Assembly (NCBI RefSeq): GCF_024204665.1
Contig: NZ_CP100355.1
Span: 62,001-126,000 of the forward strand
Origin: Natronosalvus rutilus
GTDB lineage: Archaea > Halobacteriota > Halobacteria > Halobacteriales > Natrialbaceae
Length of the DNA stretch: 64,000 bases
Direction: 5' to 3'
Positions 1 through 64,000 of this stretch are shown here, piece by piece (within the stretch, counting starts at the first letter, position 1; each line of letters opens with the position of its first letter). The translations under genes were made by a program, and so were the position numbers. Under the pieces are notes generated by a model. It saw nothing but the letters and a program-made list of their open reading frames with translations, was not told the origin of the DNA and made no database searches.

Positions 1-1289
<1,289 letters not shown>

Positions 1290-1539
1290 CTAAACCGATA
1301 ACGAAGTCTTCGCTGCAGCCAAAGCAATATTTCGAATTTGCAAATCCGCCCGTCGGCGATGGATCCGCGCTGGACGTCCACTACGGCCATCGAGACACGT
1401 TAGTAATCCCGGTTTACCAGACCCGGTCGTGTCTTAGCTGATCCAGTAAGGAAGAATTGTATCCCAACCGCGCCCAAGAGTCGGCAACGCCGAACGAGAC
1501 GGGAGCGCTTTTGATGGTGCCCCGAGGAGAATCACCGAC

Positions 1540-3138
1540 GTGGTGTCTCCGGGGGCCGACGATAGCGACGACGTGCTCGAGTCCGACTCGTCGACGAGCG
1601 GCGGCGAAACGGACTCGCTCGAGGCCGGGCCCGGTTCCCGATCCGGCGATGTCGATGTCGAGGCACGAAAAGGAATCGACATGACGACCGGGTCGATTCC
1701 GCCGAAACTCGCGCAACTGGCCTGGCCGCTGGTCCTCGGCAACCTCCTGCAGACCGTCTACAACCTCGCGGACATGTTCTGGGTCGGCCGCGTCAGTTCG
1801 GAGGCGGTCGCGGCCGTCTCGCTCATGTTCCCGCTCTCGTGGATGTTCGTCTCGACGGCGATGGGGTTGACGGCGGCGACCATCGCCCTCGTCTCCCAGC
1901 ACGTCGGAGCCGGCGACCAGCGCGCGGCCGACCGGGTCGTCGGCCAGACCATCCTCCTCGCGTTGGTCGTCTCCGGCCTCCTGGCGACGGTCGGCCTGAC
2001 GTTCCGGCGACCGTTACTCCAGCTCATCGGCGCGCGCGACCAGGTGTTCGTCGAGGCGCTGGCGTACATCGAGGTGATCTTCCTCGCCCTGCCGCTGACG
2101 TTCCTGTTCTTTGCGTTCCGGTCGTCCCTGCAGGGCGCCGGCGACACGAAGACGGCGATGTGGCTGGTCCTGATATCGGCCGGGCTGAACGTCGTCCTGG
2201 ATCCGTTTCTCATCCTCGGCTGGGGGCCGTTCCCCGAATGGGGGACGCGGGGGGCGGCCATCGCGACCTTCCTCTCGCGGGCCGTCGCCGGGATCGCCGG
2301 AATCGTCATCCTCCTCGACGGTCGCTACGGCGTTCGACTCCGGCTTCGAGACCTCACCCCGAACCTGTCGATCCAGTACCGGTTGATCGACGTCGGCTAC
2401 CCGGCCACGTTCGACGGCTGGGCGCGAAGCTTCGCGTCGGTCGCGATGGCCGCGTTCGTCGCCCGCTTCGGCGCGACGCCGACCGCCGCCTACGGGATCG
2501 TCGTCCGGCTCATGTCCGTGACGTGGTCCGTCGCGGGCGCCGTCGGTGACGCGACCGCGACCGGTGTCGGCCAGAACCTCGGCGCGCGGACGCCCGACCG
2601 GGCGGCGACGGTGGCGAAGACGGCTACGGCGGGGACGATCGGATTCATCTTCGCGATCGCCGCCGTCGTCTTCGCGTTCCCCGCCCAGGCGATGGCCGTC
2701 TTCGTCAATGATCCCGACGTGATCGCCGAGGGGATCGTCTTCATCCGTATCAACGCCCCCTTCTGGGCGGTTTTCGCCGGCGTGATGGTCATCCAGGGCG
2801 CGTTCCGTGGCGCCGGGAACACGCGCGAGGCGATGGCGCTCTCGATGCTCTCGCGCTGGATCTTTCGCGTCCCCGTTGCACTCGTGCTCGCGTTCGCCTG
2901 GACGGTGACGGTCCCCGGTACCGGCATCACGGTCTCGGGACTCGAGTGGGGCGTCGACGGTATCTGGTGGGCGTTCTCCGTCGGCATGGGCGCCACGTTC
3001 GTCGTCGCCGTGGCCTGGTTCCGGCTCGGCACGTGGCGCGAGGCGGTCATCGAGGACGACCCGGGCGGACCTCGAGCGCCGGTGAGCGGAGCGGACGCGA
3101 CGGACGTCGACCAGGATTCTGATGCGCCGGCCGAGTAG
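1540..3138 (+). CDS. MATE family efflux transporter
   Basis: Multidrug and toxic compound extrusion antiporter of the cytoplasmic membrane. From about residue 48 the protein has the MATE pattern: PPKLAQLAWPLVLGNLLQ, YNLADMFWVGR, a repeat of that module in the second half (MVIQGAFRGAGNTREA), and roughly 12 hydrophobic segments. The GTG at 1540 has GAGGAG about 10 bases upstream and gives 532 residues with an acidic, Ser/Asp-rich cytosolic leader. An internal ATG at 1681 would give 485 residues, nearer the family norm, so the start is uncertain. The substrate cannot be read from the sequence. Confidence 0.9.
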   Translation: MVSPGADDSDDVLESDSSTSGGETDSLEAGPGSRSGDVDVEARKGIDMTTGSIPPKLAQLAWPLVLGNLLQTVYNLADMFWVGRVSSEAVAAVSLMFPLSWMFVSTAMGLTAATIALVSQHVGAGDQRAADRVVGQTILLALVVSGLLATVGLTFRRPLLQLIGARDQVFVEALAYIEVIFLALPLTFLFFAFRSSLQGAGDTKTAMWLVLISAGLNVVLDPFLILGWGPFPEWGTRGAAIATFLSRAVAGIAGIVILLDGRYGVRLRLRDLTPNLSIQYRLIDVGYPATFDGWARSFASVAMAAFVARFGATPTAAYGIVVRLMSVTWSVAGAVGDATATGVGQNLGARTPDRAATVAKTATAGTIGFIFAIAAVVFAFPAQAMAVFVNDPDVIAEGIVFIRINAPFWAVFAGVMVIQGAFRGAGNTREAMALSMLSRWIFRVPVALVLAFAWTVTVPGTGITVSGLEWGVDGIWWAFSVGMGATFVVAVAWFRLGTWREAVIEDDPGGPRAPVSGADATDVDQDSDAPAE

Positions 3139-3208
3139 CGTTCGGCGGCCGTGAGGATCGCGTCAGCGGTGCCACCCTATTATGCCAGCAGTCGGTGACG
3201 ACGGTCCC

Positions 3209-4162
3209 ATGACGAAACTCGTCACGTTCGGCGAGACGATGCTCAGGCTCGCTCCGCCACCACATCACCGACTCGAGTCCGCGCCGTCGCTCGACGTTCA
3301 TCCCGACAGAGCCGAGAGCAACGTCGCGGTCGCGGCTACGCGGCTCGGCGCCGACGCCGCCTGGATCTCGAAACTGCCGGACTCGCCGCTCGGACAGCGA
3401 GTCGTCGCCGACCTGCATCGGTACGGGCTGGACGTCGACGTCGTCTGGTCCGACTCGGGTCGACAGGGGACGTACTACCTCGAGATCGCCGGCGAACCGC
3501 GCGGGACGACTGTCGTCTACGATCGCGCAGACGCCGCGGTGACGACCGCGACGGCCGACGAACTCCCCACCGAGAAGATTCGCGACGCAACGGTCTTTCT
3601 CACGTCCGGAATCACGCCTGCACTGTCGACGATGCTCGAGGGAACCGTGACCGACCTGCTCGAGATTGCCCGGGAGGCCGGCGTCCAGACCGCGTTCGAC
3701 GTCAACTATCGGAGCCGGCTGTGGTCGCCCGACGAGGCGCGTGGCACGCTCGAGCAGTACTTCCCCGCGATCGACCTCCTCGTGACACCGGTTCGAGACG
3801 CACGGACCGTGCTGGGCGAATCCGGCGACGTCGACGAAATCGCCGCGAGGCTCGCCAATCGGTGGGGCTTCGAGACGGTCGTGATCACCCTCGGTGCGGA
3901 CGGCGCGCTGGCCTACCGGAACGACGACCTGGTCAAACGGTCGGCATTCGAGACGGAGACCGTCGCCCCGGTTGGCACAGGCGACGCGTTCGTCGGCGGT
4001 TTTCTCGCCAGCCGACTCGAGGGACAGAATCTCGGAACGGCCCTCGAGTACGGTGCCGCCACCGGCGCGCTCAAGCGCACGATTCCGGGCGACGTCGCGC
4101 TCGTCAGTCGCGAGGAGGTCGACCGGGTCGTCGAGGGCCAGCACGCGACAATCTCGCGGTAA
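3209..4162 (+). CDS. kdgK: 2-keto-3-deoxygluconate kinase (PfkB family)
   Basis: PfkB-family sugar kinase, most like the haloarchaeal KDG kinase that phosphorylates 2-keto-3-deoxygluconate in the semi-phosphorylative Entner-Doudoroff route. Visible features: N-terminal LVTFGETMLRLAPP, a sugar-binding stretch with ESNVAVAATRLG, and the C-terminal anion-hole and catalytic motif VGTGDAFVGGFLA. It is 317 residues from the ATG at 3209. An ATG at 3182 in the same frame is possible, but a TATA-like CCTATTAT at 3175-3183 sits about 28 bases before 3209, which favours 3209 as a leaderless start. Other PfkB sugars such as fructose cannot be excluded. Confidence 0.85.
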   Translation: MTKLVTFGETMLRLAPPPHHRLESAPSLDVHPDRAESNVAVAATRLGADAAWISKLPDSPLGQRVVADLHRYGLDVDVVWSDSGRQGTYYLEIAGEPRGTTVVYDRADAAVTTATADELPTEKIRDATVFLTSGITPALSTMLEGTVTDLLEIAREAGVQTAFDVNYRSRLWSPDEARGTLEQYFPAIDLLVTPVRDARTVLGESGDVDEIAARLANRWGFETVVITLGADGALAYRNDDLVKRSAFETETVAPVGTGDAFVGGFLASRLEGQNLGTALEYGAATGALKRTIPGDVALVSREEVDRVVEGQHATISR

Positions 4163-4269
4163 CCGTCGAGCGGCGCCCGGGCCGGTCGCCCGCAGCGATT
4201 CCCGGTCGACGGGAACTGGCGACCAATTTTCCCCGATCGAAGGCGACCTATTCGATAGGGTGAGCGACC

Positions 4270-4521
4270 GTGCTCGAGTACTACGACAGGATAATCGTGG
4301 CAATCGGTGCGAGCGTCGTGGCCGGCGTAGTACTCGGCGTCGTGACCCCACTCGCGCTCGACGTTGGCCTCTTTCTCGGCGGGCTCGCCGCGACAGTGTT
4401 CCTGTACGACGCCATGTTTCGGAATCCGCCGGTGCCTCCCGCGGATCCGAGGGTCGCGACGACGGCGGTCGTCTGGCACGCAATCCTGTTGTCCCTGGCG
4501 ATTTCGGTGTACGTCGGGTAG
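4270..4521 (+). CDS. Small membrane protein, function unknown
   Basis: An 83-residue protein from a GTG start with three likely membrane helices: about residues 8-30 (IIVAIGASVVAGVVLG), 31-47 (LDVGLFLGGLAATVFL) and 65-82 (VVWHAILLSLAISVYV), with a Pro-rich loop NPPVPPADP between the last two. I do not recognise the family. It lies alone between the KDG kinase and the CBS-domain gene on the same strand. Confidence 0.6.
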   Translation: MLEYYDRIIVAIGASVVAGVVLGVVTPLALDVGLFLGGLAATVFLYDAMFRNPPVPPADPRVATTAVVWHAILLSLAISVYVG

Positions 4522-4713
4522 TTCACCGTTCATTGCTCGAGGTATTCGAGGCGCTCGAGGCAGCCACGACGCGGGACTCGACAGGCGACATCGTCCGTTC
4601 CGAAAAATCGGGAATGATCCCTTCCAATGACGACCGTTGGAGACGTCGCATCCACTACCGACGGTAGCGGCCAGGTAGTACAGCAGACCGATCAACCGAG
4701 ACGTTACACAACT

Positions 4714-5946
4714 ATGGATATCGCCGACATCGTTTCAGAAGACTACGTCGAATTCACCCCGGAAACGCCCGTTTCGAAGCTCGTCGGCACGTTCGCCGAT
4801 TCCAGCATCAAGGGCGTCGTGGTTCGCGACGAGGAATTCGAGGGCGTCGTCACCAGGAGACAACTCGCCACGTCCCACCGCCAGCCGAACGAGAAACTCG
4901 GGTCGCTGGTCTGGCACGTCCCGCGACTCGCACCCGAGGAGGACGTCCGCAAGGTGGCACAGCTCATGATCGACAGCGACTCGCAACTGCTCCCCGTGTT
5001 CGAGGGGCGGACGCTGGTCGGCGTCGTCACCGCCGACGAGATCATCGAAGCGGTCACGTCGTTTCTCGACGCGGCGACGGTCGCGGAGGCGTACTCCCCC
5101 GACCTCATCTCGCTCGATACAGCCTCGAGCCTCGGCGACGCGCTCCACGTCTTTCGCGAGAACCACATCACGCACCTCCCGGTCGTCGAGGACGGGACGG
5201 CAGTCGGGATCTGCAGCCTCTACGACGTGACCGAGCTCACGGTTCGGGCTGAGGTCCAGAGCAAGGGCGGCGACGCGGGCGGAACGGATCCCTTCGGCGG
5301 GGAGATTTCCGACAGCACCGGTCGCTCGCGCCGCGGCGGCTTCGGCGCCCGGGAAGGAGAACTCGCCAGGGTCCTGGACCTGCCGGTCCGCGACGTCATG
5401 ACCTCGCCCGTGCGAACGATTCGAGCCGGTGAGACGCTCGAGACGGCCGTCGGCGAGATGTTCGCGATCGGCGGCTCCTCGCTGGTCGTCACCGGAGACG
5501 GGTCACCGGACGGGATCGTGACGAAGACCGACGTCCTCGAGTCGCTCACGTGGGAGGCTGGCGGTAACCGGGCCGTACAGGTCTACGGGACCGACCTGCT
5601 CGAGGACGTCAGCTACGACGAGATCGTGTCGATGGTCGAAAAGTTCGACGGCAGGGATCACGGGATGAACGTCCTCGACGCGAAGGTCCACATCCACGAA
5701 CACGACGAGACGCGCCGCGGACGCCCGCTCCTACTCGCTCGCATCCGTCTGCACACGGATCGAGGACTGTACGTCGCCTCGGGAGAAGGGTACGGTGCGA
5801 AACACGCAATCAACGAGGCGCGAGACGTCCTGGAGCGCCAGATTCGCGACCGGAAGACCTACGGACGGACGAAAAAGCCGCCAGGCGAGGAGTTCTGGAC
5901 GAAACGTTTCGGCTGGCTGCTCGAGTCGTCGGCGACGGTTCGGTGA
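4714..5946 (+). CDS. CBS-domain protein with C-terminal HPF/S30AE-like domain
   Basis: About 410 residues starting MDIADIVSEDYVEF. Four CBS motifs are visible: about 1-60, 65-125 (SQLLPVFEGRTLVGVVTADE), 130-190 (HITHLPVVEDGTAVGI) and 230-290 (VRDVMTSPVRTI), so two Bateman modules that probably bind adenine nucleotides. The last 110 residues (AKVHIHEHDETRRGRPLLLA then GLYVASGEGYGAKHAINEAR and LERQIRDRK) have the alternating strand-helix pattern of the ribosome hibernation factor HPF/RaiA, by eye only. That would make it a nucleotide-sensing ribosome-binding factor. An in-frame ATG at 4627 would add 29 residues that look non-conserved; homologues as I remember them begin at MDI. Confidence 0.8.
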   Translation: MDIADIVSEDYVEFTPETPVSKLVGTFADSSIKGVVVRDEEFEGVVTRRQLATSHRQPNEKLGSLVWHVPRLAPEEDVRKVAQLMIDSDSQLLPVFEGRTLVGVVTADEIIEAVTSFLDAATVAEAYSPDLISLDTASSLGDALHVFRENHITHLPVVEDGTAVGICSLYDVTELTVRAEVQSKGGDAGGTDPFGGEISDSTGRSRRGGFGAREGELARVLDLPVRDVMTSPVRTIRAGETLETAVGEMFAIGGSSLVVTGDGSPDGIVTKTDVLESLTWEAGGNRAVQVYGTDLLEDVSYDEIVSMVEKFDGRDHGMNVLDAKVHIHEHDETRRGRPLLLARIRLHTDRGLYVASGEGYGAKHAINEARDVLERQIRDRKTYGRTKKPPGEEFWTKRFGWLLESSATVR

Positions 5947-6112
5947 CCGTCGTCCGGCCCTCGACAGCTCTCCGCCCTCGACAGCGCTCTACGCCGTTCG
6001 AATCGTTCCTGACTGCCCGTAACCCTCACACCGGGACAGCCGTCGGCTCGAGCGCAGAACGCGTGCAAGCAAACCCGTTATCGACGGTGCCGTGGTGCGT
6101 CCGGCTATAGAT

Positions 6113-7231
6113 ATGGCTCTCGACGTTCACCGAAGGATATCGACGGGAAAGGACGTCGTCGCGGGCATCCAGCAGAAGAACGTGACGTTCATGGCGGCGA
6201 GCATCGCCTACCAGGCGTTCATTTCGCTGATCCCGCTGCTCGTTCTCGTGTTCTTCCTCGTCTCGATCGCCGGTGACGAACAGCTCGCCGAACAGGTCGC
6301 CGCGACGACCGAAGGCGTCCTCCCGGAGAGTGGCCAGATGTTGCTCGAGGAGGCGATCGCCGGCTCCGTAGAGAGCGCGGGCGCGTCGATCATCGGCCTC
6401 GTGACGCTGGTGTGGGGGTCGCTGAAGATCTTCCGCGGCCTCGACACCGCGTTCTCGGAGATCTACGAGTCGGCCGCGGAGAACAGTTTTTTCGAGCAAC
6501 TTCGTGACGCGTTCGTCGTCTTCGCCGCGATCGGGCTCGCGCTGCTCGCCGCCGCGGTCGCAACGGCGGTCTTCGCGTACCTCCCCGACAGTCCGCTGCT
6601 CGGGATCGCGAACCCACTCATGCTCGTCGTCGGGTTCACGCTCGCCTTCCTCCCAATGTACTACTTCTTCCCCGACGTCGACGTCGGCGTCCGCGAGATT
6701 CTCCCGGGGGTCGTCGTCGCCGCCGTCGGCTGGGCGGCGCTCCAGGCGCTGTTCCAGGTGTACGTCGCCCTCTCGGGCAGCACCGACTCCGCTGGGGCGA
6801 TCGGTGCCATCCTCCTGCTTTTGACCTGGCTGTACTTCGGTGGCCTGGTGTTGCTCGTCGGCGCGGTCGTCAACGCGACGACGGCGGGGCGGCTCACCCC
6901 CGAGGACGAAGACGACCTCGATCGAGCATCCTCCCGACAGGTCACCCGCGAGCGGGAATTCGAGCAACTCGAACAGCAACGAAACCGACTCGCGCGTGAG
7001 CGCGATCACCTTCGATCGACCCTGCGCGCCCAGCGGTCACGCCGGAGCGACCTCGAGACCCGCGTCGATCGGCTCGCGTCGGACGTCGACCGACTCGAAC
7101 GTGAGAACGAGGAACTTCGGCGTGAACTCGAGCACCGGGAGGAGCCGCCCTGGCGACAGGTGCTGGTGGCGGCGCTGAGACGGGTCGAGACGCTGAAGGT
7201 GGGTACCGTCCGTCGATCACGCGACTCCTGA
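6113..7231 (+). CDS. YihY/BrkB family membrane protein with coiled-coil tail
   Basis: Integral membrane protein of the YihY (formerly ribonuclease BN) family, function unclear. About residues 25-270 hold six hydrophobic segments with the family motifs SIAYQAFISLIPLL, WGSLKIFRGLDTAFSEIYE and LLLLTWLYFGGLVLLVGAVV. Residues 280-350 form a charged coiled coil (QLEQQRNRLARERDHLRSTL and ERENEELRRELEHRE), not part of the core family. The ATG at 6113 is chosen over an in-frame GTG at 6092; a TATA-like GTTATC lies about 35 bases before 6113. Confidence 0.85.
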   Translation: MALDVHRRISTGKDVVAGIQQKNVTFMAASIAYQAFISLIPLLVLVFFLVSIAGDEQLAEQVAATTEGVLPESGQMLLEEAIAGSVESAGASIIGLVTLVWGSLKIFRGLDTAFSEIYESAAENSFFEQLRDAFVVFAAIGLALLAAAVATAVFAYLPDSPLLGIANPLMLVVGFTLAFLPMYYFFPDVDVGVREILPGVVVAAVGWAALQALFQVYVALSGSTDSAGAIGAILLLLTWLYFGGLVLLVGAVVNATTAGRLTPEDEDDLDRASSRQVTREREFEQLEQQRNRLARERDHLRSTLRAQRSRRSDLETRVDRLASDVDRLERENEELRRELEHREEPPWRQVLVAALRRVETLKVGTVRRSRDS

Positions 7232-7314
7232 GTCTCCTTCTGGGGACGCTGCCGTTGGGATCGGTCTGATCGTGGAAGCGGTAGTCGTGGACGAGGGAAT
7301 CGCGGCAGAAATAA

Positions 7315-7341
7315 TGCAGTAGGGATACTGCAGTAGGGATG
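7315..7341. repeat. 14-bp tandem duplication
   Basis: The sequence TGCAGTAGGGATAC is followed at once by a second copy differing only at its end. It lies in the 218-base gap between two convergent genes and has no evident function. Confidence 0.6.
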
Positions 7342-7449
7342 TTCGCGAATGGGGGACCGCGATCGGGTGATCTCGGACGGGAGATCACAGTCGGATGGTG
7401 ATCGAACTCCGCATCGGCGACCGCGACCCCGGTACGCTCGAGGCCGTCA

Positions 7450-8598
7450 CTACTGCTCGAGCGTGACCACCAGCGCGTCGTCGTCGCGCTCGAAGTCGGT
7501 GTCGAACGGGTCGGAACGTTCGCGCATGGTGTCTCGCGACCAGTCGGCCGCGTCGTCGCTCGCGTGGTGGACCCGACAGTCGTCGATCTCGATGGGAACC
7601 AGTCGGACCGCCTCGAGCGCGCCCGCCTCGAGGACGAGTTCGAAGCAGTAGCTGCGGTCGTTTCGCAGTTCCTCCTTGATCACGTAGTCGTCGACGAAGT
7701 CGCCCGTGTCGTGGAGGACGACGCCGCCGTTGTAGGTCTCGACGCCCTGGAAGACGTGGGCGCTGTGGCCGTGGACGACGTCGGCGCCCGAATCGATCAG
7801 GTAGCGAGCGAACTTCCGATACCTCGTTTCGGGGTACTCGACCCAGTTCGGCCCCCAGTGAACCGAGGCGACGACGAGGTCTGGGTCGGGATCGAACGCC
7901 CTCGCCTGCGAGAGCGCCTCCCGCAGCCGAATTCGGGTCCGGGCCTCCGTCGGATCGCACTCGAGGTAGGCCGTTCCCGGTCGATCGTCGGTGACACCGT
8001 AGGACTGGAAGTGGTCGGCGATGGAGACGACGGCGAGGTCAGCACCGTCGACCGAGACGCGCGTCGGCGCGTAGACGTCTTCGGGCGCCTCACCCGCGCC
8101 GGCGTGGGCGATCCCCTCCTCGTCCAGCGCCTCGAGCGTGTCGAGCAGCGCCGTCGGACCGTAATCGAGCAGGTGGTTGTTCGCGAGCGAGAGCGCGTCG
8201 AATCCGGCCCTCGAGAGCGCCGGCGCCGCCCACGAGGGGTCCGCCCGAAAGTAGAACTCCCGGTCGGGAAACCGCTCGCCGCGGGTCGAGAGACAGCACT
8301 CGAGGTTCCCGACCAGGCCGTCGAGCGACTCGAGGTACGGGAGGACGGGTTCCCAGGGGTCGGACGGGTCGCCGTCGGCGTGTTCGGCCTCGACGCCTCG
8401 TGCCAGCATGACGTCGCCGACGAAGCCGATCCGGGTTCGCTCCTGGCCCGCCTTCGTCTCGCCATGCGACCTGGCCTCGTTCGCCCGCCGCGCCCCATCC
8501 CCGTCCGAACGGTCGAGAACCGACGCACACCCCGAGAACACCACCGCACCGCCGCTCGCGAGAATCGCTCGCCGGCGCGTTGCCCGTCGCTCCGTCAT
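7450..8598 (-). CDS. CapA/PgsA-family metallophosphatase-like lipoprotein
   Basis: Protein of the CapA family (poly-gamma-glutamate and capsule synthesis, metallophosphatase fold). Starting at the ATG at 8598 it has a Tat-like RRRAILASGG stretch and a lipobox FSGC about residue 24, so it is predicted to be a lipid-anchored exported protein of 382 residues. CapA motifs are visible: GFVGDVMLARGVE, NLECCLSTRGERFPD, SLANNHLLDYGPTALLDT, VASVHWGPNWVEYP and DVVHGHSAHVFQGVE, with the His, Asp and Asn metal ligands present. An ATG-like start nine codons further upstream would spoil the signal peptide. It is monocistronic here and divergent from a glycosyltransferase, so a role in envelope polymer metabolism is inferred. 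Confidence 0.85.
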   Translation of the reverse strand: MTERRATRRRAILASGGAVVFSGCASVLDRSDGDGARRANEARSHGETKAGQERTRIGFVGDVMLARGVEAEHADGDPSDPWEPVLPYLESLDGLVGNLECCLSTRGERFPDREFYFRADPSWAAPALSRAGFDALSLANNHLLDYGPTALLDTLEALDEEGIAHAGAGEAPEDVYAPTRVSVDGADLAVVSIADHFQSYGVTDDRPGTAYLECDPTEARTRIRLREALSQARAFDPDPDLVVASVHWGPNWVEYPETRYRKFARYLIDSGADVVHGHSAHVFQGVETYNGGVVLHDTGDFVDDYVIKEELRNDRSYCFELVLEAGALEAVRLVPIEIDDCRVHHASDDAADWSRDTMRERSDPFDTDFERDDDALVVTLEQ

Positions 8599-8711
8599 GA
8601 CTCGACCTACCGAGCAAACTGACAAAAACCTTCAGCCTCGAGCAGGGGTTGCGTGCAGTGTGAACGCTCGTTCATAATATTGAAGGCGGGTCGGTTGGAA
8701 CGTTGCCCCGT

Positions 8712-10061
8712 ATGGGTTCCCCGATTTCCCGAGTGATCGAACGGTTCGGGACGGGAGTCGGGACCGGATCGCTCGTCCTCGCCGGCCTCTACCAGGGGGC
8801 GGACATCCAGACGGTCACCGTCGAGTTACTGCTGGTGACCGTCCAGGTCGTCTACCTCGAGGCCTTGCCCGCCGTCGCCCTCTTCACGGCGTTTCTCCTC
8901 GTGACGGGCACGCTGCTAGTTCGTGAAGTATGGTCCTCGCGCGACGACGACCCGCGAATCACCGACGGGCCGCCACTCGAGGCCATCGTGCCCGTCTACG
9001 GCGACGCGGAGACGCTTCCGATCAGCGTCGAGAGTCTGGTCGAGAGCGAGTACGAGAACCTGACCGTGACGGTCGTCGTCGAGCCGAACGACGAGCCCAC
9101 CAGGTCGGTGGCCCGCCGGCTGGCCGCCCGCCACGACCGCGTTCGGTGTCGCGTCAACGGCCGTCCAGGTTCGAAGGCCGGCGCGATCAACTGGGCGGTC
9201 GCCGAGAGCGACGCCGACCACTTCGCCGTCTTCGACGCCGACGAGTGGATCGACCCGGCGTTTCTTCCGCGGGCAATGGCCGAACTGGTGGGCGACGGTG
9301 GCGGTGACGGCGACAGCGATGCAGACGTCTTCCAGGGCCGTCGCGTCCCGCGAGCGACCGGTCCCGTCGAGACGCTGGCCTACTGCGAGCGCGTCCTCTT
9401 TCACTCGAGCTACAAGCTCGTCGAACTGTTCGGCTTCGCGAACTGCCGAAGTTCCTCGACCGTCTTCACTCGCGAGGCCCTCGAGCGCGTCGGCGGGTTC
9501 GACGACGTGCTCACCGAGGACCTGGCGTTCGCCCACGACTGCTACCGGGTGGGCTGTTCGGTCACCCAGGCGCGCCAGTGGACGAACACGATGGAGGCGC
9601 CCCACACCCTCGGGGACCTGTGGGGCCAACGGAAGCGCTGGCGCGTCGGCCAGGTCGAGGTGCTCCACCGGACGCTCCGCGAGGCTCTCGAGGAGGGGGT
9701 CGATCGGCGCGGCCTGGTCTCGATAGGTCGCCTGTCGTCCGCGCTGCTGGGCACCCTCGCCGTCCTCTTGCTGGCCGGCAAAATCGTCCTCTTGCTCGCG
9801 CTCAACACCGAGTCAGCCCTGCTCGTGCCCGTGGCCTGCCTCCTGGCACTGATCGGCGGCGTCGCACTCAGGGACGTCCAGGACGGACGCATCGACGGAC
9901 TCCACTGGAGCGCCTGTTTCGTCGTCTTCGTCGTCCCCGCCTTCGGCGTCCTGACGCTCAAGGCCGTCCTCGAGTACGCGATCAGCTGGAACGGCGAGTG
10001 GTACCGGGTGACGAAAACGGGGACGGAGGCGGCTGCGGTCGGCCACGGCGGCGACGACTGA
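8712..10061 (+). CDS. Membrane glycosyltransferase, family 2
   Basis: GT2 enzyme of the processive, membrane-embedded type. Two N-terminal hydrophobic segments (about 18-75) are followed by a GT-A domain with PPLEAIVPVYGDAETLP, the Asp pair FAVFDADEW, the acceptor motif TEDLAFAHDC and QRKRWRVGQ, the QxxRW signature of processive transferases. Three or four C-terminal membrane segments follow (about 330-425). The ATG at 8712 is preferred to a TTG three codons upstream. Donor and product are unknown. It is divergent from the CapA-like gene, and the pair may work on the same envelope polymer. Confidence 0.85.
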   Translation: MGSPISRVIERFGTGVGTGSLVLAGLYQGADIQTVTVELLLVTVQVVYLEALPAVALFTAFLLVTGTLLVREVWSSRDDDPRITDGPPLEAIVPVYGDAETLPISVESLVESEYENLTVTVVVEPNDEPTRSVARRLAARHDRVRCRVNGRPGSKAGAINWAVAESDADHFAVFDADEWIDPAFLPRAMAELVGDGGGDGDSDADVFQGRRVPRATGPVETLAYCERVLFHSSYKLVELFGFANCRSSSTVFTREALERVGGFDDVLTEDLAFAHDCYRVGCSVTQARQWTNTMEAPHTLGDLWGQRKRWRVGQVEVLHRTLREALEEGVDRRGLVSIGRLSSALLGTLAVLLLAGKIVLLLALNTESALLVPVACLLALIGGVALRDVQDGRIDGLHWSACFVVFVVPAFGVLTLKAVLEYAISWNGEWYRVTKTGTEAAAVGHGGDD

Positions 10062-10850
10062 TCACTCGTAATACGTCGGCGCCGCCAGCTCGACCGTCTC
10101 AGTCGCCAGCGCCTCGAACGTCGCCTCGCTCGCGACCAGGTCGACGTCGATTCCTGCCGCAGTTGCGGTCTCGCGGGTCGGCTCGCCGATGACGCCGACC
10201 GTGGCGTTCGAGAGTCCCTCGAGCGCCGCGTCCCGGACGCCCCGCTCAGCTGCGGCCTCGAGCCAGTTGGTGACCGTCAGCGAGGAGGTGAAACAGGCCA
10301 CGTCGAGGTCCCCCGCGGCGGCGAGTTCCGCGGAGTCGCCGCTCTCGTGGGGCCGGACGAGTCGGTAGAGGACGGTCTCGTGGACGTAAGCCCCGGCGGC
10401 CTCGAGCCCCTCGAGCAGGACCGAACTCCCGTGGTCGCTCCGGGCGACCTCGACGCGAGCGCCGTCGACGCGGTCCTCGAGGGCGGCCACGAGGCCGCTC
10501 GAGGTGTACTCCGCGGGGACAATTTCGGGGTCGTACCCCTGTTCGCGGAGGGCGTCGGCGGTCTTCGGACCGACCGCGCAGAGGGTAGCCTCGCCGGGGT
10601 TCCAGCGACCCGTCCGCCCGCCCACGTCCACGCTGGCGTCAGCGTCGGGGTAGGCACCAGCGACGAGTTCGGCTCCTGTCTTGCTCGTCAGGATCGCGTA
10701 ATCCGCATCTTCGCGTGGACTCGTGCCGGTAGGCTCGACGGCCAGCATCGGATCGGGAACGGGCGTCGCACCGAGGGACTCGAGCAACTCGACGGCGTCT
10801 TCGAGGCGATCATCGTCGGGGCGGAAGACGGCGACGGTGAGGTCGCGCAC
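10062..10850 (-). CDS. hemD: Uroporphyrinogen-III synthase
   Basis: Cyclises hydroxymethylbilane with D-ring inversion to uroporphyrinogen III. The protein of 262 residues has the two-lobed HemD pattern: TVAVFRPDDDRLEDAVELLE at the N-terminus, ILTSKTGAELV, VGPKTADALREQGYD, and in the second lobe ACFTSSLTVTNWLEAA and NATVGVIGEPTRETA. It is last in a tight operon, three bases after the end of cobA, whose enzyme uses its product. Confidence 0.93.
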   Translation of the reverse strand: MRDLTVAVFRPDDDRLEDAVELLESLGATPVPDPMLAVEPTGTSPREDADYAILTSKTGAELVAGAYPDADASVDVGGRTGRWNPGEATLCAVGPKTADALREQGYDPEIVPAEYTSSGLVAALEDRVDGARVEVARSDHGSSVLLEGLEAAGAYVHETVLYRLVRPHESGDSAELAAAGDLDVACFTSSLTVTNWLEAAAERGVRDAALEGLSNATVGVIGEPTRETATAAGIDVDLVASEATFEALATETVELAAPTYYE

Positions 10851-10853
10851 GGT

Positions 10854-11657
10854 TCAGGTCCCCCCGTTCTCGATCCGATCGCCGCCTCGCTCGTTCGCCA
10901 GGAACTCGAGCACCCGTTTGCGCGTTCCCGCCACGTCGCCGATAACCGTCACGGCGGGCGGTTCGATGCCGGCCTCGTCGCGAACGTCGACGATGGTCTC
11001 GAGGGTTCCCGTCGCGACCCGCTGACCGGGCCAGGTGCCGCGCTCGACGAGGGCGACGGGCGTCTCGGGAGCCAGCCCGGCCTCGATCAGGGCCGCGGTG
11101 TAGTCGGAGAGGCGACCGACGCCCATCAGGACGACGATGGTCCCGCCCGTGGCGGCCAGGGCCTCCCAGTCGACGGCCGACTCGGGCTTCGTGGGGTCCT
11201 CGTGGCCGGTGACGAACGACACCGAGGAGGCGTGGTCGCGGTGGGTGACCGGGATGCCGGCCACGGCGGGGGCGGCGACCGCCGACGTGACCGCGGGGAC
11301 GACCTCGAACGGAATTCCGTGCTCGGCGAGGTACTCGGCTTCTTCGCCACCTCGCCCGAAGACGAACGGGTCGCCACCCTTGAGGCGGGCGACGTCCGTG
11401 CCCTCACGGGCCAGCGCGACCAGCCGTTCGTTGATCTCCGCCTGGGACGTGCGTTCGCCGCCGGCGCGCTTGCCGACGTCCTCGGCGTCGTCGGGAAGCG
11501 ACTCGAGGATCTCGGGGCCCGGCAACTTGTCGTGGAGGACGACGTCGCAGGTCTCGAGCAGCCGTTTCGCTTTCACGGTGAGCAGGTCGGGGTCGCCCGG
11601 TCCGCTGCCGATGAGGTAGACGGTGCCGACGTCGGCTTCGGCCTCGACCTCAGTCAT
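10854..11657 (-). CDS. cobA: Uroporphyrinogen-III C-methyltransferase (SUMT)
   Basis: SAM-dependent methylase that makes precorrin-2 from uroporphyrinogen III, the branch point to sirohaem, cobalamin and the archaeal haem route. Motifs: VYLIGSGPGDPDLLTVKAKR, the loop DVVLHDKLPGPEIL, RLKGGDPFVFGRGGEEAEYL, VVPAVTSAVAAPAVAGIPVT and VLMGVGRLSDYTAALIEAG. The length of 267 residues matches a stand-alone CobA without a siroheme synthase domain. Its start overlaps the end of hemC by 8 bases, so the genes are translationally coupled. Confidence 0.95.
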   Translation of the reverse strand: MTEVEAEADVGTVYLIGSGPGDPDLLTVKAKRLLETCDVVLHDKLPGPEILESLPDDAEDVGKRAGGERTSQAEINERLVALAREGTDVARLKGGDPFVFGRGGEEAEYLAEHGIPFEVVPAVTSAVAAPAVAGIPVTHRDHASSVSFVTGHEDPTKPESAVDWEALAATGGTIVVLMGVGRLSDYTAALIEAGLAPETPVALVERGTWPGQRVATGTLETIVDVRDEAGIEPPAVTVIGDVAGTRKRVLEFLANERGGDRIENGGT

Positions 11658-12849
11658 CGCGGCCCTCTTCGGTCTGGACGTCCGCTGCGCCCACTTCGGC
11701 CTCTTCGTCTTCCGTCTCTCGAGCAGCCTCGATCAACTCGGCAGCGCCCCGTTCGGCCAGGTCGCGGGCGAACTGTCGGGCGGCCGCCGCGTGGCGTTCG
11801 ACCGGCAGGTCGCGGCTGCCGGTCACCGACTTCTGGCCGTCCTCGTCAAACACCTGCACGTTCGCGTGGACGTACTCCCCCTGGAGGACGGCGTAGATGC
11901 CCACCGGGGCGATGCAGCCGCCGCCGAGTTCCGCGAGGATCGACCGCTCGACGGTCGTCTCGACGCGGGTCCGGGGATGGGCGAGAACCTCGTTGAGTTC
12001 GCGGGCGGTCTCGCCGTCGACGGCCGTCACCGCGAGCGCACCCTGACCGGGTGCGGGGACGAACGTCTGGGGGGAGAGTCGCTGGTACTCGACGTACTCG
12101 TTCAGTCCGCTGCGCTCGAGGCCGGCCTCGGCGAGGACGAGCGCGTCGTACGCGACGTCGACGTCGCGCTCGAGGGCGCGTTGCTCGAGGTCGCTCAGGG
12201 TCGCGTGCCAGTCGTCGACGGTGGTGATTTCGTCGGCCTCGTCACCGTTCTCGTCGTCAGCGTCACCATCGTCGTACGACGGCTTGTACCCTCCGCCGTC
12301 GCTACCCGCGTTCCCCTTCCGTTCGCTGTCCGCCTCGCGTCGCTCCTCGCGCTCGGCCTGGAGCGCGGGCGCCAGCACCTTCTCGAGGCGGGTGTCGACG
12401 TTGCCGCGGATCGGCTCGACCTCGAGATCCGGGCGCTCAGCCAGCAACTGGGCCCGTCGTCGGAGACTCGAGGTGCCGACGACTGCCCCCTCCGGGAGGT
12501 CCTCGAGGCTCGTTCCGTCGGGGGTCACCAGCACGTCGCCAGGTCGGGCGCGTTCCGGCACCGCTGCGGTGACGAGGTCGCCGGGCTGTTCGGTCGGCAT
12601 GTCCTTCATCGAGTGGACCGCGCCGTCGGCGCTCCCTTCCAGGACGTGCTCGTCGAGTTCGCGGACGAATGCGCCGGTTTTCCCCAGTCGGTGGATCAAC
12701 TCGTCTCGTAGCTGGTCGCCCGTGGTTTCGACGGTCTCGAACGCGACGTCGTAGCGGCGGTTCTCGAGGGCCTCGCCTACGAGGTCCGCCTGACGCCGGG
12801 CGAGGGTGGAGCCTCGCGTCGCCAGTGTGACCGTCCCCTTGGTTCGCAT
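11650..12849 (-). CDS. hemC: Hydroxymethylbilane synthase with acidic insertion
   Basis: Porphobilinogen deaminase that polymerises four porphobilinogens. Visible: TLATRGSTLARRQADLV, FVRELDEHVLEGSADGAVHS, MKDMPTEQPGDL, GTSSLRRRAQLLAERPDL, PIRGNVDTRLEKV, QGALAVTAVDGETARELN and GGGCIAPVGIYAV, where the Cys carries the dipyrromethane cofactor. Residues about 180-225 hold a lineage-specific insertion rich in Glu, Asp, Gly and Lys (QAEREERREADSERKGNAGS, then DDGDADDENGDEADE). It makes about 399 residues against the usual 310-340. The ATG at 12849 is favoured by a TATA-like TTTTCATA about 26 bases upstream; the ATG at 12855 is the alternative. Confidence 0.93.
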   Translation of the reverse strand: MRTKGTVTLATRGSTLARRQADLVGEALENRRYDVAFETVETTGDQLRDELIHRLGKTGAFVRELDEHVLEGSADGAVHSMKDMPTEQPGDLVTAAVPERARPGDVLVTPDGTSLEDLPEGAVVGTSSLRRRAQLLAERPDLEVEPIRGNVDTRLEKVLAPALQAEREERREADSERKGNAGSDGGGYKPSYDDGDADDENGDEADEITTVDDWHATLSDLEQRALERDVDVAYDALVLAEAGLERSGLNEYVEYQRLSPQTFVPAPGQGALAVTAVDGETARELNEVLAHPRTRVETTVERSILAELGGGCIAPVGIYAVLQGEYVHANVQVFDEDGQKSVTGSRDLPVERHAAAARQFARDLAERGAAELIEAARETEDEEAEVGAADVQTEEGRDD

Positions 12850-12947
12850 ATCCATGAGTCCGAGCCTCGAGTATGAAAAGCGCACGCTCTCGAGTCGGTG
12901 ACGCAGAAAGGAATGCACTTAAACGAGGAGGTGGTAGGAGTGGGCGA

Positions 12948-13018
12948 GCGCGGTTGGTCCAGTGGTAGGACATTAGCTTCCCAAGCTAATAGCCCGGGTT
13001 CAATTCCCGGACCGCGCA
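12948..13018 (+). tRNA. tRNA-Gly (anticodon CCC)
   Basis: A full cloverleaf can be drawn. Acceptor GCGCGGT pairs with ACCGCGC; the D arm is GTCC-AGTGGTA-GGAC; the anticodon arm is TTAGC-TTCCCAA-GCTAA with anticodon CCC; the T arm is CCGGG-TTCAATT-CCCGG; the discriminator is A and no CCA is encoded. No intron is seen. A TATA-like CACTTAAAC lies about 35 bases upstream. The last 20 bases of the T arm and acceptor recur at 13108-13127. Confidence 0.96.
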
Positions 13019-13107
13019 TTGCTTTCGCGAGCAAGTTCGCGAGCGACAGCTATCGCACGACGAAATTGAACTACGCGAGACCGAACGGAGTGAGGTCTCG
13101 TCCTCGA

Positions 13108-13127
13108 GTTCAATTCCCGGACCGCGC
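13108..13127 (+). repeat. Second copy of tRNA-Gly 3' end (att-like)
   Basis: The 20 bases GTTCAATTCCCGGACCGCGC are identical to positions 12998-13017 in tRNA-Gly, 110 bases downstream in the same orientation. A duplicated tRNA 3' end is the usual footprint of an integrative element using the tRNA as attB. Only about 90 bases separate the copies, including the inverted repeat CGAGACC-GGTCTCG, and no integrase is present, so this would be an empty or collapsed site. Confidence 0.7.
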
Positions 13128-13384
13128 GTTCTGGTACCCGGTACCCCCGTATCTCTCGAGACCACGCACGCAGTCCCAACCGCTCGAGTTCCGTGAATCG
13201 GAACCCCACATTGCACGTTGTATAGCAGATGCAATGGTAAAAGTATAGACTCGGGATCGCCGAACGAGCCCGGGAACGAACAGACGATGAACGCAGCGCT
13301 CACGACCCCCTCTAAACCGGACGCTCGTCCACTTTTCCCGCTCGAGGCGAGCCTATTAGTCGCTCTCGAGCAAACACACGCGCG

Positions 13385-14179
13385 ATGATCGATCTTCGAT
13401 TCTCGGAGGCGGAACTCGAGGCGCGACGCGACCACGTGGTGCAGTTCGTGCGCGACCAGGTCGAGGCTGCGGGCGTCGACGGCGTCGTCCTCGGACTCTC
13501 TGGCGGGATCGACAGTACGACCGTCGCCTACCTCGCCGTCGAGGCCCTCGGCGCCGAACGCGTTCACGGCCTCGTCCTCCCTGCTCGCGTCAGCAGCGAT
13601 GACAACATGAGCGACGCCGAGCGGGTAGCGCGGGACCTCGAGATGAGTTACGACGTGATCGAGGTCGAACCCGTCGTCGAGGCGCTGCTCGCGGCCTACC
13701 CCGAGGCCGAGGGCGACCACCTGGCAGTCGGCAACGCCCGCGCTCGCGTCCGGGCGGTGTTCAACTATCTGGTGGCGAACCACGACGGACGACTGGTGCT
13801 GGGGACCGGCAACCGCAGCGAGGCCGCCGTGGGCTACTTCACGAAGTACGGCGACGGCGCGGTCGACTGTCACCCGATCGGGAACCTGTACAAACAGCAG
13901 GTTCGCCAGCTCGCCCGTGCCCTAGGCGCTCCGGAGGAGCTGGTGACGAAGACGCCGACGGCCGAGCTCTGGGCCGACCAGACCGACGAGGACGAACTCG
14001 GTATCGACTACGACACCCTCGACGCGATCCTCGTGAGCCACGTCGACGGGCCGCTCTCGGTCGCGGCGACGGCTCGGCGGCTCGAGGTCGACCCCAAAAC
14101 GGTCGAGATGGTCCGCGGGTTGTACGAGGCCAGCGCGCACAAGCGCCGAGCCCCACCCGCGCCGGAACCGCTCGAGTGA
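13385..14179 (+). CDS. nadE: NAD+ synthetase
   Basis: Converts deamido-NAD to NAD with ATP and ammonia; the final step of NAD synthesis. The PP-loop LGLSGGIDSTTVA is at about residues 37-49. RARVRAVFNYLVANHDGRLV, LGTGNRSEAAVGYFTKYGDG and KTPTAELWADQTDEDELGID are typical of NadE. The length of 264 residues means no N-terminal glutaminase domain, so it is the ammonia-dependent form. A TATA-like CCTATTAG about 30 bases before the ATG suggests a short-leadered transcript. Confidence 0.95.
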   Translation: MIDLRFSEAELEARRDHVVQFVRDQVEAAGVDGVVLGLSGGIDSTTVAYLAVEALGAERVHGLVLPARVSSDDNMSDAERVARDLEMSYDVIEVEPVVEALLAAYPEAEGDHLAVGNARARVRAVFNYLVANHDGRLVLGTGNRSEAAVGYFTKYGDGAVDCHPIGNLYKQQVRQLARALGAPEELVTKTPTAELWADQTDEDELGIDYDTLDAILVSHVDGPLSVAATARRLEVDPKTVEMVRGLYEASAHKRRAPPAPEPLE

Positions 14180-14391
14180 TCGGCGTTCGCTGGCCACGCC
14201 AGGTGCCGTTTTCTAACTCGAGCCGCGGGCGGTCCGCTACACGAGATGCGAGCAATCTGCGACTCGACAACGAGAACAGTTCTCGTCATCGGTCGTGACG
14301 GTCACTGGACACGTACTATCTCCCCCCTAGTGAGTTGGTGGCACCTGCAGGCCGCATTGGTTTGCAGAAATCCGTGATTCCCATAGATGGT

Positions 14392-14538
14392 ATGCTCGAA
14401 CTGGCACTGCTGTTCTTCGTGATAGCACTGATCGCCGCCGCCCTCGGGGCAGGTGGTGTAGCAGGCCTGAGCATGACCATCGCCAAGTGGCTGGTCCTGA
14501 TCTTCCTGGTACTGGCCGTGGCGTCGCTGATACTGTAG
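14392..14538 (+). CDS. DUF1328 small membrane protein
   Basis: A 48-residue peptide beginning [19 protein letters not shown] and continuing [20 protein letters not shown], giving two membrane helices with Gly-rich turns. This is the DUF1328 (YtjA-like) pattern. An in-frame start at 14335 would add 19 residues unlike the family, so 14392 is chosen. Function is unknown. A strong hairpin follows the stop codon. Confidence 0.8.
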
Positions 14539-14557
14539 CCCGGGGGCGATCCCGGGC
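14538..14557 (+). terminator. Hairpin after the DUF1328 gene
   Basis: GCCCGGG, a six-base loop and CCCGGGC form a perfect 7-base-pair stem starting at the last base of the stop codon. No T-run follows, so termination by this hairpin is uncertain. Confidence 0.4.
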
Positions 14558-14727
14558 AGGGGTCGGCCGCCAGCGGGGTGGTCGGCCCTCTTCGGCGCAG
14601 CACGCACCAATCGCCAGCGACCGCTGTTCTCCGTCGAGATAGAGGGCCCGGGAGCATCGGCTCTCTTGATGATACCGGGCGCGGGTACCGACCTGTAGTC
14701 GCCAACCCGAGAGCGAAATCGAGCCCT

Positions 14728-14898
14728 TCAGACGGCGACGACCACGTTGACGACGTAGGTCGTGATCGCGGCGACGATGGCACCCAGCCAGGACATGAAC
14801 ACGAAGTGGACGAGCCCGCTGAGGATGTGCCCCCGGTCGATGAGTCGAATCATGATGGCGGAGAGCGCGGCGTTGATGAAGATCGTCGTGATCAGCAG
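14728..14898 (-). pseudogene. C-terminal fragment of ArlJ/FlaJ-like archaellum membrane protein
   Basis: Reading the minus strand gives about 56 codons ending in TGA: LLITTIFINAALSAIMIRL, IDRGHILSGLVHFVFMSWLG and AIVAAITTYVVNVVVAV. Two membrane helices with an IDRGH loop near the stop fit the end of haloarchaeal ArlJ (FlaJ), the archaellum platform protein, as I remember the family. A TAG precedes the first codon and there is no start, so it is a remnant. Its broken edge abuts the broken edge of an archaellin fragment on the other strand. Confidence 0.55.
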
Positions 14899-14900
14899 CT

Positions 14901-15047
14901 ACTGACACTGCGAGTGAACTCACCGGGAAAGGACTCGAGGGCGGTGACAGCGCGACGATCAAACTGGTCGATCAGTCCGGTGTGCAGTTCACCTACGGGA
15001 TCAGCGTCCCATCGACCTTCGGGGACAAGGAAGTCGTCCAGGTCTAA
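14901..15047 (+). pseudogene. C-terminal fragment of an archaellin (flagellin)
   Basis: An open stretch without a start ends in TAA and encodes TDTASELTGKGLEGG, DSATIKLVDQSGVQFTYGI and SVPSTFGDKEVVQV. The VDQSG-FTYG-VPSTFGDK-V pattern is the C-terminal end of haloarchaeal archaellins. An in-frame TGA lies at 14889, and the class III signal peptide and N-terminal helix are missing. The next gene is of a type usually found behind archaellin genes, which supports the identification. Confidence 0.65.
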
Positions 15048-15059
15048 ATTCACGCACAT

Positions 15060-15560
15060 ATGACCTCTAACCCGACACACGACGACGCAATCCTCACCCC
15101 CGACGACCTCGAGGTCACGCCCGACAACGAGACCGTCAAGCAGTTGGGTGAGAATCGGTACGTCGTGCGGTCGGAGTCAAATTTGAGTTCCGACCTCGAG
15201 TCCCCCTCGTTACCGTCACCGGACGGCGAACGCGGCCTCGAGACCGAGACGGCTGGTGAACGCACACGCCAGCGTGCCGGTATAGGTCTCGAGTCCGATG
15301 GAGGGCTCGAGTTCGGAACCGGTTCCAACGGTTCGGACGCAAACGAGCCCGACGAGTGGCTCGCGACCGCGTCCGAACCCCACGGGGTCGAGATCACCTT
15401 GAAGACCGACGGCGAAATCGCACACCACCGCGCGACGTCTCACGACGTTCGCGAGGTGTTCGCCGACCTCCTGACCTGGTACGCCGGGCAGCTCGACGAC
15501 GGCATATCGCCGGCTGACGCATTGCAGGTGCTGCTGGCGACCACGGATCTCGAGGCCTAG
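15060..15560 (+). CDS. Archaellum-associated haloarchaeal protein (DUF7500-like)
   Basis: A 166-residue soluble, acidic protein. The N-terminal block AILTPDDLEVTPDNETVKQL with GENRYVVRSE, a variable Ser/Glu/Gly-rich linker (about 45-105) and the C-terminal block HHRATSHDVREVFADLLTWY with DGISPADALQVLLATT match a family I associate with haloarchaeal archaellum loci (DUF7500 from memory). Function is unknown. It starts 12 bases after the archaellin fragment, so it has probably outlived the machinery it served. Confidence 0.6.
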   Translation: MTSNPTHDDAILTPDDLEVTPDNETVKQLGENRYVVRSESNLSSDLESPSLPSPDGERGLETETAGERTRQRAGIGLESDGGLEFGTGSNGSDANEPDEWLATASEPHGVEITLKTDGEIAHHRATSHDVREVFADLLTWYAGQLDDGISPADALQVLLATTDLEA

Positions 15561-15703
15561 GCAGGCCGCCGGTTTTCTCTCACGCTGTTACTCCCTCGAG
15601 CGACGGCTCTCCGCGAGATGGGTCGGACTCGAGTCGCCCGGTATGGACTCGAGTCGAACCCACGTCCGGGAACCGAACGACGATCTCGAGGAGGCGCCGG
15701 CGA

Positions 15704-15829
15704 TCACCGCTCGCACTCGACCGGCGAGTCTGTCGTGATCCAGCGCTCGGGCTGGTCGTACTCGCGAATCTCGAACCATCCGTCGTCGGTGAACGACGCT
15801 TCGTAGGCGTCCGTGTGCTCGGCGGACAT
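15704..15829 (-). CDS. Small conserved-looking haloarchaeal protein (41 aa)
   Basis: A 41-residue reading frame encodes MSAEHTDAYEASFTDDGWFE, IREYDQPERWITTDSPV and ECER. The composition is acidic and the segment DDGWFEIREYDQPERWI looks folded and conserved; I recall similar short haloarchaeal proteins but cannot name a family. It has haloarchaeal codon bias and stands alone between the archaellum scar and the SOS-peptidase gene. Confidence 0.6.
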   Translation of the reverse strand: MSAEHTDAYEASFTDDGWFEIREYDQPERWITTDSPVECER

Positions 15830-16016
15830 ACTCGTGTCGAAGAGACCGAGGGTCATGAGTACGAACGTGTTAATCCGGCCCATCCCATTGCAGCCAGTTC
15901 TTAATCAGTCCTTAGCAGCCGCATACCACGGGGAACGATCGGGATTTCGTTCAAAACTATAGTTGACCGTCCTGAGGGGCGATACCGGTTTGTTCCTGGC
16001 ACCCCTCCAGGGACGT

Positions 16017-16874
16017 ATGTGTGGCCGCTACACCCTCTTTCTCGAGCAGGGCGACCTCGAGGACCGGTTCGACGCCAGGTTCCCGTCCGACGAAACGTTT
16101 GCACCGCGGTACAACGCCGCGCCGGGACAGCGCCTGCCGGTGGTCACGAACGACGAACCCGCCACGTTCCAGCACCTCGAGTGGGGGCTACGTCCGGGCT
16201 GGCGCGAGGACGTGCAGGTCTCGGGCGGCTCGAGCGGTTCGAGCAGATCGAACGGGCTAATCAATGCCAGGGCGGAAACGGTGGCCGAGAAACCGAGTTT
16301 TCACCCAGCGTACGAGATGCAAAGTGGCTCAGTCGACCGTTCAGGCGACGTGAATGAACCGTCTAAACGGAATGAATCGAACGCAGGAAATCGGGAACCC
16401 GTCTCTCGAGGTCGGTGTCTGGTCCCCGCCGACGGCTTCTACGAGTGGACCGAAACTGGAAACGGGGGCAAGCAACCCTACCGGGTCGCGCTCGCGGACG
16501 ACCGCCCGTTCGCGATGGCCGGCCTGTGGGAGCGCTGGGAGCCCGACCCGGAGACCACCCAGACAGGACTCGAGGCCTACGGCGGTGGCTCGAGCGAGAG
16601 TGAGAACGAAAGTGCCGCCACACGCGAGTCGGGACCCGTCGAGACGTTCACCGTGCTCACGACTCGTCCAAACGACCTCGTCGCCGACCTGCACGGCCGC
16701 ATGGCGGTGATCCTCGAGCCGGATCGCGAACGCGAGTGGCTAACTGCCGACGACCCGCGGGAGTTGCTCGAGCCTTACCCCGCCGAGGAGATGCGGACCT
16801 ATCCAGTGTCGACGGCGGTCAATAGTCCGACGGTGGACGAACCGTCGCTGGTGGAGCCGCTCGAGGGCGTCTGA
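16017..16874 (+). CDS. SOS response-associated peptidase (YedK/HMCES family)
   Basis: Enzyme that crosslinks to abasic sites in single-stranded DNA through its N-terminal Cys and shields them. After removal of Met the protein starts CGRYTLF, so Cys2 is the catalytic residue and fixes the start at 16017. Other active-site elements are present: INARAET (Asn), DGFYEW (Glu) and DLHGRMAVIL (His). Two low-complexity inserts are lineage features: GGSSGSSRS at about residue 70 and a Gly/Ser/Glu stretch around 190-205 (GGGSSESENES). A TATA-like AACTATAG lies about 60 bases upstream. Confidence 0.92.
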   Translation: MCGRYTLFLEQGDLEDRFDARFPSDETFAPRYNAAPGQRLPVVTNDEPATFQHLEWGLRPGWREDVQVSGGSSGSSRSNGLINARAETVAEKPSFHPAYEMQSGSVDRSGDVNEPSKRNESNAGNREPVSRGRCLVPADGFYEWTETGNGGKQPYRVALADDRPFAMAGLWERWEPDPETTQTGLEAYGGGSSESENESAATRESGPVETFTVLTTRPNDLVADLHGRMAVILEPDREREWLTADDPRELLEPYPAEEMRTYPVSTAVNSPTVDEPSLVEPLEGV

Positions 16875-16993
16875 TTCGATTTACCGGCTAAACCTGGGTC
16901 GTCGGCTTGATCCGGCTCACCAGCTGGAGCCGGTCGCCAGCTAGATCCAGTTCACCAGGCCCGAACGACTACCCGATACTCGTGCCCAGCGGC

Positions 16994-18619
16994 TCAGAGC
17001 CCCTCGCGACCCCCCTGCGTGAGGAGCACGACCATCGAGAGGCCCGAGACGACGATCAGCATGAGCGCGGGGATGGCGGCGTACTGGAAGTAGGCGGCCT
17101 CCTGGGCCCGCCAGATCACGGTCACGAGGGTGTCGAAGCCGGTCGGACGCAAGAAGAGGGTCGCGGGCAGTTCCTTCATCGTCGTCAGGAAGACGAGCGC
17201 GGCCCCCGCGGTGATCCCCGGGGCGATGAGCGGGAGCGTCACCCGGCGGAACGACTTCAGGGGCGTGTCGCCGAGCGTCCGAGCGGCCTCGACGAGGGTC
17301 GGATCGACCTGCAGGGTCGTCGACCGAATCGAGCCGACCGCCTGCGGGAGAAACCGGATCACGTAGGCGAAGATCAGGAGTGGGAGCGTCTGGTACAGTG
17401 CCGGGGCGTACGGCAGGTCGAGCGCCTCGTAGTCCGTCCCAACGGATACGAGCGCGAGGCCGAGGACGACGCCGGGAACGGCGAAACCGACGTACGTCGC
17501 CCGCTCGAGCACCGAGACGAACGTGGCGTTGGACCTGGCCGCCAGGTAGGCGACCGGGATCGCGGCCGCGACGGCGACGAGCGCGGCGGCCCCCGAGACG
17601 AGAAGCGAGTTGTACGCGTACTCGAACTCGAAGGCCAGTTCGGGACGAGCGTAGGGGTCGGCGGTCACGAGCCACAGCCCCAGGATCCACAGCGGAACGA
17701 GCAGGGAGAGGGCCGTGACGCCGACGGGCAGGAGCGTCGCCGGCCAGCGCCAGCGGCCGAGTTCGACGACGGTCCTGGACCCGCCGTCGCCGCCGTCGCC
17801 GCGGACGGTGCGGTTCGAGCGGACCTTCCATTCGAGGGCGAGGACGACGAGGACGATGGCGAGCAACTGGAGCGAGAGGAAGGCCGCGTACTCCCGGTTC
17901 CACTGCTGGAATTCGACGTAAATCTGTCTCGTAAAGACGGGCAGTTGCATGATCGCGGGCGTCCCGAAATCCGAGACGGCGTACAGCGCGGCGAGCAGTG
18001 CGCCCGCGATTACGGCGGGTCGGATCTGGGGGAGCGTCACCCGGCGGAAGGCGCCCCAGGTATCGTGGTTGAGCGTCCGGGCGGCGTCCAGCAGTCGCGT
18101 GTCGAACGAGAGCAACGCCGCGCGGGTGGTGAGGTAGACGTAGGGGTACGTGTAGAGCGTGATGACGAGGATCGATCCCCAGAGGCCGTAGATTTCGGGT
18201 AATCGATCGATTCCGAGGGGCTCGAGGATCGATTGGAACTCGCCGCGGGGGCCGAAGGCGGACACGAACGCGAAGGCGCCGATGTAGCTGGGGACGACCA
18301 GCGGCAGGGCGACGGCGACGGCCCAGAAGCGCCGAAGCGGGAGGTCGGTCTGGACGGTGAGCCACGCCAGCGGGACGCCGACGAGAACCGAGCAGACGGT
18401 GACGCCGACCATCAACAGGAGGCTGTTGCCGACGATTTCGACCGTCTTGGGTCGCACGAGTAGACTCCAGGCGCGACCGCCGTCGATCCTGGTGGCTTCG
18501 ACCAGGAGCCACGAGAGCGGAAAGAGCAGGGTCGCCGCGATGGCCGCGACGAGGGCCGTCAACCCCAGCGGGAGCTCGTCGTTGGCTGTGATTCGGCGGA
18601 CGAACGACGGTCGTGACAT
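16994..18619 (-). CDS. Fe(III)-type ABC transporter permease (FbpB-like, fused)
   Basis: Integral membrane subunit of an ABC importer. About 12 hydrophobic segments form two related halves, each with a BPD_transp EAA-type loop: LDAARTLNHDTWGAFRRVTL with PQIRPAVIAG, and VEAARTLGDTPLKSFRRVTL with PLIAPGITAG. Fused double permeases of this kind belong to the FbpB/ThiP group for Fe(III) or thiamine. The operator at its promoter and the Fe-binding lipoprotein at 26069-27190 favour iron. The ATG at 18619 is chosen (541 residues); a GTG at 18676 is only 18 bases from the TATA element. No ATPase subunit is encoded in this window. Confidence 0.85.
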   Translation of the reverse strand: MSRPSFVRRITANDELPLGLTALVAAIAATLLFPLSWLLVEATRIDGGRAWSLLVRPKTVEIVGNSLLLMVGVTVCSVLVGVPLAWLTVQTDLPLRRFWAVAVALPLVVPSYIGAFAFVSAFGPRGEFQSILEPLGIDRLPEIYGLWGSILVITLYTYPYVYLTTRAALLSFDTRLLDAARTLNHDTWGAFRRVTLPQIRPAVIAGALLAALYAVSDFGTPAIMQLPVFTRQIYVEFQQWNREYAAFLSLQLLAIVLVVLALEWKVRSNRTVRGDGGDGGSRTVVELGRWRWPATLLPVGVTALSLLVPLWILGLWLVTADPYARPELAFEFEYAYNSLLVSGAAALVAVAAAIPVAYLAARSNATFVSVLERATYVGFAVPGVVLGLALVSVGTDYEALDLPYAPALYQTLPLLIFAYVIRFLPQAVGSIRSTTLQVDPTLVEAARTLGDTPLKSFRRVTLPLIAPGITAGAALVFLTTMKELPATLFLRPTGFDTLVTVIWRAQEAAYFQYAAIPALMLIVVSGLSMVVLLTQGGREGL

Positions 18620-18689
18620 CTGCAGGTACGCGACTCTCGAGTCCCGGCGTATTTGCCGGTGTCGTTTGACGGCCACTCCGGTTTCAACG

Positions 18690-18713
18690 AGTATAAGTTT
18701 TAGGTGTGCCTAA
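18690..18713. promoter_or_regulatory. Divergent promoter with metal-regulator (iron) box
   Basis: The TATA element GTATAAG at 18691-18697 is followed by TTAGGTGTGCCTAA at 18700-18713. This palindrome of TTAGG and CCTAA half-sites is the form bound by DtxR/IdeR-family metal repressors. On the plus strand it sits between TATA and the ATG at 18723 (leaderless). On the minus strand the same TATA reads CTTATAC and can serve the permease gene with a leader of about 45 bases. One operator may thus control both directions. Confidence 0.75.
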
Positions 18714-18722
18714 CTCGCGGTG

Positions 18723-19259
18723 ATGGACCTGACGCGACGGGACGCCGTGGCTGCCCTCGCGGCGCTCGGCGTCGGCGGGGGAGCCGCCGCGACCCTCCGG
18801 TACGGCCGCTCGAGGGCGGCGAAGGACACGACGTCCGTCGACGAAGAGCGCATCCGAGCGACGCTGATCGCCGCCGCCGAGGTCGTCTACCCCTCGGGAA
18901 TCGACGGCGTCGAGCCGTTCGTCGAGACCTTCCTGGAGGGGCGACTGGCCGACCCCGACCACGCGGCGGCGATGGACGAAACCGTCGCGAAACTCGAGGA
19001 GTTGTCCGAGTCGTGGCACGACGCTCGATTCGTCGCACTGTCGGTCGCGGACCGGGACCGGTTCCTCCGCGAACTCGGGGCGGACGCCGCCTCGGAAGCG
19101 CCGGAGGGCACGACCGCCGAGCGAGTTCGGTACTACGTCGTCAACGAGCTCCTGCTCGCGCTGTACACGTCGCCGACCGGCGGCGAACTGGCCGGTCTCG
19201 AGAACCCGCAGGGCCACCCGGGCGGAATCGACACCTATCAGCGGGGGCCCGACTCGTGA
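18723..19259 (+). CDS. Gluconate 2-dehydrogenase subunit 3-like, Tat-exported
   Basis: A 178-residue protein with a twin-arginine signal (LTRRDAVAALAALGVGGGAA), so it is exported folded. The rest matches the small subunit of membrane-bound sugar dehydrogenases (DUF5027/gluconate 2-dehydrogenase subunit 3 group): RATLIAAAEVVYPSGIDGVE, FVETFLEGRLADPD, and the C-terminal YTSPTGGELAGLENPQGHPG. In such enzymes the small subunit assists export of the GMC flavoprotein; here that partner is the next gene, 25 bases downstream. Start at the ATG 18723, 29 bases after the TATA element and directly behind the iron box. Confidence 0.8.
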   Translation: MDLTRRDAVAALAALGVGGGAAATLRYGRSRAAKDTTSVDEERIRATLIAAAEVVYPSGIDGVEPFVETFLEGRLADPDHAAAMDETVAKLEELSESWHDARFVALSVADRDRFLRELGADAASEAPEGTTAERVRYYVVNELLLALYTSPTGGELAGLENPQGHPGGIDTYQRGPDS

Positions 19260-19284
19260 GTTTCTCCAAACGGAGGTCCGAGCC

Positions 19285-20916
19285 GTGAGCTGGAGCCGAC
19301 CACCCGCGGAGGCGACGAACGAGTCGGTCGAATCCGAGGATCGAACCCCGGTAGCGGGGGCGAACGTGTGCGTGATCGGATCCGGGCCCGCCGGCAGTAT
19401 CGTCGCGACGCGACTCGCGGAGGCGGGTCACGAGGTGGTGATCCTCGAGGCTGGGCCTCGATTCGATCCGGCCGATCGGTTAGCCAGGCAGGAACGTGCG
19501 ATCCGGCCCGCCTACGACCGGCCTGACGTCTGGGACGGCGACCCCGAACGCGACGCCCACGCTGCTTCCGGAGAGTGGTTCTATCCCCTGAATCACGCCC
19601 GCGTCAGGGGCGTCGGCGGTTCGACGCTCCACTGGCAGGGGATGGTCATGCGCCTCCACGAGGACGACTTCAATTCGGCGAGCGTCCGCGGGGTCGGCGT
19701 CGACTGGCCGATCGACTACGCCAACTTCCGGCCGTACTACGCCGACGCCGAGCGAGAAATTGGGGTCTCGGGCGCCGACAATCCCTTCGGGCCGCCCCGG
19801 GAGGAACCCCACCCGATGCCGGCGTTTCCGCCCTCCTACAGCGATAGCCTGTTCGCCCAGGCCTGCGACGCTCTCGAGATCGCGATGCACCCGGTCCCGA
19901 ACGCCCGGAACTCCGAAGCCTACGACGGTCGCGGCGGCTGCGTCGGCTACGGCACCTGCCAGCCCGTCTGCCCCTCCGGCGCGAAGTACGACGCCACCGT
20001 CCACGTCGAGAGCGCAGAGGCCGCTGGGGCGACGGTGCTCGACCGGGTTCCGGTCACGCGCCTCGAGCACGGCCCCGACGCGGTCAGGGCGGCGATCTAC
20101 GCGACCCCGGACGGCGACACGTACCGCCAGGCGGCCGACGCCTTCGTCGTCGCCTGCGGAGGCGTCGAGACGCCACGATTGTTGCTGGTGTCGGAATCCG
20201 ACCACTACCCTGACGGCCTCGCGAACTCGAGCGGCCTCGTCGGGCGATACTTCATGGATCACCTCTTCGCCGGGATGGGCGGCGTCCTCGAGGAGCCGAC
20301 CCGACAGAACCACGTCGGCTTCCTCACCAGCGAGTGCCACCAGTTCTACGACGAGGCCGACGAGGAGATTGCGCCGTTCAAACTCGAGTTCTTCAACTAC
20401 GCCGGTCCCTCCCCAGTGGAACTGGCGCTCACCGGCGACGACTGGGGCGACGCCCTCCTCGAGCACCTCCGGGCAGAGTACGGCGCCCACGTTGGCGTCG
20501 GCGCGCTCGTCGAACAACTCCCCCGCGAGGACAGTTACGTCGGTCTCGACCCCGAGCGAACGGACGCCAACGGCGTGCCGATCCCGGACGTCCACTGGAA
20601 CGTCGGCGAGCGAGCGCTGCGAACCATCGAGCGGGTCAACGAGATCCAGCGATCGATCCTCGAGGAACTGGGCGCCGAGATCACCTGGCAGGTCGGACCG
20701 GAGAACACCGGACCTGCCTACCACCACATGGGGACGACCCGAATGGGTGATGATCCATCCGCAAGCGTCGTCGATTCCGACCTCCGAACGCACGACCTGG
20801 ACAATTGCTGGCTCGTCTCGAGTTCAGTCTTTCCCACCGGCGGTGCGATGAATCCGACGTTGACTATCGCCGCGCTAGCTCTGCGTGCGGCCGAAGCGAT
20901 CGAGGACGCCCTCTAG
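19285..20916 (+). CDS. GMC-family FAD-dependent oxidoreductase
   Basis: Flavoprotein dehydrogenase of 543 residues resembling the large subunit of gluconate, fructose or glucoside 3-dehydrogenases. The FAD-binding motif VIGSGPAGSIVATRLAEAG is at about residues 31-49 with ILEAGPRF. GVGGSTLHWQGMVMRL, GRGGCVGYGTCQPVCPSGAK (a Cys-rich loop) and the C-terminal YHHMGTTRMGDDP and GGAMNPTLTIAALALRAA are typical. It has no signal of its own and would be co-exported with the Tat subunit encoded just upstream. The GTG start has GGAGGT seven bases before it. The oxidised sugar is unknown. Confidence 0.88.
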   Translation: MSWSRPPAEATNESVESEDRTPVAGANVCVIGSGPAGSIVATRLAEAGHEVVILEAGPRFDPADRLARQERAIRPAYDRPDVWDGDPERDAHAASGEWFYPLNHARVRGVGGSTLHWQGMVMRLHEDDFNSASVRGVGVDWPIDYANFRPYYADAEREIGVSGADNPFGPPREEPHPMPAFPPSYSDSLFAQACDALEIAMHPVPNARNSEAYDGRGGCVGYGTCQPVCPSGAKYDATVHVESAEAAGATVLDRVPVTRLEHGPDAVRAAIYATPDGDTYRQAADAFVVACGGVETPRLLLVSESDHYPDGLANSSGLVGRYFMDHLFAGMGGVLEEPTRQNHVGFLTSECHQFYDEADEEIAPFKLEFFNYAGPSPVELALTGDDWGDALLEHLRAEYGAHVGVGALVEQLPREDSYVGLDPERTDANGVPIPDVHWNVGERALRTIERVNEIQRSILEELGAEITWQVGPENTGPAYHHMGTTRMGDDPSASVVDSDLRTHDLDNCWLVSSSVFPTGGAMNPTLTIAALALRAAEAIEDAL

Positions 20917-20932
20917 TGCTCGGTCGGCGGTG

Positions 20933-20956
20933 TTTTAGGCAAACCTAAAACTTAAG
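20933..20956 (+). promoter_or_regulatory. Iron-type operator and TATA of the GT2 gene
   Basis: TTTTAGGCAAACCTAAAA at 20933-20950 is a near-perfect palindrome of the same type as the other four boxes. It runs into the AT-rich TATA region AAAACTTAAG, which ends 25 bases before the ATG at 20981. A bound repressor would cover the BRE and TATA region. Confidence 0.75.
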
Positions 20957-20980
20957 TGCTGGTCGGAGAAAGTACCGGTA

Positions 20981-21838
20981 ATGAGCGTAGAAACGCCTGC
21001 AGACGGCGACGAACTCGAGGCCGACGCCGAGACCTCGAATCGACGCGCGAAATCGGTCGGTCCTGGCGCCGTTACGGACTCCAGCAACGGCCCGACGCGA
21101 GAGGCCACCGACGGGAGCAGCGCCGACGAGTACACCTTCGACGACCTCGCGGTCGTGATGGGTACGTACAACGAGGAGGCGGCCATCGGAACCGTCCTCG
21201 CTGACATCGAGCACGTGACCGACGGTCGCGCCGAGGTCGTCTGCGTCGACGGTTCGTCGGATCGAACGCCTGACATCGCGCGCGAACACGGCGCGACGGT
21301 GATCGAACAGGAGCCTCAGGGTTACGGCGTCGCCGTCCACGCCGCCATCACGGCGCCCGAGCGCCCGGTGATCGTCACCACCGACTGCGACGACACCTAC
21401 CCGATGGATCAGTTACCGGAGTTCCTCGAGTTGATCAACCGCGGTCACGACGTTGTCAGCGGTGACCGCCTCTACCACGGCGCCGAGGCGATGCCGGCGC
21501 TCAACCGACTCGGCAATCACGCCTTCGCGGCCCTCGCCAGCGTCCTGATGGGTACGCGCGTCCACGACACCACCACCGGCATGCGTGCCTACCGTCGCGA
21601 GGTCATCGAGGACGTCGAGTGGTCCGAGAACACCGGCCTCTCGGCCGAACTCCTGATCCGTCCGCTGATGCGCGGCTACGACGTAGTCGAACACCCCATC
21701 GCCTACGCCGAGCGCGCGGGCGAGACCAAACTGGATCCCATCCAGGGCGGCTACGAGATCGCGCGATCCATCGGCAAGGTCGCCTTCGAGGAGCGCATGC
21801 GAGAGTTGCCACACGAGCCGCGACAGCACGATCGATAG
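20981..21838 (+). CDS. Dolichyl-phosphate sugar synthase-like glycosyltransferase (GT2)
   Basis: Non-processive GT2 enzyme of the DPM1/AglJ kind that loads a sugar onto polyprenyl phosphate. After an acidic leader of about 60 residues come VVMGTYNEEAAIGTVLADIE, VVCVDGSSDRTPDIAREHGA, the metal-binding IVTTDCDDTYPMDQLPEFLE, and SGDRLYHGAEAMPALNRLGN with TTGMRAYRREVIEDVEWSEN. It lacks C-terminal membrane helices. The iron box at 20933 is its promoter, so lipid-linked sugar synthesis seems metal-regulated here. Donor and role are not determined. Confidence 0.85.
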   Translation: MSVETPADGDELEADAETSNRRAKSVGPGAVTDSSNGPTREATDGSSADEYTFDDLAVVMGTYNEEAAIGTVLADIEHVTDGRAEVVCVDGSSDRTPDIAREHGATVIEQEPQGYGVAVHAAITAPERPVIVTTDCDDTYPMDQLPEFLELINRGHDVVSGDRLYHGAEAMPALNRLGNHAFAALASVLMGTRVHDTTTGMRAYRREVIEDVEWSENTGLSAELLIRPLMRGYDVVEHPIAYAERAGETKLDPIQGGYEIARSIGKVAFEERMRELPHEPRQHDR

Positions 21839-22515
21839 ACGGGCATCGACTACATCGGAGTACTACATTTCGACACTATTCGTCGTCGCTCTTCAGAAAC
21901 AGCGTGCTGGTGAGCGCTGCCACTGGAACGGTCGCGGGCGAAGGTATTGATACGGCGACTACGTCTATGCTCCAACCCCGTGTGTTTCGTTCGGAGGAGA
22001 GCGCCGCGAGGGGCCTAGCGATCAACTGCGAGCGGGTTTCGATAATCCGGCCCCTCGAGAGACGGTCTCGTTCTGTCATTTTCAACCAGCGAAACAGTGC
22101 AGAGTACCGTATCGCCACCGTTGACCGCACGGGAGCATCCCAGCGAAACGCGATTCAACACAGTACCGACCACTGAACGCCGAGGAGAGCGGAAACTCGT
22201 CCGCTGGGTCTCTCGTTCGATTCGAATCGTCTGCTGACGTATGTTTATTCGACTCGAATTCAAGATACGGACGATTTCGTTTCTCTCAATAGTTGCCACC
22301 GTGCAATTCTCGCCTGCTGAAAGACTTCGCTTGGTCGATGCGGCTAGTAGAGACTATGCTCAGCAGGGAATAGTCGCCAAATTCCCAGACGTTTATAAGG
22401 GTGTCCGCAGTCTTGCGTTTAGAGTATTGGTAAATAAAGGGGTATACTTCAGGGTAACGTATGGTATGGAGTTCCCTCTACAACCGATAATTCCGTACGC
22501 CATGACGAGACACCC
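21839..22515. other. AT-richer gap with gene remnants
   Basis: About 680 bases without a convincing gene. GC is visibly lower than in the neighbours and codon bias is absent from all frames. It starts with an inverted-repeat copy (21889-21939) and later contains AT-rich promoter-like tracts: GTTTATAAGG near 22391, TTGGTAAATAAAGG near 22430 and GGTATACTTC near 22441. A frame at 22241-22771 (176 codons) has no recognisable domain and overlaps the next gene. Confidence 0.5.
21889..21939 (-). repeat. Inverted repeat, left copy; remnant of a membrane-protein tail
   Basis: Contains CAGCGTGCTGGTGAG, and the surrounding 51 bases match the reverse complement of 23791-23843 at roughly four positions in five with one 2-base indel. 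On the minus strand this copy reads PATVPVAALTSTLFLKSD before a stop codon at 21876, like the end of a membrane protein. The two copies bracket the sulfatase-like gene. Confidence 0.65.
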
Positions 22516-22680
22516 ATGGATCGATCATCGAAACCGGTCGGGGCACCTCGAGAATCGACACCGACATCACATGGCGATGATACGACGCTTTTCTACCAGC
22601 GCACACCGCCGTACAGGGACACGGGTCACGCGTTCAAACGTCCGAAGCCAGCAAGCACACAGGGGGCCGAACCAGGATGA
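22516..22680 (+). CDS. Possible short ORF (54 aa) before the sulfatase-like gene
   Basis: ATG to TGA encodes MDRSSKPVGAPRESTPTSHG, DDTTLFYQRTPPYRDTGHAF and KRPKPASTQGAEPG. It is basic and Pro-rich with no hydrophobic segment and no known family. Its TGA overlaps the ATG of the next small frame (ATGA). Codon choice is not clearly haloarchaeal. It may be a real coupled peptide or chance. Confidence 0.25.
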   Translation: MDRSSKPVGAPRESTPTSHGDDTTLFYQRTPPYRDTGHAFKRPKPASTQGAEPG

Positions 22681-22781
22681 ACGAGACCAATTGGTCGCAC
22701 ACCAGGAATACGCCGGAAAGACGATCGGCGACGATCACTGGGCGGGCAACGGAGACGGGCGCACCGCATGAGGGAACTTAG
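22677..22781 (+). CDS. Possible short ORF (34 aa) overlapping the sulfatase start
   Basis: Begins MNETNWSHTRNTPERRS within the ATGA overlap at 22677 and ends 14 bases inside the next gene. No family is recognised. If translated, it would couple the frame at 22516 to the sulfatase-like gene at 22768; otherwise it is noise. Confidence 0.2.
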   Translation: MNETNWSHTRNTPERRSATITGRATETGAPHEGT

Positions 22782-23778
22782 CGTCCACTCCTGGATCGAC
22801 CGAGCGAAGCGAAACTGGAAGTCGGACAAGAAGCGAGCGGTCCTGGAGGCGGCTTACTGTCTGTATCTTGGGCCATGGTTCACGGCGACGTCTCGACGTC
22901 CCATAGGGACGAACGTGTACGACCTCGAGTGGGACGCACTCATCATTCTGGATGCGTGCAGAGTAGATGCACTTCGGTACCTCGCTCCCGAATACGACTT
23001 TCTGGACGCGAGGAGCATCGAGTCGATACTGTCCGTGGGAAGTGGTTCCCGGGAGTGGCTGGTCAAGACGTTCAACGAAGACCGTCTCGAGGACGTCCAG
23101 GAAACCGCACTCGTGACGGCCAATGGCTTCGACCGGGATGTCTTCATGAACGGCCGATACCTCCCGGGGATTGCCGTCCCGTTCTGCTGGCCGGGTGCAG
23201 AGCCGGTCACGGAACACGACTTCCTCCGATACGATCCGGTGTGGCGCGACTGTCGAGACGAACGGCTGGATACGGTTCCCCCAGAAGCGACGACGAACCG
23301 AGCCATCCTGGCCGGACGAGAAGCCGATGCCGACCGACTCGTCGTCCACTACGCGCAGCCACACACGCCCTACATTGCCGATGCAGTAATGGACGGTGGG
23401 AGAGAGTTGACAGACATCGAGCAGAGTGCGTGGGGAGCGCTCAAGCAAGGTTCAGTGCCGAACGAAGTGGTGTGGCGAATGTATCTCAACAACCTTCGCC
23501 ACGCGCTCGATTCGGTCGGAGTGCTCCTCGAGAACCTCGATGCGGAGACAGTCGTACTATCGGCCGATCACGGCGAGGCATTCGGCGAGTGGGGAATCCA
23601 GGGGCACCCAACCGGCCTTCCGCACCCACACGTGAAACGAGTTCCGTGGGCGACGACGACTGCGACCGACTACGAATCAGTCGCGACTGACGATATTGCG
23701 AGTCCAGCGGCGAATCCCACGGAAGACGATGGGACCGTCGAGGAACATCTGGAGGCGCTCGGGTACGGGAAGTTTTAA
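22768..23778 (+). CDS. Sulfatase-like alkaline-phosphatase-superfamily protein
   Basis: A 336-residue protein of a haloarchaeal group found in surface-polysaccharide clusters. Motifs: LEAAYCLYLGPWF, TNVYDLEWDALIILDACRVD (metal Asp in LDACR), GSGSREWLVKTF, RLVVHYAQPHTPYI, VVLSADHGEAFGEWG (metal Asp-His) and the tail TVEEHLEALGYGKF. The fold is that of sulfatases and phosphoglycerol transferases, but no formylglycine CxPxR motif is seen, so a sulfatase reaction is not certain. No signal peptide is seen. Codon usage is less GC-rich than in flanking genes, and inverted-repeat remnants surround it, suggesting later arrival. Confidence 0.8.
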   Translation: MRELSVHSWIDRAKRNWKSDKKRAVLEAAYCLYLGPWFTATSRRPIGTNVYDLEWDALIILDACRVDALRYLAPEYDFLDARSIESILSVGSGSREWLVKTFNEDRLEDVQETALVTANGFDRDVFMNGRYLPGIAVPFCWPGAEPVTEHDFLRYDPVWRDCRDERLDTVPPEATTNRAILAGREADADRLVVHYAQPHTPYIADAVMDGGRELTDIEQSAWGALKQGSVPNEVVWRMYLNNLRHALDSVGVLLENLDAETVVLSADHGEAFGEWGIQGHPTGLPHPHVKRVPWATTTATDYESVATDDIASPAANPTEDDGTVEEHLEALGYGKF

Positions 23779-23790
23779 CACATCACCGTT

Positions 23791-23843
23791 GTCCGTTATC
23801 GTCCCAGTGACAGCGCTCTCACCAGCACGCTGCTTGTGAAGAA
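23791..23843 (+). repeat. Inverted repeat, right copy
   Basis: Reverse-complement partner of 21889-21939, sharing CTCACCAGCACGCTG exactly. It carries two extra bases that put it out of frame with the left copy: IVPVTAL reads in one frame and ALTSTLLVKN in another. It lies between the stop of the sulfatase-like gene and the stop of the convergent GT-C gene. Confidence 0.65.
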
Positions 23844-23852
23844 CGTTCGTCG

Positions 23853-26060
23853 TTAATCCGCAGTCACTTCGAGTTCCGCCTCGAGGCGTTCCCACTCGGG
23901 CAGGTCAGCGTCCTCGAGCAACGTCCCCTCCCGACCGCAGTCGGTGACGAGCCGACAGCCTCGCGTTTCGGGCGGCCAGACGACCTCGAGCGCGCCGTCT
24001 TCGACCCGAACCGTGGTCTCCTGGCGGTAGGTGTACGTACCGCCGTCGGGCTGGACGAGCGTGACCGAGAGGACGACCCGGTCGCTGGCCGCGAGTTCGA
24101 TCCCCTCTTCGGTCGGCGTGCGAGTCGCCGCCGACGGCGCCGACAGGGTAGCAGTACCGGCGTCGTCGCTCGCGGCCGCCAACGTCCAGGCGACGCTGAT
24201 CTCGTCGGTCGGGTCCTCCAGGTGGTACTCGACGGAGCCGTTCGCCCCCTCGAGGGTGACGACGGCGCGGCTGACCCGGTCAGGGACGCCGACTGTCGTC
24301 TCGCCGTCCATCGTCGAACCCCGGCGGACCTCGAGTGGCTGGAAAACGGCCTCGATCTGGTCGGGGCTCGCACCCCACGCGCCGCGGTAGGTGTACCGGT
24401 AGGGATGGCGGTCGGGATAGGCGTCCAAAGCGGTGAACTCTCTCTCGGGGTCGCCCTCCAGGACGTAGACGACGTCGCCCTCGAGGTCGGGGTCGTTCCT
24501 GAGCGCCTGGAAGGGATGGTTGGTCCACTGGCCGTAGGGCGCGGGCTGGAAGACGAGGGCGTTCTCGAGGTCGCGATCGTCGAACGGTTCGTAGGCCGCC
24601 TCGGCACTCCGGGTGTAGTCGGCGTTGCGATCGATCGGTCCCGAGACGAGCGCGACGGTGGTCGTCGCGAGGACGAGCGTCGCCACCAGGGCGAGGGAAA
24701 TGAGGACCCTGCGAGACGAAACCGGCGCGTCGATTCGCTCGAGGAGTTCGGGGACGCGATGCCGAGCGAGACGCCACCCGGACACCATCGCGATGGCGGC
24801 GAAGATGGCGAACGGAGCGAGCAGGTCGAAGTGATAGAAGGGGCCGAACCGACTGACGAGGCCGTTCGTCGGGTCGTCCATCGTCGCCAAGATGTTAAAA
24901 TTGCCCCAGAAGGCGACGTTGCCCAGGACGACGGTGACGACGACGCCCGCGAGAAGTGCGGCGGGCAGCGGAGAGACGGCGACCAGGCAACCCTGGGATC
25001 GCGATCCGGTCCGGCGCCCCTCAAGCCACTGCCGACCCGCCAGTGCGAGTCCCGCGACCGCCGCCAGGGTGCCAATCGGCCCGGCGACGACCCAACGGGT
25101 GGCGGAGTACCACAGGACGTAGCCGTTGGCCTCGAGCGCCAGCGCGGGCGTGTACTCGAGGCCGTGGCCCACGATCTCACGATAGCCGAACCCGGGTCCG
25201 TCTAGCGGCGCGAACGCCTGGAACGGAAACTCGAGGGGCGAACCGGTCAGTCGAGCGTTGTACGCGAGCGCGAGGGCGACGAACGCGAGGCCGATCGTCC
25301 CTGTGAGCAGATTTCGGCGGACGGGGTCGGCCAGCGGGCGGCCCCGTCGGAGAGTGGTTACCGTCTGCCAGCCGGCGTGGACGACGAACGGCAGGGCGAA
25401 CAGGACGGCGGTGTACGGCCGGGCGAAGAACGCGATGCCGACGGCGACCCCGGCGACGGCGGCCATCCTCGAGTCGCTGGAGCGGACGCCCCGGAGGTAG
25501 CAGACGGCGAAGAGGAGATTCCACAGCGTCGTCGGGGCGTAAGGGAGGAAGACGGACGAAGAGAGGAGCGCCATCGGTGAGGCCGCGAAGAGGACGGACG
25601 AGACGAGGCCGACTCGTCGGTCGGCGACCGTCGAGCCGAGGACGTAGATCAGGTAGGCGTTGAGCGCCGCCACGATCGCCAGCGTGACCCGGGGCTCGCC
25701 GAACAGGGCCATCGAAACGGCGAACATTCCGGCGGGGACGGGCGCGTACTTCGGATACAGCCGGCCATCCTCGAGGACGAAGAACCACGGTCTGACGGCC
25801 TCGGCGAGGGCGCCCGCGTGAATCTGGAACTGGCCCTCGAGCAACATCGCGGCCTGCAGCAGGTAGACCGCCTCGTCGTCGTTGCTCGAGTGGTACGGGA
25901 ACAACTCGCTCGCGAGGGTGAAGACGACGAGGCCGGCGAGGACGCTCACGAGGAGCGCGTAGCGGCGCTCGCGCGGGCGGGTGGCGGCCCGGAGAACGGA
26001 ACGAACGGAGCGACGCGAGGGGAGGTGGCTTCGGAATCGGTGCCGGCGGGGATCGACCAT
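23853..26060 (-). CDS. GT-C type membrane glycosyltransferase (ArnT/PMT-like)
   Basis: A 735-residue protein with about ten N-terminal membrane helices (residues 35-480) and a soluble, probably extracytoplasmic, C-terminal domain of about 230 residues with beta-rich sequence. The first loop has PYHSSNDDEAVYLLQAAMLL, the acidic motif of GT39/GT83 enzymes that use polyprenyl-phosphate sugars, followed by YPKYAPVPAGMFAVSMALFG. The likely role is sugar transfer to a lipid or protein outside the membrane. It starts 8 bases after the Fe-binding lipoprotein gene on the same strand and should share its iron-boxed promoter. Confidence 0.75.
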   Translation of the reverse strand: MVDPRRHRFRSHLPSRRSVRSVLRAATRPRERRYALLVSVLAGLVVFTLASELFPYHSSNDDEAVYLLQAAMLLEGQFQIHAGALAEAVRPWFFVLEDGRLYPKYAPVPAGMFAVSMALFGEPRVTLAIVAALNAYLIYVLGSTVADRRVGLVSSVLFAASPMALLSSSVFLPYAPTTLWNLLFAVCYLRGVRSSDSRMAAVAGVAVGIAFFARPYTAVLFALPFVVHAGWQTVTTLRRGRPLADPVRRNLLTGTIGLAFVALALAYNARLTGSPLEFPFQAFAPLDGPGFGYREIVGHGLEYTPALALEANGYVLWYSATRWVVAGPIGTLAAVAGLALAGRQWLEGRRTGSRSQGCLVAVSPLPAALLAGVVVTVVLGNVAFWGNFNILATMDDPTNGLVSRFGPFYHFDLLAPFAIFAAIAMVSGWRLARHRVPELLERIDAPVSSRRVLISLALVATLVLATTTVALVSGPIDRNADYTRSAEAAYEPFDDRDLENALVFQPAPYGQWTNHPFQALRNDPDLEGDVVYVLEGDPEREFTALDAYPDRHPYRYTYRGAWGASPDQIEAVFQPLEVRRGSTMDGETTVGVPDRVSRAVVTLEGANGSVEYHLEDPTDEISVAWTLAAASDDAGTATLSAPSAATRTPTEEGIELAASDRVVLSVTLVQPDGGTYTYRQETTVRVEDGALEVVWPPETRGCRLVTDCGREGTLLEDADLPEWERLEAELEVTAD

Positions 26061-26068
26061 CGCCCTCG

Positions 26069-27190
26069 TCAGGTGTTGATGCCGACCTCGCGCATGAGGT
26101 CGATCGTCGGCTCGAGGTCCGAGAGCTGCGAGAGGTCGACGTTCGGCACGTCGAGTTCGTCGATGGGCGGCAGGTCGCCGACCGGTTCGACGTCCGGGAT
26201 CAACGGGTACTCGTAGGTCTCCGTGGCGAAGTACTCCTGGGCCTGCGCCGAGAGCAGGTGACGGACGAAGTTCTGGGCGAGGTCGGCGTCGTCGGCCGCG
26301 TCTGTGACGGCCGCACCGGCGACGTCGAAGACGGCGCCCGCGTCACCCTCGGTGAACGACGTGGCGATTGGGGCGTCCGGCGAGCCGTCCAGCACGCGCT
26401 GGATGTAGTAGTGGTTCGTGAACCCGGCGTCGATTTCGCCGTCGGCGACGGCCTGGCAGACCGCGAACTCGTCGCTGTACTCCGCGATTCCCGAATCGAC
26501 GATGCCCTCGAGCCACTCGCGGGTCGTCTCCTCGCCCTCGAGCAGTCGCATGGCGGTCACGAAGCCCTGGCAGGAGCCGTAAGAGGGAGCCCAGCCCAGG
26601 TCGCCGTCGAAGTCGGTCGCGTAAGCCTGGATGCTGTCGAGCATGTCCTCGTTCGAGAGCGAGTCGGTGTTGAAGGGGACGGTCCGGGCCCGGCCCGAGG
26701 TGCCGACCCACTGGTCGGTTCGAAACTCTTCGTCAACCATTGAGGTGGCCTCCTCGGACAGCGCCTGCGTTCGTCCCTCCTCGGCGAGCGCACCGAGGGC
26801 CGCCGCGTCGACGGTGTAGAACACGTCGGCGGGGGTTCCCGAGCCTTCTTCGGCGATTTGGTTGACCAGTTCCGAGGAGTTGCCGTACCGCGGATCGACC
26901 GTGAAGTCCTCGTAGTAGTCCTCGAGGTCGCCGAGCAGCGTGCCGACGAGGAACTCGCCGCGCCCGGAGTAGACGGTCAGTTCGCCCTCGAGGTCCGGAA
27001 GGTCCTCGACGCGAGTCCCGCCCGGTTCGGGGCGTCCGGCTCGCCCGGAGCCGATCTGTCCAAACGTGTTCGGTGCGTCGTCGTCATCGCTTCCGATCAG
27101 GCCGAGACAGCCAGCGACGCTCACGGTACCGAGCGCGGCCGAACCAGCCAGAAAGGTGCGCCGAGAAGGTGAATCTGATCGTCGGGGCAT
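26069..27190 (-). CDS. Fe(III)-type ABC substrate-binding lipoprotein (FbpA-like)
   Basis: Exported solute receptor of 373 residues. It has a Tat motif SRRTFLAGSAALGTV and lipobox VAGCLG at about residue 28. The mature part is a type 2 periplasmic-binding fold: GELTVYSGRGEFLVGTLLGD, YGNSSELVNQIAEEGSGTPA, DVFYTVDAAALGALAEEG and FTNHYYIQRVLDGSPD, where the Tyr pair corresponds to the iron-binding tyrosines of FbpA. The likely partner permease is encoded at 16994-18619, 8 kb away. The ATG at 27190 is 25 bases from a TATA element, with an iron box in between. Confidence 0.88.
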   Translation of the reverse strand: MPRRSDSPSRRTFLAGSAALGTVSVAGCLGLIGSDDDDAPNTFGQIGSGRAGRPEPGGTRVEDLPDLEGELTVYSGRGEFLVGTLLGDLEDYYEDFTVDPRYGNSSELVNQIAEEGSGTPADVFYTVDAAALGALAEEGRTQALSEEATSMVDEEFRTDQWVGTSGRARTVPFNTDSLSNEDMLDSIQAYATDFDGDLGWAPSYGSCQGFVTAMRLLEGEETTREWLEGIVDSGIAEYSDEFAVCQAVADGEIDAGFTNHYYIQRVLDGSPDAPIATSFTEGDAGAVFDVAGAAVTDAADDADLAQNFVRHLLSAQAQEYFATETYEYPLIPDVEPVGDLPPIDELDVPNVDLSQLSDLEPTIDLMREVGINT

Positions 27191-27193
27191 GTT

Positions 27194-27220
27194 TTTAGGT
27201 TCACCTAAATATATTTATAA
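27194..27220 (-). promoter_or_regulatory. Iron-type operator between TATA and start of the Fe-binding lipoprotein gene
   Basis: TTTAGGTTCACCTAAA at 27194-27209 is a palindrome with TTTAGGT and ACCTAAA arms. On the minus strand it follows TTATAAATAT at 27210-27219 and ends four bases before the ATG. A repressor here would block transcription start on a leaderless message. Confidence 0.8.
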
Positions 27221-27240
27221 GCGTCGATGTTTGTCGGACG

Positions 27241-28425
27241 TCAGTGGCGGACGGCTTCGACACGGGTCGCCGCAGTCGATCCCTCGAGACGCTCGAGGCA
27301 CGCGAGCCACTCGAGCATGTACTCGCCCACGTGATTGAAGAACGCGCCGTTGGTATACTCGTCCCAGTCGCCCTCGGCGAGCGCCCGGCCCATCGCCTCG
27401 AACACACCGGCGTAGCTCTCGCGGTCGCCGCCGACGTCGTCGACGATCGCCCAGAGGTGTTCGTTGAGCTCGAGGCCCGGCACTTCGTTGTTCAGATCGT
27501 CGAACGTGCTTCGCGGCGCCTTGTTGTGTTCACACAGCGGGTTCCCGTTGTAGATCTGTGTTTCGAGGACGTCGCAGGCGCGCTTGAGGAAGACGCCGCT
27601 CCAGATGTCGTCGAAGCGCCCGACGTTCCACTCGTTGTCGTCCATCGGCAACTGGTAGAACGCGGGGACGACCTCCCGGCGGAACGCGAGGTTCATCGAA
27701 CAGACCGTCAGGTACTGCCCCGGTTCGGCGACGAAGTCTCCCGCGAAGTCCTCGCGCGTCGTCCGCGTCTGTGCCTGTCCCTCGAGGTCGCCGTCCATCA
27801 GGATCCGGACGGCGTCGAGGTCGGGGACGTTGGTCCACAGCCCCTGGGAGGCGACCACGTCGCCGGTCTCGAGGGTCGCCGTCCCAGTCTCGACGGTCTC
27901 GTCCATCGCGGCGTAGGGGTACCCCCGTGGGTAGAGGCCGTGCTCCTCAGCGTTCTGGTAGAGGACGTTGACCCACTGCTCGTCGGAGCGAACGGTCTCG
28001 ATCTCGCCCTCGAAGGCGAGGTTCGCCAGATGGGTGCCGAAGAAGTCCACGTCCGGGTGCGGGATCGTGTCGTCGTCGATGAAGACGCCGTACTCGAAGC
28101 GGTCGTGGGCCCATAGGTAGAGCAGTCCGAAACTCGTCTCGGCGTGGCTGGCCGCCGGCACGAGGTGGCCGTACTCGGCGATTCCGTTCGCTTCGTACCA
28201 CTCGTCGCGACGGGTGCCGTCGAATACCTCGCCCGAGACGCCCCCCTCCTCGAGCATCGCCGTCATGGAGTCGGTGTCACAGAAGTCCTCGGTAACGAGC
28301 ACGACGTGCAGGCGCTCGAGGTCGAAGTCGTGATCGCGCGCGTTTTGGAGGTAGGAACGCACGCACTCGTACTCGCGGATCGTCGGGACGACGACGCAGA
28401 TGTCCTGGATCGCGTGCTGACTCAT
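27241..28425 (-). CDS. RGP-family glycosyltransferase (alpha-1,4-glucan-protein synthase-like)
   Basis: A 394-residue soluble protein of the reversibly glycosylated polypeptide family, related to plant UDP-arabinopyranose mutase. Visible: DICVVVPTIREYECVRSYLQ, HVVLVTEDFCDTDSM, FEYGVFIDDDTIPHPDVDFF (the DDD metal/nucleotide site) and NLAFRREVVPAFYQLPMDDN with WNVGRFDDIWSGVFLKRACD. It probably binds a nucleotide sugar and either interconverts ring forms or transfers the sugar. Its own iron box lies 12 bases upstream of the ATG. The next gene upstream on this strand ends 40 bases away. Confidence 0.82.
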   Translation of the reverse strand: MSQHAIQDICVVVPTIREYECVRSYLQNARDHDFDLERLHVVLVTEDFCDTDSMTAMLEEGGVSGEVFDGTRRDEWYEANGIAEYGHLVPAASHAETSFGLLYLWAHDRFEYGVFIDDDTIPHPDVDFFGTHLANLAFEGEIETVRSDEQWVNVLYQNAEEHGLYPRGYPYAAMDETVETGTATLETGDVVASQGLWTNVPDLDAVRILMDGDLEGQAQTRTTREDFAGDFVAEPGQYLTVCSMNLAFRREVVPAFYQLPMDDNEWNVGRFDDIWSGVFLKRACDVLETQIYNGNPLCEHNKAPRSTFDDLNNEVPGLELNEHLWAIVDDVGGDRESYAGVFEAMGRALAEGDWDEYTNGAFFNHVGEYMLEWLACLERLEGSTAATRVEAVRH

Positions 28426-28437
28426 TGAGCGTTCGTT

Positions 28438-28455
28438 TTTTAGGCTAGCCTAAAA
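28438..28455 (-). promoter_or_regulatory. Perfect iron-type palindrome before the RGP gene
   Basis: TTTTAGGCTAGCCTAAAA is an 18-base perfect palindrome, the best of the five boxes in the region. It fills most of the 40-base gap between the AglD-like gene and the RGP gene. No clear TATA is seen apart from the AT arms, so it may act as operator and promoter together. Confidence 0.8.
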
Positions 28456-28465
28456 CAGTACCGGT

Positions 28466-29587
28466 TCACTCCGGGCGCTCGTCGGCGAGTCCCGAAACCG
28501 TCAGCCCGAGGGCCCCGGCGCTCAGACCGCCACCGACGAGGGTGAGGCCGTTTTTCAGCGCGTGGTCGACGAGTGCCGCAGCCAGCGCCGTACTGGCACC
28601 GATTGGGGTGATCGACACGACGAGGGCCGTGAATGCGGCCTCGTACAGCCCGACGCCACCCTGTGAGAGCGGTAACACCTTCGCCAGGTTGCCGACGCTC
28701 ACTGCGAGCGTCCCGACGGCCAGCAAGGGGAGCACGTCGAGACCGGTTCCGAACGCCGCGAGCACGAGTACGGCGGTCACCACGTCGAGCGACCAGATCG
28801 CCAGGCTCGTCGTCGCGACGGCCGCGAGGGAGCGGGGCCGTCGGGTGATCGCCTGGAGGTGGCCGACGAACCGGAATCCGGCCTCGAGTCGATCCCCCCA
28901 GGTGTGCGAACGCAGTCGTGCGCCGAGACCGGCGGGGGAGCCGTAGCGAGTGGAGGCCGCCAGCACGACCCCGACGCCGACGGTGGCGGTGCTGACGGCG
29001 CACGCGGCCAGCACGGCACGTCGAGCGCCGCCGGTGGTGAACACCTCGAGCGGGGACGCGGTCCCGCTGAGCGCGAGCCAGGCGGTCGCCCCGAGTGCAA
29101 GGGCGGTGATCGTCGCCAGATCGAAGAGGCGTTCGACGACCAGCGACGCGCCGCCGGTGGGGTAGGGAACGCCCCACCGGTTCTTGATAATGTATGCACG
29201 TGCGCCATCGCCAGCCCGCGCAGGGAGCACGAGATTCGCCAGTTGACTCACGAAGATTGCGGCGGTCAGCGGCGCGGTTCCAACGCGGTAGTACATCGTT
29301 CCCAGCACGTCGCCGTAGCGTCGCCCGCGAAGCGGCCACGAGAGGAGGTAGACCGCGACGGCCCCCGCCAGCAGTTGGCGATCGGCGCGGGCGACCTCCG
29401 CGAGGACCGTCTCGAGTTCGATCGATCGAAACGCGACGAGTAGGCCGAGAACGATGCCGATCGCGACGACGAACGGTCCGAATCGCCGGAGGCCGGCCTC
29501 GAGCGAGCGCCCCCGTCTCCCGTCGGCCGACGCCGTCCGGCGAGAGCGTGTCGTCGAATCGTCCTCGAGTCGGTCCCGCCCGTTCAT
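28466..29587 (-). CDS. AglD/MprF-like membrane protein (UPF0104, LPG synthase TM family)
   Basis: A 373-residue protein with about eight membrane helices of the lysylphosphatidylglycerol-synthase transmembrane family. Motifs: PLRGRRYGDVLGTMYYRVGT, QLANLVLPARAGDGARAYII, GGASLVVERLFDLATI and LPLSQGGVGLYEAAFTALVV. In haloarchaea relatives occur in glycan assembly (AglD, AglR types) and are proposed to act on lipid-linked sugars or as flippases. An iron box overlaps its TATA. It heads a minus-strand series with the RGP and Fe-binding genes, each with its own box. Confidence 0.82.
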   Translation of the reverse strand: MNGRDRLEDDSTTRSRRTASADGRRGRSLEAGLRRFGPFVVAIGIVLGLLVAFRSIELETVLAEVARADRQLLAGAVAVYLLSWPLRGRRYGDVLGTMYYRVGTAPLTAAIFVSQLANLVLPARAGDGARAYIIKNRWGVPYPTGGASLVVERLFDLATITALALGATAWLALSGTASPLEVFTTGGARRAVLAACAVSTATVGVGVVLAASTRYGSPAGLGARLRSHTWGDRLEAGFRFVGHLQAITRRPRSLAAVATTSLAIWSLDVVTAVLVLAAFGTGLDVLPLLAVGTLAVSVGNLAKVLPLSQGGVGLYEAAFTALVVSITPIGASTALAAALVDHALKNGLTLVGGGLSAGALGLTVSGLADERPE

Positions 29588-29608
29588 ACGAACTCGTGCA
29601 GGACCCAG

Positions 29609-29627
29609 ATATTTAAGCTCACCTAAA
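29609..29627 (-). promoter_or_regulatory. Imperfect iron-type operator overlapping TATA of the AglD-like gene
   Basis: TTTAAGCTCACCTAAA at 29612-29627 keeps one full half-site (ACCTAAA) and a degenerate second one. On the minus strand the TATA-like TTAAATAT, 22-29 bases before the ATG at 29587, overlaps it, so binding would block promoter recognition. Confidence 0.6.
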
Positions 29628-29730
29628 ACTTGCCGAGGCGCTATCGATATTCGTTCTTGCGGGTGTTTAGCCTGCAGAGGGGTACTCGGGTTCGACCAGA
29701 AGATGAATACTCGAGTTCAGCCAGCAGCGG

Positions 29731-30684
29731 TTACTCAAACTCGGCCAGTAGCTCTCGCGTGGCCGCGCGGACGGCCTCGTCGCTCGAGCGCCTGGGTTTG
29801 AACCCGAGCGCGGACAGTTTCTCGATCGAGAGGCGCATCTTCGGCACGTCGCCGGTCCAGCCCCGGTCGCCGCCGGTGTACTCGAATGTCGGGTCGACAC
29901 CGAGTTCGTCGGCGACGATGGCCGCGATGCGGTCGACGGAGGTGGTTGTCCGGGTGCCGAGGTTGAAGGTGTGCATCGCCCCAGCGTCGCTCGAGGTGGC
30001 CGTGTCCGCGTCCACTGCGTCAGCGTGGGCGACGACGTGATCGATCGCGGCCAGGCAGTCCTCGACGTGCAGATAGGACTTCTCCTGGCGGCCGTCGCCG
30101 AGGATGGTGAGCGTCTCGGGGTCGTCCCGAAGCTTCTCGATGAAGTCGGGGATCACGGCCCCCCGCAGGCGCGGACCGACGACGTTCGCGAAGCGGACGT
30201 TCCAGACGGTGAGCCCGTGGCTGTGAGCGCGCGCCGAGAGCAGGCCTTCGTCGGCGAGTTTGCTCGCCCCGTAGGCGCTGATCGGCTCGAGCGGCGCGTA
30301 GTCCTCGGGGGTCGGCCGGGGCGCTTCGCCGTAGACCGTCGACGACGAGGTGTAGACGATCTCGGTGACGTCGGCGTCGGCCATCGCTTCGAGGACCGTC
30401 CGGGTCATCCGCGTGTTGTCGTCGAACTGGCCGTACGGACGGTCGGTGTCGACGCGTTTCGAGGCCGCGAGGTGATACACGCGGTCGATGTCCTCGAGCA
30501 GGCCCTCGAGCGAGTCGGGGTCGGTCAGGTCGGCCTCGACGAACTCGGCCTCGGGCGAGACGTGTTCGCGGTCGCCGTTCGAGCAGTCGTCGACGACCGT
30601 CACCGTCTCGCCGGCCTCGAGCAGGGACTCGGTCAGGTGAGAACCGACGAAACCGGCCCCGCCCGTCACGAGCGAGTGGCGCAT
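29731..30684 (-). CDS. NAD-dependent epimerase (UDP-glucose 4-epimerase-like)
   Basis: Extended short-chain dehydrogenase of 317 residues that interconverts nucleotide sugars. The NAD-binding motif VTGGAGFVGSHLTESLLEAG is at residues 6-25; DRVYHLAASKRVDTDRPYG, YTSSSTVYGEA, and the catalytic ISAYGASKLADEG (Tyr-x-x-x-Lys) follow, then VRFANVVGPRLRGAVIPDFI. Probable substrates are UDP-glucose/galactose or the N-acetyl forms, supplying the neighbouring glycosyltransferases. I use the ATG at 30684; ATGs at 30696 and 30753 are in frame, and a TATA-like element at 30781 would suit the longer form. Confidence 0.85.
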   Translation of the reverse strand: MRHSLVTGGAGFVGSHLTESLLEAGETVTVVDDCSNGDREHVSPEAEFVEADLTDPDSLEGLLEDIDRVYHLAASKRVDTDRPYGQFDDNTRMTRTVLEAMADADVTEIVYTSSSTVYGEAPRPTPEDYAPLEPISAYGASKLADEGLLSARAHSHGLTVWNVRFANVVGPRLRGAVIPDFIEKLRDDPETLTILGDGRQEKSYLHVEDCLAAIDHVVAHADAVDADTATSSDAGAMHTFNLGTRTTTSVDRIAAIVADELGVDPTFEYTGGDRGWTGDVPKMRLSIEKLSALGFKPRRSSDEAVRAATRELLAEFE

Positions 30685-30780
30685 AGCGCGTTCCATGGGT
30701 GCCGTTGATGGGAGCGACAGTAATCGCTGCCGATTCAAGCGGGGGAACGACATCTTCTCGCCCGACGACCGTCCGGTGCA

Positions 30781-30791
30781 CTTATATAAAA
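30781..30791 (-). promoter_or_regulatory. TATA-like element upstream of the epimerase gene
   Basis: CTTATATAAAA on the plus strand (TTTTATATAAG on the minus) is a strong TATA match in the gap between the epimerase and thermosome genes. It lies about 34 bases before the in-frame ATG at 30753 and about 100 before 30684. No iron box is seen next to it. Confidence 0.45.
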
Positions 30792-30969
30792 GACGGAGGG
30801 TTGGACCTCCAATCGCCACGATCGTCTGCGTCATAGAGTAGCAAGGTCTGCGTACTCGGGTCGTTCCTTCCGGCGGTTTTGGTGATTTCGATCGGCCGAA
30901 GGGGACGCAACTCGAGTACGCGTTAAACGGTATTTTTATATAGAAGGGCAAACAATGATTCGAGCGACT

Positions 30970-32634
30970 ATGAGTCAGCGAATGCAACAGGGACAGCCGA
31001 TGATTGTGATGAGCGAGGACTCCCAGCGCGTCAAAGACCGCGACGCGCAGGATTACAACATCCAGGCCGCTCGAGCGGTCGCGGAGGCCGTACGCTCCAC
31101 ACTCGGCCCGAAAGGGATGGACAAGATGCTCGTCGACTCGATGGGATCGGTGACGATCACCAACGACGGGGTCACCATCCTCCAGGAGATGGACATCGAC
31201 AACCCGACGGCCGAGATGATCGTCGAGGTCGCCGAGACCCAGGAGGACGAGGCGGGTGACGGCACGACTACCGCCGTCGCGATCGCCGGCGAGCTCCTCA
31301 AGAACGCCGAGGACCTCCTCGAGCAGGAGATCCACCCGACGGCCATCATCAAGGGCTTCCACATGGCCGCCGAGCAGGCCCGCGAGGAGATCGACGACAT
31401 CGCGACCGAGATCGACACCACCGACGAGGACCTGCTCAAGAAGACCGCCGAGACCTCGATGACCGGCAAGGGCGCCGAGGTCAACAAGGAACACCTCGCC
31501 CAGCTCATCGTCGACGCCGTCTCCGGCGTCACCGTCGAGACCGACGAGGGTGACAGCGTCGTCGACCTCGAGTTCCTCAACATCGAGACTCAGACCGGTC
31601 GCGCCGTCGACCAGTCCGAATTGCTCGAGGGCGGCATCGTCAACAAGGATCCCGTCCACGACAACATGCCCACCGAGGCGACGGACGCGAACATCCTCCT
31701 GCTGAACGACCCCATCGAGGTCGAAGAGACCGACGTCGACACCGAAGTCTCCGTCACCGACCCCGACCAGCTCCAGAAGTTCCTCGACCGCGAGGAGAAA
31801 CAGCTCAAGGACAAGGTCCAGCACATCGTCGACCTCGGTGCGGACGTCGTCTTCTGCCAGAAGGGCATCGACGACCTCGCCCAGCACTACCTCGCGAAGG
31901 AGGGCATCCTGGCCGTCCGCCGCGCGAAGAAGAGCGACCTCGAGTTCCTGACGGAGGTCGTCGGCGCCTCGGTCGTCTCCGACCTCGAGAGCGCGTCAGA
32001 GGACGACCTCGGCTTCGGTGACGTCACCCGCGACGACGAGGACGACCTGTTCTACGTTGAGGGCGACGACGCCCACGGCGTCACCCTCCTGCTTCGCGGC
32101 TCCACCGAGCACGTCGTCGACGAACTCGAGCGCGGCGTCAACGACGCCCTCGACGTGGTCGCCCAGACCGTCTCCGACGGCCGCGTCCTCGCGGGCGGTG
32201 GCGCGATCGAAGTCGAACTCGCCTCACGCCTGCGCGACTACGCCGACTCCGTCTCCGGCCGCGAGCAGCTGGCCGTCGAGGCATTCGCCGACTCGCTCGA
32301 ACTCGTCCCCCGCGTGCTCGCCGAGAACGCTGGCCTGGACAGCATCGACACGCTGGTCGACCTCCGCGCGGCCCACGAGGACGGCGAGATCCGCGCCGGC
32401 CTGAACGTCTTCAGCGGCGACGTCGAGGACACGTTCGAGGCTGGCGTCGTCGAACCGGCCCACGCCAAAGAGCAGGCCGTGACCTCCGCCACGGAGGCCG
32501 CGAACCTCGTGCTCAAGATCGACGACATCATCTCCGCCGGCGACCTGTCGACGGACAAGGGCGACGACGAGGGAGGTGCCCCCGGTGCCGGCGGCATGGG
32601 CGGCGGCATGGGCGGCATGGGCGGCATGATGTAG
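30970..32634 (+). CDS. Thermosome subunit (group II chaperonin)
   Basis: ATP-dependent cytosolic chaperonin subunit, 554 residues. Motifs: [20 protein letters not shown], the ATP-binding [11 protein letters not shown] and [19 protein letters not shown], and C-terminal equatorial helices with [17 protein letters not shown]. It ends in the Gly-Met-rich tail of haloarchaeal thermosomes ([14 protein letters not shown]). The ATG at 30970 is used because the strong TATA TATTTTTATATAG at 30930-30942 is too close to the ATG at 30955. Which paralogue (alpha, beta, gamma) it is cannot be said. Confidence 0.96.
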
Positions 32635-32961
32635 ACGTCGGTCGAAATCGTCCCCACTCGCTCACCGCCGATCGATCACCGATCGTTTCGTTTTTTGACG
32701 GCGTTACCGTGACCGAGGAGCGCTAGCGTCGATTGACGAGAAGCATTCGGATCGGTCCCTGGACGGCATGGCTGGTGGCGTACACAAATTGTTCGAGCCG
32801 ATTGTCCGACTTTTCGTGTCCCCGGTACCCTCGAGAAGACGCCCCCTCCAATGGAGTTCGTCGAGACAACCGTCTGAGAGGGTCGAATGTTGCCCTCGAG
32901 CGGGGAACGAGACGATCCGAATCCGTACACATTTACGATTCGAAACAGTAGCCCACCAGCA
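32635..32961. other. Intergenic gap, thermosome to ABC exporter
   Basis: 327 bases without a supported gene. CGTTTCGTTTTTTGACG at about 32684-32700 holds a T-run suited to archaeal termination after the thermosome gene. Near the right end CACATTTACGATT, about 30 bases before the GTG at 32962, is a likely TATA region for the ABC transporter. Nothing else is seen. Confidence 0.5.
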
Positions 32962-34935
32962 GTGAGTACCGAGGACGAAACCCCGTTCGATGCCTATCGG
33001 GAGCACGTCGACCGACCGCTCTGGCGGCTCTTTCGCGAGTACGGGCCCGGTCGGCTGAGCTGGTTCAGCATCGGCATGGTCGCTAATTTCCTGGCCCGAA
33101 TGGCCAGCCTGGTACCGCCACTGGTGCTTGGGGCGGCCATCGACGCCGTCTTCGTCGGCGAAGGGGACTACAGCCTCCCCGTCGTCCCCAACGCGTGGCT
33201 CCCGACGGAGAGCCTCGAGCAATTCTGGTTCTCGATTGCGGCCATCGCAGGCGCGTTCGTCGCCGTCGCCCTCTTTACCTGGATCTACGGGGTGTCGGCG
33301 AACCTCTTCGCCCACAGCGTCATGCACGCCGTCCGGGTCGATTGCTTCCGGAAGATGCAGAACCTCGACATGACCTTCTTCGACGACAAGCAGACCGGGG
33401 AGGTCATGGCCGTCCTCAACAACGACACCCAGAACTTAGAGCGGTTCCTGGACAACGCGCTGATGAACTCGGCCCGACTGCTCGTGATGGTCGGGGGCAT
33501 CGCGGGCGTCCTCTTCTACCTGAACTGGCAACTGGCGGCCGTCACCCTCGTCGCGGTTCCGGTGATGTTCGCCTTCACGCTGTGGTTCATGCGCGTCATC
33601 GAGCCCCGGTACGTCCGCCAGCGGTCCTCGGTCGGGTGGCTCAACACCCGCCTCGAGAACAGCCTCTCGGGGATGGATCTGACGAAGACGACTGCCAGCG
33701 AGGAGTACGAGGTCTCGCGGGTCCGGAAGGCCTCGAAGCGACTGTTCGACGACACGATGGCCGTCCTCAAGCTCTCGTACGTCTATCGACCAGGGATGGA
33801 ACTGCTCGCCGGCCTCGCCTTCGCTGCGACCTTCCTCGTCGGCGGCCTCTGGCTCACCAACGGCGCGGCGCCGGGCCCGTTCACGGGAACGCTCTCGGTT
33901 GGTGACTTCGTCATCTTCCTCTTTCTGACCCAGCGGATCGTCGCCCCGCTCGCGGAAGTCTCGAACATCGTCGACCAGTACGAGAACGCGAAGGCCTCGA
34001 GCGAGCGCGTGTTCGGCCTGCGAGACATCCCGGTCTACGTCTCCGACCCCGTCGACCCCGAGCCGCTCGAGGACGTCGCGGGCCGCGTCGAGTACGACGA
34101 CGTGACGTTCAGTTACGCGACCGGCGAGCAGCGGGCCATCGGTGGGAGCGAGGCGTCCGGCGACGGGGGTCTCGAGGCCGGTAACGGCGGCGACGGTGAC
34201 GGCGAGGCCGACGCAGAAATCGTCGTTGAGGACGTCTCGTTCACGGCGGAGCCGGGAGACACCGTCGCCCTGGTCGGACCGACCGGCGCCGGAAAGTCGA
34301 CTGTGCTCAAACTCCTCCTGCGACTCTACGACGTCGACGACGGCGAGATACGGGTCGACGGCCACGACGTTCGCGACGTTCACCTCGCGGACCTCCGGGA
34401 GTCCATCGGCTACGTCAGCCAGGAGACGTTCCTCTTCGACGGCACCATCGCGGACAACATCCGATACGGCCACTTCGACGCCTCCGACGAGGCGGTTCGC
34501 GAGGCCGCGAAGGCCGCCCAGGCCCACGAGTTCATCGAGGACCTCCCCGACGGCTACGAGACACGGGTCGGCGAACGCGGCGTCAAACTCTCGGGCGGGC
34601 AGCGCCAGCGGATCGCCATCGCGCGGACGGTCCTGCAGGACCCCGAGATCCTGATCCTGGACGAGGCGACGAGCGCCGTCGACACGAAGACCGAACTCCT
34701 GATCCAGCAGTCGATCGACCGCCTGACGGAGGGGCGGACGACCCTCGCCATTGCCCACCGTCTCTCGACGATTCGCGAGGCTGACGTGATCCTCGTCCTC
34801 GAGGGCGGACGGGTCGTCGAACGCGGCGACCACGAGGAACTGCTCGCGGCCGACGGCCGGTACGCGACGCTGTGGGAGGCCCAGGCCGGGACGCTCGACG
34901 AAGCGCTCGAGGCAATGGCCGACGGCGGGGATTGA
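32962..34935 (+). CDS. ABC exporter, fused membrane and ATPase domains
   Basis: Half-transporter of 657 residues, MsbA/multidrug type, acting as a dimer. Residues about 40-350 hold six membrane helices; the intracellular loop motif MTFFDDKQTGEVMAVLNNDT is clear. The ATPase domain has Walker A VGPTGAGKSTVLKLLL, Q-loop YVSQETFLFDGTIADN, signature KLSGGQRQRIAIAR, Walker B ILILDEATSAVD and the H-loop AIAHRLST. A 30-residue Gly/Asp/Glu-rich insertion follows the first strand of the ATPase domain (SGDGGLEAGNGGDGDGEADA). The GTG at 32962 fits a leaderless start. Substrate unknown. Confidence 0.92.
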   Translation: MSTEDETPFDAYREHVDRPLWRLFREYGPGRLSWFSIGMVANFLARMASLVPPLVLGAAIDAVFVGEGDYSLPVVPNAWLPTESLEQFWFSIAAIAGAFVAVALFTWIYGVSANLFAHSVMHAVRVDCFRKMQNLDMTFFDDKQTGEVMAVLNNDTQNLERFLDNALMNSARLLVMVGGIAGVLFYLNWQLAAVTLVAVPVMFAFTLWFMRVIEPRYVRQRSSVGWLNTRLENSLSGMDLTKTTASEEYEVSRVRKASKRLFDDTMAVLKLSYVYRPGMELLAGLAFAATFLVGGLWLTNGAAPGPFTGTLSVGDFVIFLFLTQRIVAPLAEVSNIVDQYENAKASSERVFGLRDIPVYVSDPVDPEPLEDVAGRVEYDDVTFSYATGEQRAIGGSEASGDGGLEAGNGGDGDGEADAEIVVEDVSFTAEPGDTVALVGPTGAGKSTVLKLLLRLYDVDDGEIRVDGHDVRDVHLADLRESIGYVSQETFLFDGTIADNIRYGHFDASDEAVREAAKAAQAHEFIEDLPDGYETRVGERGVKLSGGQRQRIAIARTVLQDPEILILDEATSAVDTKTELLIQQSIDRLTEGRTTLAIAHRLSTIREADVILVLEGGRVVERGDHEELLAADGRYATLWEAQAGTLDEALEAMADGGD

Positions 34936-34945
34936 GACGGATCGG

Positions 34946-35383
34946 TCAGATCCCCGCCCGCCGAACGGACGCGACCAGACGCCGGTGGAGGTCTCGGCGG
35001 ATACCCGCTCGAGTGAGGACGACGACGGCCAGCGGGGTGGCACTGGCGAGGGTGAACAGGCCGCCGAAGAAGACGCCGCCGCCGGTTCCGGCGTAGAGCG
35101 TGTAGAGGCTGAGCGACGCCCACCACAGCGTCAGCGCCCCGAGACCGAGCGCCAGCAACTGACCGACGCGGAGTTCCAGTCCCTCCCTAATTACGCCGAC
35201 AATGACGAGGATCGCCAGCACGCCCGGCAGCACGAGTTCGGGATCGATTGGAGCGGAACCCAGTTTCGGCCACGTCGGCCACGGCAGCGAACGGTCAGCG
35301 AGCAGGACGAGGTCGACGAGGAGGACGAAGACCGCGAGCGCGATCTCGCTCGTTCGGTGCAGGGTGGCGGGCGGACGAGTCAT
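34946..35383 (-). CDS. Membrane protein of unknown function (145 aa)
   Basis: Four to five hydrophobic segments: ALAVFVLLVDLVLLA, LVLPGVLAILVIVGVI, VGQLLALGLGALTLWWASLS, GGVFFGGLFTLASATPLAVV. The C-terminal tail is basic (RRDLHRRLVASVRRAG). The ATG at 35383 is preferred to a GTG at 35395, since CTTATCTG lies about 23 bases before it. I do not recognise the family. It is convergent with the ABC exporter gene, with only 10 bases between. Confidence 0.6.
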   Translation of the reverse strand: MTRPPATLHRTSEIALAVFVLLVDLVLLADRSLPWPTWPKLGSAPIDPELVLPGVLAILVIVGVIREGLELRVGQLLALGLGALTLWWASLSLYTLYAGTGGGVFFGGLFTLASATPLAVVVLTRAGIRRDLHRRLVASVRRAGI

Positions 35384-35520
35384 CTCGTTTCTCACTCGTC
35401 AGATAAGCGTAAAAACATTTCCACGACGTTGGTTCGTTCGAGTCCGTCAGTGGGTATCGAGGGGGCGAAGCAGGGCTCCAGCCGAAGAGTGAACCGCGCG
35501 ACGACGGTTTCGAGCGACGA

Positions 35521-36285
35521 TTAGCGACCACTCGGCGCAGCCATCGGGCCGTCGAGGGTCGCTCGAATGGTGAACTCGGCGTCACCGTCGTCCGGTTCGA
35601 GGGCGCCGACCGCGTACCCGGTGTAGGCGCCGCCGCGCTCGAGGTCGAGGTCGACCGAGGCGACGGTCGTCCCAGGATTGCCGGCCGGCCGCACGTCGAG
35701 GGCGTACTCAGCGGCCGGGACCGCGACGTAGTTGGAGGTCTCGCCGTAGGCGAGGTCCGCTACGATCGGATTGTCGCCGTCGTTGGCGTAGAGGTCGACG
35801 GCCGGCGCGTCGGGCGAGCCGTGAACGGCCCGGAACAGGACGGAACCGTCGTCGATCAGGACGTGCGGGCGGATGGTCCCGGTCTCGAGTTCGCCGATGG
35901 CGGCGACGGTGTAGAACGCCTGTCCGAACCAGTACTCGCGCTCGAAGACGACGGTGTCGGCGTCGTCGGCGGCCGTGACGGTGATGGTGGCGGTGCCCGG
36001 TTCGAGCTCGAGGTACGGCGTAAGGGTGTCGTACTCGAGGCCCGAGACGACGCGTTCGCCGTCGACGAGGATGTCGACGCCCGGCGCGTCAGGGGACAGG
36101 TGGGCGACGCGAACGGCCGTCAGTGGCGCCTCTCGCTCGCTCGGGCCGTTCGCCTCCTGGTCGCCCGGGTCCCGTTCCCGTTCGTCATCGTCGTGTTCCC
36201 CGCGTCCGAAGACGATCCCGCTGGTCGTGGCCGTCCCGCCGGCGATGCCGAGAGCGGCGAGCGTTCGTCGTCGTGAGAGTGGCAT
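35521..36285 (-). CDS. Tat-exported DUF4397 domain protein
   Basis: A 254-residue exported protein. SRRRTLAALGIAGG is a Tat signal; no lipobox is evident. After an acidic linker come two DUF4397 repeats: VRVAHLSPDAPGVDILVDGE with VVSGLEYDTLTPYLELEPGT, then FRAVHGSPDAPAVDLYANDG with ADLAYGETSNYVAVPAAEYA. The domain is beta-rich and of unknown function, often in surface proteins. It is divergent from the large CARDB protein, which suggests a common envelope location. Confidence 0.85.
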   Translation of the reverse strand: MPLSRRRTLAALGIAGGTATTSGIVFGRGEHDDDERERDPGDQEANGPSEREAPLTAVRVAHLSPDAPGVDILVDGERVVSGLEYDTLTPYLELEPGTATITVTAADDADTVVFEREYWFGQAFYTVAAIGELETGTIRPHVLIDDGSVLFRAVHGSPDAPAVDLYANDGDNPIVADLAYGETSNYVAVPAAEYALDVRPAGNPGTTVASVDLDLERGGAYTGYAVGALEPDDGDAEFTIRATLDGPMAAPSGR

Positions 36286-36527
36286 AGTCGGAGTCGGCGG
36301 ACGGCGAACGGATAAACTACTACGTCAGTTGCGGTGACAGTCGGAGCGCAGTCTCGCCCTACGACCGTCACTCGAGGGTGACAGTCCGCGTAGTGAGGAC
36401 GTACTCGCGTTCCCGGCCATGGGAGGGCCATCGAATCAATGTCACCGACCGTGAAACTCACCGTCGCGTGGTTAATTTCCAATTTATCCGGGAGGATATA
36501 TTGCCTTTCGCCCGCGTAGCCACTCGC

Positions 36528-39389
36528 ATGCGCCGAAGAGGCTATCTGGTGGGACTCGGAACCGGCGTCGGGGTGCTCGTCTCGGTCACTGACAGGGGGC
36601 TCGCGACGGCCACGGACCTGTCGGTGCGGATCCTCGAGACGAACGACCCCGTCGAGGCCGGCGAGTACCTGAATGTCACGGCGGAGGTAACGAACACGAC
36701 CGCGTCGGAACTCGAGGTCACGGCCGAGTTTCTCGTGGGCGGTGATCCGGTGGGTGGACGGTGGATTTTCCAGATCGAGGGCGGCGAGACCCGCGACCTC
36801 GAGTTCAGCCACCTGACCTATCCCGTCCGTCAGGACGTCGAGTTCCCCGTCCGCGTGGAGACGCAAGATGGGAGCGACGAGCGACTCGTCACCGTGACCG
36901 GCATCGACGACCTGCCGACCGACCGCGTGCGACCCGGCTCGCAGGTCACGGTCGCACCTGGATCGACGGTCCAGTTCGAGACTGAACCCGACGACGCGGA
37001 GAGCTACGGCGGGGTCACGCACTGGTACGTCGACGACGACTACGCCGGCTGGTCGATGGGACCGTGGCAAGCGGAGTACTTCGGCTGGACGGGTCGTGAC
37101 TACTGGCAGTACACCTTCGACGAGCCCGGCACGTACACCGTTCGAGCGAGCGTCGTCCAGGAAGGGGCGAACGCGACCGCCGAGTGGACCGTCGAGGTCG
37201 CCGAGGGCGGGCACGGCGGCCCGGTCGTCGAGGAGGTTCGCCCGGCACCCGGCCGACTCACCGTCAGTAACGAGGAGACGGTCGAACTCGCCGTCGACGT
37301 GAGCGACGCGGAGGGACGCCTCGAGGAGGTCGTCTGGTGGCTCGGCCACGCCGACCGCATCCTGGAGATTTCCTCAGTCTCGGGGTCCTCGGACACCGCG
37401 ACGCTCGCTGTTGACGGGGCCTCGCTCTGTCACGGCTGTCCGGTGATCGTCTGGGTTCGCTCGAGCGACGGCACCGTGACGACGGCCCAGCCGTGGACGC
37501 CGGTCGAACCCGACGGCGGCCACCTGCACGTCTCGATTCGGAAGTCGAACGACCCGGTCGGCGCCGGCGACCCCCTCGAGTTCGTCCTCGACCTCGAGAA
37601 CGTCGGCACGGAGGCGGCGACGCGAGAGGTCTCGATGATCGTCGGCGGAGAGGTGGTCGACGCTCGCTCGGTGACGGTCGATAGCGGTGGGACGGACTCG
37701 CTGACGCTCGGCTACGACACCTACCCCGTCCGCCAGGACGTCGAGTTTCCCGTCTGGGTGACGACCGGCGACGACAGCGACCACCGAACCGTCTCGGTGT
37801 ACGCCGACGGCGTGGCCGACCTCGAGATCCGGATTCTCGAGACCAACGCGCCGGTCGCGGCGGGCGAGGTGCTCTCGGTGCTCGCGGAGGTCGAGAACGT
37901 GGGAACCGAATCCATCACGCGAGACATCCACCTGGCTGCCGGCGACCGAGTCGCGAGCGAGAGAGTATCTCTCGAACCCGGCGCGACCGAGACTCTCCAG
38001 TTAGGGTACGAGACCTATCCCGTCCGCCGAAACGTGGAATTTCTCGTGTCGGTGGAGACCGACGGGGCCTGCGACCGCCGTCTCGTGCGAGTGTACGCCG
38101 ATGGACTCCCCGCGCTCGTCCCGCGAATTCGCGAAGTGAACGACCCCGTCACCGGAGGCGAGCGCCTCGAGGCGACGGTCGAACTCGAGAACCGGAGCGG
38201 CGAGCGCGCGACCGAGGACGTCTCGCTGGTCGTTGGCGGCGAAGTGGTCGATTCGGCGTCGGTGACCGTCGACGGCGGAGAGACGGAGACGCTCGCGCTG
38301 GGCTACGAGACCTACCCCGTCCGTCAGGACGTCGAGTTCCCGATCACCGTCGTCGCGGGTGAGGAACGAGACGAACGGACCGTCTCGGTTCGTGGGGTCG
38401 ACGGCGGTGGTGGAGAGGGCGACGACGGCGGCAGCGAAGATAACGAAGACGGGGACGACGGGGACGGCGAGGGCGAAGACGGAGCGGACGAGGACCTCGA
38501 GGTCACCTTCGTCGACTGCTCGCGCGTCGAGGTTACCGGGAGTTTCGCAGCTGGCGACACGATCATGGCTCACACCGCCTTCAACACCGACCACGGGATC
38601 GGAACGACCGCTGGCGAAGACTTCGTCACTATCGGCGAGCACGTCCCCGCCCCCTTCTCCGGCACCGTCATCTTCGAAATCGGCGACGACCGCGGCGTCT
38701 CCGGCGACGACTCGAGCGCCACCGTCACCGTCGAGGACTACGGCGTCCTGGGGACGGCGATCACTGGGATCGGCGGCCCGAGCGCGATCGGCCCCGAGAC
38801 GACCCACTCGAACCCCCACGATTGCAGCGGGTCGATCGCCCCAATTCCGCCGGGGCTCAAGGTCGCGTCCGTCTCACCTGCGGGGGACGGCTACGACGTG
38901 ACCTTCGGCTATACGAACGAGAACGAGGTATCGATAATCGTCGGGAGTTCGTTCACTGCGGGGACTGCGAGTAGCCAGCCCCCGAACGAACTCGCAGCCG
39001 GCGGCGGGTCGTTCACCACCCGGTGGACGCCCCGGAGCGGGGACGAGCGCCTCGAGTGGACGGTCGACCTGTCGGCGTTCGGAGGGCAGGAGCCGGTTCG
39101 GGTGGCGACGCAGGCGGCGAGGACGTACGGTGACGGCGAGGAGCCCAGTAGTGACGACGGCGCGGAAACTGACGATGGTGGTGAGACAGCCGACGGAGCG
39201 AACACAGACGGCGATGGCGAGACCGATGGCGAAGGTAGTGAAAACGGCGACGCAACCGACGAGACAAACGAGACGAGCGACACAGGAGGTGGCCAAACGG
39301 ATGGCACAGACGCCGAAGGTAGTGGCGACGGCGAGAGTACCGACGATGGAACCAAAGACACAGACGACAACGCCTCGAATGACGGATAA
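36528..39389 (+). CDS. Large secreted CARDB-repeat surface protein
   Basis: A 953-residue acidic protein with a signal-like start (MRRRGYLVGLGTGVGVLVSV). Four copies of a CARDB/adhesion-type domain begin around residues 28, 340, 430 and 530, each with an E/N-x-NDPV start and the signature TYPVRQDVEFP (TYPVRRNVEF in the third). Between copies one and two lies a PKD-like domain (HWYVDDDYAG to DEPGTYTVRASVVQEG). Asp/Glu/Gly linkers follow near 650 and at the C-terminus, where the last 80 residues are Asp, Gly and Thr only in effect. No C-terminal helix or PGF-CTERM is present, so the attachment mode is unclear. ATG 36528 lies 30 bases after GATATATTG. Confidence 0.75.
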   Translation: MRRRGYLVGLGTGVGVLVSVTDRGLATATDLSVRILETNDPVEAGEYLNVTAEVTNTTASELEVTAEFLVGGDPVGGRWIFQIEGGETRDLEFSHLTYPVRQDVEFPVRVETQDGSDERLVTVTGIDDLPTDRVRPGSQVTVAPGSTVQFETEPDDAESYGGVTHWYVDDDYAGWSMGPWQAEYFGWTGRDYWQYTFDEPGTYTVRASVVQEGANATAEWTVEVAEGGHGGPVVEEVRPAPGRLTVSNEETVELAVDVSDAEGRLEEVVWWLGHADRILEISSVSGSSDTATLAVDGASLCHGCPVIVWVRSSDGTVTTAQPWTPVEPDGGHLHVSIRKSNDPVGAGDPLEFVLDLENVGTEAATREVSMIVGGEVVDARSVTVDSGGTDSLTLGYDTYPVRQDVEFPVWVTTGDDSDHRTVSVYADGVADLEIRILETNAPVAAGEVLSVLAEVENVGTESITRDIHLAAGDRVASERVSLEPGATETLQLGYETYPVRRNVEFLVSVETDGACDRRLVRVYADGLPALVPRIREVNDPVTGGERLEATVELENRSGERATEDVSLVVGGEVVDSASVTVDGGETETLALGYETYPVRQDVEFPITVVAGEERDERTVSVRGVDGGGGEGDDGGSEDNEDGDDGDGEGEDGADEDLEVTFVDCSRVEVTGSFAAGDTIMAHTAFNTDHGIGTTAGEDFVTIGEHVPAPFSGTVIFEIGDDRGVSGDDSSATVTVEDYGVLGTAITGIGGPSAIGPETTHSNPHDCSGSIAPIPPGLKVASVSPAGDGYDVTFGYTNENEVSIIVGSSFTAGTASSQPPNELAAGGGSFTTRWTPRSGDERLEWTVDLSAFGGQEPVRVATQAARTYGDGEEPSSDDGAETDDGGETADGANTDGDGETDGEGSENGDATDETNETSDTGGGQTDGTDAEGSGDGESTDDGTKDTDDNASNDG

Positions 39390-39501
39390 TCCCGACTTCG
39401 GGAGAGGGGGCACCGCACACTCGAGTACGCCGACCCCTCCGAACTACTCTCGAGCCCATGCCCTCGAAAACATCAAATAATTTGAAATACAATACGATCG
39501 T

Positions 39502-39888
39502 ATGGTCTCCCGCGACACGCGCGTCCACCTGGTCGCCATCGCCCTCGCGATCGCCATCTTCGCCGTCGTCTCGAGGTTCGACTTCGCTACCGACGGTCCC
39601 GAATACCTCGTCGCCTTCCTCGTGAGCTACGGCATCATCTTCGGCGGCGCGCACCTCTACCTGGCCGCTCGCGGCGACGATGGCATGGTCCCGACCGCAT
39701 CCCGCTGGCGGTACGTCGCCGTCGTCGCCGTCTTCCTCCTGGTCGGCGCGCTCCTGTGGGTCGCTGGCGACGCCGCACTCGGCCCCGTCACCGTCCGACA
39801 GGTCGGCCTCGCGGTGCTCGCGCTCACGGCCCTGGTCTACCTCGCCGTCGAATCCGTGTCGGGGTATCAGGCGACGCAACTCGAGTGA
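39502..39888 (+). CDS. Small integral membrane protein (128 aa)
   Basis: Four membrane helices: VHLVAIALAIAIFAVVSRF, YLVAFLVSYGIIFGGAHLYL, YVAVVAVFLLVGALLWVAGD and VGLAVLALTALVYLAVESV. I do not recognise a characterised family. An AT-rich promoter tract (CAAATAATTTGAAATAC) ends about 15 bases before the ATG, so expression as a single gene is likely. Confidence 0.65.
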   Translation: MVSRDTRVHLVAIALAIAIFAVVSRFDFATDGPEYLVAFLVSYGIIFGGAHLYLAARGDDGMVPTASRWRYVAVVAVFLLVGALLWVAGDAALGPVTVRQVGLAVLALTALVYLAVESVSGYQATQLE

Positions 39889-39921
39889 CAGGGAAGTCAG
39901 AACGAAAACGGATCGAACCGT

Positions 39922-41070
39922 CTACCGCTCCTCGAGCGGCACGAACGTCTGATCCTCGGGACCCGTGTAGCGCGCACGTGGGCGGATGAGTCGATTATCG
40001 CGCTGGTACTCGAGCACGTGGGCGATCCACCCGCCAGCACGGCTCATCGCGAAGATGGGCGTGTACGTGTCGATCGGGATCCCAAGCTGGTAGTAGACCG
40101 AGCCGGAGTAGAAGTCGACGTTGGGGGCGATGCCCTTCTCGACGAGCCCTTTCTCCTCTGTGAGGTAGTCCTCGATGGTCGTGGTGATCTCGTACCAGGT
40201 GTCGTCGCCGGTTTCGGCGAGTTCCTCGCTTCGTCGCTGGAGGATCTTCGCGCGGGGATCCTTGACGTTGTAGACGCGGTGGCCAAAGCCGGGAATGCGA
40301 CGGCCCTCGTCGGTCGCTTGCTCGACCCAGTCGCGCGGATCGAGGTGACTCTCTTCGATCTCGAAGAGGACCTCCATGACGTCCTGGTTGGCCCCGCCGT
40401 GAAGCGGCCCCGAGAGCGCCCCGATGCCGCCGGTCAGCGAACTGTAGACGTCGGCCATCGTCGAACCGATGACCATCGCGGTGAACGTCGAGGCGTTCAG
40501 GCCGTGGTCGGCGTGGAGGATGAGCGCCTGGTCGAACGTCTCGGCGGCGACGTCGTCGGGTTCCTCGCCCGTGAACATGTATAGGAAGTTCGCCGCGTGC
40601 CCGAGGTCGGGATCGGGGGCGACCGGCTCCTCGCCCTGGCGGAAGCGCTCGAAGGCGGCCAGGACGGTCGGGATCTTGGCGGTGATCCGCCGTCCCTTTC
40701 GCAGCGAGGCCTCGGCGTCCTCGGCATCGACGTCGCTCTCGGATTCCATCGCCGAGAGCATCGATGTCGCGGTCCGGAGCGCGGCCATCGGCGTCTCGTC
40801 GGCCTCGGCCAGGCTGCGAACGGCCTCGAGGATGGCGTCGTCGACGGCCCGCTCGGCAACCATCGCGTCGGTGAACGACTCGAGTTCGCCCGCGTCGGGG
40901 AGCTGGCCGTGCCAGAGCAAGTAGAGTACCTCCTCGTAGCTGGCCCCCTCCGCGAGGTCCTCGATCGAGTACCCACGGTAGATCAGTCGACCGGCGTCAC
41001 CGTCGATCGAGCTGAGCTGGGATTCGGCGACCAACACACCCTCGAGCCCTTTCTTCAGATCGTCAGCCAT
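39922..41070 (-). CDS. gltA: Citrate synthase
   Basis: Condenses acetyl-CoA with oxaloacetate at the entry of the TCA cycle. Length 382 residues, as in the short archaeal and Gram-positive type. Motifs: GDAGRLIYRGYSIEDLAEGA, YLLWHGQLPD, ILHADHGLNASTFTAM (catalytic His), GPLHGGANQDVMEVL, RIPGFGHRVYNVKDPRA (His) and FYSGSVYYQLGIPIDTYTPI with the Asp region following. The TATA AATACTTTT is about 27 bases before the ATG at 41070, so the message is probably leaderless. 2-Methylcitrate synthase activity cannot be excluded by eye. Confidence 0.94.
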   Translation of the reverse strand: MADDLKKGLEGVLVAESQLSSIDGDAGRLIYRGYSIEDLAEGASYEEVLYLLWHGQLPDAGELESFTDAMVAERAVDDAILEAVRSLAEADETPMAALRTATSMLSAMESESDVDAEDAEASLRKGRRITAKIPTVLAAFERFRQGEEPVAPDPDLGHAANFLYMFTGEEPDDVAAETFDQALILHADHGLNASTFTAMVIGSTMADVYSSLTGGIGALSGPLHGGANQDVMEVLFEIEESHLDPRDWVEQATDEGRRIPGFGHRVYNVKDPRAKILQRRSEELAETGDDTWYEITTTIEDYLTEEKGLVEKGIAPNVDFYSGSVYYQLGIPIDTYTPIFAMSRAGGWIAHVLEYQRDNRLIRPRARYTGPEDQTFVPLEER

Positions 41071-41228
41071 AGCAGGAACTTTCGTGCGGGATTGGAAAAG
41101 TATTGCCGTTTGCCCGTTGGCACCATGGCACTCGTCCCGGCGCCTGCATCGGTATCCATCGGATCAGAATCTCGAACGGTCGGCCTCGGGTCGGCTCTCG
41201 CTCTGCCGACAATCAACTCGAACCAGGG

Positions 41229-41507
41229 CTATTCGCTCGCCGACAGCTCCCGCGAGAGGCCGATGGCGGCATACACCGTCAACGCGATCCAGACGGTTCC
41301 GGCGCTGGTCGTCGCGAGGACGAACGCGAGCGCGATCAGATACCCCGACTGCTGGTTCGAGCCGGGGACGACGACGAAGAAGGCGAAGACCGCGACGGTA
41401 AACGCGACGCCGACGAGCAGCGAAATGACGGCGTTCCGCTTGACGTCGAGGGCCTCGAGCAGGGCCGCCGTCGGCGGGCGGTCCGGCTGGTCCGGTGACG
41501 ATGACAC
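41229..41507 (-). CDS. Small membrane protein (92 aa)
   Basis: Two or three hydrophobic segments: NAVISLLVGVAFTVAVFAFF, SGYLIALAFVLATTSAGTVW and IALTVYAAIGLSREL. The GTG at 41507 is favoured: TTTGTA lies about 25 bases upstream, whereas an ATG at 41534 would lie before that TATA. It follows the split MgtE genes on the same strand. Function unknown. Confidence 0.65.
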   Translation of the reverse strand: MSSSPDQPDRPPTAALLEALDVKRNAVISLLVGVAFTVAVFAFFVVVPGSNQQSGYLIALAFVLATTSAGTVWIALTVYAAIGLSRELSASE

Positions 41508-41556
41508 GTCTCGATCTTTCGGCCGGGCGTACAAAGTCGCGTCGGATTCGACGAAA

Positions 41557-42141
41557 TCAGAACCCGAGCACGACCCACGAGACCCCGACGAAGATGAGCA
41601 TGCCGAAGACGTCGACGACGTTCGTCACGATCGGAATCGTCAGGTCGTCGGGGTCGATCCCGAGTCGATAGGAGGCGTACGTCGCGCCGAAACTGCAGAC
41701 GACGGCGATGACGGCGATCGAGAGTCCGCTGACTAGGGCGATGAACAGCAGCGTCGAAAGCGCGACGCCGAAACCGAGCACGAGACCGAGCAGGTACGAG
41801 CCGATCGCGAGCACCGTGAAGACCGTCACCGCTAGCGCGAGGATGGCGGCGACGTTGGCCCAAAGGCCGGTATCCCGCACGTCGAACGTCGCGACCCCCA
41901 GGTGGAGGCGACTCGAGAGTCGCGAACTCAAGATCGCACCGAGGTTGCCCCCGAGTCCGACCATGGTGGGAACCATGATCGCCAGCACGCGATACTGCTC
42001 GAGGAGCGCTTCGGCTCGATCCAGGGTGATCCCGGCTGCGAGGACGATGATCGAGAGCACGATCAACAGGGGGAACATCGTGACGACGATCGATCGGGCG
42101 CTCCAGGAGCCTAGCGAGTCGCCCGTGGAGGGCATCGACAT
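41557..42141 (-). CDS. MgtE-type divalent cation transporter, second half-protein
   Basis: A 194-residue membrane protein corresponding to one MgtE transmembrane module: AILVLLSIIVLAAG region, LLEQYRVLAIMVPTMVGLGG, NLGAILSSRLSSRLHLGVAT and YRLGIDPDDLTIPIVTNVVD, the Asp-Pro-Asp pattern of SLC41/MgtE pores. It lacks the cytosolic N and CBS domains. Its ATG overlaps the stop of the other half-protein, so the two probably assemble as a heteromer carrying Mg2+ or a similar ion. Confidence 0.85.
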   Translation of the reverse strand: MSMPSTGDSLGSWSARSIVVTMFPLLIVLSIIVLAAGITLDRAEALLEQYRVLAIMVPTMVGLGGNLGAILSSRLSSRLHLGVATFDVRDTGLWANVAAILALAVTVFTVLAIGSYLLGLVLGFGVALSTLLFIALVSGLSIAVIAVVCSFGATYASYRLGIDPDDLTIPIVTNVVDVFGMLIFVGVSWVVLGF

Positions 42142-42710
42142 CAGGCGATCACCCCGACGAGCGTGACGGCGAAGACGAGAAAGAGCATGCCGAAGATGTC
42201 ACCCAGCGTCGTCACGATCGGGCCGACCAGGTTGTCGGGGTCGTAGCCCGCCTTGTACCCGCCGAAGAGCACCAGGAGCAGGCCGAAGATCAACACGGTC
42301 GAGGTGAGCACGCCCGAGACGAGCATGATGGCGAGAAACTCCCAGAGCGCCGCGGATTCCCAGCCCAGCACCGCGAGTGCGAGTCGGGTGAGCACGGCGA
42401 TGACGACCGAGATGCCGATGCCGTTGACGAAGGAGGCCACGACCGCGTTGACCAGGCGTTCGTCCCAGGAGAAGCGCGGCTCGATCAGCCCCTGGTGGAG
42501 CCCGCTGGCGAGTCGCCCCCCGAGCGCGCCGTAGACGTTCCCGCGCGTGGCGAGGAAGACCGGAACCATCACGAGCAGCCCGGGGAACCGTTCGACGCTC
42601 GCGAGGAGGTTCTCGAGGATGACGCCGGACGCGAGCCCGCCGCCGAGCGCGATCAGCAGGACCGGGAGCGTCTCCCGATAGATCGACACGAACTCCTCGC
42701 GAGCGCTCAT
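42141..42710 (-). CDS. MgtE-type divalent cation transporter, first half-protein
   Basis: A 189-residue partner of the protein above with the same module: ETLPVLLIALGGGLASGVIL, RFPGLLVMVPVFLATRGNVY, GALGGRLASGLHQGLIEPRF and YKAGYDPDNLVGPIVTTLGD. The ATG at 42710 begins MSAREEFVSIYRE; an in-frame start at 42773 would add an unlikely Arg-rich leader. No M-box-like leader is recognised upstream. Confidence 0.85.
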   Translation of the reverse strand: MSAREEFVSIYRETLPVLLIALGGGLASGVILENLLASVERFPGLLVMVPVFLATRGNVYGALGGRLASGLHQGLIEPRFSWDERLVNAVVASFVNGIGISVVIAVLTRLALAVLGWESAALWEFLAIMLVSGVLTSTVLIFGLLLVLFGGYKAGYDPDNLVGPIVTTLGDIFGMLFLVFAVTLVGVIA

Positions 42711-43115
42711 GGGGTGACCTCCGGGCGACCGCGCGGCGTTGCTCGAGCGTCGCGTGTAGTACCGGACGAACACGCCTCGCCCTCGAACGCCTCTCGTTGC
42801 TCCTCGCTCCTCTCGGTGTCGAACGCCCCACGTGGATCCACTTTTGGCGTTCGTCGTTCAGCGACCTCCATAGACCTCACCCCGGACGTGCGAGCAGCGA
42901 TGGCGGCGTGGACCGACGCGTCTCCCGTCGACGGAACCGTCCGCCGGTGCGTTGGGACACACCGGATGCGCAGTTCGGCGTCGCTGTCGGTCGACGGGAG
43001 TGGCGGCCCACGTGAACATGTACGTTCGTTACTGAGACGAGTCTGATAGGCGTTTTCCTCCGCACAATCCGTGGTAACACTCGACAGCGTACGCCCGACG
43101 ACCGTCGATCCAGGC
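42711..43115. other. Intergenic gap upstream of the MgtE genes
   Basis: 405 bases without a supported gene; the open frames here are GC-driven and have no domain. GAACATGTACGTTC near 43013-43026 is an imperfect palindrome that could be an operator, but it is far from both neighbouring starts. Confidence 0.4.
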
Positions 43116-43520
43116 TCAGAGCGAAACCAGCCACCACGCCAGCCAGATCGAACCCAGCGACGCCAGCAGGTTCGACCCGGCCGCGATGGCTGCCGGGCGA
43201 CGATCCCCGCGCTCGAGCAACTGGACAGTTTCGACTGAGAACGTCGAAAACGTCGTGAACGCGCCGCAGATTCCCGTCCCGACGAACTGGGCGGTCGCGG
43301 GTCCGGGATTGGCGAACGCGACCACGCCCAGCAGGAAACTTCCCAGCACGTTGACCGCGAGGGTCGCGACCGGGAACGAGTCCCAGGAGAGGCGCTGGAA
43401 CACCCAGTGACGAGCGAGCGCGCCAACGGCACCACCGACGCCGATGAGGTGGGCCGGCTCGACGCCGTCCGCGAGTCGAGCCAGCGCGTTCGCGAACGCG
43501 AGGGGGAGGTCGGCGTTCAC
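43116..43520 (-). CDS. crcB: Fluoride channel subunit CrcB
   Basis: A 134-residue Fluc/CrcB protein that lets fluoride leave the cell. Motifs: GVGGAVGALARHWV, the pore motif LAVNVLGSFLLGVV, and GICGAFTTFSTFSVETVQLL, with four helices. It overlaps the other crcB gene by 4 bases (ATGA); such pairs form heterodimers of opposite topology. Confidence 0.93.
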   Translation of the reverse strand: MNADLPLAFANALARLADGVEPAHLIGVGGAVGALARHWVFQRLSWDSFPVATLAVNVLGSFLLGVVAFANPGPATAQFVGTGICGAFTTFSTFSVETVQLLERGDRRPAAIAAGSNLLASLGSIWLAWWLVSL

Positions 43521-43903
43521 GAGCGATCACCGCCCGCTGCTCGAGCCAGCGACCGTCCGACGAGGACGCCGGCGAAACCGAGCGCGTAGTTGCCGACGAC
43601 GATGGTGCCGAATAGCAGCGGCCCATCGGCGGTCCCCGCTTGCAACGCGAAGCCGCTGTACGTCGTCAGCGACGAGAGAAAGCCCGTCGTCAGAAAGATC
43701 CGGGTGGCCGGGTCGATCCGCCCCCGGTACTGGGCCTCGTAGACGAGAAAGCCGAGGACGGCGCTCCCGACGACGTTGACGGCGAGGAGAGCGATGTCAT
43801 CGGGAAGAGCGCCGAACGCGAAGAATCGGAGGTTCGACCCGGCGAAGCCGCCGATGGCGATCAGGGCGAGCGTCTCGAGGCGAGTGAGTGCGGTGTCGGA
43901 CAT
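43517..43903 (-). CDS. crcB: Fluoride channel subunit CrcB (partner)
   Basis: A 128-residue second Fluc subunit. Motifs: IAIGGFAGSNLRFFAFGAL, LLAVNVVGSAVLGFLVYEAQ and LTTGFLSSLTTYSGFALQA. The ATG at 43903 gives the usual length; an in-frame start at 43981 would add a non-conserved leader. No fluoride riboswitch-like structure is apparent upstream. Confidence 0.92.
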   Translation of the reverse strand: MSDTALTRLETLALIAIGGFAGSNLRFFAFGALPDDIALLAVNVVGSAVLGFLVYEAQYRGRIDPATRIFLTTGFLSSLTTYSGFALQAGTADGPLLFGTIVVGNYALGFAGVLVGRSLARAAGGDRS

Positions 43904-44116
43904 GCTGGCTGATCCAGGGACCGTCAGCCGATCGTCGTCGAGGACAGTCGGCAGTTGGATCAGGCGGGCCCCATCACCCAACTACGTCGTGGTTTGAACG
44001 CGGGTCCTATGAGCGTGTCGAAGGGGCCGACGTCTCTGGCGCGCTCGAACGACGAGAATGTCGCGTCACTCGACTCGAGTGACAACGTTGAAGGATAGAC
44101 TCACTCTAAACCGGGT

Positions 44117-45022
44117 ATGAGCGAGGGCGCACACCGACACCGGCGCGACTTCAGGCGAGCGGCCTGGGTGAACGTCCTCGGCAACACCGTCAAAATCGCC
44201 GTCGAGGGGGCGGCCGGGCTCGCATTCGGCAGTTTTTCGCTGCTTGCCGACGCCGCCCACTCCCTGGCCGACCTCGTCGCCAGCGTCGTCGTCCTCGTCT
44301 GGGGGACGAGCAGTTACGACGAGCCCGACGACACCCACCCCCACGGCCACGACCGGATCGAACCCCTGACGGCGCTGTTCGTCGGCGCGGTCATCGCCCT
44401 GCTGGGCCTCTCCCTGCTCAACGAATCCGTCCAGGGTATCCTCTATAGCACCGACGTCACCTTCAGTCCCCTCCTGCTCGGCGCGCTGGCGTTCGCGATC
44501 GTCGACATGTACCTCGTCTACCGATACACGCAGGCGATCAACCACGAAATCGGGTCGACCGCGCTCGAAGCCCTCGCGGTCGACTGCCTGAACGACATCT
44601 ACACCTCCCTCGCGGCGGTGATCGGCGTCACTGGCGTCGTCTTCGGCGTTCCGGAACTCGACGCCGTCGCGGGCGGCCTCGTGAGCCTGATCGTCGTCTC
44701 CCAGGGCGTTGCCATCGCCCGCGAGAACGTCGACTACCTCGTCGGCGCCGCCCCCTCGAGCGAGAAGCGCGAGGCCATCTCCCGAACGCTCCGGAACCAT
44801 CCGGGCGTGCAGGGGATCCACGACCTCACCGTCTACTACGACGGGACAGTCCTCGAGGTCGAGGTCCACGTGGAGGTCGACGGCGAGATGCCCCTGCGAG
44901 ACGCCCACGACCTCGAGACGGCGCTCGTGACGGCCTTGCGCGAACAGGACGACGTCGGGGACGCTCACGTCCACCTCGATCCCTCGGGGATCGGTGAGTG
45001 GAAGGACCACGTCGAATCCTGA
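44117..45022 (+). CDS. Cation diffusion facilitator transporter
   Basis: A 301-residue CDF-family exporter of divalent metals. Six membrane helices occupy residues about 15-210. FSLLADAAHSLADLVASVVV holds the Asp/His metal-site helix, THPHGHDRIEPLTAL is the His-rich start of the third segment, and the second site lies in LEALAVDCLNDIYTSLAAVI. The C-terminal cytosolic domain (about 215-300) has HPGVQGIHDLTVYYDGTVLE with the ferredoxin-like fold. Metal identity (Zn, Mn, Fe) cannot be read. Confidence 0.9.
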   Translation: MSEGAHRHRRDFRRAAWVNVLGNTVKIAVEGAAGLAFGSFSLLADAAHSLADLVASVVVLVWGTSSYDEPDDTHPHGHDRIEPLTALFVGAVIALLGLSLLNESVQGILYSTDVTFSPLLLGALAFAIVDMYLVYRYTQAINHEIGSTALEALAVDCLNDIYTSLAAVIGVTGVVFGVPELDAVAGGLVSLIVVSQGVAIARENVDYLVGAAPSSEKREAISRTLRNHPGVQGIHDLTVYYDGTVLEVEVHVEVDGEMPLRDAHDLETALVTALREQDDVGDAHVHLDPSGIGEWKDHVES

Positions 45023-45087
45023 CCGAGCTCGCCTCCGAACTTGCGCCCCGTAACTGCGAGTCTTGACCATCGTCCCTCGAGGGAGGC

Positions 45088-45184
45088 GAGGACGGCGAGG
45101 GCAGTGAGGACGGCGAGGACGGCGAGGGCAGTGAGGACGGCGAGGACGGCGAGGGCAGTGAGGACGGCGAGGACGGCGAGGACG
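45088..45184. repeat. 27-bp minisatellite, about 3.6 copies
   Basis: Units of GAGGACGGC-GAGGGCAGT-GAGGACGGC repeat with exact 27-base spacing; the GGGCAGT marker recurs at 45099, 45126 and 45153, and each unit is built from 9-base subrepeats. On the plus strand it reads as EDGEGSEDG repeats. On the minus strand it reads LAVLAVLTA repeats in a 77-codon frame (44965-45198) that starts just downstream of CTATATTTTCTATAG. Neither is supported as a gene. Confidence 0.85.
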
Positions 45185-45272
45185 ATTTCCGAACGCATCG
45201 ATACACTATAGAAAATATAGTATTCCCCGCCGTCCGCGTGTCGATAGGTTTCTTAGGGATCGTTCGTGACCT

Positions 45273-46547
45273 ATGAGTATGTACCAGCGGGACTTCATGG
45301 AGGGAACGCGCGGGACCCAGGCCGTCGACTGGGAGGAGCGCATCGACGTCAAACGGATGCGCCGCGAGCGAAAGGAGCGCGCCCTCGAGCGCCTCCAGGA
45401 GACCGAACTGGGCGCCATGCTCCTCGTCTCGGACCCGAACATCCGCTACGTCACCGGCCTGGCGATGACCGGCGGCAGCGGGGCCGACCACTACACGGTC
45501 CTCACCGAGGAGGGCGACGTAATTCACTGGGACACCGCCGACCACGCGAGCAACCAGCGGTTCAACTGCCCGTGGCTCCAGGACATCCGCTACGCCTGCC
45601 CCGGACTCGGCAACGTCCCCCGCGCCTCCGGCCGCGACTCCGCGCGTGACTTCCTCAAGGCGAAAATGGCCGACACCGTGGCGACGGCCCTCGAGGAGTA
45701 CGGCGTGGACGACGAGGTGCTGGGCATCGACGTCGGGAACGCCGGCCTGGTGAGCGCCTTCGAGGACCGTGGGATCGAGGTCGACACCGGGACCGTGCCA
45801 AAGGTGATGGAAGATGCTCGCAAGGTCAAGACCCGCGACGAGATCGAGTGTCTGCGCCAGGTCGCGGCCATCTGCGAGGCCGGGTTCCAGCGAATCACCG
45901 AGACCGCCCGCCCCGGAGCCAGCGAGACCGACCTCTGGGGCGCCGCCGCGGAGGAGCTCTGGAAGCAGGGGGCGTTCGTCGGCGGCGGCTACGTCACCTC
46001 TGGACCGAACACCTGGCCGAAACACCAGGCGAACACCACCGATCGGATGATCCGGCCCGGCGACCTCGTCTACGCCGACTTCTACAATATCGGTTACCTG
46101 GGCTACCGCTCGTGTTACTACCGCACCTTCAGCATGGGCGAGCCAACCCAGGCCCAAAAAGACGCCTACGAGATCGCCCGCGACAACCTCTACGACGTCC
46201 TCGAGCGCATCGAACCCGGCGCGACGACCGACGAGATCTGCCAGGGCTTCCCGGACATGGAAGGCGAGCACGCCGACTTCTACGACGCCGACGAACACTG
46301 GCAGATGACGACTAACCACTGGGGCCACGGACTGGGCCTCCAGCTCTACGAGGTGCCGCTGATCTGGCGCGGCCTCTCCCCCGAGCACCCGATCGAGATC
46401 GAGGAGGGGATGACGATGGCCGTCGAGACCCAGGAGCCCGCGGAGAACCAGGGCGTGCGCGTCGAGGAGATGGTCGTCGTCCGCGAGAATGGCGTCGAGA
46501 TCCTGAGCCAGTGGCCGGTCGAAGAGATTACGCGCATCGACTACTGA
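45273..46547 (+). CDS. M24-family (pita-bread) enzyme, possibly peptidase or DMSP-lyase-like
   Basis: A 424-residue protein with creatinase N-domain and M24 catalytic fold. N-half: LGAMLLVSDPNIRYVTGLAM. C-half: VKTRDEIECLRQVAAICEAG, RPGDLVYADFYNIGYLGYRS then CYYRTFSMGEP, NHWGHGLGLQLYEVPLIWRG, GMTMAVETQEPAENQGVRVE with EEMVVV. Of the usual five metal ligands the first Asp, the His in GHGLG and both Glu are present, but the second Asp (normally S-D-x-T-R-T) is Cys. That points away from ordinary Xaa-Pro aminopeptidase; DddP-type lyases also use this fold. Substrate unknown. Confidence 0.78.
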   Translation: MSMYQRDFMEGTRGTQAVDWEERIDVKRMRRERKERALERLQETELGAMLLVSDPNIRYVTGLAMTGGSGADHYTVLTEEGDVIHWDTADHASNQRFNCPWLQDIRYACPGLGNVPRASGRDSARDFLKAKMADTVATALEEYGVDDEVLGIDVGNAGLVSAFEDRGIEVDTGTVPKVMEDARKVKTRDEIECLRQVAAICEAGFQRITETARPGASETDLWGAAAEELWKQGAFVGGGYVTSGPNTWPKHQANTTDRMIRPGDLVYADFYNIGYLGYRSCYYRTFSMGEPTQAQKDAYEIARDNLYDVLERIEPGATTDEICQGFPDMEGEHADFYDADEHWQMTTNHWGHGLGLQLYEVPLIWRGLSPEHPIEIEEGMTMAVETQEPAENQGVRVEEMVVVRENGVEILSQWPVEEITRIDY

Positions 46548-46676
46548 CTGCTCGATTCGAGAGCGGGTTTCGAGTCTCGACTCTCCGATCTCGAGACTCG
46601 AGGGGGCCGGCCTCCGTACGGCCAGCGGACCGGCATCGGCCCACGATTTTTGACGAGGACGACCGTATCCTCGAGC

Positions 46677-47183
46677 ATGGAGTTCGACGTCATCAAGGGC
46701 GACATCGCAGCACAGTCCGCCAACGCCCTCGTCAACGCCGCCGGAACGAGCCTCCGGATGGGATCGGGCGTCGCCGGCGCGCTTCGCCGCGGGGCCGGTC
46801 CCGAAATCAACGAGAAGGCGATAGCGAAGGGGCCGATCGACCTCGGCGAAGTCGCCGTCACGGACGCCTACGACCTCGAGGCCGAGTACGTCGTCCACGC
46901 GGCGGCGATGCCCCACGACGGCGACGGGAAGGCCACCGCAGAGAGCATCCGTGACGCCACCCGGAACAGCCTCGAGCGCGCCGACGACCTGGACTGTCAG
47001 TCGCTCGTGATCCCGGCACTCGGCTGTGGCGTCGCCGGCTTCGACCTCGCCGAGGGCGCCGAGATCATCGCCCGAGAGATTCAGGCTTACGAACCGACCA
47101 CGCTCGAGGACGTACGATTCATCGCCTACGACGAGGGAGAGTTCGAGACGATTCGACGAGTCGCACGGCGACTCCGGGGCTGA
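46677..47183 (+). CDS. Macro-domain protein (ADP-ribose deacylase/hydrolase type)
   Basis: A 168-residue stand-alone macro domain, a class that removes ADP-ribose or O-acetyl-ADP-ribose modifications. FDVIKGDIAAQSANALVNAA with GTSLRMGSGVAGALRRGAG is the ligand loop, HAAAMPHDGDGKATAES follows, and IPALGCGVAGFDLAEGAEII is the second phosphate loop. The ATG at 46677 begins MEFDVIKGDI; nine more residues from 46650 are possible. Confidence 0.92.
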   Translation: MEFDVIKGDIAAQSANALVNAAGTSLRMGSGVAGALRRGAGPEINEKAIAKGPIDLGEVAVTDAYDLEAEYVVHAAAMPHDGDGKATAESIRDATRNSLERADDLDCQSLVIPALGCGVAGFDLAEGAEIIAREIQAYEPTTLEDVRFIAYDEGEFETIRRVARRLRG

Positions 47184-47276
47184 CTGGAGTCAACGATTTC
47201 GGGGCGGAACTGGACCCAGCGACTCTGTGACTGAACCGGAGCCAACGACTCCGTGACTGAACTGAAGCAAGTGACG
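47178..47276. repeat. Degenerate 26-bp tandem repeat between convergent genes
   Basis: About four diverged copies with 25-26 base spacing. GTGACTGAAC at 47227 and 47253 is exact; the earlier copies read GACTGGAGTCAACGA and GAACTGGACCCAGCGAC. It fills the gap between the stop codons of the macro-domain and CheW-like genes. No promoter or terminator is evident in it. Confidence 0.6.
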
Positions 47277-47286
47277 ACGGACCCAA

Positions 47287-47739
47287 CTAGTCGTGAATCG
47301 CTCGTTCGTCGAGCCAGCGATATGTCTCCTCCTCGAGTAAAAGGTGACCGGCGACGAACGCGCCGCCCCGCGGGTTTGGCTCGAGGCGGTCCCCGTCGAC
47401 CCGCCGAGTGATGCCGACGTCGTCGACCAGCCACCCGTAGTAGGCGCCGGCGTCGTCGGTGACGCCGAATACGAGGAGCATCGGATCGCTCGAGCGATCG
47501 AGCGACGCCGTTGGCGCAGCGAACACTCGTGCGAGGTCGACGACCCGGATCCGCTCGCCACCGACGGCGATTTCGCCCGCGTTCCAGGGGTCCTCAGCGT
47601 CGTCGACGACGCCGGTGTCATCGACGCCCAGCACCGACGAGACTCGATCGGATTCGACGCAGTAGCCGTCCGTCTGCAGTTCGAACGGCAGTATCGAGAC
47701 GCGGCCGGTCGGCTCGCTCGAGCCACCAGTCTCCGTCAT
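47287..47739 (-). CDS. CheW-like domain protein
   Basis: A 150-residue protein with a CheW-type SH3-like fold: VSILPFELQTDGYCVESDRV, SSVLGVDDTG, EIAVGGERIRVVDLARVFAA and GWLVDDVGITRRVDGDRLEP. CheW links chemoreceptors to CheA, but short CheW-like proteins in haloarchaea also act elsewhere. It lies next to a response regulator gene and away from any chemotaxis cluster. Since the archaellum locus at 14.7 kb is broken, a role in swimming behaviour is doubtful. Confidence 0.75.
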   Translation of the reverse strand: MTETGGSSEPTGRVSILPFELQTDGYCVESDRVSSVLGVDDTGVVDDAEDPWNAGEIAVGGERIRVVDLARVFAAPTASLDRSSDPMLLVFGVTDDAGAYYGWLVDDVGITRRVDGDRLEPNPRGGAFVAGHLLLEEETYRWLDERAIHD

Positions 47740-47815
47740 TCAGTTCAGACGGAGACGACGCTGTAAAATAACTGTTGCGACAACCTATCGGGACGCACTC
47801 GCCCGGTTTTTTCTA

Positions 47816-48400
47816 CTACTCGGTCGCGATCGGCGTTCTGGAGATATCTTCACAGAGGCGGCGATAGACGTCCCGTTCGAGCAGTTCCATCATGGTATCG
47901 TCGACGGTCGCCCGCAACACCGCCAGGCGATCCTCGAGAACGGCGTACTCCTGGCTGGTCCGTCGCTCAGCGACGGTTTTCTGCCCGTCCAGGAGCGCCT
48001 TCTTCGACGCGAGTGCGAAGAATTTCTGGAGCTGGTCGTCGTAGCTCGAGCGCAACAGCAACTGGTCGATCAGCGAGGTGAGCTCGGTCTTCGAGACCGG
48101 CTTGACGAGGTAGTCGTCAAATCCCAGTCCGATGATGTCGAAGTCCGGTTCGACCGCCGTCACCATGGCTACGCGACAGTCGAGGTCGCGTTGCCGGATG
48201 GTCTCGAGGACGGTGTCGCCCGGGAGACCCGGCATTCGGCGGTCGAGGAGCACGATATCGACCGTCTCGTCGATGGCGTCGAGGGCGTCCGTGCCGTCGT
48301 AGGCGGTCTCGACGGACACCTCGTCCTCGAGCCAGGCGCCGTAGAGCGTCGCCAGGTTGGGTTCGTCTTCAACGATCAGGACGTGGGGTTCGGTTGGCAT
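47816..48400 (-). CDS. Response regulator with HalX domain
   Basis: A 194-residue cytosolic regulator. The receiver domain (1-120) has HVLIVEDEPNLATLYGAWLE, phospho-acceptor Asp53 in IVLLDRRMPGLPG, and the Lys of DYLVKPVSKTEL. The HalX output domain (about 125-185), rich in helix, contains FFALASKKALLDGQKTVAE and EYAVLEDRLAVLRATVDDTM. HalX proteins are haloarchaeal and their target is not known; they usually pair with a histidine kinase, none of which is adjacent. Confidence 0.92.
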   Translation of the reverse strand: MPTEPHVLIVEDEPNLATLYGAWLEDEVSVETAYDGTDALDAIDETVDIVLLDRRMPGLPGDTVLETIRQRDLDCRVAMVTAVEPDFDIIGLGFDDYLVKPVSKTELTSLIDQLLLRSSYDDQLQKFFALASKKALLDGQKTVAERRTSQEYAVLEDRLAVLRATVDDTMMELLERDVYRRLCEDISRTPIATE

Positions 48401-48534
48401 CGGGATAGTCTCCAGTATCGGCTGACGATTGACAGACTTCTCACGGAGCCATATGAATATATCGGGCGGTTGGACCTGGAAAACACCGCTGAACTGAATG
48501 AACGGTTCGAACGTAGCTGAACCCGATGGGGTCG

Positions 48535-50766
48535 CTACTCGAGTTCCGTCTCGAGTACGGTACGGAGAGCGGCGATGTCGGCCGCCGTTCGATCGAGGAC
48601 GGTCGTCTCGTCTCCGCCCTCCGTCGCGACCGTAATCGACAGCGTCCCATCTGCGGTCGGCGAGCCAAGTTCGACGACGGGTGCGACGCCGTCGAACGCC
48701 TCGACCACGGCGTCGGGATCGGTCGTCTGGATCACTCCCCGTCCGGGGAGTTCGTGAAACAGTCCCGCCGCGAGGTCGTCGGTCGGCAGCGCCACCTCGA
48801 GGCCGACGTCCGCGGTCACCATCTCCGCGAGCGTCACCGCGAGACCGCCGTGGCTCACGTCGTGGGTGGCAAGCGTCGACTCGGCGTTCGCGACGGTGGC
48901 GAGCGTCTCGAGCCGATCGATGGGCGCTTCAGGGAGATCGGGGAACCGATCGGTGCCCTCGAACTGGGCCAGGAGTTCGGAGCCGCCGAGGGCGAAGGAA
49001 TCGCGCTCGAGGGCGTCGTCGCCGACCAGGAGAAGCGACGACTCCTCGGAGCGCGCCTCGAGGCCCGGCGCGTCGTAGCCCGCCTTCGTGCCGACCATCG
49101 CGAGCGTCGGCGTCGGCGGGATGGGGCCGCTCACCGAGTCGTTGTACAGGGAGACGTTGCCGCCGACGACCGGCACCGAGAGCTCGGCACACATCTCCGC
49201 GAGGCCGTCGACGATGGCCTTGAAGCCGCCGTAGACGTCGGCCTTCTCGGGGTTGCCGCCGTTGAGGCAGTCCACGGCCGCGAGCGGCGTCGTGCCCTTG
49301 ACGGCGAGGTTGGTGGCGTTCTCGAGGGCGACTGCGCGTGCGCCGTCTCTCGGGTTCGCGACGGTCCAGTTCGGGGCGGCCCCTGCGGAGATGGCGAGAC
49401 CGGTTCCGGTTCCCCCGTCGATTCCGGTATCCGTCTCTCGAACGGCGACGATCGCCGCGTCGTCACCCGGCGGAACGCTCGTCCGGACCCCCACTTCGTG
49501 GTCGTACTGCCGGTAGACCCACCGCTTGGAGGCGGTGTTGGGCGAGCCGACGACGGCATCGAAGGCGTCCTCGAGGTCAGTGTCAGGGAGGTCGGTCTCG
49601 GGGTCGGTCGGTTCCTCCCACGGCAGGTCGTTCATCGGCGACCCGTCCCCGAGGAACTCGGCGTCAACGTCGACGACGGTCTCCCCCTGATGGGTGCAGA
49701 CGTAGTTGCCGTTGGTGACCTCGCCGATGACTGAACAGCCCAGATCGAAGCGCTCGGCAATCTCGCGAACGCGCTCGACGTTCTCGGGGGCGACCTCGTA
49801 GCACATCCGCTCCTGGGACTCGGCGAGCAGGATCTCGAGTGGCGTCATGTTCGGCTCGCGCTGGTGGACCCGTTCGAGGTCGATTTCGGCGCCGAGACTG
49901 CCTTTGGCGACGAGTTCACTCGAGGCGCCACCGAGGCCGGCGGCGCCGAGGTCGCGGGCCGACTCGATCAGCCCTTCGTCGATCATGACCTCGTTGGCCT
50001 CGATCAGCAGTTTCTCGGCGTAGGGGTCGCCGACCTGGACCGCGGGGCGGTCCTCCGTTTCGGCGTCCTCGGCCAGGTCCTCGCTCGCGAAGCTCGCGCC
50101 GCCGAGGCCGTCCCGGCCGGTGGCGTTGCCCACCAGCACGAGTTTGTTGCCGGGTTCCTGGGCAACAGCCGTCACGAGGCGGTCCTCGGTGAGGAGGCCG
50201 ACGCAGGCGACGTTCACCAGTGGGTTCCCCTCGTAGTCGGGGTGGAAGTCGACGCTGCCCCCGACGGTGGGGACGCCGATGCAGTTCCCGTAGTGGCTGA
50301 TTCCCTCGACGACGCCCTCGAGGAGGTACCGGGAGTGTTCGTTCTCGAAGGGGCCGAAGTAGAGGCTGTCGGTGAGCGCGATTGGGTAGGCGCCCATCGA
50401 GAGGGTGTCCCGGACGATGCCGCCGACGCCCGTGGCGGCGCCGTCGAAGGGGTCGACGTAGGAGGGGTGGTTGTGACTCTCGATGCCGAGGGTGATGTAA
50501 ACGTCCTCGTCTCCCTCGGTTTCGCCATCCTCGCTTCCGTCCTCGCTCGTGCCGCCGATTGAGGGCAGCGCGACGACCGCCGCGTCGTCGCCCGGCCCCA
50601 CGACGACCTGTTCGCCCTCGCTCTCGAACGCTGACAGCAGTGGTCTCGAGGATCGGTAGGCGCAGTGTTCGCTCCAGAGGTTCTCGAACAGCGCCGCCTC
50701 AGCTGGGGTGGGCTCTCGGCCCAGCTCGGCGACGATCAGTTCGTGGTCCGAATCGGCTTCGCTCAT
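48535..50766 (-). CDS. purL: Phosphoribosylformylglycinamidine synthase subunit PurL
   Basis: Large synthetase subunit of the small-PurL system (with PurS and PurQ), purine step 4. It has 743 residues. Motifs: [50 protein letters not shown] with [30 protein letters not shown], and in the second half [14 protein letters not shown] with [15 protein letters not shown]. The acidic insert around residue 75 ([16 protein letters not shown]) is haloarchaeal. TATA-like TTTACTG is about 27 bases before the ATG. Confidence 0.96.
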
Positions 50767-50905
50767 TCACCTAGGTGGTGAAAGTCGGACAGTAAAGGGG
50801 TTTCCATATCCACGTTCGTGCATCGTCTCGAGTCTTTCGATTTTTATTCGCGTTCGACTGGTTAGAACCAGTATACTTTTGCCGGGCCATCCTGGATTCT
50901 CTCGT

Positions 50906-51112
50906 ATGAGCACCTCCTATACGCAGCAGGCGAACCCGTTCGAGAATCCAATGGTCCGCTACGCGCTCGGCCTCTCCGGGGCAGCGATCATCGCCTTCGT
51001 CGCCATCGTCTACCTCGAGGGCCTCGTTCGCTACCTCGCGCTGGGACTCGCCGTCCTCGACGCCGTGCTGGTGCCGAAGTTCCTCGAGTACGCGCTCGAG
51101 GCCGAGCAGTAA
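50906..51112 (+). CDS. Small haloarchaeal membrane protein (68 aa)
   Basis: Starts MSTSYTQQANPFENPMVRYA, followed by two hydrophobic segments, LGLSGAAIIAFVAIVYLEGL and YLALGLAVLDAVLVPKFLEY. It looks like a conserved haloarchaeal small protein of unknown role. The ATG at 50906 is fixed by a TATA element (GTATACTTTT) about 30 bases upstream; the long in-frame extension before it is not coding. Confidence 0.75.
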   Translation: MSTSYTQQANPFENPMVRYALGLSGAAIIAFVAIVYLEGLVRYLALGLAVLDAVLVPKFLEYALEAEQ

Positions 51113-51127
51113 TCGCCCCCTGGCGGT

Positions 51128-51487
51128 TCACCCCTCGCGTTCCGACGCCGATTCCCCGTTCTCCGGGCCGCCCGGGAGCCTATGTGGTCCCCAAAAGTCT
51201 TCGTCGGTTGCCGACTCCGCCCGCTCGAGCAGGGAGAAGACGACGCCGAATCTGGCCGAAACCAGGACGACTGCGAACCACTTCGCGGGATTCTCGAGGC
51301 CGTTTTTCGCGGCGACGAAGTACACGAGCGACGCCAGAATCGTCACGGCGAGGACTGGCACCAGTACGATGGCGGCGATTTCGGGCGGCGACGGACGTCG
51401 TGACCGGCGTCGCTTCAAGCGGTATTCATCGTTTCGGTGGCCACGGGAGAAAACCGGGAGACTCGCGCGAACCGCGCATACGTCCAT
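51128..51487 (-). CDS. Probable membrane protein, start uncertain
   Basis: Core: a basic stretch KRRRSRRPSPPEI followed by two helices AAIVLVPVLAVTILASLVYF and WFAVVLVSARFGVVFSLLER and a hydrophilic tail. From the ATG at 51487 the length is 119, but the first 23 residues look unlike a protein start, and a TTG at codon 24 would give a tidier 96-residue protein. It is convergent with the 68-residue membrane protein and divergent from the HD-domain gene. Confidence 0.5.
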   Translation of the reverse strand: MDVCAVRASLPVFSRGHRNDEYRLKRRRSRRPSPPEIAAIVLVPVLAVTILASLVYFVAAKNGLENPAKWFAVVLVSARFGVVFSLLERAESATDEDFWGPHRLPGGPENGESASEREG

Positions 51488-51516
51488 TTTTGTACGAGAG
51501 CGCCGAATGCGATGGC

Positions 51517-52743
51517 ATGAAAACCATCAAGGACAGCGTCCACGACCACATCGTGGTCGACGGCGTGGCGCGGGACCTCCTCGACACGCCCGCCGTCCAG
51601 CGTCTCCGGAACATTGCCCAACTCGGCACTGTCTCGCTCGTCTACCCCTCCGCGAACCACACCCGCTTCGAGCACAGCCTCGGCGTCTACCACCTCGCCT
51701 GCGAGGCCCTCGAGCACCTCGGTATCGGCGGCATCGAGGCCGATCGCGTCCAGGCCGCCGCCATTCTCCACGACGTCGGCCACGGCCCGTTCAGCCACAA
51801 CCTCGAGGAGCTGACCCACCGGAAGACGGGCCGATACCACGACGATGTCCACGACCTGCTGGCCGTGGGCGAGATTGGCGACGTCCTCCGTGAGCACGAC
51901 CTCGAGCCCGACGCCGTCGCGGACCTGGTCGCCGGCAACGGTCGCTTCGGGCAGATCGTCTCCGGGGAACTAGACGTCGACCGGATGGACTACCTCGTGC
52001 GCGACGCCCATCACACGGGCGTTCCCTACGGGACGATCGATCACGGCCGACTGGTTCGCGAGCTTCGCTTCGCCGACGGCGAACTCGTCCTCGCAGAGGG
52101 GAACGTCCAGACCGCCGAGAGCCTCCTAGTCGCTCGCGCGCTGATGAATCCGACCGTCTACAGCCACAGCGTCGCTCGCATCAGCAAGGCGATGCTCCGA
52201 CGCGCGGGCGAACAGTTGCTCGAGGCCGAGGAAACGGACGCCCACACCCTCCAGCGGATGGATGACCACGACCTGATCGTCTCGTTGCGCTCGAGCGACG
52301 CCACCGGAGAATTCTCCCGGCGCCTCGATCACCGCGACCTGTACAAGCGAGCCGTCTGGGCCGAGATCGACGACGTGCCGGGCGGGATCATCGAGGCCGA
52401 CCACGAGGCGATTCGAGAGTTCGAGCGCGAGATCGCCGACCTGGCGAACGTCGATCCCGAGACGGTCATCATCGACGTCCCCGCTCGTCCGTCGATGAAG
52501 GAGTCCACGACGCGCGTGCTGGTCAACGGCGACGTCCGCCAGCTGGGTCGACAGTCCCCGCTCGTGGACGCGCTCCGGGCCGCCCAGTACTCCCAGTGGC
52601 GACTCGGCGTTTACTCTTCCGACGACGTCCGCGAACCCGTCGGCCGGGCCGCCGTCGACGTGCTGGGCCTCGACATCGACGGCCCGCTCGTCACCGAGGT
52701 GCGTGACGGACTGTACGCGACGCTGGATCAGTTCGTGGACTGA
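51517..52743 (+). CDS. HD-domain phosphohydrolase (SAMHD1/dGTPase-like)
   Basis: A 408-residue HD-superfamily protein of the YdhJ/SAMHD1-like group, probably a nucleotide phosphohydrolase. Start MKTIKDSVHDHIVVDGVARD; metal site residues lie in NHTRFEHSLGVYHLA (His), AAILHDVGHGPFSHNLEEL (His-Asp) and ELDVDRMDYLVRDAHHTGV (Asp). TATA-like TTTTTGTACG about 27 bases before the ATG at 51517 supports this start; the open frame continues 333 bases upstream without coding character. The natural substrate is not known. Confidence 0.88.
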   Translation: MKTIKDSVHDHIVVDGVARDLLDTPAVQRLRNIAQLGTVSLVYPSANHTRFEHSLGVYHLACEALEHLGIGGIEADRVQAAAILHDVGHGPFSHNLEELTHRKTGRYHDDVHDLLAVGEIGDVLREHDLEPDAVADLVAGNGRFGQIVSGELDVDRMDYLVRDAHHTGVPYGTIDHGRLVRELRFADGELVLAEGNVQTAESLLVARALMNPTVYSHSVARISKAMLRRAGEQLLEAEETDAHTLQRMDDHDLIVSLRSSDATGEFSRRLDHRDLYKRAVWAEIDDVPGGIIEADHEAIREFEREIADLANVDPETVIIDVPARPSMKESTTRVLVNGDVRQLGRQSPLVDALRAAQYSQWRLGVYSSDDVREPVGRAAVDVLGLDIDGPLVTEVRDGLYATLDQFVD

Positions 52744-52901
52744 GGTCCCCTCGAGCACGCCAGTGAGCGTCTCGAGTCGAAATCGGGGCCGGACTCGAAC
52801 AGCGACGAACACGAACCGAACCGATATCCAGCAAATCGCCCGCCGAACCCGAGACGCGGCGAAACGGAACCGTTGAAGGCGCCCGAACCGAACCGACGGG
52901 C

Positions 52902-53924
52902 ATGAAACTCACCGGAACGATTCTTCGGGGAACGGACCTCGAGCCAGTCGAGGGACGGCTGGTCGTCGGCGACGACGGCCGAATCGAGGCCATCGAGGAG
53001 GAAACGGTCGAGAGCGACGACGTCGTGCTCCCGGCGTTTATCAACGCCCACACCCACGTCGGCGACTCCATCGCGAAGGAAGCCGGCGGCGGGCTTTCCC
53101 TCGAGGAACTGGTCGCGCCGCCGGACGGCCTCAAGCATCGCCTGCTTCGAGACGCCAGTCGCGAGGAACTCGTCTCGGCCGTCCGAACCTCGCTCGAGTA
53201 CATGGAACGCGGCGGCACGGCGGTCTGTTTCGACTTCCGCGAGGGCGGCGTCGCGGGCGTGGAGGTACTTCGCGAGGCCGCCTCAAGTCAGGCGATCGAC
53301 GCCTACGCGTTCGCTCGCGAATCGCTCGAGGCGATGGAGGCGGGCGACGGGTTCGGGGCCAGCGGGGCCAACGACGACACCTTCGACCGCGAGCGCGAGG
53401 CGACCCGCGAAGCTGGCAAGCCCTTCGCCATCCACGCGGGCGAGGCCGACCCCAGCGACCTCCACCCGGCGATGGACCTCGAGCCGGAGTTTCTGGTCCA
53501 CGTCGTCCACCCCGAGGACGACCACCTCGAGCGGATCGCGAGGGAAGAAATTCCCGTCGTGGTCTGTCCGCGCTCGAACCTCGTCACCGGGGTCGGCCTC
53601 CCGCCCGTCGAGGAGTTGCTCGAGCGAACGACGCTCGCGCTGGGCACCGACAACGTGATGCTCAACTCGCCGTCGATGTTCCGGGAGATGGAGTTCCTCG
53701 CGAAGTGCTCCGACCTCCCCGCTCGCGAAATCCTGCGGATGGCGACGATCAACGGGGCCGCCCTGATGGATTTGGAGTACGGCTCGCTCGAGGCTGGAAA
53801 CGTTGCCCGCGTGCTGGTGCTCGACGGCGATTCGCCGAATCTCGACGGCGTCCGCGACCCCGTCCGGGCGGTCGTTCGACGAGCCGGGGTCGACGACGTG
53901 AAACGAGTCGTCTTCGCCGACTGA
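52902..53924 (+). CDS. Amidohydrolase family protein (Atz/Trz or deaminase type)
   Basis: A 340-residue metal-dependent hydrolase. The first strand region LVVGDDGRIEAIEE, metal motif LPAFINAHTHVGDS (HxH), FAIHAGEADPSDLHP (His-Ala-Gly-Glu), VHVVHPEDDHLERI (His) and LALGTDNVMLNSPSMFREME (Asp) give the mononuclear amidohydrolase set seen in adenosine, cytosine and guanine deaminases and Atz enzymes. It ends with a small composite beta domain (GNVARVLVLDGDSPNL). Substrate unknown; a nucleobase or pterin-like compound is plausible. Confidence 0.87.
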   Translation: MKLTGTILRGTDLEPVEGRLVVGDDGRIEAIEEETVESDDVVLPAFINAHTHVGDSIAKEAGGGLSLEELVAPPDGLKHRLLRDASREELVSAVRTSLEYMERGGTAVCFDFREGGVAGVEVLREAASSQAIDAYAFARESLEAMEAGDGFGASGANDDTFDREREATREAGKPFAIHAGEADPSDLHPAMDLEPEFLVHVVHPEDDHLERIAREEIPVVVCPRSNLVTGVGLPPVEELLERTTLALGTDNVMLNSPSMFREMEFLAKCSDLPAREILRMATINGAALMDLEYGSLEAGNVARVLVLDGDSPNLDGVRDPVRAVVRRAGVDDVKRVVFAD

Positions 53925-54047
53925 GGGTCCTGCGAGGATGGCGCGCTGGTCCCGCCTCGAGGCTGTCGGCCGTCGCTCGGGCGAGGCGGTGGACCGATAC
54001 TGACAGCTCGAAGGAATCTTTTTGACGAGAGACGTGTAACGAAAGCT

Positions 54048-54341
54048 ATGGTACTAGCTGGATTGCGGCAACTCAACGTCTACGGGAAAGTCGCGACGGG
54101 AAGTGCGTGCCTCGGCCTGATCGTCCTTCTCGTCGGGGGGCCGCCCTATCCCTACGAAGCGGTCGTGCTGTTCGGTATCGCCGCGCTCACGGTCGGACTG
54201 GCGATGTATCGGGGTTCCGGTTCAGACGATGACGACGAGTATGCACCGGACAGCCCCCCGACGCGTTCGAATCGGCAGAAAGAACGCGAGAAGAAGGTTG
54301 AAGCGGACAAAGTGCGGGCTATAAACGAAGGGGACCTGTAA
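54048..54341 (+). CDS. Small membrane protein with charged tail (97 aa)
   Basis: Two helices (VATGSACLGLIVLLVGGPP and YEAVVLFGIAALTVGLAMYR) are followed by a hydrophilic tail with an acidic run and a basic end (NRQKEREKKVEADKVRA). It resembles haloarchaeal proteins of the DUF7533 kind, from memory only. Function unknown; monocistronic. Confidence 0.65.
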   Translation: MVLAGLRQLNVYGKVATGSACLGLIVLLVGGPPYPYEAVVLFGIAALTVGLAMYRGSGSDDDDEYAPDSPPTRSNRQKEREKKVEADKVRAINEGDL

Positions 54342-54471
54342 GGGGCTCGACGGGGGCGGGTATCGAACTCGCCTCTCGAGAGGAACTGATCGAGAGGAGG
54401 TTCGGTGTGTCACTCGGGCGGGTCACTCGGGGACCGGCCGACACGTACCGCTACGGTTCGTCACCGGCTCG

Positions 54472-54615
54472 TTACTCGATCGGCATCGCCGTGTTCCGAT
54501 AGGCGACCCCGCACGCGGGACAGGTTCCGGGGTTTGTCGTCGCGGTGACCGTGTCCCCGCACTCGAGGCACTCGTAGGTCGATTCGGCCGCTGGATCGTA
54601 TGGAGCATCCTTCAT
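54472..54615 (-). CDS. Rubrerythrin-like zinc-ribbon protein (47 aa)
   Basis: A 47-residue protein starting MKDAPYDPAAES with two CxxC pairs, YECLECGDTVTA and PGTCPACGVAYRN, that form a one-zinc ribbon as in the DUF7129/rubrerythrin-like haloarchaeal family. It is below the size most gene finders keep. Role unknown, possibly nucleic acid or protein binding. Confidence 0.85.
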   Translation of the reverse strand: MKDAPYDPAAESTYECLECGDTVTATTNPGTCPACGVAYRNTAMPIE

Positions 54616-54721
54616 GGGTAGCCGGCCACGCGACGGTCGGTGGCCACGTAGTGCAATATTTGCCCGACGCCGATGGGCGTGGTGGTTCATTTCTAAACCC
54701 CCCTTCGACACAGCAGGTTTA

Positions 54722-57655
54722 CTATTGAACCCCCGTCGCGTACGAGTCCTCGAACAGGATCGAAAAGAGTGTTCGCTCGACCGCCCTGACGTGGTTCGAG
54801 AAGGCCGTCGGAGAGATGTCCAGCGAGTCAGCGATGGCCGAACCGGTCTGAGCTCGCGGTGTCGCGAAGAACCCGGCGTGGTAGGCCGTCCGAACCACCT
54901 CGAGTTGGCGGTCGGTGAGCGACTCCAGAACCGCGGATTCGAGGCGGGCGCCAGTCGTCGGGGGTCCGGTCCGTTCCCGGCGCGTCGCGAGCGAGGCGTC
55001 GGGGTAGGTCGATCGGACGAGGTCGTCGATCGACGCGGTTTCGACCGGACTTGGCACGTCCACGGAGAGCGTCGTGCCGTCGGGATCGGCGGTGAGTCGG
55101 CGGACGACGCCGCCGTGTTCCGCCAGCCGGGTCGCGAGCGCCAGCTCGGAGAGCGTGAGCCGAACGAGGCCACCGTCCGCGCTCGCACTCGCACTCGCGC
55201 TGACGACGTGTGCGTCCTCGACACCGGTCAGGGACGAAGCCTGGTCGACGACCGCCTCGGGCGAGCAGCCAGAGACAGTGACGAACGTCAACACGCCCGA
55301 TTCCAGGCGCTGGATACCGCCCTCGAGGTCGAGCCGGCACTCGAGGGTTCGCGCGAGGCGATCGATCGCCGTCCCCGTGTTCTCGACGTCGGCCTCGTAG
55401 GTGAGTTCCGCCACACGGCCGCCCAGCAGGGCGTGGGTTCGTTCGACCGAACCGATCGCCGAGGCGATGGTCTCGCCGAGTTCCCGGAGCACTTCGCGCG
55501 CGGTCTCGTCGAAGGCGTCGGGTCGGTCGGCGTAGACCGTCAGCGCTCCGTAGCTGAACTCGTCGTACGCGAGCGGGACGCTGGCGACGGATTGAAACCC
55601 GCGGGTCAGCGCCGGCGAGCGCCACTCCCCCGCCCGCAGGTCGTTCGCGACGTTCTCGACGACCGTCGGCGACCGGGTCTCGAGCGTGCGCGAGGTTGGC
55701 TCCGACTCCATCGAATCGGCCGCGAGGGTCTCGAGCGCGTCGAGATAGCCCTGACCGTCGCCGGCCCAGGCACGAGGCGTGATCTCGTCGGTTCGCGGGT
55801 CGAGCGACCCGATCCAGGCGAACGCGAATCGGTCGGCGTCGGTGAGGCGACCGCAGACGGCGTCCTCGATGTCGTCGCGGGTGTCGGCCCGAACGAGGTC
55901 CCGTCCGATTTCGCGGATGATCTCGTTGATGCGATCGAGCGCGCTCAGGCGCTGGTTCTGTCGCTTGAGTTCCCGATCTCGCGCCCTGAGTCGCGAATCT
56001 CGTTCGACCCGGTCGAGGGCGGCCTCGGCGGTCGCCGCCAGCAGATCAGCAACCTCGATCGTGACGTCGTCGAGCGTAACGAGGTCGGCGGTCCCGGCCA
56101 GGAAGACGCCGTGGTCGGCGAGCGGAACGATGACGCCGCTTCGAAGCCCGTCGACGGGCGAATCAGACGGGTCGAGTCCCTCGAAGACGTGCGTATCGTC
56201 CTCGACGAACGCGTTCGCGACCGCGTCGTCGGCTCCCAGCGGGATCGACTCGAGCCGGTTGCGGTCGCCGATACCGGCACGGGCCGCCGCCTCGAGCGCG
56301 TTTGCCGCCGTATCGAAGCGATAGACCGCCGCCGACGGGAGCGAGAGGACGGCCTCGACGTCGTCGACGACGCGCTGGGCGATCTCGGCCTCCGACTCGG
56401 CGTACAGGAGGGCGCGGGCCGTCTCGTGGAGCGACGTGAGCGCGCGTTCGCGCTGCTTTCGCGTGGTGACGTCGCGACAGCTAAACAGCCGGCGGCCGTC
56501 CTGGATCGAGACCTCGCGGACGTTCACGAGCAGCGCGTGCTCGTCGCCGTCCCGGTCAGTCGCCGTACACTCGACGTTCGTGAGGACGCCCCGCTCGGCG
56601 AGTGCCTCTTCGTCGTAGAACTCGCCCAGCAGGGCGTCGATGGTTCCCAGTTCGTGGATCTCCGCGGCGGTGTAGCCGAAGATGAAGTGGACGTTTGGGC
56701 AGACGTACGTGAAGCGCCCCTCCTCGTCGGTGAGCAACACCGTGTCGGTCATGTGCGCGAGCGTCACCCGGTGGAGTTCCTCCGAGCGCCGGAGTTCGCG
56801 GATCGTTTCGACGCGTTCGGTGACGTCGCGGCCGAGGACAACCACCCCCTGGTCGCCCGACTCGATCGGGTGAAACGAGAGCGCGAGCGTTCGTCCTTCG
56901 TCGTCCGGAAGCGTTCGTTTCTCGGTATTCGGACGCGAGAGCGTCACCTCTCGCTCTGCGTACGCGCCCGATCGGGCGGCCTTGAGCCCCGACTCGAGCG
57001 GGCTGACGGCCTCGAGCGCCCAGTAGCGACGATCCACGAACGAGCGGCCGACCGGATCGGCTCCCGTCTCGAAGCCTTCGCGGACTGCCGGATTGGCCTC
57101 GGCGATCGTGCCGTCGGCCTCGAGCACCCAGAGGTACGGTCCGACGTCCGGCGCGTCACCGTGGTCGCCGCTCGTCGAGACGTCGGCGACGGCGTCGAAC
57201 TGGCGAGCCCGCCGGCGAGCGTCGGACGCCGACCGCCGCCTCCCGGATTCGTCTCGGTCCTCGAGGACCGTTTTGAGCGCCTCCTCGAGGAGCGACTCCC
57301 GATCGTCGAACGGCACGTACCCGCTCGCACCCGCCGCGAGGTGCCGGCTGGCGAGGCGTTCGTCGCCGTCGACCGGTACGGTCACTACCGGACGGGACGG
57401 CCAGCGCGACCGCACGCGTTCGACGAGCGAGCACCCGTCGTCCGGCGACGTCGTCGCGTCGACGAGGACGACCGCCGGGTCGTCGCCGTCCCAGGTCGCG
57501 AGCGGAGCGTCCGAATCGGCCGTCGAAACCGCCACAGGCTCGAGTTCCGAGACCGTCGCCTCGAGAGCCGCGCGCACCGCCTCGATCCACTCCGGGGCAC
57601 CGATCAGCAGTGCCGTGTTCGGTGCGGGTTCGTCGATACCGGTACCGCGTTCCAT
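54722..57655 (-). CDS. Bat-type multi-sensor regulator (PAS-PAS-GAF-GAF-HTH_10)
   Basis: A 977-residue bacterio-opsin-activator family transcription regulator. In order: an N-terminal receiver-like domain (about 10-125) with VVLVDATTSPDD, PAS (155-270), PAS (275-400) with YVCPNVHFIFGYTAAEIHEL, GAF (405-560), linker coil LRARDRELKRQNQRLSALDR, GAF (580-745), a Bat domain (about 755-900) and the C-terminal HTH_10 helix-turn-helix (LTDRQLEVVRTAYHAGFFAT with DSLDISPTAFSNHVRAVERT). Cofactor binding in PAS or GAF cannot be read by eye. ATG 57655, about 28 bases after CTATAGT. It is divergent from the MBL-fold gene, a possible target. Confidence 0.88.
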   Translation of the reverse strand: MERGTGIDEPAPNTALLIGAPEWIEAVRAALEATVSELEPVAVSTADSDAPLATWDGDDPAVVLVDATTSPDDGCSLVERVRSRWPSRPVVTVPVDGDERLASRHLAAGASGYVPFDDRESLLEEALKTVLEDRDESGRRRSASDARRRARQFDAVADVSTSGDHGDAPDVGPYLWVLEADGTIAEANPAVREGFETGADPVGRSFVDRRYWALEAVSPLESGLKAARSGAYAEREVTLSRPNTEKRTLPDDEGRTLALSFHPIESGDQGVVVLGRDVTERVETIRELRRSEELHRVTLAHMTDTVLLTDEEGRFTYVCPNVHFIFGYTAAEIHELGTIDALLGEFYDEEALAERGVLTNVECTATDRDGDEHALLVNVREVSIQDGRRLFSCRDVTTRKQRERALTSLHETARALLYAESEAEIAQRVVDDVEAVLSLPSAAVYRFDTAANALEAAARAGIGDRNRLESIPLGADDAVANAFVEDDTHVFEGLDPSDSPVDGLRSGVIVPLADHGVFLAGTADLVTLDDVTIEVADLLAATAEAALDRVERDSRLRARDRELKRQNQRLSALDRINEIIREIGRDLVRADTRDDIEDAVCGRLTDADRFAFAWIGSLDPRTDEITPRAWAGDGQGYLDALETLAADSMESEPTSRTLETRSPTVVENVANDLRAGEWRSPALTRGFQSVASVPLAYDEFSYGALTVYADRPDAFDETAREVLRELGETIASAIGSVERTHALLGGRVAELTYEADVENTGTAIDRLARTLECRLDLEGGIQRLESGVLTFVTVSGCSPEAVVDQASSLTGVEDAHVVSASASASADGGLVRLTLSELALATRLAEHGGVVRRLTADPDGTTLSVDVPSPVETASIDDLVRSTYPDASLATRRERTGPPTTGARLESAVLESLTDRQLEVVRTAYHAGFFATPRAQTGSAIADSLDISPTAFSNHVRAVERTLFSILFEDSYATGVQ

Positions 57656-57757
57656 CGGTGGCCCTTCTCGTCGAGTCACTATAGTAGTCCGCCTGAGGGC
57701 TGTTTCAGGAACCGCCTCGAGGACAGGTTTTATCGCCCGCGACCTCGCCGTCTCCGT

Positions 57758-58714
57758 ATGGACACGGACGCAGACACGAATACGGACACGGACATCGGAG
57801 CCGTCCGCGAGGTCGACGCCGACGACTGCGCCGACCTCTACTTCGTCGACACCGGCATGTATGACACGAGCGAGTACGGCGCGGCGTACGTCCTCGACGC
57901 CGACCGTCCCGCCGTCGTCGAGACGGGCATCGGGACCAACCACGAGCGCATCCTCGAGGCGCTCGACACCATCGGAATCGATCGATCGGACCTCGAGGCC
58001 ATCGTCGTTACCCACATCCACCTGGACCACGCCGGCGGCGCCGGCTTCCTCGCCGAGGCCTGCCCGAACGCCGATGTCTACGCCCACCACGTCGGCGCCC
58101 CCCACCTGATCGATCCCGAACGCCTCGTCGCCGGGACGAAAGCCGCCGTCGGCGACCAGTGGGAGTTCTACGTCGACCCCAATCCCGTCCCCGAAGAGCG
58201 CGTCGTCGCGTTCGAAGACGGCGACGTCATCGACCTCGGGAACTACTCGCTGATCGCCCACGACGCGCCTGGCCACGCGCCCCACCAGGCCATCTTCAAG
58301 GTCCCCAAGATGGACGCCGTCTTCACCGGCGACGCCGCCGGCATTTGGGTCCCCTCACTCGAGACGATTCGCGAGACCTCCCCGCCCGCACAGTTCGATC
58401 TCGAGGGCTGCCTGGACGACCTCGAGACGATCCGCAAGATCGATCCGTCGGTCCTCCTCTACACCCACTTCGGCCCACGCGAGGTCGACGACCTGGGGGC
58501 CGCACTCGAGGCCTACGGCGACGTCCTCGAGTCGTGGGTCGGCCGGGTGGAACGAACGCGAGCGGAACTCGAGGACGACGAGGCTGTGGTCGACGCGCTT
58601 GCCGAGGGGGCCGACGAGCGATTCGTCGAGGTCTGGGGCGAGCGAAAGACGCGCGCCGAAACCGCGATGAACGCCCGCGGCGTGCTGGGCTATCTCGACT
58701 GGACGGACGCGTGA
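57758..58714 (+). CDS. Metallo-beta-lactamase fold hydrolase
   Basis: A 318-residue MBL-fold protein. Metal site: VVTHIHLDHAGGAGFLAEAC (HxHxDH), HDAPGHAPHQAIFKVP, VFTGDAAGIWVPS (Asp) and LLYTHFGPREV (His). The N-terminus has an Asp/Thr-repeat leader (MDTDADTNTDTDIG) that looks like slippage-prone low complexity. Glyoxalase II-like and flavodiiron-type proteins share the fold; with no further domain, substrate is unknown. GTTTTATCG lies about 29 bases before the ATG. The 102-base gap to the Bat-type regulator holds both promoters. Confidence 0.87.
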   Translation: MDTDADTNTDTDIGAVREVDADDCADLYFVDTGMYDTSEYGAAYVLDADRPAVVETGIGTNHERILEALDTIGIDRSDLEAIVVTHIHLDHAGGAGFLAEACPNADVYAHHVGAPHLIDPERLVAGTKAAVGDQWEFYVDPNPVPEERVVAFEDGDVIDLGNYSLIAHDAPGHAPHQAIFKVPKMDAVFTGDAAGIWVPSLETIRETSPPAQFDLEGCLDDLETIRKIDPSVLLYTHFGPREVDDLGAALEAYGDVLESWVGRVERTRAELEDDEAVVDALAEGADERFVEVWGERKTRAETAMNARGVLGYLDWTDA

Positions 58715-58762
58715 GGTCGCCCTGAAGAACGGTTCCGGCGACAACGGCCCCGGCGACTCTCG

Positions 58763-59674
58763 CTAGCTCGAGTCCGACTCTGCCTCGGTGATCGCGCTCG
58801 AAACGTCGTCGTGGGATGCCGCCTGGCTCGATTCGACGTCCTCATCCGACGGCCGGGACGACGAGGATGACGAGGACGAGGCGGGCTGTGAGGATGGATC
58901 GGGAGTCGTCGACTCGTCGGATTCGGCGTCCTCGTTCGACGCGTCCTCCGGGACGCTGGGCGGTTCGATACCGGCGAGATCCGCGGCGAGCCGACGATAG
59001 GCGACCGCAGCCGGGCTATCTGGATCGTGCACAACGAGGGGCGTTCCCGCGTATACGCTCTCGCGAACGAGCGGATCGTCCGGAATCGTGCCGAGGAGTG
59101 CCAGGTCGAGTCGGTCGGCAATCTCTTCGTAGGAGACGTCGCCCATCGGCCGGGTCCGGGTTACGATCAGCCCGGCCGTCGAACCGCCCGCCCGTTCGGT
59201 CAACTCGATGGTCTTTTTGACGTCGTGAACCGAGGCCGGTTCCGGGGTGGAGACGAGAAAGACGGCGTCGGCGAGGCCCAGCGGAAGGACAGTCTCGTGG
59301 CTCACGCCGGCGCCGACGTCGAGCAGGACGTACTCGAACTGGTCGCGAAGCGTCTCGACGACCTCCCGAAGCCCCTCGGGGCTCGTTTCAGCGTAGTCGT
59401 CGAGCCCCGTCCCGCTCGGGATCGCGACGATGTTATCGGCGAGGTTGTACGTGGCGTCTTCGATCGACGCGTTGGATGCCAGCACGTCGTGGAGCGTCGT
59501 TGACTCGGGGCTCAGGCTCACGAACCCGGCCAGGTTCGCCATGCCGAGGTCGACGTCGACGATGGCGACGCGTTTGCCAGCCTGGGCGAGGGCTGTCCCG
59601 AGATTCACCGTCGTCGTCGTCTTCCCGACACCGCCTTTTCCACTCGCGATGGCGTATACCGTCTCTTGAGACAT
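58763..59674 (-). CDS. minD: MinD-like ParA-family ATPase
   Basis: A 303-residue deviant Walker ATPase. YAIASGKGGVGKTTTTVNLG holds the deviant Walker A; VAIVDVDLGMANLAGFVSL and YVLLDVGAGVSHETVLPLGL follow. Catalytic core to about 235, then a tail of Ser, Asp and Glu (SSSSSSSSRPSDED) in place of the usual membrane-targeting amphipathic helix. Haloarchaea carry several MinD paralogues that act in positioning of archaella, pili and chemoreceptors rather than division; the symbol denotes family only. Confidence 0.88.
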   Translation of the reverse strand: MSQETVYAIASGKGGVGKTTTTVNLGTALAQAGKRVAIVDVDLGMANLAGFVSLSPESTTLHDVLASNASIEDATYNLADNIVAIPSGTGLDDYAETSPEGLREVVETLRDQFEYVLLDVGAGVSHETVLPLGLADAVFLVSTPEPASVHDVKKTIELTERAGGSTAGLIVTRTRPMGDVSYEEIADRLDLALLGTIPDDPLVRESVYAGTPLVVHDPDSPAAVAYRRLAADLAGIEPPSVPEDASNEDAESDESTTPDPSSQPASSSSSSSSRPSDEDVESSQAASHDDVSSAITEAESDSS

Positions 59675-59779
59675 ACTCGATTACTAGCCAGACAGTGTAG
59701 CGGGAGGACCTTAAATCGTGAGCACACCGCCTCGAGTCGTGTCAGTACGACTGAGTACGAGTTCTCTGATGCGCTCGAC

Positions 59780-59804
59780 GCAGGAAGCGGGAAGCAGGAA
59801 GCGG
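59780..59804. repeat. Short direct repeats upstream of the MinD-like gene
   Basis: GCAGGAAGCGG occurs twice, 14 bases apart. Shortly after, at about 59835-59878, GAGCGTCGAAAGG and GAGCGTCGAGAAGG and a third GAGCGTC follow each other. The stretch 59675-59876 contains no gene; TTTAAGG near 59711 is the probable TATA for the MinD-like gene. Confidence 0.55.
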
Positions 59805-59876
59805 TAGTCGAAAACTCGAGACGATCCGCAGGGAGCGAGCGTCGAAAGGATGTGAGCGTCGAGAAGGTCGCGAGCG

Positions 59877-61187
59877 TCAATCGAGTTCGGTCGGATCGAT
59901 CTCGGGTAGCGTGATGAGGTTCTCCCGACCGATGCGGAGTTTCTCGATCTCGTCGTCGTCGTCCATCTTCGAGAGCAACTGGGAGACCTTGGCGTTCGAC
60001 CAACCGGTCTCCTTGACGATCGAGGCCTGTTTCATCCGACCGCCGTTGCCTCGCAGGAGTCGGAGCACCCGCTCTTCGTCGCTGAGCAGGTCGGGATCGA
60101 TCCCGCCTTCGTCGTCGGGTTCCTCGACGAGGTCGTCCGGTGGGGCGGCGACGGGCGGGGTCGTCGGATCTCGCACCTCTGGTTCATCGTCCTTGAGTCG
60201 GGCGCGAACGGGGGCCGGGAGCCAGGCAGGTACCGAGGACGAACTCGAGCGCTGAGTCACGAGGTAGCCGCCGACGACGGCGACGGTGAGCAACGCGAGG
60301 GCAGCACCACCGAGGAGGACGGTCTCCGCGCCCCAGCCTTCCTCGAGCGGTTCTGAAGGCGGCGTCTCGCCGCCGGGATCGCCGGGTTCGTCGGTGTCGT
60401 CGCTCGACGATTCTCCCCGGAGCAACTCGAATTCTCGTTTGTCGCTGCCATCCTCATCGGCGAACTCCACCGGACCGTCCCAGACGAGTGCGCCATCGGA
60501 CCGTCTCGAGAAATCGCTGGGAAGCGAATGGAACCCGTAGTTGGACGGGATATCCACGACGAGTTGCTGGTCGTCGTTCAGCGCCGGGAACCAGGAGCCG
60601 TCCCCGTCCGGCGACTCGAACGCGTCACCCACGGTGATCCGACTCTCCCCGGTCGTCGCGAACGACTCCCACGTGAACGAGTAGGCGACGACCCCGATGC
60701 GGTCGGTCGACTGCTCGCCCATCGGGCCGGTTCGATTGACGTCCTCGATTCGCGGCTCGTCGTACCCGGCGTCGACGAGTGCCATCTCGCGGCCGGTCGC
60801 CTCCGAGGCCGCCTCCACGTACTGCTCGTACGCCGACGCGTCGTACCCGCCGTCGCGCTCGCCGTTGGCGACCGAGGCGGCGTACGACTGGAACGCCTCC
60901 TCGTCCTCGGCGTCCTCGAGGAGGAAGCGACTCTCGATCGTCCACCGGGCGTCGCCGCTGTCCGTGACGTTGATCTTGATTACCTGCTGCGGGTCAGCCG
61001 GCTGGAGCTGACCGCCATCGCCATCGTCGTCGCTATCGTCGTCCTGGACGGCGAGTGGTGACTGCTCGAGCGTCGGCTGCTCGTGAGCCGAGTGATCGGC
61101 AGGCGCGGTCGCGGCCACGACGCCAACACTGACGGCGGCCACGAGGAGGACCGTGAGGGCAACGACACTCGCGCGGGGAAACCGCAT
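59877..61187 (-). CDS. Membrane-anchored protein with extracellular domain and winged helix (DUF7345/DUF7343 type)
   Basis: A 436-residue protein. Signal or first helix: SVVALTVLLVAAVSVGVVAA. An extracellular part of about 260 residues follows with NVTDSGDARWTIESRFLLED and a beta-rich core. A second helix VLLGGAALALLTVAVVGGYL at about 305 leads to a cytoplasmic winged helix (about 360-425): LLSDEERVLRLLRGNGGRMK with QASIVKETGWSNAKVSQLLS. It looks like a one-protein surface sensor that may act on DNA. A GTTTTTTGCCC tract precedes the ATG by about 30 bases. The neighbouring secreted protein is divergent. Confidence 0.78.
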   Translation of the reverse strand: MRFPRASVVALTVLLVAAVSVGVVAATAPADHSAHEQPTLEQSPLAVQDDDSDDDGDGGQLQPADPQQVIKINVTDSGDARWTIESRFLLEDAEDEEAFQSYAASVANGERDGGYDASAYEQYVEAASEATGREMALVDAGYDEPRIEDVNRTGPMGEQSTDRIGVVAYSFTWESFATTGESRITVGDAFESPDGDGSWFPALNDDQQLVVDIPSNYGFHSLPSDFSRRSDGALVWDGPVEFADEDGSDKREFELLRGESSSDDTDEPGDPGGETPPSEPLEEGWGAETVLLGGAALALLTVAVVGGYLVTQRSSSSSVPAWLPAPVRARLKDDEPEVRDPTTPPVAAPPDDLVEEPDDEGGIDPDLLSDEERVLRLLRGNGGRMKQASIVKETGWSNAKVSQLLSKMDDDDEIEKLRIGRENLITLPEIDPTELD

Positions 61188-61369
61188 ACGTCTCAACGGG
61201 TATCTCCCAGGGCAAAAAACCCTTTCCATCCCCAATAAAACGTTATTTCCGCTTCTAAACTGTCTCCGACGCTCTCGAGGCGTTTCGTAACGTGGTTTCA
61301 CCTGTCGCAATGGCATACCAGTCAGGAGACGGGCGGGTTTTTGTACCAGGGGTTCTATAGCAGTGGCTA

Positions 61370-62596
61370 ATGACCAAGGCGTCCCCCGCCCTCCTGGCGT
61401 TGTTACTGGTCTGTGCCCTACCGGCGGTAACGCTGGTCGCTGCCGCTCCCGCCCCCGGGTCGTCGACCGGCACCGAGACGCAATCGACGGTCCTGACGAC
61501 CCCGCACGACTCGAACGGCCCCTTCCTCGAACTCGAGAACACGGCGAATCGACTCACCGTTCCCGAGGAGAGTAAGCGCACGTATACCTCGCCGACACAG
61601 GATTTCGGGACGGCGATCGCGTCGGCCGACGACGAGGTTCGCGCGGACGCCGGCCACTTCGCGTTCGAGCAAGCGTTCGACGAGACGACCGATCCGAACG
61701 AACGCGCCGACCTGATCGACGCATCGCGCGACAGGATGGAAGCCCGCGTGCAGGCCCTCGACGAGCGCGAGCAGCGGGCCGTCCAGGCGTACGCGAACGG
61801 TACCATCACCGAACAGGAGTTCACGCAGGTACTGTTGCGCAACTACAACGAGGCGAACGAACTGGAACAGCAGTATCGTGACCTCCTCGAGTACGCCAAT
61901 CGGGTCCCCGGATACAGTCGCAATAGCGTTCGACCCATGGCGGGAACCATCGCGACTCACCAGAGCCAGGCGCGCGCCGAAATCGCCGCCGCCTCGGCGG
62001 CAGACCGATCGCCAACAGTGACCATCGAAACGAGCGACGTTGGGTACCGACTCTCCCTGATTTCGGGCGATCGGTACTTCCAGGAGGTGGCTCGCTTCGA
62101 TCTCCGTGACCGAGACGGCGACTCCCAGTTCGGCTCGTTCTCCGCGGCCGAGAGCCACGCGGCCGAACGGTATCCGTGGGCGCAGGGCAACGCGAACTCG
62201 TACCATTTCTCTTCGACGGCCAGTCCGAACCTCTACCTGACCGAGATCTCCCACAACCACGGCGAACTGTACAGCTACATCGACGGGGCGACCGAAGCCG
62301 TCGCCCGCGAACACCAGTCGCTCGTCGTCTCGCGACTCCCGATCGAACACCAGAACACCTGGGAGCGAGACACCGTCGCGATCACCCTGAACCGAACTCC
62401 CGGAGACGGTCCCGCGGAAGTCCGCGTGACCGACCTCGAGACCGGCGAACCGGTCGAGGCGACCGTTCGTCTCGATGGCGTCGCCGTCGGACAGACGGGG
62501 AGCAACGGATACCTCTGGCTGGCGACGCCGGCAGGCGACTACGAAATCGAAGTAGAGACGGCAGACGAGACGGTGACGATCGCGCCGGCCACCTGA
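61370..62596 (+). CDS. Secreted haloarchaeal protein (DUF7096-like)
   Basis: A 408-residue exported protein: Sec signal peptide (ALLALLLVCALPAVTLVAAA, cleavage about 26), a helical region with FEQAFDETTDPNERADLIDA and ALDEREQRAVQAYANGTITE (100-190), a beta-rich domain (220-340), and a C-terminal carboxypeptidase-regulatory-like fold (EVRVTDLETGEPVEATVRLD, 355-405). I associate it with the DUF7096 family from memory. It is divergent from the membrane-anchored winged-helix gene, and the pair may belong together. Confidence 0.7.
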   Translation: MTKASPALLALLLVCALPAVTLVAAAPAPGSSTGTETQSTVLTTPHDSNGPFLELENTANRLTVPEESKRTYTSPTQDFGTAIASADDEVRADAGHFAFEQAFDETTDPNERADLIDASRDRMEARVQALDEREQRAVQAYANGTITEQEFTQVLLRNYNEANELEQQYRDLLEYANRVPGYSRNSVRPMAGTIATHQSQARAEIAAASAADRSPTVTIETSDVGYRLSLISGDRYFQEVARFDLRDRDGDSQFGSFSAAESHAAERYPWAQGNANSYHFSSTASPNLYLTEISHNHGELYSYIDGATEAVAREHQSLVVSRLPIEHQNTWERDTVAITLNRTPGDGPAEVRVTDLETGEPVEATVRLDGVAVGQTGSNGYLWLATPAGDYEIEVETADETVTIAPAT

Positions 62597-62814
62597 TACC
62601 TCGTCGCCACAGCCTTCTGTCCATCCAGTACCTCGAGAATCCCGTCGCGATAGTTCGTCGTCGATCTTCTACCTCGAGAAATCCATCCTACAGCAGGCCA
62701 GTACCACCGGAAATCGGCGCGAGCGGTGCCACATAACTCGCTGCCTCGCCGTACCGATCTCTCGTGGAACAGTCGTGCAACCATTTATATTCAATAGCGC
62801 GGCCAGGATGGCCC

Positions 62815-63345
62815 GTGTCCACGCCTCGATCCGTACCGGACGCTCGATCGGCTTCTCCGGCCGACCTGGAGAGCGGCCGCGATCGAGCCGTCAGCCCGCT
62901 CGTCGGAACGATCTTGCTCGTCGCGATCACGGTCTTGCTGGCAGCAACCGTCGCGACGGCGATGGGGTCGCTCTCGCTCGAGTCCGACTCGAGCGCCACT
63001 GCAGCCATCGAGTTCGAGGTCGACGCCGACCGGAACGAACTCGTCTTCGAGCACGCAGGTGGCGACGCACTCGACGCTCGCGACCTGACGCTCGAGGTGA
63101 CCATCGACGGCGAACCGCTCGCCCACCAGCCACCGGTGCCGTTCGTCGGGGCGACGGGGTTTCGTGGCTTTCCCTCGGGCCCGTTCAACGCCGCGACCGG
63201 TCCGACCTGGACCGTCGGCGAGCGTGCGACGATTCGCCTCGCTGCGACGAACTCGCCGGCGCTCGCTGAGGGTGCTGTCGTGCGGGTTCGTCTCATTGAT
63301 GCGGACGGGACGGTCGCGCGGGTCGTGGCCGAGGTCTGCCGATGA
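62815..63345 (+). CDS. Type IV pilin (class III signal, Pilin_N/DUF1628)
   Basis: A 176-residue pilin. After a 25-residue hydrophilic leader with GRDRAVSPLVGTILLVAITV, the class III peptidase site (RA before VSPLVG) and the N-terminal assembly helix ILLVAITVLLAATVATAMG are clear; the C-terminal part is a beta-rich head (EFEVDADRNELVFEHAGGDA). PibD processing and assembly into an adhesion pilus are expected. GTG 62815 is chosen because TTTATATT lies about 29 bases upstream. Assembly genes (PilB, PilC) are not in the window. Confidence 0.88.
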   Translation: MSTPRSVPDARSASPADLESGRDRAVSPLVGTILLVAITVLLAATVATAMGSLSLESDSSATAAIEFEVDADRNELVFEHAGGDALDARDLTLEVTIDGEPLAHQPPVPFVGATGFRGFPSGPFNAATGPTWTVGERATIRLAATNSPALAEGAVVRVRLIDADGTVARVVAEVCR

Positions 63346-63357
63346 CCACCGCGAGTT

Positions 63358-63411
63358 AGCAAACGACCCATAGCTCCAACAGTCAGCAAAAGACCCATAG
63401 CCCCAACGGTC
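63358..63411. repeat. 27-bp tandem duplication upstream of hisI
   Basis: AGCAAACGACCCATAGC-TCCAACAGTC and a second copy differ at three positions of 27. The second copy puts CCATAG about 27 bases before the hisI start, so the duplication may have doubled a promoter element. Confidence 0.75.
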
Positions 63412-63423
63412 ATCGAAGCGAGT

Positions 63424-63903
63424 ATGACCGAACCGACTCCGGCCAGAGGCGGGAGCGGCAGGACTGGCGGGGCCGACGAGACTGGCCTCGAGGGGCGGAT
63501 CGAAGTTGACTTCGGCGACGACGGCCTCGTGCCGGCCGTCGCCCAGGACGCCGACTCCGGGGCGGTGCTGATGCTCGCGTACGTCTCGCCGGCAGCGCTC
63601 GAGGCGACCCTCGAGACCAGCACGGCCCACTACTACTCGCGGAGCCGCGAAGAACTCTGGGAGAAGGGGGCGACAAGCGGCCACACCCAGTCCGTCGAGG
63701 AGGTGCGCGTCGACTGCGACGCCGACGCCCTCCTGTACCTCGTCGATCAGACCGGCGGTGCCTGTCACACCGGCCACCGGTCGTGTTTCTACCGGACGAT
63801 CGAGGGCGACAATGTCGGCGAGCGAGTGTTCGATCCGAACGCGGTTTACGACAGTGAGGACGGCAACGAAATCGGCAACGAGGACACCAGCGAGGACGAC
63901 TGA
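63424..63903 (+). CDS. hisI: Phosphoribosyl-AMP cyclohydrolase
   Basis: Third step of histidine synthesis: ring opening of phosphoribosyl-AMP. Of 159 residues, the core has [20 protein letters not shown], the zinc and Mg site [20 protein letters not shown] with [20 protein letters not shown] (Cys, Asp x-Asp) and [14 protein letters not shown] (Cys pair). The acidic N-terminal (about 20) and C-terminal (about 25) extensions are haloarchaeal. No HisE domain is fused. Confidence 0.95.
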
Positions 63904-63909
63904 CGAACG

Positions 63910-64000
63910 ATGCCAGATACCGCTCACGATCTGACGACGGGCGACGGATCGGACCCGAGAGCCGACGCCGACGCGGCGAGGGAGCGACTCGAGCGCGCCA
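63910..64000 (+). CDS. Start of a further gene, cut by the window edge
   Basis: ATG at 63910, six bases after the hisI stop, opens MPDTAHDLTTGDGSDPRADA and continues ADAARERLERA to the end. The frame has strong haloarchaeal codon bias and no stop. Too short to identify; the spacing suggests co-transcription with hisI. Confidence 0.5.
   Translation, partial: MPDTAHDLTTGDGSDPRADADAARERLERA

Follow-up and report, generated by a model that had tools for sequence, protein, structure and literature searches.

What joins iron uptake to glycan synthesis in a haloarchaeal chromosome? The question is raised by a 64-kb window of Natronosalvus rutilus (the whole stretch of 64,000 nucleotides analysed here), in which a sequence-only reading had noted five promoter palindromes at 18700-29626 and suggested that one iron-type operator connects the two functions. 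DtxR-type iron operators are already known in haloarchaea. We consider it highly probable that the five boxes are operators, as predicted from their sequence and conservation, of a metal-dependent repressor of the DtxR family, and that iron-uptake and glycan genes are under common control.

Boxes in the 64-kb window

All five palindromes are present, with coordinates shifted by 0-2 nt from those first given (Table 1). Four are exact copies of TTAGG-N4-CCTAA (TTAGGNNNNCCTAA) and one is a one-mismatch copy (TTAAGCTCACCTAA); each has a start codon within about 100 nt. The box at 18700 follows the TATA-like GAGTATAAG on the plus strand and lies ahead of TTATACTC on the minus strand; a sigma-70 promoter scan is uninformative for an archaeon. 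The number of exact boxes expected by chance is 0.00 (100 shuffles), compared with the four seen. A scoring matrix derived from orthologous sites outside the host genome gives the five boxes 20-38, any other non-overlapping place in the window at most -6.4, and 20 random 64-kb sequences a maximum of 3.1. The observation that the boxes occur nowhere else in the 64 kb is thus correct for the window, since no other place scores close.

Table 1. Boxes and genes of the iron and glycan locus, in window coordinates.
Feature	Coordinates	Strand	Description and evidence
fbpB	16994..18619	-	FbpB-type double-domain ABC permease; PF00528 (BPD_transp_1) 3e-29, two stretches
Box 1	18700..18713	.	Exact, TTAGGTGTGCCTAA; between divergent fbpB (-) and gdh3/GMC (+)
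gdh3	18720..19259	+	Gluconate_2-dh3 small subunit, Tat signal; PF13618 6.9e-10; N-terminus MDLTRRDAVAALAALG; alternative ATG 18723
GMC-family sugar dehydrogenase	19285..20916	+	PDB FAD glucose dehydrogenase 1e-85, fructose dehydrogenase 1e-78; without own box
Box 2	20935..20948	.	Exact, TTAGGCAAACCTAA; directly 5' of GT2-gene TATA-like AAACTTAAG
GT2 dolichyl-phosphate (DolP) hexose transferase	20981..21838	+	NF041391 401.9 bits (cut-off 375); PF00535; PDB DolP-mannose synthase 1.6e-11
GT-C membrane glycosyltransferase	23853..26060	-	PF25230 7.8e-43; PMT_2 1.9e-5; starts 8 nt downstream of ferric-binding-protein gene
Ferric-ion-binding lipoprotein (FbpA type)	26069..27190	-	PDB FbpA-type proteins, best 1.8e-55; invariant NHYY
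Box 3	27195..27208	.	Exact, TTAGGTTCACCTAA; between TTATAAATA and ferric-binding-protein-gene ATG
RGP gene, GT75 NDP-pyranose mutase	27241..28425	-	PDB MtdL 1e-21; predicted structure vs MtdL TM 0.73-0.79
Box 4	28440..28453	.	Exact, TTAGGCTAGCCTAA; upstream of RGP gene
Stand-alone LPG_synthase_TM/TIGR00374 flippase	28466..29587	-	PF03706 1.5e-39, TIGR00374; homologous to AglD C-terminal domain
Box 5	29613..29626	.	Imperfect; on - reads TTAGGTGAGCTTAA; changed half-site fused with flippase-gene TATA-like CTTAAATAT

Conservation across haloarchaea

Upstream boxes were counted from the aligned start codons of orthologs in 80 related haloarchaeal loci. The RGP gene is boxed in 79/80, the GT2 orthologs in 54/55, the AglD-like flippase in 52/53, the gdh3/sugar-dehydrogenase pair in 49/50, the ferric-binding protein in 73/78, and fbpB in 37/65; the GMC, PMT, epimerase and thermosome genes of these loci have no box upstream. 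The same 1.55 Mb holds 277 exact boxes, against none when the half-sites are set at any other spacing (0-8) and a mean of 0.10 for 29 permuted half-site palindromes. Identity among orthologous sites is 96-100% in the half-sites, 53-86% in the spacers and 43-59% in the flanks, and the closest relative differs at 0/50 half-site versus 6/20 spacer positions (p=3e-4). The flippase-gene box has the same imperfect form in relatives. The RGP gene is also boxed in 28/30 further genera, FbpA adjoins RGP in 28/30 genera, and the RGP genes that have no neighbouring FbpA (L100, L150 and L160) have no box. Sixteen RGP-negative genomes also lack the GT2 ortholog, and RGP-negative genomes retain boxed Fbp importers without glycan genes.

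The control could be real for the iron genes alone, with the boxes at glycan genes reflecting a neighbour effect (shared promoters or hitch-hiking), since glycan and fbp genes mostly cluster together and a single box can serve divergent genes, as at 18700. This is very improbable, however: the RGP and GT2 genes each have a box of their own near the start, and these boxes are conserved even where the spacers have changed; epimerase and thermosome genes nearby are unboxed; and the Haloferax GT2 gene retains its box 77-104 kb from the iron genes. Conservation in over 100 genomes, including the relocated boxed GT2, strongly supports a single operator of iron type that is shared by the iron-uptake and the glycan genes. 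Across haloarchaea the common operator precedes the ferric-ion ABC importer, the Tat-exported dehydrogenase pair, the GT75 mutase, the DolP-hexose transferase and the flippase.

Boxes elsewhere in the host genome

Pattern searches, the source of all genome-wide counts, found only 11 exact palindromes in the 4.31-Mb host genome. The reversed pattern occurs twice, so that about 1-2 of the 11 sites are possibly due to chance, and not the cluster of four in 10 kb. Of the other seven exact boxes, most lie ahead of genes for an FbpC-like ATPase or for iron uptake (FhuD, FhuD-FecCD), and some host-genome boxes precede genes with no obvious iron-uptake role: a ferredoxin (L023), a methyltransferase (L024) and an IF-2B homolog (L027). 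The regulon extends beyond the window, to FhuD, FhuD-FecCD, the FbpC-like ATPase and the ferredoxin. A relaxed pattern, TTWGGNNNNCYWAA, gave 15 sites genome-wide versus 17-20 in the reversed control, and added little to the exact and conserved imperfect sites.

Iron-uptake and sugar dehydrogenase genes

The assignment of an Fe(III) permease and an Fe-binding lipoprotein is borne out by the domain and structure matches in Table 1 and by the NHYY motif, with its Tyr-Tyr iron ligands, in 74/74 orthologs of the FbpA-type protein. The gene of the FbpC-like ATPase, with its own box, is about 3.1 Mb away, and its product has an iron ABC ATPase as best PDB match; it may serve the FbpA/FbpB importer of the window. 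Other genera have the permease, FbpA and a glycosyltransferase in a single run of genes.

The Tat-exported sugar dehydrogenase pair was likewise read correctly, as judged by the Tat signal and family match of the small subunit and the PDB matches of the GMC protein, whose 3Fe-4S-type cysteines (C219, C225 and C229) are present in 45/45 orthologs.

Glycan genes

The GT2 protein exceeds the curated cut-off of its family, in agreement with its proposed role as a polyprenyl-phosphate glycosyltransferase; its N-terminus is longer than in orthologs. The RGP-family protein had been called a transferase, and this has to be revised: its sequence is best read as that of a GT75 NDP-pyranose mutase, which would make a furanose donor. 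Ten catalytic or metal positions of MtdL were checked, and nine are identical in 79/79 sequences, the exception being Q229, which is Met; the further substrate contact D87 is His. The predicted fold is also that of MtdL. Activity of GT75 enzymes requires a divalent metal ion, for example Mn (PMC9937993). The FAD-dependent GLF mutase, the usual enzyme, has no match in the host genome or Haloferax volcanii, and both have a GT75 gene (PF03214 in Haloferax volcanii); GT75 is therefore the likely furanose-donor enzyme of haloarchaea.

The predicted structure of the GT-C protein (pLDDT 84) matches AglB, ArnT, ALG9 and Emb. Its gene has no box of its own and apparently belongs to the ferric-binding-protein operon. 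It is a fourth glycan gene, unboxed and behind the ferric-binding gene.

The protein described as AglD-like has the flippase domain of AglD, and the N-terminal glycosyltransferase domain that AglD carries fused to LPG_synthase_TM is absent from the window gene by domain search. In other genera its best matches are long ORFs of the fused AglD type, which have no box, and a separate close homolog was found only in Natrinema among eight genomes tested. The UPF0104 protein HVO_1859, which rises 11.6-fold when Haloferax is starved of iron (PMC11349517), at first seemed to support the flippase gene directly. It was rejected as only a family member, because in two Haloferax genomes the window flippase finds its best matches among the long fused ORFs of AglD type.

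Regulator and metal

The host genome has three strong DtxR-family homologs with DNA-binding and dimerisation domains. The two best (L028 and L029) have Asp at both positions aligned to Met10 and Cys102 of DtxR/IdeR, so that the alignment does not show the textbook Fe-type metal site in these two. The substitution leaves the metal undecided, since in Haloferax iron homeostasis has been tied to the DtxR-family members Idr, SirR and TroR (PMC11349517). The boxes might respond to manganese, or several metals, rather than iron: the Asp pair is nearer to MntR/SloR-type metal sites, making the sequence compatible with Mn sensing, and the GT75 mutase would itself be Mn/Mg dependent. We think this unlikely, as the boxed transport genes are of ferric and siderophore types (FbpA with NHYY, FhuD and FecCD), and in Haloferax a ferR signal is predicted for the fhu operons, several products of which increase during iron starvation (PMC11349517).

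A model for the iron-glycan regulon

With sufficient metal, probably iron, the repressor would cover the core promoters, because the boxes lie on or right next to TATA-like elements and start sites. Iron scarcity would open all boxed promoters, and the window genes are expected to be induced jointly. Judging from the enzyme families, GT75 would then make an NDP-furanose, GT2 would load the sugar onto dolichyl phosphate, the flippase would turn the lipid-linked sugar outward, and its transfer to a surface acceptor would fall to the GT-C enzyme, whose gene is apparently transcribed together with that of FbpA. That the glycan genes act together is suggested by linkage, co-loss and families. The position of the box ahead of a complete furanose-sugar export gene set in over 100 genomes suggests that surface sugars are remodelled, alongside Fe(III) uptake, when iron is scarce.

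Within this model it is quite possible, if short of probable, that low iron acts as a signal (for biofilm, for adhesion or for a change of the envelope, say), the glycan having no part in iron uptake and the importer being merely co-regulated. An Actinarchaeum (L100) has RGP, GT-C and GT2 together without Fbp genes or boxes nearby, and L150 has RGP with an unboxed GT-C, so the trio can function without a link to iron; the boxed Fbp importers of RGP-negative genomes point the same way. The adjacency of FbpA and RGP in nearly all genera, and of GT-C behind the fbp genes in what seems one operon, is however tighter than a shared cue needs. A rather unlikely extension of the model is that the furanose glycan built at low iron catches iron at the surface as the counterpart of a siderophore; the GMC dehydrogenase would produce sugar acids from the glycan or from free sugars, or would reduce Fe(III) with the electrons, and the iron held there would pass to the adjacent FbpA.

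If the regulon is as proposed, most of a large archaeal group would have kept surface glycans under metal-responsive control, a tie between the sensing of nutrients and the cell envelope. With its genetic tractability, Haloferax volcanii opens the claim to direct testing. We found no description of an iron-controlled furanose-export module in the available literature, whose coverage stops short of the haloarchaeal DtxR regulon tables.

Comparison with known systems

The haloarchaeal DtxR-family (FerR/TroR/Idr/SirR) iron regulons (Leyn and Rodionov 2015; Schmid 2011; Martinez Pastor 2024; as cited in PMC11349517) similarly have predicted operator signals ahead of siderophore and iron transport genes, whereas the regulon described here adds a GT75 mutase, a DolP transferase, a flippase, a GT-C transferase and an exported sugar dehydrogenase. 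The window importer resembles FbpABC/HitABC in its FbpA similarity with the Tyr-Tyr pair, its double-domain permease and a boxed FbpC-like ATPase elsewhere, but the host fbp genes are split into separately boxed units and the ATPase gene is remote. The dehydrogenase pair shares GMC similarity, 3Fe-4S-type cysteines and a Tat-exported small subunit with FAD sugar dehydrogenases of the GDH/FDH type.

The RGP protein has invariant equivalents of the DDD, the glycosylated Arg, Ser228, Arg257, Asp260 and His287 of the GT75 mutases MtdL, Hyg20 and plant UAM/RGP (PMC9937993), but is archaeal, about 23% identical, and differs by Gln229 to Met and Asp87 to His. AepG of Haloarcula hispanica, a DolP-glucuronosyltransferase likened here by family, is also a GT2 charging DolP for a non-S-layer glycan; AepG differs by its two C-terminal membrane helices, and iron control is not reported for it. 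The DolP-charging GT2, the AglD-type flippase domain and the GT-C fold using lipid-linked sugars recall the AglD/DolP-linked sugar systems of Haloferax, as well as ArnC/ArnT and Emb; unlike in Haloferax AglD, the glycosyltransferase and flippase of the window are separate genes, each with its own box.

Iron-type boxes in the window and genome

The sequence-only reading had claimed four exact TTAGG-N4-CCTAA palindromes (boxes), an imperfect fifth, and none noticed elsewhere in the 64 kb. The four (18700, 20935, 27195 and 28440) and the fifth (29613) lie no more than 2 nt from where it put them, and are the top five places (scores 20–38) in a scan whose matrix drew on the orthologous promoters in other species, this window left out. 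The next non-overlapping place scores only −6.4, and 20 window-sized random controls never exceed 3.1. The whole genome contains 11 exact boxes and two copies of the reversed pattern. Because the box sites touch or overlap start codons and TATA-like elements, their placement would fit repression.

Features of the iron and glycan cluster
Feature	Window position	Basis or remark
Permease, double-domain BPD_transp_1 protein	16994–18619	domain content
Tat-signal small subunit and GMC sugar dehydrogenase (glucose/fructose dehydrogenase type)	18720–20916	
GT2 dolichyl-phosphate hexose transferase	20981–21838	above curated cut-off
ORF between GT2 and GT-C	22768–23778 (+)	no Pfam match; weak hydrolase-family match
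GT-C enzyme	23853–26060	predicted structure; 8 nt behind ferric-binding gene
FbpA-type ferric-binding lipoprotein	26069–27190	best PDB match 1.8e-55
RGP-family protein	27241–28425	sole RGP-family gene found in genome
Stand-alone flippase-like domain, TIGR00374	28466–29587	homologous to AglD C-terminal half

Conservation of the boxes

With the RGP protein as query, 80 haloarchaeal loci (1.55 Mb) were retrieved. They contain 277 exact boxes, zero copies with a spacer length other than four, and a mean of 0.10 copies of 29 control palindromes with permuted half-sites. Boxes precede the same orthologous genes in these loci: allowing one mismatch at most, they stand before RGP in 79/80, GT2 in 54/55, the dehydrogenase pair in 49/50, FbpA in 73/78 and the flippase gene in 52/53, and before none of the GMC, GT-C, epimerase and thermosome genes. 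In two of the loci with a boxless FbpA, RGP and FbpA are separated by 6 and 68 nt, as would fit co-transcription. Per promoter, half-sites are 96–100% identical and spacers 53–86%; the closest relative retains all five boxes, with changes at 0/50 half-site versus 6/20 spacer positions (p=3e-4). In Natrinema, Natronococcus, Halopiger, Halobiforma and others the imperfect flippase box has the shared form TTAGGTGRGCTTAA, mostly fused to a TATA-like CTTAAATAT; this recurrence marks it as constrained, not decayed.

Iron import and its regulator

The claimed Fe(III) permease and Fe-binding lipoprotein are borne out by the BPD_transp_1 double domain and by FbpA-type matches: the PDB matches listed for the lipoprotein are mostly ferric-binding proteins, and all 74 sequences compared share its NHYY motif. 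Outside the window, exact boxes precede an FbpC-like ATPase and two FhuD-type binding proteins, one of them alongside FecCD; a ferredoxin, a methyltransferase and an IF-2B homolog have them too. The ATPase gene (3817–5001 of stretch L026, box at 5019), ~3.1 Mb from the rest of the ferric importer, is our best guess for the missing ATPase. Tandem boxes occur before a FhuD-type protein (36 nt apart; L022, 4982 and 5018) and the IF-2B homolog (26 nt apart; L027, 5040 and 5066, the second imperfect), and paired boxes also precede FbpA in RGP-negative genomes (L177–L187).

In Haloferax volcanii, a ferR signal is predicted for the fhu operons, several of their products are up in iron starvation, and iron homeostasis is linked to three DtxR proteins (PMC11349517). 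The present genome has three clear DtxR-family genes; the two longest homologs have Asp at the DtxR Met10 and Cys102 positions, so metal specificity is not readable from sequence.

Glycan and sugar genes

The Tat-exported dehydrogenase pair and the polyprenyl-phosphate glycosyltransferase were found as claimed, the latter clearing the curated dolichyl-phosphate hexose transferase cut-off. Three 3Fe-4S-type cysteines of the GMC enzyme are all invariant. A predicted 3Fe-4S cluster requirement of the boxed dehydrogenase (19285–20916) is surprising in a gene supposed to function at low iron. The "RGP-family transferase" keeps its family, but its predicted activity changes: by sequence (1e-21) and predicted fold (TM 0.73–0.79) it groups with the GT75 NDP-pyranose mutase MtdL. 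Nine of ten key MtdL positions (PMC9937993) are identical across all 79 sequences; departures are Gln229 to Met and, at a further contact, Asp87 to His. No FAD-dependent GLF-type mutase was matched in the genome. "AglD-like" holds for the C-terminal half of AglD. The 23853–26060 protein is, on its structural model, a GT-C enzyme, with matches including AglB, ArnT, ALG9 and arabinosyltransferases EmbA/B/C. The ORF between it and the GT2 gene, found in the closest relative and missing from the other 80 loci, is a lineage-specific insertion into the cluster.

With these genes identified, the regulon contains every part of a complete route: the RGP-type GT75 would make a furanose donor, GT2 would then synthesise a lipid-linked sugar, the flippase-like protein would flip it, and GT-C would transfer the sugar extracellularly. 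From families and linkage we infer one pathway.

Gain and loss of the module

Across the order, 30 genera were sampled at one genome per genus, some possibly overlapping the 80 loci; 28 have a boxed RGP with adjoining FbpA, and the two with boxless RGP (L150, L160), like Actinarchaeum (L100), have no FbpA within the fetched stretch. In Haloferax and Halobium the GT2 ortholog is boxed though 77–104 kb separate it from the iron genes or it sits on a different contig; their fused AglD-type genes have no box. In Natrialbales and Halorubrum loci the AglD flippase half stands as a boxed gene of its own (those of L032–L111 with a flippase gene, compared with the fused-gene genera L129–L135), and no close fused match was found in Natrinema gelatinilyticum, suggesting that AglD was split and re-used.

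RGP occurs in 306/391 genomes and 70/87 genera of the order. The GT2 ortholog is present in 0/16 RGP-negative versus 8/8 RGP-positive genomes (p=1.4e-6, shared ancestry uncorrected). A diverged FbpA (36–48% identity) is retained in 14/16 RGP-negative genomes, mostly boxed, so the box accompanies Fbp-type import in general; the glycan module comes as an optional addition, gained or lost together. Five same-genus genomes (G089, G094, G282, G285 and G306) have neither RGP nor the GT2 ortholog, so the module varies within the genus.

Relation to known systems

The best-supported reading of these sequences is that a predicted iron-type repressor governs both Fe(III) import and a module for furanose-glycan export. 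The glycan may help to capture iron, or iron may be the cue for a surface change; Actinarchaeum has the RGP, GT-C and GT2 trio without boxes, which speaks for some function of the glycan unrelated to iron. Iron control of GT75/DolP glycan genes was not described in the literature searched, a set lying outside the main regulon papers; haloarchaeal iron regulons and DtxR-type operators are themselves already known.
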